IMG/VR virus record: IMGVR_UViG_3300031974_002984 | Coordinates: 1-27,598 of that record | Direction: 5' to 3' (one strand) | DNA length: 27,598 bases | Source: a virus | In this document: positions 1 through 27,598 of the stretch, in pieces | Layout of the letters: each line of letters starts with the position of its first letter | Position numbering within the stretch: the first letter of the stretch is position 1 | Made by a program: the position numbers and the translations under genes | Notes under the pieces: generated by a model | Database searches by the model: none | Told to the model about the DNA's origin: nothing | Seen by the model: the letters and a program-made list of their open reading frames with translations, nothing else

Positions 1-275
1 CCCGCCAACCTACGCTGGTTTTAGCTAGAAAGAACCTAAGCTATAAAGCACGGCATATGAGACACTTAGAAAGGAAAGCGATAGCAATATAAATTGATCA
101 ATATAAAAGGCTTTTTCTATTATAAGTTTTATGAATAGTAGAAGAGAAAAGAGCCAAGATAAAAAATAAAAAATATTTTCTTTTTTGTTGTGAGTTGTCT
201 CTTTCTTATGTTGTGCGCTTAGATCAAAGCAAAATTTTATTTAAAAAAAAATATATATTTATTTTGTTTAAAGTG
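1..275. other. Non-coding AT-rich leader, no gene seen
   Basis: No convincing gene on either strand. The first 50 bases are less AT-rich and hold short imperfect inverted repeats such as AACC/GGTT around positions 6-18, which could be the tail of a structured RNA or a terminator belonging to a gene left of the window. The rest is A/T runs. A leftward frame of about 70 codons is open here but has no start codon. No tRNA T-loop signature is visible. The right end leads into the promoter of the rightward early genes. Confidence 0.6.
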
Positions 276-304
276 TTGACATATTATATATAACTATATA
301 TTAT
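276..304 (+). promoter_or_regulatory. Sigma70-type promoter for the rightward early genes
   Basis: A perfect TTGACA (276-281) is followed by a 17-base spacer and TATTAT (299-304); TATATT at 297-302 is an alternative -10. The first gene starts at 335 behind AAGGGG. The same TTGACAT start plus an alternating TA-rich spacer recurs at 9559, before the other rightward gene pair, which supports its being real. Confidence 0.7.
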
Positions 305-334
305 TATATTTATAAATTACTTAAGGGGTAAATA

Positions 335-727
335 ATGGAAATAAATAAAAAACAATTATTAGCTGAATATCTAGAAACAGATATTGAAGAAATAACAGAG
401 GGCTACGACGGAGCGCTTGTCTTTGGTGATTCTGATTATTATGTCTTAACAGATGAAGAAGCAGACAAGAAAGCGGAGCAATACATACTTGATACAGCAT
501 GGGCTTTTAATTCTTGGTTCTTATCTAAGCATACTGATCTAGACGAGGAAGTTATAGAAATAATTCAAAAGGGTTGTGAGTCTTCTAATGATGCGATATT
601 AAAGCTAATTAATGACAAGCAAAGATTTATTGATGAAGCTATAGGATATGACGGAAGAGGACATTTCATAGCTTGGTATGATCATAACGAAAACGAATAT
701 AAAGACCATTACATTTATAGACAATAA
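335..727 (+). CDS. Conserved phage protein of unknown function, 130 aa
   Basis: Acidic soluble protein with no signal peptide or membrane segment. It is first in the rightward early operon, directly behind a strong promoter. The start is fixed by AAGGGG seven bases before ATG. Motifs include LTDEEADKKAEQYILD (about residues 38-53), a Trp/Phe-rich stretch AWAFNSWFL (55-63), and a C-terminal DGRGHF...YDHNENEY block. From memory, this arrangement (LTDEEAD...AWAFN...DGRGHF) occurs in uncharacterised proteins encoded near replication genes of many tailed phages and some plasmids. I cannot assign a function. Early position and acidity would suit a host-takeover or anti-defence role, but that is only inference. 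Confidence 0.8.
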   Translation: MEINKKQLLAEYLETDIEEITEGYDGALVFGDSDYYVLTDEEADKKAEQYILDTAWAFNSWFLSKHTDLDEEVIEIIQKGCESSNDAILKLINDKQRFIDEAIGYDGRGHFIAWYDHNENEYKDHYIYRQ

Positions 728-738
728 GGGGGTAAACA

Positions 739-864
739 ATGGCGATACACTTTACACGATATAAGGGCGCACCAATTAAGGGCGCTAATCAAAAAGAGTT
801 TATTAAGAAGCTAGAAAAGGCAATTAATAAAGATAAATTAAAAGTTATTAAAGGGGGTAAATAA
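739..864 (+). CDS. Small basic protein, 41 aa
   Basis: Short gene between the 130-aa gene and the next one. It starts at the ATG after AAGGGGGTAAACA, the ribosome-binding cassette that recurs in this operon, and its TAA overlaps the next ATG (TAATG). The product begins MAIHFTRYKG and is strongly Lys-rich (about a quarter Lys), with one predicted helix around residues 18-37 (QKEFIKKLEKAINKDKL). It ends KGGK because the 3' end doubles as the next gene's ribosome-binding site. No family recognised. The basic charge would allow nucleic acid binding, which is inference. The overlap and the strong ribosome site make it likely to be translated. Confidence 0.6.
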   Translation: MAIHFTRYKGAPIKGANQKEFIKKLEKAINKDKLKVIKGGK

Positions 865-1091
865 TGAGTAGATTAATTAATTTTTTACAAAGTGACTTAA
901 AAGAAATAGAGACATCTTTTGAGAGTATAAAAGATGTCATTGATTACAAAATAAATTATGAAGAAAATTCTATTTTAGCAAAAGATATTGAAAGGATAGA
1001 AAGTTTTATTATTTATTGGGGTCATCATGTAGAGAGTATTTTTTGCATGATGTCATCATCACCATGCAAAGAATTTAAAAGGGGTAAATAA
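864..1091 (+). CDS. Hypothetical early protein, 75 aa
   Basis: Third gene of the rightward operon. Its ATG overlaps the previous stop (TAATG at 861-866) and sits behind AAAGGGGGTAAATA. The product is mostly helical: residues about 5-50 form an amphipathic stretch rich in Glu, Lys and Ile, followed by an aromatic segment (FIIYWGHHVESIF, about 48-60) and a Cys-containing tail (C61, C68). No signal peptide, and no family recognised. It ends KRGK*, whose codons form the next gene's ribosome site. Real gene by spacing and coupling; function unknown. Confidence 0.6.
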   Translation: MSRLINFLQSDLKEIETSFESIKDVIDYKINYEENSILAKDIERIESFIIYWGHHVESIFCMMSSSPCKEFKRGK

Positions 1092-1330
1092 TGCAATCAA
1101 TAACACTAGAAGAAGCTAAGAAAAGAATAGATAAATTTAATAATCAACATCTATACAATTTTATTAAACAAAGGCAATGCCAAGCAGAACCAAGCGATAT
1201 TCTAAAATATGCCTATGATGTCGCTAATGATAGGCTTATGAAAGAGCATGCTATGCTATGGAAAGGCGCAAGATTTAAAGATGAGCCTTTGCAAAATATT
1301 ATTGATAGAGAGCAAGGGGGCGCAGAATGA
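1091..1330 (+). CDS. Hypothetical early protein, 79 aa
   Basis: Fourth gene of the operon, starting at an ATG that shares its A with the previous TAA and is preceded by AAAAGGGGTAAATA. Sequence MQSITLEEAKKRIDKFNNQH..., predicted all-helical and soluble, rich in Lys, Glu and Gln. No recognised domain, no membrane segment. Its 3' end (GGGGGCGCAGAATGA) overlaps the next ATG by four bases and supplies that gene's ribosome-binding site. It may be an accessory protein acting with its operon neighbours, but nothing in the sequence says how. Confidence 0.6.
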   Translation: MQSITLEEAKKRIDKFNNQHLYNFIKQRQCQAEPSDILKYAYDVANDRLMKEHAMLWKGARFKDEPLQNIIDREQGGAE

Positions 1331-1545
1331 GCAATAAAGAGCTTAGACAAAAAATGCGCTCTTATTTCAGAGACGCAAAAAGCGATCTTGTTTATGATTG
1401 TCAATTATATTTTGATATTAATAACCTAGATGATCATATATTAGACTTGCAGACTATAAGAGATACCTACACGCTAAAAGGGGTTATAGCTTTGCTTGGC
1501 AGAGACTATAAAGAAGAAATTAAGGGGATAATGTATGAAAGCTAA
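1327..1545 (+). CDS. Hypothetical early protein, 72 aa
   Basis: Starts at an ATG overlapping the previous TGA (ATGA), behind GGGGG. The N-terminal part, MSNKELRQKMRSYFRDAKSD, is helical and basic; the middle is Asp-rich with two short motifs (YFDINNLDDHILDLQ), and the C-terminus is helical. The protein is soluble and matches nothing I know. Its last codons contain an internal ATG and then the start of the next gene, so translation of the two is likely coupled. Confidence 0.55.
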   Translation: MSNKELRQKMRSYFRDAKSDLVYDCQLYFDINNLDDHILDLQTIRDTYTLKGVIALLGRDYKEEIKGIMYES

Positions 1546-1648
1546 AGAAAAGAAAGCCTACACAATAGGACAATTAATAGCGGTTATTTTTTTAACTTCT
1601 TGGGGTTTATTTTGTCTCATGCTTCAAGCGCTAGGAACTTATAAGTAA
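1535..1648 (+). CDS. Single-pass small membrane protein, 37 aa
   Basis: A tiny gene that overlaps the previous one by 11 bases. It reads MKAKEKKAYT, then a hydrophobic stretch of about 20 residues (IGQLIAVIFLTSWGLFCLML, residues 11-30), then a short tail. This is the layout of a single transmembrane helix with a positively charged, cytoplasmic N-terminus. A ribosome site (AAGGGGATA) lies upstream. It is the last gene before the operon's terminator. It might act at the host membrane, for example in exclusion, but that is speculation. Confidence 0.5.
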   Translation: MKAKEKKAYTIGQLIAVIFLTSWGLFCLMLQALGTYK

Positions 1649-1665
1649 ATTAATATTAATTAATT

Positions 1666-1690
1666 AAGGGGCTTTATAGCCCCTTTTTTA
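1666..1690 (+). terminator. Rho-independent terminator of the rightward operon
   Basis: Perfect 7-bp stem AAGGGGC (1666-1672) / GCCCCTT (1679-1685) with loop TTTATA, followed by a run of Ts on the plus strand. It separates the convergent rightward operon from the end of the leftward operon. The stop codon of the leftward 209-aa gene lies at 1688-1690. On the minus strand the hairpin is followed only by mixed A/T, so termination there would be weaker. Confidence 0.85.
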
Positions 1691-2317
1691 TTTCCATTTT
1701 TTAGCTAATTTATCAAATTCAAAAGCAATGACGCGCTTATGTATCCTTGCTGTAGCTTTTAAACCTATTCCGAAAAAGTCTAAAATCTTTTTATGTTTAA
1801 TTGTGGGAGTAAATGAAGCAAGTAATTTAATGCTCTTATTGTCACCGCTTCCGGTTCTTTCCCATACGCCTAATTTATTGCTTTTTCCGGCTCTGCCTAT
1901 AAATCTATTGCCTTTCTTTTGAATCTTCCCTTTTAAGGTTCTTCTGATGTTTCCATATTGATCCATAAAATGCTCTTCTTTGAGCTTGGGGGATGGATAA
2001 AAACTATATCTTGCCGGCTCAGTTCCACCGGTGTAGACATAGGAAAGCCCGTTTTTCATTACTGCGTCACTTGTAGATAAGAGCGCATTGATAGGGCGCT
2101 TTCCGTCTGATTTAAACAATTTAAAAGCGTTTTTAACTGTTGTAGGCTTTGGGCGGTCTAAGTCTGTTATCAATGCAAGCTTTTCTTGCGCTTCAACATG
2201 CCTAGCGATCTTATTTACTGAATTCATTAATGCAATAGGAATATTTTTATTTTCAAAATATGCTATATCTTTACTAGCATTTTTAAATTCTTTGGATAAG
2301 TCTATAGATATTTTCAT
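1688..2317 (-). CDS. Probable gpZ-like minor tail protein (tail completion)
   Basis: Basic protein of 209 aa. The N-terminus (KNIPIALMNSVNKIARHVEA, about residues 24-43) resembles lambda gpZ, where a short helix with 'P.A...A.N..A' is followed by a Lys/Arg-rich body. A 'DRPKPTTVKNAFKLF' segment (about 53-67) resembles the 'FDRPTPFT' motif of gpZ-like proteins in other phages. It ends in a long basic helix. Lambda gpZ is 192 aa and acts at the head-tail connector. The expected gpZ slot, between the FII-like and U-like genes near 26513, is empty here, which supports the call. Oddly, it sits at the end of the replication operon. Its ATG overlaps the upstream HTH gene stop (ATGA). Alternative: an unknown DNA-binding or structural protein. 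Confidence 0.45.
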   Translation of the reverse strand: MKISIDLSKEFKNASKDIAYFENKNIPIALMNSVNKIARHVEAQEKLALITDLDRPKPTTVKNAFKLFKSDGKRPINALLSTSDAVMKNGLSYVYTGGTEPARYSFYPSPKLKEEHFMDQYGNIRRTLKGKIQKKGNRFIGRAGKSNKLGVWERTGSGDNKSIKLLASFTPTIKHKKILDFFGIGLKATARIHKRVIAFEFDKLAKKWK

Positions 2318-2481
2318 TTTTTAAAGGGGTTCTTGTTGTTAAATTTCAAGCCGTTCTCTTTGGCTATCTTTAATATATGGCTCTTGCTATAACCGCTAGA
2401 TCTTGCGCAATCTCTGCTAGTTGCGCCTTGCTCTATCTTTTGCGCTAGCCAATTTTTATTAATTTTTAGCTTATCACTCAT
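2314..2481 (-). CDS. Small helix-turn-helix DNA-binding protein, 55 aa
   Basis: The product is MSDKLKINKNWLAQKIEQGA followed by TSRDCARSSGYSKSHILKIA and a basic C-terminus. Residues about 11-45 fit a homeodomain-like helix-turn-helix of the resolvase/transposase or terminase-small-subunit type: helix, 'GATSRDCARSSGYSKSHI' turn and recognition helix, then 'KENGLK'. It carries essentially only the DNA-binding fold. Its stop overlaps the start of the gpZ-like gene by four bases. Directly upstream lies an array of about ten iteron-like repeats (2531-2716), so it may bind them as an autoregulator or origin-associated factor; that link is inferred from position only. Confidence 0.6.
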   Translation of the reverse strand: MSDKLKINKNWLAQKIEQGATSRDCARSSGYSKSHILKIAKENGLKFNNKNPFKK

Positions 2482-2530
2482 ATTTATATAAAACCTTTAT
2501 ATTATAAATTCTAGTGATAATCAAATTTTC

Positions 2531-2716
2531 TGTCTGCCAAAATTTCTACAAAAAACAAATTTGCCAATTTTTTTGAATACTAAATTTGCCAAAAAAACAA
2601 ATTTGCCAAAAACAAATTTGCCATTTTTTTTGTGAAAAGTAAATTGGCGAAAATGAAATTTGCCAAAAATAAATTTGCCAAAAAACTAAATTGGCGAAAA
2701 AGTGATTGGCAAAAAT
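2531..2716. repeat. Iteron-like array of AAATTTGCCAAAA repeats
   Basis: About ten copies of a roughly 13-bp unit, AAATTTGCCAAAA or the variant AAATTGGCGAAAA. The G of the GC core falls at 2536, 2563, 2588, 2605, 2620, 2647, 2662, 2677, 2694 and 2709, giving steps of 27, 25, 17, 15, 27, 15, 15, 17 and 15 bases. All copies point the same way, in a very AT-rich stretch between the DUF6378-type gene and the HTH gene. Near-regular spacing of direct repeats plus AT-richness is typical of replication-origin iterons or a multi-operator control region. Confidence 0.75.
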
Positions 2717-2971
2717 TTAGAGATCTGTATTTCTTTCTATAATGGATTGCCCTATTTGTGCGTATCCACCAGCATCAAGAAAAGAATCAAAATGATCAGG
2801 GTTGTTGAATCCCCTAACTGACTTCATAGCTATCATCATGGCTACCGCTTGATTGGTAGAAATATTTTTCCCCAGCATAGCAGTCCAAATTTGAGCCACT
2901 TGCGCCCAAAACATTTCGTAGTCTCCGTAGTCTTTAGCTTTTTGGTTTAGTATCTTGTCTAGGTTTTTCAT
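2717..2971 (-). CDS. DUF6378-type phage protein, 84 aa
   Basis: I place the start at the ATG at 2971, not the upstream ATG at 3019, because AAGGAGA lies seven bases before 2971 and the upstream extension overlaps another small gene. The product has the pattern seen in DUF6378 phage proteins: 'KDYGDYEMFWAQVAQIW' (about residues 13-29), a central helix with MMIAMKSVRGFNNPDH (about 46-61), and 'DSFLDAGGYAQIG' near the C-terminus. The family is widespread next to nucleotide-metabolism and replication genes in phages; its biochemical role is not known to me. Conserved His/Asp residues would suit a nucleotide-handling fold, but this is speculation. Confidence 0.65.
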   Translation of the reverse strand: MKNLDKILNQKAKDYGDYEMFWAQVAQIWTAMLGKNISTNQAVAMMIAMKSVRGFNNPDHFDSFLDAGGYAQIGQSIIERNTDL

Positions 2972-3065
2972 TTTTATTCTCCTTCTTGTTTTTAAAAATT
3001 TTATCAAAGTTTTCGTCAAACTTAGATTTATTATATGGTCTAACTTTTGAGCCTTTGCCTGTCAT
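2934..3065 (-). CDS. Small basic conserved phage protein, 43 aa
   Basis: Begins MTGKGSKVRPYNKSKFDENF and continues DKIFKNKK. The pattern 'KGSKxRPYNxxxFDxNFDxIF' is one I recognise from very small proteins in many tailed phages, normally next to replication genes, with unknown function. The start ATG overlaps the stop of the upstream nuclease gene (ATGA, 3062-3065), and its last 38 bases overlap the start of the DUF6378-type gene in another frame. In those 38 bases the same DNA encodes a Lys-rich tail and the next gene's ribosome site. Confidence 0.6.
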   Translation of the reverse strand: MTGKGSKVRPYNKSKFDENFDKIFKNKKENKNEKPRQDTKPKS

Positions 3066-3565
3066 GTTCTTACCTTAACTATTTCTTCTAAAATATTTTT
3101 TAAATTTTTGTTATTTTGTTGCGAATTATTAAAGTCTTCTTTTCTTAATCTGTAATAAGCATCTTCAGGCGAATCATTGTTTTTGAAGTACAAGATCTTT
3201 TCAAGCTCATAGGAAACGCAAGCAAATATAGGAATGTCAAAAGAATTATATTTTTTCCATTTGCCAAGCTTTCTACCCAAAGAAGTATTAGCTATATTTT
3301 TCCTTCTAAACTCATATTTCCAAATATTTGCAGGAAATCTTAATGTAGAAGTTTTAACTTGTATCCCTATAGAAATATTATTGTAATCAATGATTAAATC
3401 TTTTTTAGAATTATCCCCCAATACATGAGCAACAGTAAATCCAAGTTTTGTTAAATTTGCTTGCACAATAAGCTCTCCAAACAAACCTTTTTGATAATTA
3501 TCATATTCCTTAATATCATCTTCATCAGAGGATTCATAAATATCGAAAAAATCTATTTGTTGCAC
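3062..3565 (-). CDS. PD-(D/E)XK nuclease, PDDEXK_5-like, early copy
   Basis: Restriction-endonuclease fold. The N-terminal 'GLFGELIVQANLTKLGF' helix (about residues 28-44) supplies the conserved Glu, 'KKDLIIDY' (about 54-61) the catalytic Asp, and 'IGIQVKTS' (about 67-74) the (E/Q)xK motif with Gln replacing Glu, as in the I-Ssp6803I/PDDEXK_5 group. 'WKYEFRRK' follows at about 82-89. Such proteins cut DNA as homing endonucleases or resolve branched DNA; position among replication genes favours branched-DNA processing. It is clearly related to the 131-aa gene at 10159-10554. Its start overlaps the upstream gene by 13 bases and its stop overlaps the next ATG. The 167-aa length fits the family. 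Confidence 0.7.
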   Translation of the reverse strand: MQQIDFFDIYESSDEDDIKEYDNYQKGLFGELIVQANLTKLGFTVAHVLGDNSKKDLIIDYNNISIGIQVKTSTLRFPANIWKYEFRRKNIANTSLGRKLGKWKKYNSFDIPIFACVSYELEKILYFKNNDSPEDAYYRLRKEDFNNSQQNNKNLKNILEEIVKVRT

Positions 3566-4065
3566 TTATCTTTAACTTCCGTAAATTCTACACCTTCAAA
3601 TACTTTTGCTAGACTCAAGCGTAAGTCCATAAAATCTTTTGGCACAAATTTAAATAATTCTTCAATGCTAATAAAGTTTACACCTTTCTCTCTTTCGTGA
3701 TCTCTGCGTACTCTTGGTAACTGATAAGCATAATCAGAAACATAAAAGATGTTGTTATCAAAGCTAAAGCATTTGAAGTCAGGATCTAATTTCCTGTAGC
3801 CTTGATCTTCCATGTTCTTTGCAAGGGCTTCGTAAGCTCTTTTCATCATATCTATAGTTTTCATCATTTCATCATCATTTTTGCTGTTAAATGCTTCTCT
3901 GTATATATCAAGCGCTTTTTCAAACCGATATCTAATTTCAGGTTCAATTAGAAGTTTTAATCTTGCATGATAAGTTCCCCAATCAATTTCAAAGTTTCTT
4001 TGGAACTCACGAAATCTTTTAATTTTGTTTAAAGTTACAACATTAAATTCTTTTTTTCTTTTCAT
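3553..4065 (-). CDS. Hypothetical helical protein, 170 aa
   Basis: Basic N-terminus (MKRKKEFNVVTLNKIKRFRE), then long helices (about residues 20-95), including a segment rich in Met and Lys (NDDEMMKTIDMMKRAYEA), and a mixed C-terminal part (SFDNNIFYVSDYAYQLPRVR...). Not recognised. The start is supported by GAGGA eight bases upstream of ATG. It is the first gene after the palindrome and AGACA/TGTCT cluster, so it and the genes behind it may be regulated from there. It could be a DNA-binding replication accessory protein, given its charge and location, but no domain shows this. Confidence 0.65.
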   Translation of the reverse strand: MKRKKEFNVVTLNKIKRFREFQRNFEIDWGTYHARLKLLIEPEIRYRFEKALDIYREAFNSKNDDEMMKTIDMMKRAYEALAKNMEDQGYRKLDPDFKCFSFDNNIFYVSDYAYQLPRVRRDHEREKGVNFISIEELFKFVPKDFMDLRLSLAKVFEGVEFTEVKDKCNK

Positions 4066-4104
4066 AAAATTTTCCTCATCATTGTCTGCCTGTCTATGTC
4101 TATA

Positions 4105-4133
4105 CCTATAGGTATATAGACACAGACAGACAA
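4105..4133 (-). promoter_or_regulatory. Candidate leftward promoter within the palindrome
   Basis: On the minus strand TTGTCT (4133-4128) is separated by 17 bases from TATAGG (4110-4105), the latter lying in the 16-bp palindrome. The match is partial (four of six at the -10), so this is only a candidate. If real, a factor bound to the palindrome would block it, giving independent control of the 170-aa gene and those downstream. Confidence 0.3.
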
Positions 4134-4192
4134 AGACATATTGATCTGTCTATGAAATAGACAAAGAAATAGACAGAGATAGACACAGCCCT

Positions 4193-4217
4193 GAAACCCT
4201 TGCTATTAAAGGGTTTC
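4193..4217 (-). terminator. Hairpin across the primase-helicase stop codon
   Basis: A perfect 9-bp stem, GAAACCCTT (4193-4201) / AAGGGTTTC (4209-4217), with a 7-base loop that contains the TAA stop codon (4206-4208) of the primase-helicase. Neither side has a clean U-run in the minus-strand transcript, so it may be a weak or factor-dependent terminator, an attenuator or an RNA-stabilising element instead of a true terminator. Confidence 0.4.
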
Positions 4218-6143
4218 TTTGTCTGTGTCAGAATAGACAGAGGCTTTATATTCGTTGCCTTCATTGCCTTTTCCCTCTAAATACACTACTTTTCCGTCTT
4301 TTGCCATTTTTGACAGATGATCTCTTATATTTGAGTCTGTATAGTAAGTTTTATTGTCAGGTTTCAAGACTTTGTTATACAGATCTCTACTCTTAAACCA
4401 GTAATTTTTTGCGTAATCTTCACAGCCAGTTTCAGCCATAGATTTAGCAACCGCTAATCCAATTAACGCATCATTTACTTGTTTTTGATCTTTGGTAAAT
4501 GCAAATTCATTATTTGCAGGTTTTTCAGTTTCAATGAGAACAGCAGATGTTAAATCAAATCCCTCGCCTATCAGCTCAACATCTTCTAACTCAAAATACT
4601 TTTCCTCCATACCTAGCCCATCTTTGTTAAGTGATTGGCTAAGTTCTACACCCATGCCTTTTGCTATCTCTTTGCGTTCTACCTTAAACTCATAATCAAT
4701 AGAAGCTCCAAGCACACTAGAACCCCTTTGCCTATCAGTATTGCCATGCCCTGTATGATGAACAAGACATACACAGCATTTATAGTCGTGAATGATATTA
4801 TCAATACAATTTATAAAGTCTCCCACATCTTGCGCTGATGACTCATTACCAGTGAAGTTTCTCTGAAAAGTATCAAAGATCACCATTCCTATTTCTCCGT
4901 GCATATGCTTAAACACATCCAGTTCTTGCCTAAGAAGCTCATATTCAGTGGGGTCATTCACTCTTGCGCCTTTGTTAGAAAGATACAAAGGAATGCCTTT
5001 TAAAGAGAATCCTTTAGCTTTTCTATATTGCTCAATAGCAGCAAGCCTCCTGACAACGCCTCTCTTGCCCTCTCCGCATAGATAAACTACAGGAGCTTGG
5101 GTAGTACGATTGCCAAAGAAATTAACGCCAGCAGCGATGTCAACAGCCATCTCGATCATTACAAAGGTTTTACCTGACTTTGGCTTACCAAATACCGACA
5201 TAAGAGATTGCTTCTCGCATACTTCTTCAATAAGCCATTGTGGGTTCTCTAGCTTAGATGTCACCTGATCGGCTCTCTCGAAGTATAATGCGCCAAGCGG
5301 TAGGGGTGCTTGGTTATCATTAATATGCTTTTCTAGAGCCTCTGAGGAGCTATACAAGCCATTTTTCCAAGCATCCCACAAATCATCTTTATCTTTAGCT
5401 TCTTCATGCGGTTCAGCAATGACCACATTAAAGCAACCATTTGCTCTAAGATGATTCTTTATTTCGTTGGCAAACTTCTTACCAGCATCATCATTGTCAG
5501 GATAGATGTATATATCCCTGCCATATAGAGGAGACCAGTCCGAATTCTTCCAGCCTGAGACTCCTCCATGATGACAACAGCAATCCCCATCGTAGGTCTT
5601 CAAAGCGCCTTGCAACGCTTTCTCTCCTTCTACGATAAGGACTGGCTTTTGGGGAGATCGTTCCTCCACCTTAATCGGCAGTTGACCTTCAGGTCTCTTG
5701 TTAACCCAAATGTCTCCTCGCCTTGAATAAGGTAGATATTTGATCTTGCTTAATCTATGTCCTTCAGGAAAGCGTAGCACCATGAAATCATCGCTATACA
5801 TAACTTTGATTTCGGCTTCAGTCCAAAGCCTAGCCATGTCTTCCCTTGTAAATGATGGCGATGCAACTGTGGGTGTGTTATGCACTATTTCTAAGGAGGG
5901 TGTCACACCGCCATCGTTAAAACCTATATCATCTAAATAATCTTTCACTTCCTTTCCTTCCCTTCTAATCAGCCACTCAACCCCTCCTCCGTCATTGTTT
6001 TCAAAGTCGTAGAAAGTACCTGCCTCTAGGTTGAGCCTTAGACTGCCTTTATTGTTCCAAGAATAATAATTAGCAGTTTTCTTTTTAGGCTCACCTAGAA
6101 GGTCTATGGCTACTTGGGGAGCTATTTCTACCCATTTAGACAT
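4206..6143 (-). CDS. TOPRIM primase-helicase, RepA/DnaB-type
   Basis: Two-part replication enzyme of 645 aa that should prime and unwind phage DNA at the fork. Residues about 1-75 resemble the start of TOPRIM-helicases ('GSLRLNLEAGTFYDFENNDG'); no Cys zinc ribbon is present there. The TOPRIM part is near 166-232, with VEGEKA (171-176, acidic Glu) and YPDNDDAGKK (214-223, Asp pair). The RecA-like ATPase has Walker A GKPKSGKT (319-326), Walker B VIFDTF (421-426), VHHTGHG (461-467) and RGSSVLGAS (473-481), typical of RepA-like helicases. The C-terminus after about 540 may be winged-helix. The gene follows the SSB gene with no gap. No DNA polymerase gene is in the window. Confidence 0.9.
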   Translation of the reverse strand: MSKWVEIAPQVAIDLLGEPKKKTANYYSWNNKGSLRLNLEAGTFYDFENNDGGGVEWLIRREGKEVKDYLDDIGFNDGGVTPSLEIVHNTPTVASPSFTREDMARLWTEAEIKVMYSDDFMVLRFPEGHRLSKIKYLPYSRRGDIWVNKRPEGQLPIKVEERSPQKPVLIVEGEKALQGALKTYDGDCCCHHGGVSGWKNSDWSPLYGRDIYIYPDNDDAGKKFANEIKNHLRANGCFNVVIAEPHEEAKDKDDLWDAWKNGLYSSSEALEKHINDNQAPLPLGALYFERADQVTSKLENPQWLIEEVCEKQSLMSVFGKPKSGKTFVMIEMAVDIAAGVNFFGNRTTQAPVVYLCGEGKRGVVRRLAAIEQYRKAKGFSLKGIPLYLSNKGARVNDPTEYELLRQELDVFKHMHGEIGMVIFDTFQRNFTGNESSAQDVGDFINCIDNIIHDYKCCVCLVHHTGHGNTDRQRGSSVLGASIDYEFKVERKEIAKGMGVELSQSLNKDGLGMEEKYFELEDVELIGEGFDLTSAVLIETEKPANNEFAFTKDQKQVNDALIGLAVAKSMAETGCEDYAKNYWFKSRDLYNKVLKPDNKTYYTDSNIRDHLSKMAKDGKVVYLEGKGNEGNEYKASVYSDTDKETL

Positions 6144-6695
6144 TTAGAAAGGGATATCATCAAAAGATTTATCTTCTTTCTTTGGTTCAGCAGGAGATTC
6201 TTCTTCTCCTGTGACATAAGCAGGTAACACGAAGTTAGCTGGTCTATCTTTCCAATCTACAAATTCAAATCTAGGAATCGCAGTTGTACCAACACCAATC
6301 TTCAATTCCTCTGATTCTAAGTATTTGAAGCATGGTAGTTTAGGTGCGTTATCGTCTTTAGCGTTCCAAAATCCTCTAAGAAGATTTTTAAAAGACTCAA
6401 ACTCGCCATAGGTGAATCGCTCCCATAGCAAAGGCTTATCGTGGCTATCCACATAAACCCATACGCTAAATGCGCGTTTCCACCCATCGGCAGGTTGAGG
6501 GGTCTTTTGTCCTAAGACTTCATCCCATTTAAATTCGTATCCATTGCTGTTATAGATACCCCAGCCAGTTTTAATGGTGTCAGGATCTAGAATCATGTAA
6601 TTAAATTCTAAGATATCTTCGCCATTCCAAAAGCATTTATCCTTTGCCTTGTGAGCAAGGAACATGCTGTTCACGCTATCGTGTAATATTTCCAT
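6144..6695 (-). CDS. Probable phage single-stranded DNA-binding protein
   Basis: The 183-aa product has a mixed alpha/beta body rich in Trp, Phe and Tyr (WDEVLGQKTPQPADGWKR near residues 57-74; SVWVYVDSHDKPLLWERFTY near 77-96), then a disordered acidic/Pro/Lys linker (EEESPAEPKKEDK) and the terminal DDIPF. An acidic tail ending DDIPF is the hallmark of SSB proteins, through which they recruit replication and repair partners. I do not recognise the core as a standard bacterial OB-fold SSB, so it is probably a divergent phage type. It is immediately upstream of the primase-helicase and downstream of the nuclease genes, as expected for a replication-fork protein. Confidence 0.75.
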   Translation of the reverse strand: MEILHDSVNSMFLAHKAKDKCFWNGEDILEFNYMILDPDTIKTGWGIYNSNGYEFKWDEVLGQKTPQPADGWKRAFSVWVYVDSHDKPLLWERFTYGEFESFKNLLRGFWNAKDDNAPKLPCFKYLESEELKIGVGTTAIPRFEFVDWKDRPANFVLPAYVTGEEESPAEPKKEDKSFDDIPF

Positions 6696-6713
6696 GTAAC
6701 ACTTCCTTAATGT

Positions 6714-6893
6714 TTAGTGAAGAGTTTGACCTTCACTTGGATTATATTTTGCCTTCAGCCATTCAATATTGTTTGACTTCCAGCTCCAGTAGTCGCCCAC
6801 ATCATCTATTCCTAGAATCTCGCAGACATACAAATAATTTTGATATCGCTCAAAGCAAAAAGCATCGAAATCGTCATCAAAGATTATGTGCAT
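6714..6893 (-). CDS. Small acidic protein, 59 aa
   Basis: Begins MHIIFDDDFDAFCFERYQNY, with an acidic aromatic N-terminal segment, a likely helix (residues 15-30) and a second Trp-rich helix (DYWSWKSNNIEWLKAKY, about 34-50). It is acidic overall and soluble. Its start overlaps the upstream resolvase-like gene by 17 bases. Not recognised. It lies between nuclease and SSB genes and could modulate one of them, but that is inference. Confidence 0.5.
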   Translation of the reverse strand: MHIIFDDDFDAFCFERYQNYLYVCEILGIDDVGDYWSWKSNNIEWLKAKYNPSEGQTLH

Positions 6894-7323
6894 TTTTTCG
6901 TATCAACTCCATGTCTTTCCAAATGTCATCAAGATAACCTAGCATAACACTTTGGTTAGTTTTAGGAATACCCTCGACAATAAGCCATGCAGGTAACACA
7001 AATCTTTCTTTGTTCCTATTGTATTTATAAATTAGGAACGGAATCTTATCTTCGCCAGCAGCTTCACATGCTTGTTTCCACCAGCGTTCTTGAGCAAAGG
7101 TAGTACCATCGCCAGCGTAACACTTACACTCTATGGCAAACTTTTCCCAAGTTATGTCCTCTTGTCCTTTCTGTTGGTATTGGTCTAGATTGCGCTTAAC
7201 TCTCTCCTCTAGACCTTTTTCTTCGCAATAATCATTTATCATTTTTACTATCTTCCTTTCAAATGCAGCACCTTTATTCCTAGCGTTTACCACAGCGTTG
7301 TTTCCCCATGTGTAAACATCCAC
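6877..7323 (-). CDS. Holliday-junction-resolvase-like PD-(D/E)XK nuclease
   Basis: Residues about 15-75 show the resolvase pattern: NKGAAFERKIVKMINDY (conserved Glu in the first helix), RNLDQYQQKGQEDITW (catalytic Asp in EDI) and FAIECKCYAGDG, which carries the canonical ExK pair. The order E...(Q)...D...ExK matches Hjc-type and phage resolvases that cut four-way junctions before packaging. The 148-aa length fits. The start codon is GTG, inside the preceding gene (37-base overlap), without a clear ribosome site, so a start about ten codons later is possible. It sits in the replication operon before the SSB gene. Confidence 0.75.
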   Translation of the reverse strand: MDVYTWGNNAVVNARNKGAAFERKIVKMINDYCEEKGLEERVKRNLDQYQQKGQEDITWEKFAIECKCYAGDGTTFAQERWWKQACEAAGEDKIPFLIYKYNRNKERFVLPAWLIVEGIPKTNQSVMLGYLDDIWKDMELIRKNAHNL

Positions 7324-7529
7324 ACCAACGCATCATCATCATGCGGTGAATCAGTAACGCTAGTAGTGCCATCTTCGTTAATACGCTTTACAGAATCATC
7401 GTTGTAAGTAACTGTCATCAATGATCCATCAGGAGTAGCTTCGGCATAAATGCTTTTAACACCTTTACGCCATTCCTCAACTCTTATCTTGAGTCTTTGT
7501 CTTGCTACATCGTCAGTGTATTCACTCAC
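7287..7529 (-). CDS. Hypothetical protein, 80 aa, GTG start
   Basis: Starts with GTG overlapping the TGA of the 31-aa membrane protein gene. The product has a short helix (DVARQRLKIRVEEWRKGVK), then predicted beta strands (SIYAEATPDGSLMTVTYNDD, SVKRINEDGTTSVTDS), and an Asp-rich end. The strand-turn pattern suggests a small beta fold. It overlaps the resolvase-like gene by 37 bases. I do not recognise it. Confidence 0.55.
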   Translation of the reverse strand: MSEYTDDVARQRLKIRVEEWRKGVKSIYAEATPDGSLMTVTYNDDSVKRINEDGTTSVTDSPHDDDALVWMFTHGETTLW

Positions 7530-7621
7530 ATCTCTTCCCCATCTTCTGATTTAACAAAAGCCCAAGCAGGCAAGATAATGCAAGCCGCTAATAATATTGC
7601 TCTCAATAACTCTTCAATCAT
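7526..7621 (-). CDS. Tiny membrane protein, 31 aa
   Basis: The sequence is MIEELLRAILLAACIILPAW followed by AFVKSEDGEEM. Residues about 5-23 form a hydrophobic helix, which looks like either a single membrane span or a signal-peptide-like segment. The stop overlaps the GTG start of the next gene. It is too short for family assignment. Tight packing with its neighbours is the main reason to believe it. Confidence 0.4.
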   Translation of the reverse strand: MIEELLRAILLAACIILPAWAFVKSEDGEEM

Positions 7622-7623
7622 AT

Positions 7624-7836
7624 TTAATCTCTGTATCTCATTCTTTTAAAGGTTTGCAAATCCTTTACGCTAACAACATTTGACTCTTCTGTATCGTCTG
7701 CAAAATGTTTTTCTACATCTTTTTTGATTGCTTGTATCGTTTTATCGCTCAATATCTTGCTATCAAAATGACCAAGAAACAAAGCATCTGCATACACATA
7801 TATTTGTAGATCAATTCTTTTTTCTTTGTCACTCAT
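7624..7836 (-). CDS. Hypothetical protein, 70 aa
   Basis: Predicted strand (RIDLQIYVYADALFLG), then a helix (SDKTIQAIKKDVEKHFADD) and a basic end. Soluble, no motif I know. The ATG sits inside the last codons of the RHH-like gene (8-base overlap), so the two are probably translated together. It might be a partner of that small DNA-binding protein; only the linkage supports this. Confidence 0.5.
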   Translation of the reverse strand: MSDKEKRIDLQIYVYADALFLGHFDSKILSDKTIQAIKKDVEKHFADDTEESNVVSVKDLQTFKRMRYRD

Positions 7837-7990
7837 CGCCTAGTTCTTTTGAAATAACTTCTTTAATGATTCTAGAAGCAACATCACCGATGCTTTTCTC
7901 TTTTCTCTTTACTTTAAATATCCACAATAGGTCGTGACATTCTTTGTCAACCCAAATGGCTTCTTTATTATTATTATTTTTTTCGCTCAT
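7829..7990 (-). CDS. Ribbon-helix-helix-like small DNA-binding protein, 53 aa
   Basis: After a Lys/Asn-rich start (MSEKNNNNKE) comes AIWVDKECHDLLWIFKVKRK (a strand followed by a helix) and KSIGDVASRIIKEVI (a second helix). This is the strand-helix-turn-helix layout of Arc/CopG ribbon-helix-helix proteins, with the usual 'Ser...Val...Ile/Leu' second-helix spacing. Such proteins bind operators as dimers, so it is a candidate regulator of phage promoters. A ribosome site (AAGGAGAG) lies nine bases upstream. The 3' end overlaps the 70-aa gene. Confidence 0.5.
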   Translation of the reverse strand: MSEKNNNNKEAIWVDKECHDLLWIFKVKRKEKSIGDVASRIIKEVISKELGDE

Positions 7991-8049
7991 TCGCTACTCT
8001 CCTTAAATGATTGTATATAATAAATATGGGCGCTGGCAATACTCTCCAT
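7987..8049 (-). CDS. Possible 20-aa leader-type ORF
   Basis: ATG at 8049 with AGGAAG upstream opens a frame of 20 codons, whose stop overlaps the ATG of the RHH-like gene (ATGA). It could be a translated coupling peptide or chance. A candidate promoter lies inside it, which argues against coding. Little can be said about a product this short. Confidence 0.2.
   Translation of the reverse strand: MESIASAHIYYIQSFKESSE
8012..8039 (-). promoter_or_regulatory. Candidate internal promoter before the RHH-like gene
   Basis: The minus strand has TTGCCA (8039-8034), a 16-base spacer and TATACA (8017-8012), in one of the few gaps of this compact operon. It would allow separate expression of the RHH-like regulator and later genes. 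Only the consensus match and the intergenic position support it. Confidence 0.35.
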
Positions 8050-8059
8050 TAAACACTTC

Positions 8060-8653
8060 CTAGTCATGCGCCCTCTTCTTAATTCTAGGCATCTTTCTTC
8101 TAACGCTATACGCTTCCTTTGCAGGTACTATCTTCTCAGGTTGAGCCTTGTAATTAATCAAGCCCCAATCTATTTGATAGGTGTCGCATACCGCTTTCTC
8201 AAAGTTACCCATTAGGTGCATAAGCCTCGCCATTAACGCATCCTTTGTCTTGGTCGCAGATTTAATAGTCTCATCAAGATTTTCTATCTGCGCCAAAAGG
8301 TCTAGCGTAGTCGGCTCTAGCTCAAGCACATCTTCTTTGATCTCCTCATCCTCAAACATGATGTAAGCATCTTCTGAGGTTGCAGGATCAAAATAAGTCT
8401 TAGTCTTTACTCTCTTCTGCCAATCGTCAGCCACCTGTCTTAACTCTTCAGCAAAGTTAGGATCACGCTGATAAAAGTAATAACGCAATTCATTAACTGT
8501 ATGGTGGAAGACGATCAACATGCCCCAAGAGACATCTAGAATTTCGCATTGAACTTTTAATTGATCCCACCCACGCCATTTAAGGGGTTCATTGTCAGTA
8601 GGGTAGGCAGCAGTCAATTTACATTCAATAACGCCAAGTCCGTCAATAATCAT
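8060..8653 (-). CDS. YqaJ-type exonuclease, C-terminal part
   Basis: Carries the second half of a YqaJ/lambda-exonuclease-like nuclease. GVIECKLT (residues 7-14) has the catalytic ExK pair, and RGWDQLKVQCEIL (about 27-39) is the 'W..Q.kvQ' block of the family, followed by HHTVNELRYYFYQRD. Residues about 100-145 are a long helix (LLAQIENLDETIKSATKTKD), and the C-terminus is basic (RRKMPRIKKR). The preceding gene supplies the N-terminal half with the catalytic Asp; its TGA overlaps this ATG (ATGA). The natural family product is one chain, so this may be a genuine split, a frameshift or a one-base assembly error. The expected role is 5'-3' resection for recombination. Confidence 0.7.
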   Translation of the reverse strand: MIIDGLGVIECKLTAAYPTDNEPLKWRGWDQLKVQCEILDVSWGMLIVFHHTVNELRYYFYQRDPNFAEELRQVADDWQKRVKTKTYFDPATSEDAYIMFEDEEIKEDVLELEPTTLDLLAQIENLDETIKSATKTKDALMARLMHLMGNFEKAVCDTYQIDWGLINYKAQPEKIVPAKEAYSVRRKMPRIKKRAHD

Positions 8654-9006
8654 TCTTCCACCACATAGATACCCTTTGCAGGGTCAGTTTCAATCGTTAT
8701 GTTGTCAGCCACCGCAGTTCCATCCAGTGAACATTCAACAGGAAAGAAAGGGTGCGTATATTTATCCTCATGCTCTGTAATCACTTTGGTCAAACCAATC
8801 TTCTGACAGGCAAAACGGATAATATGTTCTTCAAAGAAGTCTCCAAGCTCCATAGCAAGGTTTTGTTCAACCCTGCTACTTACACCTTCGGATGCTCTGA
8901 TATTCTCTTGTAGCTGCTTCTGTGGGCTTTTATAAGTGCCATTACCTATGGCATTAGAATAAATGCTTGCAGTCAGCATATCGTCTCTAGTCTTCTTCCC
9001 AACCAT
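8650..9006 (-). CDS. YqaJ-type exonuclease, N-terminal part
   Basis: Resembles the start of YqaJ-family viral recombinase nucleases: LTASIYSNAIGNGTYKSP (about residues 11-28), the conserved Glu/Gly helix LAMELGDFFEEHIIRFA (about 50-66), and ECSLDGTAV (about 91-99) with the catalytic Asp in SLDG. It lacks the ExK motif, which is the first thing in the next frame. The TGA and the next ATG share four bases. The junction sequence GGAAGAATGATT shows no canonical slippery heptamer, so termination-reinitiation is more likely than frameshifting if the split is real. Its own start lies in TAATG with the 24-aa gene. Confidence 0.7.
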   Translation of the reverse strand: MVGKKTRDDMLTASIYSNAIGNGTYKSPQKQLQENIRASEGVSSRVEQNLAMELGDFFEEHIIRFACQKIGLTKVITEHEDKYTHPFFPVECSLDGTAVADNITIETDPAKGIYVVEE

Positions 9007-9080
9007 TATCTTTGCATCATGTAATAGACTGCGCCTACAAGCAGCACAAAGGTAAGAGCTGACATTGCTTCAGGACTCAT
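9006..9080 (-). CDS. Very small membrane protein, 24 aa
   Basis: MSPEAMSALTFVLLVGAVYY followed by MMQR: almost entirely one hydrophobic helix. Its start overlaps the previous stop (ATGA) and its stop overlaps the exonuclease start (TAATG), so it fits exactly in the translational relay. Proteins this small are rarely annotated. The perfect fit is the only evidence that it is real. Confidence 0.4.
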   Translation of the reverse strand: MSPEAMSALTFVLLVGAVYYMMQR

Positions 9081-9304
9081 GCAGCACCTCCTATATTAGT
9101 AATTCTCCACTCAGCAATAGGTGTTTTAATCACCATTGCATCGCCTTTGTTTAAAGCCATAAATTCTTTCCTTTGCGAATCAGTGAAGTAAAACTTATCT
9201 CTTTGCACAAACCATTCATAGTTTGTATAGATAGGCTCTCCCCAATCTTTAAAAGGAATGTCTTTAGACTTCCTGTATCTTTCTTCTATTGTGTACATAT
9301 TCAT
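9077..9304 (-). CDS. Hypothetical protein, 75 aa
   Basis: Soluble, aromatic-rich protein (YTIEERYRKSKDIPFKDWGE, NYEWFVQRDKFYF) with a C-terminal strand region (GDAMVIKTPIAEWRITNIGG). No family recognised. It is second in the leftward operon and overlaps both neighbours by four bases. It probably has an alpha/beta fold. Its position before the recombination nuclease hints at an accessory role in recombination or replication, which is inference only. Confidence 0.55.
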   Translation of the reverse strand: MNMYTIEERYRKSKDIPFKDWGEPIYTNYEWFVQRDKFYFTDSQRKEFMALNKGDAMVIKTPIAEWRITNIGGAA

Positions 9305-9477
9305 CCCCCTAATATTTGATAGATTTCTTGAACACTTTCCCTGACTCTGATCTCGTCTTCTCCGACAAGCTCAATGACAGTACCTTCATAAGATCTATAA
9401 ATGCCTCTTATGTTTTGAACAATTATGGTGACAGTTTGTGGGCTGCCCCATTTGTGAAGTTTGATTGCTCTTTTCAT
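9301..9477 (-). CDS. First gene of the leftward operon, 58 aa, unknown
   Basis: A small beta-rich protein (MKRAIKLHKWGSPQTVTIIV, then NIRGIYRSYEGTVIELVGED and a final helix) with a pattern reminiscent of tiny SH3-like or regulatory proteins, but not recognised. The start ATG lies only seven bases beyond the -10 of the promoter at 9485-9513 and has no ribosome-binding site, so its message may be leaderless. Its stop overlaps the next start (ATGA). Confidence 0.55.
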   Translation of the reverse strand: MKRAIKLHKWGSPQTVTIIVQNIRGIYRSYEGTVIELVGEDEIRVRESVQEIYQILGG

Positions 9478-9484
9478 GTATAAG

Positions 9485-9513
9485 AATATAAACTTATATT
9501 AATAAGAAAGCAA
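9485..9513 (-). promoter_or_regulatory. Promoter of the leftward replication operon
   Basis: The minus strand reads TTGCTT (9513-9508), a 17-base spacer and TATATT (9490-9485). It lies in the only substantial gap upstream of 20 leftward genes and is divergent from the rightward promoter at 9559. Expected transcription starts at about 9478, essentially at the ATG of the first gene. Confidence 0.6.
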
Positions 9514-9558
9514 TACTTTTATATAGAAATATTTTATTATTTTTTTTCAGTAAAGATA

Positions 9559-9586
9559 TTGACATTGTTATATATTAATATACACT
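9559..9586 (+). promoter_or_regulatory. Rightward promoter for the 80-aa and 72-aa genes
   Basis: Perfect TTGACA (9559-9564) with TACACT (9581-9586) at a 16-base spacing; the intervening TA-rich sequence offers other -10 choices. The element shares TTGACAT and alternating TA with the promoter at 276, suggesting that both rightward modules are under the same early-type control. AAGGAAGG precedes the gene start at 9610. Confidence 0.6.
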
Positions 9587-9609
9587 TATATATAACTAAG
9601 GAAGGTAAT

Positions 9610-9852
9610 ATGAAAATAAAACTTAAAAGACTGCACAAGCCAAACGCCCACATGGGCAAGAACTACAATCACTATAAGCATGATTCTACCAAATCAGAAT
9701 ATGGTTATGATGACTTCAGGATTAGGGCTTCTGATCTTGATGGTGACTGGAATGTTTACACGAAAGATGGCAAGCAACTTAATCCAAGAGTTCCTATGGG
9801 TCTTACCTTTAAACAGGCTAGACAATGGTTAGAGAATTATTTAAGTAAATAA
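9610..9852 (+). CDS. Small basic protein, 80 aa
   Basis: The start is placed at the ATG at 9610, eight bases after AAGGAAGG; a frame extension to 9559 would overlap the promoter. The product is basic and His/Tyr/Lys-rich at the N-terminus (MKIKLKRLHKPNAHMGKNYN), followed by FRIRASDLDGDWNVYTKDGK and a C-terminal helix (TFKQARQWLENYL). The middle reads like a small beta hairpin motif. Not recognised. First of a two-gene rightward unit lying between two leftward operons. Confidence 0.6.
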   Translation: MKIKLKRLHKPNAHMGKNYNHYKHDSTKSEYGYDDFRIRASDLDGDWNVYTKDGKQLNPRVPMGLTFKQARQWLENYLSK

Positions 9853-9862
9853 GGGAGGCAAT

Positions 9863-10081
9863 ATGAAAACAGCATATTACACTGGAGAGGGCGGCAAAGT
9901 TCCTGCCCTCATAATAGAAAAGAAAAGAGTTTGGGCTACAGTAGATCTATTAAATGAGGGATCGACAAACCAATGGGAGAGATGGGAAGTTCCTATTGAA
10001 GACTTAGTAGACACAAATGACTTTTACATTGCTCCTCTTAGCAATGCTGTTACTGGCAATATTCTGCTTTGGAATAAATAA
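9863..10081 (+). CDS. Small hypothetical protein, 72 aa
   Basis: AGGGAGG lies upstream of the ATG. The sequence MKTAYYTGEGGKVPALIIEK...RVWATVDLLNEG...RWEVPIEDLVD has alternating hydrophobic residues, suggesting a small beta barrel or SH3-like fold. It ends 8 bases before the stem of a strong hairpin. No family recognised. Early-type expression is inferred from the promoter at 9559. Confidence 0.6.
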   Translation: MKTAYYTGEGGKVPALIIEKKRVWATVDLLNEGSTNQWERWEVPIEDLVDTNDFYIAPLSNAVTGNILLWNK

Positions 10082-10105
10082 AAAAGGGTGGCTTCGCAGC
10101 CACCC
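10080..10105 (-). terminator. Strong terminator at the end of the late operon
   Basis: Perfect 8-bp stem GGGTGGCT (10086-10093) / AGCCACCC (10098-10105) with a TCGC loop. On the minus strand it is followed by six Ts (10085-10080), the classic rho-independent form, so it should end the leftward late transcript just past the nuclease gene. On the plus strand it also lies right after the 72-aa gene, but without a U-run. Confidence 0.85.
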
Positions 10106-10131
10106 ATCATATATATACAGGAAGGGTAAAT

Positions 10132-10176
10132 ATGAAAAGATTATCTCTTTCGTATATTTTAGGTATTGTTTTCTAG
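10132..10176 (+). CDS. Possible 14-aa orphan ORF
   Basis: AGGAAGGG sits at good distance before ATG, and the frame reads MKRLSLSYILGIVF then stop. The site resembles those of the two preceding rightward genes, so it may be the remnant of a third gene, cut short by the convergent nuclease gene it overlaps. The sequence looks like the start of a signal peptide or membrane helix. Low confidence. Confidence 0.25.
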   Translation: MKRLSLSYILGIVF

Positions 10177-10554
10177 AATATCAAGCAAATTCTTAACCGC
10201 ATCATTGTTCTTCATGTGTTCATCTTGGATGGTAATTTGCTTATCCGTGTGTGGTTTAATGAATACCACATTGCGTAATTCCAAAGAGACAAGGGCATAA
10301 AGATCAATCGTGTTCTCAGGATACTGTCTATCTTTAGCTTTACTTCTTCTTAAATCATAACGCCAATTAATGCGATGGATTTCGTGCTGTGATTTTGTTT
10401 TGACTTGGCATCTATAGAATTTGTATTCGTATTCAAAAACTATATCTGCGATACCTTGACTGGTGATGAATACTTGGTCTGCTACTTGGGCAACGATGCT
10501 TGCAGCTAAAAACTCTCCTGCATTACCAATGTGGTGAGTATGATGCAGAGCCAT
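10159..10554 (-). CDS. PD-(D/E)XK nuclease, late paralogue
   Basis: Short 131-aa nuclease-fold protein. HIGNAGEFLAASIV (about residues 7-20) holds the Glu helix, IADIVFEYEYKF (about 35-46) the Asp, and CQVKTKS (about 49-55) the QxK motif. The pattern 'QVKT ... WRYDLRRSK ... YALVSLELRNVVFIK' aligns step by step with the early 167-aa protein ('QVKT ... WKYEFRRKN ... FACVSYELEKILYFK'). This one lies in the late operon after the lysozyme gene and just before the terminator. The role may be DNA branch removal during packaging, or restriction-like cutting of host or competing DNA. Gln in place of the usual catalytic Glu is normal for this subgroup. Confidence 0.65.
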   Translation of the reverse strand: MALHHTHHIGNAGEFLAASIVAQVADQVFITSQGIADIVFEYEYKFYRCQVKTKSQHEIHRINWRYDLRRSKAKDRQYPENTIDLYALVSLELRNVVFIKPHTDKQITIQDEHMKNNDAVKNLLDILENNT

Positions 10555-10560
10555 AAGAAA

Positions 10561-10989
10561 TTACGCCAAAGACTTTAACTCCTCTGAATTAAATATTGCG
10601 CGTCTGCCTACCTGTTTTGCATATTGCGAATTTAAAAGCTCGTCTCCAGCCTTCTCCCATTCACCTAGCTCCATGTAACTTCGTGTTTTTCTGAAGCTCA
10701 TAAAAGTATTGATCCCCATATTAAATACTAAATCTAAGCAGACATGTTGCGCTTTTGGTGGGAAGGAAGTCCATATCGCCCAATGTTTATCTAATTGGGC
10801 AATCGTTTCTTTGATATCGTTTTCAAGTAGGTATAGTGCTTCTTCCTCAGTGATGCCTCTGTTTTCAATCTGCCTCCCCACCCCTATGGTCAGCAGATTA
10901 CTTTTGCATCTGTAGGCTGTCAGCACCATACCTTCAAAGTCTAATAAACGCTTTTTAACAAGGTCTAAATCTAAATCGTGTTCTTTCAT
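10561..10989 (-). CDS. GH24 lysozyme (endolysin)
   Basis: Phage lysozyme that cuts the beta-1,4 glycan of peptidoglycan during lysis. The catalytic arrangement is E-8-C-5-T: counted from the ATG at 11001, Glu23 (LLDFEGMVLTAYR), Cys32 and Thr38 (CKSNLLTIGVGR). Cys replaces the T4 Asp20, as in many lambdoid enzymes. VCLDLVFNMGINTFMSFRK (about 102-120) is the usual second-lobe motif. I place the start at 10989 (fifth codon), because AAGGAG directly abuts the ATG at 11001; the resulting 142 aa fits the family. No signal peptide or SAR helix is seen, so holin-dependent release is expected. It follows the spanin-like gene. Confidence 0.9.
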   Translation of the reverse strand: MKEHDLDLDLVKKRLLDFEGMVLTAYRCKSNLLTIGVGRQIENRGITEEEALYLLENDIKETIAQLDKHWAIWTSFPPKAQHVCLDLVFNMGINTFMSFRKTRSYMELGEWEKAGDELLNSQYAKQVGRRAIFNSEELKSLA

Positions 10990-11005
10990 GGCTATATACA
11001 TCTCC

Positions 11006-11464
11006 TTATCCTAATGGATTGGCTAAAGCATCCATAGCTCGCCAAATATCATTTATTTCCGTTTGATGTTTCTTAATCTTGCCTTCTAGCTCTTTTATTC
11101 TATCTTCAAATGATTTAACTAGCAAAGCGTTTTCTTTTGCAGCTACATCTATATCCTTGAATTGATCTTTAAGATCTAGTAGCTCTTTTTGGCTTTCCAT
11201 AATAGTTTTAAGATTAGTAGCTAGTTCAGCTAATTTGCCCTGTAGGTTAGCAAGATCATTATTGTCGTAGTTTTCTTCTAAGGTTTGGATTCTTTTATCT
11301 AGCCCACCTGTGTCAGCAACAGATTCTTCTAAAGATACAATGCGATTGTAAAATTCTGAAGCAGTCCATACTCCACCAATAATTGATCCTACAATCGGCA
11401 GAAAGACCGCAAGGTATACGCCTTTAAATTTAAAGCCACCAAGTTTTAATTCAAAATCTTCCAT
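11006..11464 (-). CDS. Membrane-anchored coiled-coil protein, spanin-like candidate
   Basis: Short N-terminus, one membrane helix (about residues 15-33, VYLAVFLPIVGSIIGGVW), then a long coiled coil (about 43-140, with heptads of Leu and Ile such as RIQTLEENYD, LQGKLAELATNLKTI, SFEDRIKELEGKIKKHQ). This is the shape of an inner-membrane spanin or a hemolysin XhlA-like lysis protein. It lies immediately before the lysozyme and behind two exported proteins. No matching lipoprotein (outer spanin) with a Cys lipobox was found, so a spanin role is only a suggestion; a tail or holin-regulating protein is also possible. Confidence 0.5.
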   Translation of the reverse strand: MEDFELKLGGFKFKGVYLAVFLPIVGSIIGGVWTASEFYNRIVSLEESVADTGGLDKRIQTLEENYDNNDLANLQGKLAELATNLKTIMESQKELLDLKDQFKDIDVAAKENALLVKSFEDRIKELEGKIKKHQTEINDIWRAMDALANPLG

Positions 11465-12267
11465 TAGGCTTCTTCATCACATAATGAGAAATCCCAACCA
11501 CAAACCATTGGAGAGGTTTGATAAAAGGTTGATGTTTCCCCTTCGGTATATATGTCTTCAATGGATTTATAGTAAGCATTCAAATCTATGCTTACAGAAG
11601 CATTAGCCCATTCAACAGTTAAATAACCAGTAGCAGAATCAAAAGTAGATTGTGCAGATACAAAAGAATTTCCGTATTGATCGGATGCACTGTTAAGCTC
11701 AGAAACAAAATCATCATTAGATGCAGTTGCAAAATAAGCTGCTGCATCTTGTGCATAGCCTTCTACATCTGTTAATGATGAATTATAAGAATCTATTTCT
11801 GCCTGAGTTAGCTCTACATCATTGCCACCCATAAAGTCTTGCAATGCTTGAGCATCTTTCACATCACCAGTAGATTGTGCAGTTTCTGCCATTTCGTTAA
11901 CCGCTAAAACGGTTACGATTACCATAGTTGCTTGCACAAAAGAATCAATCGCTGTATTCATATTATCTATAGCAGCATTAGCCATTTCGTCTAAATAAGC
12001 TGAAGCATCGTAGTAAGTCATAGCAGATACTACGCTTAAAGATGTATTGTAGGCATCCATTTGTTCTGTGCTTATATAACCGCTATCAACTGTGCCATCA
12101 GGTGCAATACCACCTATCCAAGCATAATGATTAAGACCGCCCACAGCCATAATGCCATTATCAATGCTATTTACGATAGATTGGCTATCGGTTACTAAAT
12201 CATCAATCTCTGTCGCTGGTAGTCCTAAAGCGCTCAGAGAGAGTAAGGTTGTTATCAGTTTTTTCAT
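11464..12267 (-). CDS. Exported acidic protein of unknown function, 267 aa
   Basis: Has a clear signal peptide (MKKLITTLLSLSALGLPATE, cleavage near residue 18) and a strongly acidic, Ser/Ala/Asp/Tyr-rich mature part with long helices (YDASAYLDEMANAAIDNMNT) and a hydrophobic segment (ATMVIVTVLAVNEMA, about 114-128). Two Cys lie near the C-terminus (VCGWDFSLCDEE). No known domain recognised. It sits in the lysis block between holin and lysozyme, and overlaps the previous gene by 65 bases. It could be a periplasmic lysis or superinfection protein; the alternative is a virion protein. Its low-complexity composition is unlike its neighbours. Confidence 0.6.
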   Translation of the reverse strand: MKKLITTLLSLSALGLPATEIDDLVTDSQSIVNSIDNGIMAVGGLNHYAWIGGIAPDGTVDSGYISTEQMDAYNTSLSVVSAMTYYDASAYLDEMANAAIDNMNTAIDSFVQATMVIVTVLAVNEMAETAQSTGDVKDAQALQDFMGGNDVELTQAEIDSYNSSLTDVEGYAQDAAAYFATASNDDFVSELNSASDQYGNSFVSAQSTFDSATGYLTVEWANASVSIDLNAYYKSIEDIYTEGETSTFYQTSPMVCGWDFSLCDEEA

Positions 12268-12880
12268 CTTGTATGTATTCTATCCCTATTTTCAGTATGC
12301 TATTAAAATATTCCTTTCTTTTTTTGCAATCTATATAGCCAAACATCTTAGTCCATTTGCATTTCTTTAAATAGTGCGGAATGTAAAGATGTGGCTCTCT
12401 TTTCATTGCAAGATAAGCAGCTTTACCAACAACCAATTTGCCGTTGATATTTAAAGGACATGGTGTGCCTGATTTAAACATGGCATCCCAAGTTTCAACC
12501 GATTCGCACATTCTTGATACTGCTGCTACTGTCATGCCAAGATCCTTTAATACTTTTGCATCCCTTCTTCTATTACATTCTTCATCTTGTTCGTATTTCC
12601 CACTAGAAGCACCAATAAGTTGTAATTGCAAACCAGTAGATTTAGATATTAAACAACTATCGCTACCGCTACTCATAAGACTAGGTGCAATAGCAGAATA
12701 AACAGGCATAGTTTTAGCACTAGCACCCTGACCGCTATAGTTATTGGTAGTGGATGTGGATTGATTGTAAGACTCTACAGTAGAGTTATAGTTGTTTTTA
12801 CCAAAACCTTCAGCGTTTTGGTTGTTATCTTCTTGAGAATATAAAGAAAGGGAAAGCAATGCCCAAAGTATGCGGAGCAT
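12203..12880 (-). CDS. Exported protein with Cys-rich core, phage-conserved type
   Basis: An N-terminal hydrophobic segment (MLRILWALLSLSLYSQED) suggests export. Next comes a Ser/Asn/Gln-rich linker (residues about 20-65), then a core with several Cys: SCLIS (about 77), EECNRRRDAKVLKDLGMTVA (about 99-118), RMCESVETWDAMF, TPCP. The 'EECxRRRxAxxLxxxG' block is one I recall from unassigned phage proteins near lysis or tail-fibre genes. The function is unknown. It starts at TAATG with the holin gene. Its 3' 65 bases overlap the next gene. The alternation of exported genes suggests a periplasmic step in lysis or virion exit. Confidence 0.6.
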   Translation of the reverse strand: MLRILWALLSLSLYSQEDNNQNAEGFGKNNYNSTVESYNQSTSTTNNYSGQGASAKTMPVYSAIAPSLMSSGSDSCLISKSTGLQLQLIGASSGKYEQDEECNRRRDAKVLKDLGMTVAAVSRMCESVETWDAMFKSGTPCPLNINGKLVVGKAAYLAMKREPHLYIPHYLKKCKWTKMFGYIDCKKRKEYFNSILKIGIEYIQDEKTDNNLTLSERFRTTSDRD

Positions 12881-13356
12881 TATTCTTCAGGCTTATGGCT
12901 TGCTCCAAAATAGAAAGAGATAACAGCACTAGCCAAACCGCCAAGATAACCAAGCACCAAAGATACGATGGTATCTGAATTAGCATCAGGTGGTTGTAGC
13001 GTTACTAAGAATATGTAGCCTAAGAATCCAGTGATAGTTGCAAAACCTAAGACTCTAGGAGTCCAGTCTTTATTAAATTTGCTTCTAGCATCTTGAATAT
13101 CAGCAGTTTCTAAAGCAAAGATATCAACATCTAATTCTTTCATTCTAATTTCAAAATCTGTTTCAGCTTTCTTTAGCTCTAACATTTGCTCAGGAGTAGC
13201 TTGTTGAATAGCCTGCTCTATGCTTTTAGCTTCAGGCTTACAGCCTAATGCTTCAGCAACAACATTGGCTGCCATTCCTGCTAATGGACTGCCTAAAGCA
13301 GTTCCTATAGTTGGTGCTAGTGTGCCTATTAGATTTTTAATTTTTCCAAATTTCAT
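12880..13356 (-). CDS. Holin of the GTA three-helix type (Holin_3TMs)
   Basis: 158 aa with a glycine/alanine-rich N-terminal segment (KNLIGTLAPTIGTALGSPLA, about residues 7-26), a charged middle (QATPEQMLELKKAETDFEIR, about 52-71; the 'eLkkaE.dfe.r' stretch is family-typical), then two clear membrane helices (about 101-120, FATITGFLGYIFLV, and about 130-150, VSLVLGYLGGLASAVISFYF). The C-terminus is short and charged (ASHKPEE). This matches the Holin_3TM family known from gene transfer agents and phages, which permeabilises the inner membrane for endolysin release. It lies between two small membrane proteins and the exported proteins. The start shares ATGA with the preceding gene. Confidence 0.75.
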   Translation of the reverse strand: MKFGKIKNLIGTLAPTIGTALGSPLAGMAANVVAEALGCKPEAKSIEQAIQQATPEQMLELKKAETDFEIRMKELDVDIFALETADIQDARSKFNKDWTPRVLGFATITGFLGYIFLVTLQPPDANSDTIVSLVLGYLGGLASAVISFYFGASHKPEE

Positions 13357-13562
13357 ATTAATTTATAAAGAATAGTTGCAATAGCTCCCAAAAGGGCAAC
13401 GATAAAGGTAGTTAGGCTACCAATAATCCACCATTGCAATTTAGATAGGTGGTTATCAATCTTATCAAAATGTTTAAATGCTTGCTTCCAACGCTCTGCA
13501 CATTCGGTCTCATGGCGTACCAATTCGTGATGTACAGTTACAGCAGTTGGTTTAGCAGACAT
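13353..13562 (-). CDS. Small membrane protein with C-terminal helix (XhlA-like lysis protein)
   Basis: 69 aa: N-terminal soluble helical part (ELVRHETECAERWKQAFKHF and DKIDNHLSKLQWW) and a C-terminal membrane helix (residues 46-67, IIGSLTTFIVALLGAIATIL). The shape matches hemolysin XhlA-like accessory lysis proteins, which are coiled coil plus a C-terminal anchor. It is between a 39-aa membrane protein and the holin. It could modulate holin timing. Assignment is by layout, not by strong sequence match. Confidence 0.5.
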   Translation of the reverse strand: MSAKPTAVTVHHELVRHETECAERWKQAFKHFDKIDNHLSKLQWWIIGSLTTFIVALLGAIATILYKLI

Positions 13563-13681
13563 TATTTTTTCTTACCTTTTGGTTTAGGTGCTGAAGGGTA
13601 AAGATCCATGATTAAATCTTTGTGCATCCAACAAAGCATAATGATTAAAACTGAATTTGCGATAGTTAATACTTCAAACAT
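13562..13681 (-). CDS. Very small membrane protein, 39 aa
   Basis: MFEVLTIANSVLIIMLCWMH is a hydrophobic helix, then a basic Pro/Lys tail (PSAPKPKGKKK). The stop and the next start overlap (TAATG). It sits directly in front of the lysis genes. Candidate small antiholin or membrane partner; the sequence is too short to prove this. Confidence 0.5.
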   Translation of the reverse strand: MFEVLTIANSVLIIMLCWMHKDLIMDLYPSAPKPKGKKK

Positions 13682-13689
13682 AATTATCC

Positions 13690-13851
13690 TTAGTTAGCTT
13701 TCTTTTTTGGCTCTTCAGCTACCACTACTTCAGGCTCTTTGCCTTCTGCTGCTTGTAACCTAGAAACCAATACTCTTACAGTATGTTGCAAGTTAACAAT
13801 TTCTTGTTGAGCTTGTTTATAAAGCTCTTGGTAATCTAATTCATTCTCCAT
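13690..13851 (-). CDS. Short coiled-coil protein, 53 aa
   Basis: MENELDYQELYKQAQQEIVN then LQHTVRVLVSRLQAAEGKEP and a Val/Glu/Lys tail. Residues 5-35 form one amphipathic helix, likely a coiled coil, with no signal or membrane segment. AGGAG precedes the start. Such small helices next to lysis genes are common in phages, but the function is unknown. Confidence 0.5.
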   Translation of the reverse strand: MENELDYQELYKQAQQEIVNLQHTVRVLVSRLQAAEGKEPEVVVAEEPKKKAN

Positions 13852-13900
13852 TTCTACTCCTAATAAATAAAATTAACAATGTAAAAAATTATACATTAAT

Positions 13901-14155
13901 TTATACCCAAAGGGCATTACAAATATCTTGAATTAGCTGATCTTCGCCTGAAATATCAGTGGCTTGTTCAGCTTGATTCTCATCAAGATAATACCTAGTT
14001 AGATGCTTGCTATGGTGTGAATTAACTGGTAATTCATCATCATTAGGGTCATCAAAACTGGTGAGATAAACCACCATTAATCTAGGATTATCATTTTCAT
14101 CTACAGCAGGAAATACTTCCACCCTCTGTACACTTCTTGTTTTCTCAATAGCCAT
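13901..14155 (-). CDS. Conserved phage protein following the tail fibre, 84 aa
   Basis: MAIEKTRSVQRVEVFPAVDE followed by LMVVYLTSFDDPNDDELPVN, a HLTRYY block and DISGEDQLIQDICNALW. I recall this exact order ('VEV.PA... FDDPNDDELP ... DVSGED.L.Q.I..A.W') from uncharacterised proteins located after tail-fibre genes in marine phages. The function is unknown. A ribosome site (AAAGGAG) lies six bases before ATG. It may be a virion component or fibre chaperone, by position. Confidence 0.65.
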   Translation of the reverse strand: MAIEKTRSVQRVEVFPAVDENDNPRLMVVYLTSFDDPNDDELPVNSHHSKHLTRYYLDENQAEQATDISGEDQLIQDICNALWV

Positions 14156-14170
14156 TTTTTCTCCTTTTAA

Positions 14171-14806
14171 TTATTGAGTTATATAAAAACTTTTACTTGC
14201 ACCAACTGTAGTGCCAAAGTAATTAGTTGTTCCATTAAAATACCAAATGCCTGCGGGTACTGAAACAAGCCCCACACTAACAGTTGTAGCAGTAAATGAT
14301 GTTCTATTGCTTCTAGTAAAATTAGTTCCATTAATTGTCATAGTTTTCCATACATCGTCAGAATCATTGTCGGCATCTATTTGGGGGATAGTTAAATCGT
14401 TTCTTATAATTAATCTAGTGCTTGGGCTATAACTGGTATTTGGATTTGGAAAATAATCTGCTGCTCTTATTATAAATTGATCGTAAAATTCGCTACCAAT
14501 AGATCCATAATTATCTTCTAGGTAGCCATAAACCCCTGTACCACTAGGATTGCCAACAGTAATAGTGGTGCTTAAAGTTGCAATACTATTTGTGCCATAA
14601 AAATTTTTTAAAGATATTGTTCCGCTAGAAGGCACTGCTCCATAAGTTCCAGTAGTTCCTGAAGGCACTATGCTACCGCCTGCATAAAAATCACTAACTG
14701 CCCAATCAGCTAAAAAATTTGGATCTTGGAAATTAGAAATCCATTCAGGCTTCCATTCTTGAACTATGTCAGTCATGTCTATCAATCCGCTAGTTTGTAA
14801 TGTCAT
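14171..14806 (-). CDS. Fibre-associated structural protein, 211 aa
   Basis: After an acidic beginning (LIDMTDIVQEWKPEWISNFQ), the sequence becomes Ser/Thr/Gly/Asn-rich beta structure. It contains VPSSGTISLKNFYG (residues about 58-71), a motif typical of virion structural proteins in marine T4-like and other phages. The remainder looks like a beta-sandwich or adhesin tip (FTRSNRTSFTATTVSVGLVS). It starts within the last 17 bases of the J/fibre gene in another frame. It could be a tip adhesin or tail-fibre assembly protein; the sequence does not decide between them. Confidence 0.6.
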   Translation of the reverse strand: MTLQTSGLIDMTDIVQEWKPEWISNFQDPNFLADWAVSDFYAGGSIVPSGTTGTYGAVPSSGTISLKNFYGTNSIATLSTTITVGNPSGTGVYGYLEDNYGSIGSEFYDQFIIRAADYFPNPNTSYSPSTRLIIRNDLTIPQIDADNDSDDVWKTMTINGTNFTRSNRTSFTATTVSVGLVSVPAGIWYFNGTTNYFGTTVGASKSFYITQ

Positions 14807-17800
14807 CTAACTTTGCCTTCAATTCTTCTATTTGTTCTTGTTGTTCTTTAATAGCTTCAATTAATACGCCAATAAAGCCATCGTATTTAACTCTTTTAAT
14901 TGTTTTATTAGGATCTTCTATATCGCATTTTTCAGCAACTAAAAATGACATTTCTGTTTTTTCTACTTCCTGAGCTATAACTCCTGAAGACTGAACATCA
15001 TTTTTCTTCCATTTAAAATGTCTACCTGTAAGCGATTTAATAATTTCAATAGGGTTTTCTATATTTTGTATATCGTATTTTAATCTTTCGTCTGAAGTAA
15101 CAGTTGTAGAGAAAGCAACCACATCTCCTCTAGCATGTATATCGCCTTGAACACCGCCACCGCCTGACTGATTGTTAATCATAAAGTCACGAGATAAAGA
15201 AGCTAAACTGGTTGCATTACCACCAGTAAAAACTAACCTTGCATCATTACCGCCTACATTTTCAGCAAAGATATTATTTGAATATGCTGATCCTGAATTC
15301 TGAAAAGCAATACCTCTATCACTAGCATTATCATTGGTTTGCAATGTAAGCATGTCTCTACCATTAAATGCAGCATTACCAATATTGACTTTGCCATAAG
15401 CTTTTAAAGTGCTATTAGCTCTGATTGGAGCAGAAGAATAAAGCTCTGACGCTTCCACATAAAGAATACCAGTGCCACTTCCGCCACCTTTGATATAATT
15501 AGATGCTCCATCACTATCAAGTATAGTCCCAGTATCGTTTGTAAGCGTTCTGTAGAATGTAATATCCCCTGAAGTAGTAATATCTCCATCTTCACCACTT
15601 ACAGTAAATAGATAAGGAGTTGCTATCGTGCCTGTACCATCGCCATGTCTACCAATTACGAAATCTGCATTTCCAGTATTATTATCATTAGAATCTAAAT
15701 CTATATAAATAGCACCATAAGAGCTAATTCTTAAATCATCTTGTATAGCACCTGTATGATCACGAGAACCTATAGAATGGTAAGGAGCATTATTACCATA
15801 AAAAGTAATATGACCACCTCTAGGAAGATCAACGCCCCCTGTGCCACTTCCACCGCTAGTTGTATATAGTTGCACATGATCATTATTTGTAAGTGTAATA
15901 TCCCCACAAGCAACTGTTCCAATATTTACTAAATTCCTTGATGAATCTATGACTGTAGTTGATGAAACACTATATGAAGTAGCAAAAGCATTAGCACTAG
16001 CATCAAACACTTGTGTGCCTGCTCCATCTCCTAATCCAGTACCATCAGCAGAAGCACCAACACGAATAGAATCGTGATCAACAAGTAGCCCCATGCTAAA
16101 TGAAATATTAGTGCCTGCTGTTCCTATTGTTGCTGCATTCAGTGATATAAATCCATCTGTATCATGCCCGCCAAATAACATTTTACCTACACCATCGCCT
16201 GTTACTTGATACTGACCATTACCTGTGCCTGAATATCCAAGAGAAATAGAATAGTTGCCGTTACCATCATTAACATTATGACGAATAGAATAGTTGCCGA
16301 CACTATCTTTGAAAGCTAAAACATTATCGCCATCGGCATTGTCGTATCTAGCATCTAAAAATAAACATCCATCAATATTTACATTGGAACTGAAAGCTCC
16401 TGTAGATGCAGATATGGTTGATATTGTGCCTGTTATCGTGCCTGTAACGCTTAAATTACCACCAACAGTTAAGCCTTGAGCAATATCAACAGCACCACCG
16501 CTATCTATGTATAATTGCCTTACTCCACTGGTAATTAATGAAATTTGATCTGTGCTATAAGTTGAGCCATTACCAAAAACGATTGCAGCAGGTGAAGAGC
16601 CAGTTTCGCCATAATTGTAAATTGCTTGGGTTGCAATATAACCATCACTTACTATTCTTTGTGTTCCTGATAAATAAGATGATCCAGTTGATGTAACCCC
16701 ACCAATATTGATGCTAGTAGAAAAATCAGCAGTAGTTATATTGGTTAAGGCTCTTGCAGAATCAATAACTGTAGTTCCTGAAATACCAATGCCACCTGCA
16801 ACATTTAATTTTTGCCCTGATCCAACAGAACTGGTTGCTATACCCAAACTTCCTGAGTTTGTATAGTAATGGTTGGTGCTACCTTTATAAAATATATAAT
16901 CATTGCCATCGGTATCGGTGAACTGTATTCCAGTAGTTGCATCTGAGCTTGTAACATCTATAGGAGCATCGGAAGCTGAGGTAAAAGTATGTTGAGTTCC
17001 ACTGCCTGAATTAGCAGTAATAGCACCACTAGAGATAGCTCCTGAAAGGTATAATTCATTCCATTTATGGTTAGAAGCTCCTAAATTCATAGAGCTTCCC
17101 ACTCTAGGCAATAAAGAAGATCCATTTTGAGGTAAGGCTATTCCGCTACTGCTAGAATTAGAATTTCCTAAATAAACCCCAGTGTAATTTGCAGTTGATT
17201 CGTAACCAATGTTGATTTGTTGAGTAGAAGATCCTATTGCTGAGGTATATACATTTCCTGAAAAAGTAGAATTGTCTGAGGAGTCGATACTCAATGGCGT
17301 TGTGGATGTAAGTGAATTTCTAATATCAAAAACACCATCGTGTGACCTAATTAAATGCCTAGCAGGTGTTGTGTTTGAGGGTGCATCCAATCGAATTGTT
17401 GCAAAATCAGCTCCACTAGATGCAACATGTAACTGATTTGCAGGACTTACAGTACCTATACCAAGACTTTCAGCACTTGCATCCCAAAATAGTTTTGCAG
17501 TTGTGCCTGTATCTTCGTAGAAAGAGATGTCGCCTGTAGTATGACTAACTTGTAACCTTTGTGTTTGAGTACTTTTATTATCTGAAAGTGTTTGGACTGA
17601 GAAAACTCCACCATTTGCACGAAGTCGTAGATTTTTATCTGTTTGGTCTGACTCCATAAAGTCTAACGATAGAGCATTACCTATGAGTTCTGCATTACCA
17701 TCAACAGTCAAACCATCAGAAGTTACTGTACCTGTTACATCTATACCTGTTGAGGTTGTGGCTAGTTTTGGTGAATTGTCATGATAAAGCGTTACAGCAC

Positions 17801-20800
17801 CATCTGTACCAATAGTTAAACCTGTTTCATCAGCAGCATTTCCTGTAAGAAAGTTAATAGCATTTCCACCAGAAATGTTTAAAACTCCATTTCCTTTTTC
17901 TTTAATGTAACTATTACTGCCATCATGATAAATTTCTAAATCTAAACTATTGCCAAAAGTAGCTTTTGCATTATCTCCTAAAGAAATACCATGTGAGAAA
18001 TCAAATCTATCGCTAGTAGTATTCCAAAGAATCGTAGCATCGGTAGTTGAGTTAACCGCATCTTGAATCGTAATACCTGCACCATTAGCACTTGCAGAAG
18101 TATCTCCACTTCCATAGTTCAGCGTAATGTTTTTATCTTCTACATTAAGCGTTGCAGTTTCTAGAGTTGTAGTAGTGCCTTGTACTGTTAAATCACCTGT
18201 AACAGTTAAATTGGTAAAAGTAGGGCTACCACTAACAGCAATAGTTAAAGTATCAGTAGAGGCATTAGTAGTTAGTGCTATACCACTTCCTGCTGCCATT
18301 GTAAGAATGTTTGCATTAGTAGCATCGGAAGTAATAGTGCTTTGCCCTGAAACAGCTATCTTTTGGAAAGAGTCCACTGTTGAACTACTACCTGTTCCAT
18401 TGGTAACAATAAAACCACCTGAATCAGCAGCGATCCTGATTGCTCTTGATAAACTAGGCACACCAGTATTTGCAGGATAATTAGATAAATCGTAAGAAGT
18501 ATCTGTAGTAGTGACCTCTACTCTTATGTAATAAGTTGTATCAGCAGATAACGCTACAGTTGATCCGCTATTTGCAACAAAGTCTAAGTCACCAGTGCTT
18601 GTTACTGCTCCATATCCTTTTGATACAGAAGACTGGTATAACCCAAAGAAACCAAATACAGCTACATGATATTCAGTTGAAGTAACTCCGCTTCCATCAG
18701 AAGGATCAGGAATAAATGTTCCAGTAGTGTCTGCGGTAAAGGTTTGTTCACTAGAATGGGTATCTGTTCCACTAAAGTCTGAATTTTCACTAACTCTAAC
18801 TTTTAATTTAATGTTTGCAGGAATATCTGCTTCTGCTGCTGCTTCACTAGCTCTGTTAAATTCACCAAGTATTTGAGTAACATTTAATTTACCTGTTAGC
18901 GTTACATTAACTGCATCGGATGTTGATATAACAGCAGCATCGGTATTGTTTGATGAAGTATAAGAATAGGTGCTTAATGTTGTTCCTGTACCTGAGAGAA
19001 GATCAGATCTTGCTTCTTCGGTAAATCCATTTTCATCAAAGTAAACGATGTTATTTGCTTTAAAAGCTAATCTATCTAAATAAACTGTTCCATCATTTTT
19101 AACAGCAAAGGTTGCAGATTCAGGGTTATTAGCACCTGCAAAAATATTGTATTCTTCATCAGCATCCGCACCAATGCCAACTGTACCTGTTCCTGTGCCT
19201 GCGGTTACTTGACCTTTAAAAAATGCACTTCCTGTTGAATTGATTCTAAAGTTTTTAGCAGATAGAGATCCATTGTTTAGATTGAACTTTAAACCTGCTG
19301 TAGAAAAGTCTGAGCCATTGCCTGTTCCTGAATGGTTAGATGATGTTAGCGATCCTGCGGTTACATCATCTGCTGAGATAGTGCCAAAAACACCTGAATC
19401 AGAAGTTAAAGTTCCTGTTGCTATTTCAGTTGCGGTAATAGTTCCTGCTGCTATCTTGTCTGCGGTAACAGCATCAGCAGCAAGTTCTGTAGTGGTAATT
19501 GCATCTGCTGCTATTTCTCCTGCTGTTAAGCTATTGGCAATAATTTTTCCTGCTCCAATAGTTCTTGCAGCAATACGATCACCAGTAATACTTCCTGCAA
19601 CAATCTTTGCTGCTCCTAAAGTGCCATCAATAATTAAATCGCCTGCAAAGAAATCGTCTACTGCAACAAAGTCATCTGCTATGCCATCGGCATTAGTATC
19701 TTGATACTTGTAACCTTGAGATTCTTCAGGAGTAGCATCGGTTTGTATGACAATTAATATATCGCCATCAATAGGATCTCTGCCAAATGCTGAGTTAAAG
19801 CCTGCATCATTAGGTGCATCAGTGCTACCTGTTTGCTCTAATCTAAAGAAACCACCAATAGGGAAGTTAAGATCAGGAACAGTTATAGGTGGCTCTGAAA
19901 CAGTAAAGTTTAAAGTTGCAGGATCAGATTCAGATCCAGTAGTTGTAATGGTGCTAACTTGTATTTTGTAATCACCTGTAGCAATAAAGTTAAGATCTAC
20001 AAATGTATCGTTAGTAATTTTAGAAAATACTGTATCGCCATCATTAGCTCCACCTCTAATATAACAATTTGCTCTATATTCTTTTGCAGGTGAATTAGTG
20101 TTTTCATTCCATGCAACATAAGGTCTTAAAGATGCAGAAGAATCACTATCTGTAAAACTTAAATTGGTGGGTGGTAATGCTTCAGTTCCAGTAGGGATAT
20201 CAGGTTGTTCAGGCACATTTTCTTCAGGTGGCTCTGCATCCCAATCATAAACATTAATATATTCAATAGCTTGGATATTTAATAAACCATTTTCCAAAAG
20301 ATCTATTGCTTCTATTCTGTAATAATCGCTACTTAAACCAAGACCTGCATAAGTAATATCAATAACATCACCAACAGATAATTTGAATAATTGAGGAGTT
20401 GCTAAAAAAGAAACTGTTTTTTGATTTCTTGATCTTCCAAGAATAGCTTTGCCCATGTTGTAAGCTATATAAGGATTGGTAATATAATCAAACTCTACTT
20501 TTAGTTCTAATTCTTCTCCACCATCATTATCTTTGTAATCTGTAAATGTTCCATCTGAATTAGGATCATGGAAAACAGTTACAGTATCAGCTTCATATTT
20601 CTTTTGACCATTAAAGAAATTGACTACAACTTTGTTATATTTTTTGCTTTTATCCTCATATTGTATTTTGATACCCTGATCATCAATAATATGATCATCA
20701 TTAACACTAAAAACAGAAGAAGCGGTATCTTCAATTAAAACTGTATACTTACCATTAAGATAATTTAAAAAACCTCTTATATTAGATAAAAGATCTCTAG

Positions 20801-21977
20801 TATTTTCTAAAACATTCTCATTGGTATCAATTACGCCATTACAATGAAAGCGTTTTACTTTTGCTAATGTTGTACCGCCCTCATCATCGTAAGTAGAAGT
20901 TAAAACTTCTTGTAAAAATATTCTATAAACAAAAGATTCGGTATGCGGTCTAAATCTTTGTACATCGGTAACTGGTACATCTGTATATTCATTATCATCT
21001 GCTGAGTCTCTTAGCGATAAATAAACTCCTGCCTTAATCTTGTCCCAAGAGCTGCTATCAACATCAATAAAATTATTTCCTGCTGTTCCGCTAAATGTAG
21101 TAGATGAATAAGATCCTGCATATTCAGGAACATTAACTAATTCGTCTGCTGTGTCTGCTGCTGTCTGAAAAGACTGCATGTTAACAGTGGATGCTGCCAA
21201 GCCCTTTCCGTATTCATCATTAGTAATATAGTCCAGTAAAGCCAATGCAGCATTATCAGACCATTCAAATGTACTAGAATCATTTATTCTATGGCTACCA
21301 GTTCCACCGCTTATAGATCCATCTAATCTAGGATCATATAATTTCTTACCTCTACAAACTACAGTAAGTTCAGGCGTAGAACTAAACATTCCTCTGCTAT
21401 CGTATTCAAAAGAAGCAGCAATATAAGCAATTCCTCTTAATCTATGTGATGAAGTCCATTTAGTTAATGATGCATTAAGCATTGGATCTGCTGTTTGTGT
21501 GCTTGATCCATGATGGGCATTGAATACCATTCTATATCTTGCAGTTGGATCTGTTCCGCTTTGACCGCCTGTGCCTGCGGTATTTTTACCTATCTGTGAA
21601 GCAGTACATAATGATCCTGCTCCTGAAGCTATTTTGTCTGAGCCTGCATAGTAGCCATCCCTAAATACTTTTGAGTCTTTAATAGATACACCATTAATTT
21701 CTATGGTGTTTAAATCTATGTCATCTATTTCGCCAACGCTTAATCCATATACAACAAACAATTCTTTTGAATTACCTGCATCTGTATCCATATAAAGAAG
21801 AGTTGATCCAACCCTTCTAGTTCCATAGATTACTGGCAACTTACCGCCATCAGCAGTTTTGGTAGCAAGGATATCTTGCCCTCTTCTTTGGAGTTTTTTT
21901 GCCTGTCTGTAGCCTTTTATTCCACTGGCTACACCAACAATCATAAAAATTATTTGCAGTGTTTGAAGCCAACCCAT
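14790..21977 (-). CDS. J-like tail tip protein fused to long S74 tail fibre
   Basis: 2395 aa, about twice lambda J. Residues 1-25 include a hydrophobic segment (WLQTLQIIFMIVGVASGI). Residues to about 590 resemble the J/phage-tail tip region ending near 'SVGDVIDITY...GLGLSSDYYRIEAI'. About 597-695 resembles a fibronectin type III domain. About 780-865 carries short repeats of the form (A/G)-T/L-T-x-x-(E/K)-I-A. A long Ser/Thr/Gly/Asn beta region follows, with motifs such as VTGDLTVQGTTTTLETATL and EIYHDGSNSYIKEKGNG typical of marine phage fibres. The C-terminal 101 aa form a peptidase_S74 intramolecular chaperone: TSDERLKYDI has the putative Ser2295/Lys2300 pair, followed by a coiled coil. It probably binds the receptor after self-cleavage. 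Confidence 0.85.
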   Translation of the reverse strand: MGWLQTLQIIFMIVGVASGIKGYRQAKKLQRRGQDILATKTADGGKLPVIYGTRRVGSTLLYMDTDAGNSKELFVVYGLSVGEIDDIDLNTIEINGVSIKDSKVFRDGYYAGSDKIASGAGSLCTASQIGKNTAGTGGQSGTDPTARYRMVFNAHHGSSTQTADPMLNASLTKWTSSHRLRGIAYIAASFEYDSRGMFSSTPELTVVCRGKKLYDPRLDGSISGGTGSHRINDSSTFEWSDNAALALLDYITNDEYGKGLAASTVNMQSFQTAADTADELVNVPEYAGSYSSTTFSGTAGNNFIDVDSSSWDKIKAGVYLSLRDSADDNEYTDVPVTDVQRFRPHTESFVYRIFLQEVLTSTYDDEGGTTLAKVKRFHCNGVIDTNENVLENTRDLLSNIRGFLNYLNGKYTVLIEDTASSVFSVNDDHIIDDQGIKIQYEDKSKKYNKVVVNFFNGQKKYEADTVTVFHDPNSDGTFTDYKDNDGGEELELKVEFDYITNPYIAYNMGKAILGRSRNQKTVSFLATPQLFKLSVGDVIDITYAGLGLSSDYYRIEAIDLLENGLLNIQAIEYINVYDWDAEPPEENVPEQPDIPTGTEALPPTNLSFTDSDSSASLRPYVAWNENTNSPAKEYRANCYIRGGANDGDTVFSKITNDTFVDLNFIATGDYKIQVSTITTTGSESDPATLNFTVSEPPITVPDLNFPIGGFFRLEQTGSTDAPNDAGFNSAFGRDPIDGDILIVIQTDATPEESQGYKYQDTNADGIADDFVAVDDFFAGDLIIDGTLGAAKIVAGSITGDRIAARTIGAGKIIANSLTAGEIAADAITTTELAADAVTADKIAAGTITATEIATGTLTSDSGVFGTISADDVTAGSLTSSNHSGTGNGSDFSTAGLKFNLNNGSLSAKNFRINSTGSAFFKGQVTAGTGTGTVGIGADADEEYNIFAGANNPESATFAVKNDGTVYLDRLAFKANNIVYFDENGFTEEARSDLLSGTGTTLSTYSYTSSNNTDAAVISTSDAVNVTLTGKLNVTQILGEFNRASEAAAEADIPANIKLKVRVSENSDFSGTDTHSSEQTFTADTTGTFIPDPSDGSGVTSTEYHVAVFGFFGLYQSSVSKGYGAVTSTGDLDFVANSGSTVALSADTTYYIRVEVTTTDTSYDLSNYPANTGVPSLSRAIRIAADSGGFIVTNGTGSSSTVDSFQKIAVSGQSTITSDATNANILTMAAGSGIALTTNASTDTLTIAVSGSPTFTNLTVTGDLTVQGTTTTLETATLNVEDKNITLNYGSGDTSASANGAGITIQDAVNSTTDATILWNTTSDRFDFSHGISLGDNAKATFGNSLDLEIYHDGSNSYIKEKGNGVLNISGGNAINFLTGNAADETGLTIGTDGAVTLYHDNSPKLATTSTGIDVTGTVTSDGLTVDGNAELIGNALSLDFMESDQTDKNLRLRANGGVFSVQTLSDNKSTQTQRLQVSHTTGDISFYEDTGTTAKLFWDASAESLGIGTVSPANQLHVASSGADFATIRLDAPSNTTPARHLIRSHDGVFDIRNSLTSTTPLSIDSSDNSTFSGNVYTSAIGSSTQQINIGYESTANYTGVYLGNSNSSSSGIALPQNGSSLLPRVGSSMNLGASNHKWNELYLSGAISSGAITANSGSGTQHTFTSASDAPIDVTSSDATTGIQFTDTDGNDYIFYKGSTNHYYTNSGSLGIATSSVGSGQKLNVAGGIGISGTTVIDSARALTNITTADFSTSINIGGVTSTGSSYLSGTQRIVSDGYIATQAIYNYGETGSSPAAIVFGNGSTYSTDQISLITSGVRQLYIDSGGAVDIAQGLTVGGNLSVTGTITGTISTISASTGAFSSNVNIDGCLFLDARYDNADGDNVLAFKDSVGNYSIRHNVNDGNGNYSISLGYSGTGNGQYQVTGDGVGKMLFGGHDTDGFISLNAATIGTAGTNISFSMGLLVDHDSIRVGASADGTGLGDGAGTQVFDASANAFATSYSVSSTTVIDSSRNLVNIGTVACGDITLTNNDHVQLYTTSGGSGTGGVDLPRGGHITFYGNNAPYHSIGSRDHTGAIQDDLRISSYGAIYIDLDSNDNNTGNADFVIGRHGDGTGTIATPYLFTVSGEDGDITTSGDITFYRTLTNDTGTILDSDGASNYIKGGGSGTGILYVEASELYSSAPIRANSTLKAYGKVNIGNAAFNGRDMLTLQTNDNASDRGIAFQNSGSAYSNNIFAENVGGNDARLVFTGGNATSLASLSRDFMINNQSGGGGVQGDIHARGDVVAFSTTVTSDERLKYDIQNIENPIEIIKSLTGRHFKWKKNDVQSSGVIAQEVEKTEMSFLVAEKCDIEDPNKTIKRVKYDGFIGVLIEAIKEQQEQIEELKAKLDDITN

Positions 21978-22525
21978 TAGCTACCCCACCTTATATCTGC
22001 TTTAGTTACATGAGCAAACTCCATGCCTTTATCGCCTGAATATATTTTCTGTTGCGATTCATCAGTAAAATGTCTTCCTTTGGTTAGATTCCAATTATTC
22101 CAATGATTAGCAACAGTTATATCTATAACAGAATTATTTTTATTTTCTTCTATTTCAACAGATTTAATATTTCCTGTAAAAAACACAAAAGCATCTACAA
22201 AAGAATCAGAAGAATCGAAAGCAGCTAAATAAATCGTTACCGCATTATCAATATAATTTTCATTTTCAAAAACATTTCTAAAAGTAGAGCTAACATTAGT
22301 TAGTTTAATAATTGTTTCATCCACTTTAAGCTCCCCAGTTTCAGGGGTAGTAGAAACTGATATTATTTGGTCTGAAGCTGAATAACTGTTTGAATTGTAA
22401 GTAACATCAAAAGCATGATCTGTAATTCTATAAGTGCTTGATAGTAATAATTCTACAAGAAATGCAAAAGTGTTATTTGAGTTAGCAAGTTGTGTATTAA
22501 GGCTTGCACTAAGTCCTCTGCTCAT
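21977..22525 (-). CDS. Tail tip assembly protein, DUF2163-like, 182 aa
   Basis: The N-terminus MSRGLSASLNTQLANSNNTF then AFLVELLLSSTYRITDHAFD; the body is beta-rich with a segment DETIIKLTNVSSTFRNVFEN. The short 'sr.ls..l..qL......a.lvel....y.iTd' start is that of DUF2163/BR0599-type tail proteins, which form the tip in gene transfer agents and lambda-like phages. It lies directly before the J-like gene with TAATG coupling, as expected for a gpL/gpI-like tip component. No peptidase (NlpC/P60) motif is seen. Confidence 0.6.
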   Translation of the reverse strand: MSRGLSASLNTQLANSNNTFAFLVELLLSSTYRITDHAFDVTYNSNSYSASDQIISVSTTPETGELKVDETIIKLTNVSSTFRNVFENENYIDNAVTIYLAAFDSSDSFVDAFVFFTGNIKSVEIEENKNNSVIDITVANHWNNWNLTKGRHFTDESQQKIYSGDKGMEFAHVTKADIRWGS

Positions 22526-23127
22526 TATGTAATTTCTTCTCGCAAATCAAAACTAATGTCATAAAATCCTGAAGCATCTGTAGAGAATAAAACATCTCCT
22601 GATAAGTAAACGCTAAAACTTGGCTTATCACAATCTATGCCTTCATTGTCTGCCAAAGTTTCAACCAATGAAGGAGATATAGTAATAGTTGTATTACCGC
22701 TTCCATCAGAAGAGGCATCTGCTGTTACCATGTAAACTTTTGAATGTCCGCCAAATTCTAATAAATCACCTGCTCTTAATACATTAGATGTAGAAGCACT
22801 AAAGCCTGATATAGCTATAGTTGAATCTCCTACTGTATGAGCGCCATTAACTGTTCTGCCTGAATTGGCTGCGCCAACTCCTCTGTTCGCTGTCGGATAT
22901 TGATACTGAAATGTATCAAATGCATTTTTTTGTTTTTGCAAGAATGAAAATACTTCCATTGCATCATCATTATTAAGTGGCGGTAATTGAACTGATAAAG
23001 TCCAATACTGAGATCCAAATGCTCTTACTACCCTTCTTCCTGAAATAGCATGATTCATTATGGTTGGTCTATTGTCTTGTAATTGTAGACTTCTAGGTTT
23101 TATATCTGTAGGAAATGTGCCACTCAT
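22525..23127 (-). CDS. Minor tail protein (distal tail/gpM-like), 200 aa
   Basis: Begins MSGTFPTDIKPRSLQLQDNR and continues SGRRVVRAFGSQYWTLSVQL, then PLNNDDAMEVFSFLQKQKNA. This pattern (short N-terminus, 'R.vr.....wrl.vqyppl', a helical segment, then a beta domain) is found in the minor tail proteins following the tape measure in several phages. It should join the distal end of the tube to the tip. It is placed between the tape measure and the DUF2163-like gene. I did not find a specific enzymatic motif. Confidence 0.6.
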   Translation of the reverse strand: MSGTFPTDIKPRSLQLQDNRPTIMNHAISGRRVVRAFGSQYWTLSVQLPPLNNDDAMEVFSFLQKQKNAFDTFQYQYPTANRGVGAANSGRTVNGAHTVGDSTIAISGFSASTSNVLRAGDLLEFGGHSKVYMVTADASSDGSGNTTITISPSLVETLADNEGIDCDKPSFSVYLSGDVLFSTDASGFYDISFDLREEIT

Positions 23128-23128
23128 A

Positions 23129-24997
23129 TTAAATTATTCCCATCTTCCCTCTAGAATTATAAGCCTGATTAATCATTGCTGTAATCATATTTTTTCTTGA
23201 TGATAACAATTCATCAAAACCCCTAGCATCTACAGTATTAATATTAAATGTTACATTGGATGAGCTTGCTCCAATCATTCCATTTGCTTTAGTGTGATCT
23301 ATAACAGTTTCATTGGGATGAAGAATTGCAGCAAATCCTCCTCTTCCATCTATGCCCCCTGATCTATTTCCTTTACCTGTATATCCCCCTCCTTCAAAGC
23401 TGCTAATATCTAAACCAAGCATACCAGCTAAAGGTTTTATAATTTGCTGTTGAATAGCAATCCTCATTAATTGCTCTATAACTGAATCTGCAAATTCTTT
23501 GAAATTCAATTTGCCAGTTTTCATAAACTCAATAAAACCATCTTCTATTGCTTTAAATGAATTTTGAAAAATATCTGATATTTGTTCTTGTACTGGCTTA
23601 ATATCTCCAGCAAATTTTGTGAATCCATCTTGCAATAATTGGAAAAGAGATTTTTGCGTATCTATAACAGAACTAACATTTGCAGCAACATCGCCTTCTT
23701 GTTTTTCTGTCTTACCAAGAAGCATATCCATAATACTAGGAATCTCTACTTTTTCTAATTCCTGACCTGCCCTATCAGCCATTCCTTGAATAATTGCCTG
23801 AATTTTTTGATCTGCTTCTGTTGAGTCAAATGTTTCTAACTCAAAAAGATCCATTGGTTTGATGTCAAATTTTTCTTTTGCAAAGTCAGGCAAGGCATCC
23901 ATTAAGGAATTAACAGATTTGATTGCCATATTAACAGCGCTTTTAAAGAAATTGGCAATACTTACTCCTAGAGATTTAAAATCTCTAGAAAAAGAAATTC
24001 CAGCTATCTTCATTCTATCTATAAAGTTTAGGTATGCTGGTAAAACAAAATTTACAATTTCATTTCTAAACATATACAGAACAGTTATAAGAGCTGTTAC
24101 TCCAGCTACTACTGCCCCTATTGGGTTTGCTACCATTGCTGCTGTAAGAGCCTTAACTCCAAGAACCGCTTTAGGTAACAAACTTACTGCAAAAACAGTA
24201 AGCGGTATTAATACTGCATCCATATTTGCAGCAAAATGACTCATTACCGAAGCAACACCTGAGAAAGTTCCACTTAACTTGTTTGCTTGACCAATTAAAA
24301 CAACAAAAGAGCTTTTTATCTGATTAAAGGCTTGACCAAAAGTCATAGCCATAGAATCAACTTGTGCTTGGGTTTTTGCTACTCCTCCTATAAGAACAGG
24401 AAGAATTTTCTCAGCAGTGATAGCGCCTTCTTTACCCATCTCTCTTAAGAGACCGATATCTCCACCTGTTAGCTCTTTAGCCAACATTTCTGTGAGGATA
24501 ACATTATTTTCCATCACAGAGCGAAGCTCGTCTCCTCTAAGAGCGCCTGAAGCAATACCCTGTGCTAACTGTCTCGCTGAGTTGTTAGCCTCTTGTGCAT
24601 GCGCTCCTGCGATCACAAAGGTATTTGCAACAGTTTGAGTAGCTGCTGCTATTTGATCTTGGGTTAGTCCAAATTTTTCGGATGAAACAGTTAATCTAGT
24701 AAATAGAGATGACATAGAATCAAAATCACTTCTTGATTCTTTTGCTATTCTAGCAACATGCCTTAATGCAACAGCAGCTTTTTCTTCGCTGCCAGTTAAG
24801 GCAATCATTCTGTTTTCTAGGTTTTGGAAAGTGTCGGCAGCTTGAATAAGCTCCCTAGCTCCAAAAGCTGCAGCTAATTGAGATTTAAGCCTAGAAACTT
24901 CATTATTAACGCTTTGGATATTACGCTTAACGCTGTTAATCCCTTTTTTAGTCTGATCTTCAGCCCTAAATAATAATCCAAATCGTTTTATTGCCAT
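23129..24997 (-). CDS. Tape measure protein
   Basis: 622 aa. N-terminal coiled coil (residues about 15-45, KKGINSVKRNIQSVNNEVSR), then a tape_meas_nterm region: AADTFQNLENRMIALTGSEE, SSLFTRLTVSSEKFGLTQDQ, ARQLAQGIASGALRGDELRS. The central hydrophobic segment (about 258-312, with several membrane-like helices) fits channel formation on DNA ejection. The C-terminus has a GGYTGKGNRSGG...GGFAAILHPNE segment as in gpH-type proteins. At the usual 0.15 nm per residue the tail would be about 93 nm long. It follows the frameshifted chaperone gene after a three-base gap. Confidence 0.9.
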   Translation of the reverse strand: MAIKRFGLLFRAEDQTKKGINSVKRNIQSVNNEVSRLKSQLAAAFGARELIQAADTFQNLENRMIALTGSEEKAAVALRHVARIAKESRSDFDSMSSLFTRLTVSSEKFGLTQDQIAAATQTVANTFVIAGAHAQEANNSARQLAQGIASGALRGDELRSVMENNVILTEMLAKELTGGDIGLLREMGKEGAITAEKILPVLIGGVAKTQAQVDSMAMTFGQAFNQIKSSFVVLIGQANKLSGTFSGVASVMSHFAANMDAVLIPLTVFAVSLLPKAVLGVKALTAAMVANPIGAVVAGVTALITVLYMFRNEIVNFVLPAYLNFIDRMKIAGISFSRDFKSLGVSIANFFKSAVNMAIKSVNSLMDALPDFAKEKFDIKPMDLFELETFDSTEADQKIQAIIQGMADRAGQELEKVEIPSIMDMLLGKTEKQEGDVAANVSSVIDTQKSLFQLLQDGFTKFAGDIKPVQEQISDIFQNSFKAIEDGFIEFMKTGKLNFKEFADSVIEQLMRIAIQQQIIKPLAGMLGLDISSFEGGGYTGKGNRSGGIDGRGGFAAILHPNETVIDHTKANGMIGASSSNVTFNINTVDARGFDELLSSRKNMITAMINQAYNSRGKMGII

Positions 24998-25000
24998 TTT

Positions 25001-25482
25001 TTACCTATTCTTTATTCTCTCAGCTTCTAGCTCCAAATAAGCCATCCATCCGTGAAACTCCTCTAAAGGAATTTCACCAATCTCCTCAACTGTCTTACCC
25101 AGTCTGTCAGCTAAAGCATATTGAGCGAATAACTGGTTATCCTCTCTTACTTTTTTTGGACAGTTTCTCCTGTCATTTCTCCTGTTATAGCAGAAGAAAC
25201 TCTAATTAACACATCCCTATCAACCTTCTCCATTAAAGCTTTTTTGTCTGACAAAGAAAATATTTTATTACCTTCTTCATCAAGCGCTTTATAGATCAAC
25301 ACATAGGCAAGCATTTCTACATCATTATCTTTGGCTAAAGCATAAAGTTTAGAAGTTTCTGAGAGGGTGATTGGTTTTGCATAAATTACCAAAGGCTCAT
25401 CGCCATCGCCCCACTCAGGAACTTCTATTCTTTTAATCTCTAGGCTTTCAAAGTGTTTTACTGCGTTATCTATAATTGCCAT
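25001..25482 (-). CDS. Tail assembly chaperone, -1 frameshifted GT-like form
   Basis: A -1 shift at A AAA AAG (25156-25150) bypasses the TAA and adds 49 residues: VREDNQLFAQYALADRLGKT, VEEIGEIPLEEF and HGWMAYLELEAERIKNR, ending at 25001, four bases before the tape measure start. The 160-aa fusion matches the lambda G-T and HK97 gp13/gp14 arrangement, in which the extension recruits the tail tube protein. The 'EIPLEEF.GWMAY..LE' block is typical of tail assembly chaperone C-termini. The extension frame has no start codon of its own, so frameshifting is the expected route. Confidence 0.85.
25147..25482 (-). CDS. Tail assembly chaperone, unshifted G-like form
   Basis: 111-aa product of normal termination. 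It begins MAIIDNAVKHFESLEIKRIE, has VPEWGDGDEPLVIYAKPITL, then helices with a Lys/Glu pattern, and ends GETVQKK. In lambda this is the gpG equivalent, which binds the tape measure before tube assembly. It lies between tube protein and tape measure, as in lambda and HK97. The last codons are CAA AAA AAG TAA, i.e. the slippery site next to the stop. Confidence 0.8.
   Translation of the reverse strand: MAIIDNAVKHFESLEIKRIEVPEWGDGDEPLVIYAKPITLSETSKLYALAKDNDVEMLAYVLIYKALDEEGNKIFSLSDKKALMEKVDRDVLIRVSSAITGEMTGETVQKK
25150..25156 (-). promoter_or_regulatory. Programmed -1 ribosomal frameshift site
   Basis: Canonical heptamer A AAA AAG in the zero frame (run of seven As then G on the minus strand), three bases before the TAA. 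Eight bases further on is a weak dyad, GATAA/TTATT around CCAG (25141-25128). The heptamer is the most efficient E. coli type, and its location at the end of the chaperone gene with an open -1 frame makes function very likely. Confidence 0.85.
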
Positions 25483-25486
25483 GATC

Positions 25487-25879
25487 TTAACTTACTGTTG
25501 TTTCAGATAAAGCGCCACTACCTTGCACAGAAATGCTAGCCTCGACAAGACCATCGTATGATGAATTTCTTGTCACGCCTGTAACGATAGCTGTACCAGT
25601 ATAGTAAGTATCGCCAGTAACATTTCCTTCAGGGTAAAAGTTTAAGGTAACCTCAGATCCAACGCTTAAAGCGCCTTGACCATTTGTATCAGTTTCATCC
25701 CATAAAACATCAACACTTCCTGTGAAAGAAGTTAATGATGATTTGTAAGTTCTAGCAGAATCGCCCATTGAAGTATCTTCAACAGTATCGCCAGTTTCTT
25801 CTATGGAGAAAGATCTGATCTCAGCAATTTCATTTGCTCCAACGGCTACAGTGCCTTCTTTTCCAAGATGAGTTGCCAT
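25487..25879 (-). CDS. Major tail tube protein
   Basis: Acidic, Ser/Thr/Gly-rich beta protein of 130 aa: EIRSFSIEETGDTVEDTSMG (about residues 20-39), SFTGSVDVLWDETDTNGQGA (about 51-70), TGTAIVTGVTRNSSYDGLVE (about 96-115). The 'TSMGD.ar.y...l..f.Gsvd....' pattern is that of siphovirus tail tube proteins. At 130 aa it is short, being the minimal tube domain without the extra Ig-like domain of lambda gpV. Position before the G/GT chaperone and the tape measure is decisive. Confidence 0.8.
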   Translation of the reverse strand: MATHLGKEGTVAVGANEIAEIRSFSIEETGDTVEDTSMGDSARTYKSSLTSFTGSVDVLWDETDTNGQGALSVGSEVTLNFYPEGNVTGDTYYTGTAIVTGVTRNSSYDGLVEASISVQGSGALSETTVS

Positions 25880-25882
25880 TTA

Positions 25883-26056
25883 TTACTCCTCAATATTTTC
25901 GTCTAAAACTTCTTCAATTTTAGCTTTAGACTTTTTAGAAGAAGATTTAATTTCCTTTGGGGCTGCTTCTTCTTTCCAACCCATATTCTTAAGACTCTCA
26001 ACCTTTGATGGATGAGCGTCTATAGAAACATTTCCGTCAGGACTTACTAATTTCAT
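25883..26056 (-). CDS. Small protein between tail terminator and tube, 57 aa
   Basis: MKLVSPDGNVSIDAHPSKVE, then NMGWKEEAAP and a Lys/Ser/Glu-rich disordered tail. The pattern of a short beta hairpin, 'kve.lk..GW', then a charged tail is familiar from small connector-region proteins of siphoviruses, but I cannot name it. AAGGAG is seven bases before ATG. It ends TAA TAA two bases before the tube gene start region. Confidence 0.55.
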   Translation of the reverse strand: MKLVSPDGNVSIDAHPSKVESLKNMGWKEEAAPKEIKSSSKKSKAKIEEVLDENIEE

Positions 26057-26066
26057 AGTTTTCTCC

Positions 26067-26513
26067 TTATAAAGCCGAATCAGGGCTTTGTTCTCTTGTA
26101 TGATAGTTTACATTAAAAGTGAGGACACCAACAATCACTGGTCTCTCTCCTTCACCATTCAAATCTAATTCTGTAGATTCTAAATAACAATCTTTTGCTA
26201 ATCCTGAAATAGTATTATCAGCAGCAATAGCTGTCTCTATTTCTTTGCAAATGGTATCTGCTGTATCGTCTGCATTTGCAGTTGCAGATACATAAATCTC
26301 AACAGCCAAAGATAGAGTCCTATCTAAAACTCTATTTGATCCAATAGTCGCTGGCTCTGAATTTTCTGATTTTGTATAAACTATTGCTGCAGGAAGCTCA
26401 CCGCTATCAATGTTATAAAATCTTGATTGGAATACTCTGCTTCCAGTAGTTGTTAATCCTGTGATTTGGGTTGCTAGCGCTTCCCTTATTTGATGCCTGA
26501 TATGGTTAGCCAT
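26067..26513 (-). CDS. Tail terminator, gpU-like
   Basis: 148 aa; N-terminal helix ANHIRHQIREALATQITGLT, then strands FQSRFYNIDSGELPAAIVYT and LSLAVEIYVSATANADDTAD, a helix (DTICKEIETAIAAD) and C-terminal PVIVGVLTFNVNYHTRE. The order (helix, 'v...r......LPai.vy.....', 'V.i.......ad......i...ie.ai') matches gpU-type tail terminators that cap the tube and join it to the head. It lies between the FII-like and tube genes, exactly the lambda order. Confidence 0.7.
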   Translation of the reverse strand: MANHIRHQIREALATQITGLTTTGSRVFQSRFYNIDSGELPAAIVYTKSENSEPATIGSNRVLDRTLSLAVEIYVSATANADDTADTICKEIETAIAADNTISGLAKDCYLESTELDLNGEGERPVIVGVLTFNVNYHTREQSPDSAL

Positions 26514-26860
26514 TATTGTTCCTCAAGAACCAATATAGTTATCCCAGTATTGTCAGGTTGAACATTAACGACAGTATATGTCGTTTCTGCTTTGATGGTG
26601 TTTCCATCTAAATCTGTGATTGCGCCAATAACAAGTGTATCGTTTTTAGCTGCGTTAGGTACATCAGTTGTTCTGCAATATGCCATAGGCTGAGATGAAT
26701 TGACTCCTATAGAGCCAGCAGTATCAACCTCATAAAATAATTGCTCTATGATTACCTTAATAGTTGAACTGCTGCCACCATAAGGTGTATAGGTGGCAGA
26801 TGTTCCGTGTGCATCGGTATCAAAGTAAGCCTCTAAATCCGTTGCGAACTCTAAGTTCAT
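26513..26860 (-). CDS. Head-tail joining protein, gpFII-like
   Basis: 115 aa with helix then strands: MNLEFATDLEAYFDTDAHGT, SATYTPYGGSSSTIKVIIEQ, then a long middle and TYTVVNVQPDNTGITILVLE. A 'y...G....v.vi.d....' beginning and 'Y.V..v.pD..Gi..l.Le' ending match gpFII/PF13856-type connector proteins. Its neighbours (capsid region upstream, gpU-like downstream) agree. Translation is coupled on both sides by TAATG. Confidence 0.65.
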   Translation of the reverse strand: MNLEFATDLEAYFDTDAHGTSATYTPYGGSSSTIKVIIEQLFYEVDTAGSIGVNSSQPMAYCRTTDVPNAAKNDTLVIGAITDLDGNTIKAETTYTVVNVQPDNTGITILVLEEQ

Positions 26861-27075
26861 TACTTCTTACCTTTTCTTTTGGTTACTTTAGGAGCTTCAG
26901 ACTCTTCTAGTCCAACACTTCTATCAGCTTTTTTAGGCTCTTTGCCATGATGTTCTTCTGCTTTTCCATAACCCATTAGCTCTCTGCCAACTGATTCTTC
27001 TAATTCAACGACTGAGCCAGCAGAAACTCTTTCGCCTTTTACGATTGTGTCTGTAGTAATTAAATATTTTTTCAT
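26860..27075 (-). CDS. Small head-region protein, 71 aa
   Basis: Start taken at 27075 (MKKYLITTDTIVKGERVSAG), because a longer frame to 27120 would run through the GNRA hairpin. First part is beta (SVVELEESVGRELMGYGKAE), then a highly charged tail (KKADRS ... KRKGKK). From memory, many phages have such a 'yl.......g..v..G.vv.l.......l...G.a' protein after the capsid gene. Function not established; lies in the position of lambda FI. Confidence 0.55.
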   Translation of the reverse strand: MKKYLITTDTIVKGERVSAGSVVELEESVGRELMGYGKAEEHHGKEPKKADRSVGLEESEAPKVTKRKGKK

Positions 27076-27086
27076 AATTTTTAAAG

Positions 27087-27106
27087 TGGGGGTGTTTCCA
27101 CCCCCA
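27087..27106 (-). terminator. GNRA-loop hairpin after the major capsid gene
   Basis: An 8-bp stem TGGGGGTG/CACCCCCA closed by a GAAA tetraloop on the transcribed (minus) strand. It is followed by ACTTTAAAAA, not a clean U-run. It lies 23 bases after the capsid stop. It may partly terminate transcription or protect the capsid message's 3' end, giving higher capsid than downstream expression. Confidence 0.6.
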
Positions 27107-27128
27107 TCCCATTTAAGCATTTGTTAAA

Positions 27129-27598
27129 TTAAGCACCATCATTTGATACACAGAAAGACACTGCATGTCTAACTGCTACATCAACTGTTTGAAGGGCAAT
27201 AATTCTAACTCCACCTGAAGTTGAAAGAGCATAAGGATCAACTTGGATATCAAGTCCACCATACATACCAATCAATAGATCAGAGAAGTTACCAAAGTAG
27301 AAGTCACCTGAAGTTACTTGGTTAGAAACAATAGTGTTATAACCATTCATTCTTCCATCAGGCTCAACTACAAAAAGTCCACTACCAGCATCTTTAGCAG
27401 TAGTTTTCAATGTGCCATAGTCTGCAGGTCTGCAGATATAAGCTAAGTTGCCAAGCAATGCATTGTCATTAGAAACAGCAGATTCCATTCCAACGATTTC
27501 AGCAAAGGTTGGGTTTGCAGCAGCAAATGTTGTGGTATTAACACCTGAAGTGTTTTTGATACCTGTAGGCTGTCCGCTTGAACCTGAACCAGCTAAAG
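27129..27598 (-). CDS. Major capsid protein, HK97 fold (partial, C-terminal part)
   Basis: The frame stays open to the window edge, so only the last 156 or so residues are seen; the ATG at 27488 is internal. The visible part starts LAGSGSSGQPTGIKNTSG, a typical 'G.G..gqP.Gi' of HK97 capsids, then FAEIVGMESAVSNDNALLGN, FVVEPDGRMNGYNTIVSNQV, DFYFGNFSDLLIGMYGGLDI and RHAVSFCVSNDGA. These match the P-domain and A-domain of Phage_capsid (PF05065). Protease, portal and terminase are expected to the right of the window. Confidence 0.9.
   Translation of the reverse strand, partial: LAGSGSSGQPTGIKNTSGVNTTTFAAANPTFAEIVGMESAVSNDNALLGNLAYICRPADYGTLKTTAKDAGSGLFVVEPDGRMNGYNTIVSNQVTSGDFYFGNFSDLLIGMYGGLDIQVDPYALSTSGGVRIIALQTVDVAVRHAVSFCVSNDGA

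Follow-up and report, generated by a model that had tools for sequence, protein, structure and literature searches.

The DNA analysed here, referred to as the window, is a stretch of 27,598 nt (positions 1 to 27,598 of IMG/VR virus record IMGVR_UViG_3300031974_002984), and it encodes an exonuclease whose sequence is divided between two overlapping reading frames, A and B. This raises the question of whether a phage makes one nuclease from two polypeptides. A sequence-only reading of the locus had described a YqaJ-like exonuclease split at an ATGA junction, with the catalytic residues separated, and had offered a two-subunit enzyme made by reinitiation, an unusual frameshift, or a one-base assembly error as explanations. 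We found the same split in 13 further contigs, which is far beyond chance and confirms the two overlapping frames. Alignment to single-chain relatives also confirmed the separation of the catalytic residues, with Glu59 and Asp95 on A and the ExK motif and Gln31 on B (Table 1).

Table 1. Features of the split exonuclease gene in the window
Feature	Position	Strand	Description
ORF A	8650..9006	-	118 aa; N-terminal nuclease half, with the Gly55/Glu59 helix and the Asp95 strand
ORF B	8060..8653	-	197 aa; C-terminal half of the nuclease: Glu10-x-Lys12, Arg27-Gly28, Gln31, helical and C-terminal region
ATGA	8650..8653	-	B start codon overlapping the A stop codon TGA; B in the -1 frame relative to A
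GTGGTG, Shine-Dalgarno-like	8659..8664	-	5 nt 5' of the B ATG; duplex -6.2 kcal/mol
A_AAG_GGT heptamer	8671..8677	-	In the phase of frame A; possible weak -1 slippage site
Glu59 codon, ORF A	8830..8832	-	Glu59 invariant in single-chain relatives
Catalytic Asp95 codon, ORF A (SLDG)	8722..8724	-	
Glu10-Cys11-Lys12 codons, ORF B (ExK motif)	8618..8626	-	
Gln31 codon, ORF B	8561..8563	-	Invariant Gln past the ExK motif

To which family do the two products belong? A and B match adjoining parts of one profile, PHROG 434 ('RecE-like recombination exonuclease'). The match of A is weak (positions 61-152, E 0.0045), that of B is strong (positions 157-334, E 1e-17), and a fused relative matches the same profile with an E value of 4e-22. 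Against YqaJ (PF09588), A stayed below the threshold (E 0.081) and B alone gave no match. PF09588 was matched by 21 of the 33 single-chain relatives (E <= 0.01). In these 33 relatives, the residues G55, E59, D95, E130, K132, R146, G147 and Q150 are invariant; the first three fall in A, and the others correspond to E10, K12, R27, G28 and Q31 of B. The catalytic Glu, Asp, Glu-x-Lys and Gln are all kept across A plus B in every split member. For lambda exonuclease, metal binding has been assigned to Asp119 and Glu129, and the activation of water to Lys131 (PMC6199318). It is a usual, if not formal, trait of the family that one chain carries all catalytic residues, but in 14 contigs the Asp lies on A and the ExK motif on B.

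Both products of the window and both products of a second split contig (L115) served as queries for scans of IMG/VR, which found over 100 homologs with a readable junction. Nearly all of them have a single open frame. The split is present in 14 contigs counting the window, and the 13 others come from 12 metagenomes, with identities of 58-97%. We distinguished two arrangements. Type I comprises the window, L002 (97% identical to the window over B) and L003 (79% over B, 83% over A), and consists of proteins of 118 and 197 aa, a 4-nt ATGA overlap and B in the -1 frame. Type II comprises 11 contigs from 11 metagenomes (L113, L114, L115, L143 and the contigs of L209 and L211-L216). Here A has 121 aa and ends in GIYVVSNNES-TAA or a variant of it, B is in the +1 frame, and the overlap extends over 11 nt from the B ATG through the end of the A stop codon. 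The tail of A past GIYVV is variable (EE, TE, SNNES, SNNEA, SNNED, SNNEY, SNDAS), which is what a free end should show.

The junction pattern ACTNACCCTNNNAAGGGNNTNTATGTGGTG matches exactly the 13 other split contigs in the whole viral collection and gave zero matches in the genome collection, where a search for relatives also found none. A phage DNA search for a near match likewise found none. The earlier reading was to be given up if close relatives turned out to have an uninterrupted single frame and the split was not conserved. Single-frame relatives are indeed plentiful, but the split is kept in the 13 other contigs with both halves under purifying selection.

Frame breaks were also seen in two exonuclease homologs, each in a single contig. 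In L069:1997-3066, the break lies just past the catalytic Asp (SIDGTCCRA / EQLTIQESEA) and has no start-stop overlap; it is probably an error, the other option being a third split. In L065:5000-5950, the break lies past IECKATRNSG and is likely an error.

The start of B carries features of a translation start. At the position of the B start, fused relatives mostly have Ile, and otherwise Val or Leu, while all 14 split genes have the ATG of B. In all 14, the ATG is preceded by GTGGTG, which can pair with the anti-Shine-Dalgarno sequence and is absent at the same place in the nearest fused group. The predicted duplex has an energy of -6.2 to -7.7 kcal/mol in the 14 split genes compared to -0.8 to -1.5 in the 15 nearest fused genes, these sequences being related and thus not independent observations. 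Among more distant fused genes, L009, L011, L012 and L122 have Shine-Dalgarno-like runs at the same place (duplex -7.9 to -10.0), which arose by chance. The start of A in the window is poorly marked (Shine-Dalgarno duplex -2.3).

The distance between GTGGTG and ATG is 5 nt in type I and 7 nt in type II. A 2-nt shift would be easily tolerated only if the polypeptides were separate, which favours two products. The start-stop overlap is short and on the same strand, at 4 nt in type I and 11 nt in type II, as in translationally coupled gene pairs. Genes that overlap by a short stretch are coupled in translation, and subunits of heteromeric complexes are over-represented among them (PMC10666635); start-stop overlaps of the ATGA kind are found in translationally coupled gene pairs (PMC6728339).

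Both halves are under strong purifying selection, indicating that both are maintained as proteins. Between the window and L002, dN/dS was 0.06 for A and 0.11 for B; between the window and L003 it was 0.07 for A and 0.04 for B, with dS near saturation. Within the 11 type II contigs, we obtained 0.13 for A and 0.10 for B. The corresponding values in a fused group, F1, were 0.03 for the A part and 0.07 for the B part.

Taken together, the best explanation of these sequence data is that A and B are translated separately but in a coupled manner and come together as subunits to restore a single composite active site; we give this explanation a probability of about 0.76. Conservation of the split in the 13 other contigs and selection on both halves favour this two-subunit enzyme, the first of the options raised earlier. 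A one-base indel in a normal single gene would agree with the single frame of nearly all relatives. However, the window lacks a net 7 nt at the junction compared to single-chain relatives, rather than one base, there is no homopolymer, and the change comes with a new start codon and a Shine-Dalgarno-like element. Since three divergent type I sequences share the junction, and type II is split in another frame, with the split recurring in other metagenomes down to 58% identity, an assembly or sequencing error is excluded for practical purposes. A homing endonuclease or intron between the halves was also rejected, as there is no insert and the halves overlap in all 14 contigs.

Programmed -1 ribosomal frameshifting, for example at A_AAG_GGT (8677..8671), would yield a full-length fusion of A to B, while translation that does not shift would give A by itself. 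The sequence-only reading had seen no slippery heptamer at the junction; this is correct for the junction itself, but the possible heptamer lies 17 nt upstream of ATGA. In type I it is in phase within a stretch open in both frames (A_AAG_GGT in the window and L002, A_AAG_GGA in L003), heptamers of the form A_AAG_GGN are shift-prone in E. coli assays (PMC4066793), and the fusion would nearly retain the ancestral length. On the other hand, the heptamer also occurs in the single-frame gene L014 (A_AAG_GGC) and, by eye, in L012, so that it can be put down to the Lys-Gly codons. The RNA downstream of it showed no unusually stable structure (MFE z +1.6 in the window and 0 in L003), and B has its own ATG and Shine-Dalgarno-like element in every split gene. 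Type II has T_AAG_GGN, would need the opposite (+1) shift, and varies in the codons before the stop (TCT, GCT, GAT, TAT). A programmed frameshift common to the whole group was therefore rejected, since in the sister group the split persists with B in the opposite frame and the heptamer is missing. Frameshifting is thus improbable as the explanation of the locus, and in type I it may make at most a weak, minor contribution.

The gene could also be broken or reassigned, with one or both halves made and the nuclease role lost. In favour of this, the split cuts through the catalytic hairpin, and nuclease activity is here a prediction. Against it, both halves are under purifying selection, all split members keep all catalytic residues, two different start-stop arrangements are both intact, and the split gene sits in the same operon slot as the fused gene. 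We consider loss of the nuclease role unlikely.

The place of the split on the fold was examined in the predicted structure of a single-chain relative, L222 (pLDDT 92). Its best PDB matches were 3SZ4, 3SYY, 6M9K and 3SM4, with E values of 3e-07 for LHK-Exo and 1e-05 for lambda exonuclease, and a sequence match to 3SYY agrees with the structural match to LHK-Exo and lambda exonuclease. The split maps between strands 96-106 and 120-134 of the model. The former directly follows Asp95 and the latter bears the ExK motif, so that the split is predicted to fall in a surface loop between the Asp-bearing and ExK-bearing catalytic strands. When B was modelled alone, the pLDDT was 83.6, the C-terminal part had a pLDDT of 50-61, and the C-terminal strands were lost. 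This model was less certain than that of the fused relative (pTM 0.50 compared to 0.77), the alignment for B being smaller. The weaker model is only suggestive of a dependence of B on packing against A.

The two-subunit reading can be set out as follows. The locus would encode a YqaJ/RecE-like recombination exonuclease of the lambda-exonuclease fold, divided at the surface loop between two catalytic strands. Ribosomes would end A at TGA and begin B at the overlapping ATG, aided by the GTGGTG ribosome-binding element inside the end of A, and this coupling of stop and start would make A and B together in a near-fixed ratio. Strand-to-strand pairing of the two proteins would then assemble one active site, to which A contributes Glu and Asp and B contributes Glu-x-Lys and Gln. 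Neither half should be active alone. Because the family forms ring trimers, we infer that three A-B heterodimers probably make up the working enzyme.

How did the split arise? The outgroups are fused, so fission is most simply the derived state. Type I branches next to a group that joins type II with the fused F1 genes, and this holds for the A and the B tree alike. In the B tree, type II genes lie among F1 genes and a single split clade was rejected (AU p 0.004); in the A tree built without the A tail, a single split clade was not quite rejected (AU p 0.058). Nucleotide identity between type II and F1 is about 75-100% in the regions flanking the junction but only 44-50% at the junction. At the junction, the window has up to 84% identity to type II compared to 50-55% to F1. 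The simplest reading of these patterns suggests that a junction tract of about 100 nt was exchanged by recombination between near-identical split and fused genes. Alternatively, F1 may have re-fused after an ancestral split, or fission may have happened twice.

The fused L155 and the split L115 have the same gene neighbourhood, indicating that the split and fused forms are alternatives at one locus, and dataset 3300005512 contains both forms (L212 split, L219 fused). Speculatively, the split might be a selected, transferable allele: local recombination would carry a tract of about 100 nt, with its stop, ribosome-binding element and start, from phage to phage and so convert a one-chain ring into a heterodimer ring with a shared active site, perhaps for dose control or escape from an inhibitor. 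We regard this idea as possible but doubtful. The effect of the split is directly testable, as the two forms occur in near-identical phages.

Several observations concern other genes of these phages. No recognisable annealase (RecT, ERF, Red beta) was found near the exonuclease among the proteins scanned in window 4000-10000. A 183-aa protein encoded before the primase-helicase (window 6144-6695) is conserved in relatives, and its terminal DDIPF resembles the acidic tip of bacterial SSB; the protein has no Pfam, PHROG or PDB sequence match and is a candidate for an unrecognised SSB. Two endonuclease-like proteins of one family (PDDEXK_5 / PHROG 5018) are encoded in the same phage at window 3062-3565 and 10159-10554. 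A 2395-aa tail protein (window 14790-21977) ends in an intramolecular-chaperone-like region (SDERLKYDI). Next to the fused form in L155 (3582-4409), we found a 275-aa PAPS-reductase-like gene with the motif SGGRTSG that overlaps the end of the exonuclease gene; it was not seen at the same place in the split-form L115.

If both chains assemble, this would be a naturally split nuclease that draws its acidic and its ExK residues from two proteins and lacks a homing endonuclease insert. Fused and split versions with near-identical flanks offer a ready pair for studying why and how genes undergo fission, and the junction marks where nature has divided a member of an exonuclease family that serves as a genome-engineering tool.

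Compared to lambda exonuclease and LHK-Exo (YqaJ, PF09588; PHROG 434), the enzyme of the window shares the fold, the order Glu/Asp/Glu-x-Lys/Gln and the setting in a phage DNA-metabolism operon. The known members are one chain, whereas here Glu and Asp are on a different chain from ExK and Gln, and, unlike those enzymes, it has an extra C-terminal region past the core. A homolog 30% identical over B, gp05 of Methylophilales phage MEP301 (YqaJ family, MW452941), also lies in an early gene block, but it is a single chain followed by an ERF annealase, which was not found in the window. Translationally coupled overlapping pairs (ATGA; PMC6728339, PMC10666635) likewise use the overlap for coupled synthesis of subunits of one complex; in the window, however, the subunits are halves of one ancestral domain with one shared active site. 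Phage enzymes that are split and yet reassemble are already known: Aeh1 NrdA, T4 topoisomerase and the Aeromonas phage DNA polymerase 43A/43B are each made as two reassembling polypeptides, and the split ribonucleotide reductase NrdA of Aeromonas phage Aeh1 ('genes in pieces') is fully functional (PMC2988022). In those three systems a homing endonuclease or intercistronic sequence lies between the halves, whereas the window has only the start-stop overlap, and its family, unlike theirs, has fused and split forms in close relatives. Within the literature searched, what appears to be new is that a lambda-type exonuclease is split through its catalytic hairpin with no insert, in two frame arrangements and with coexisting fused alleles.
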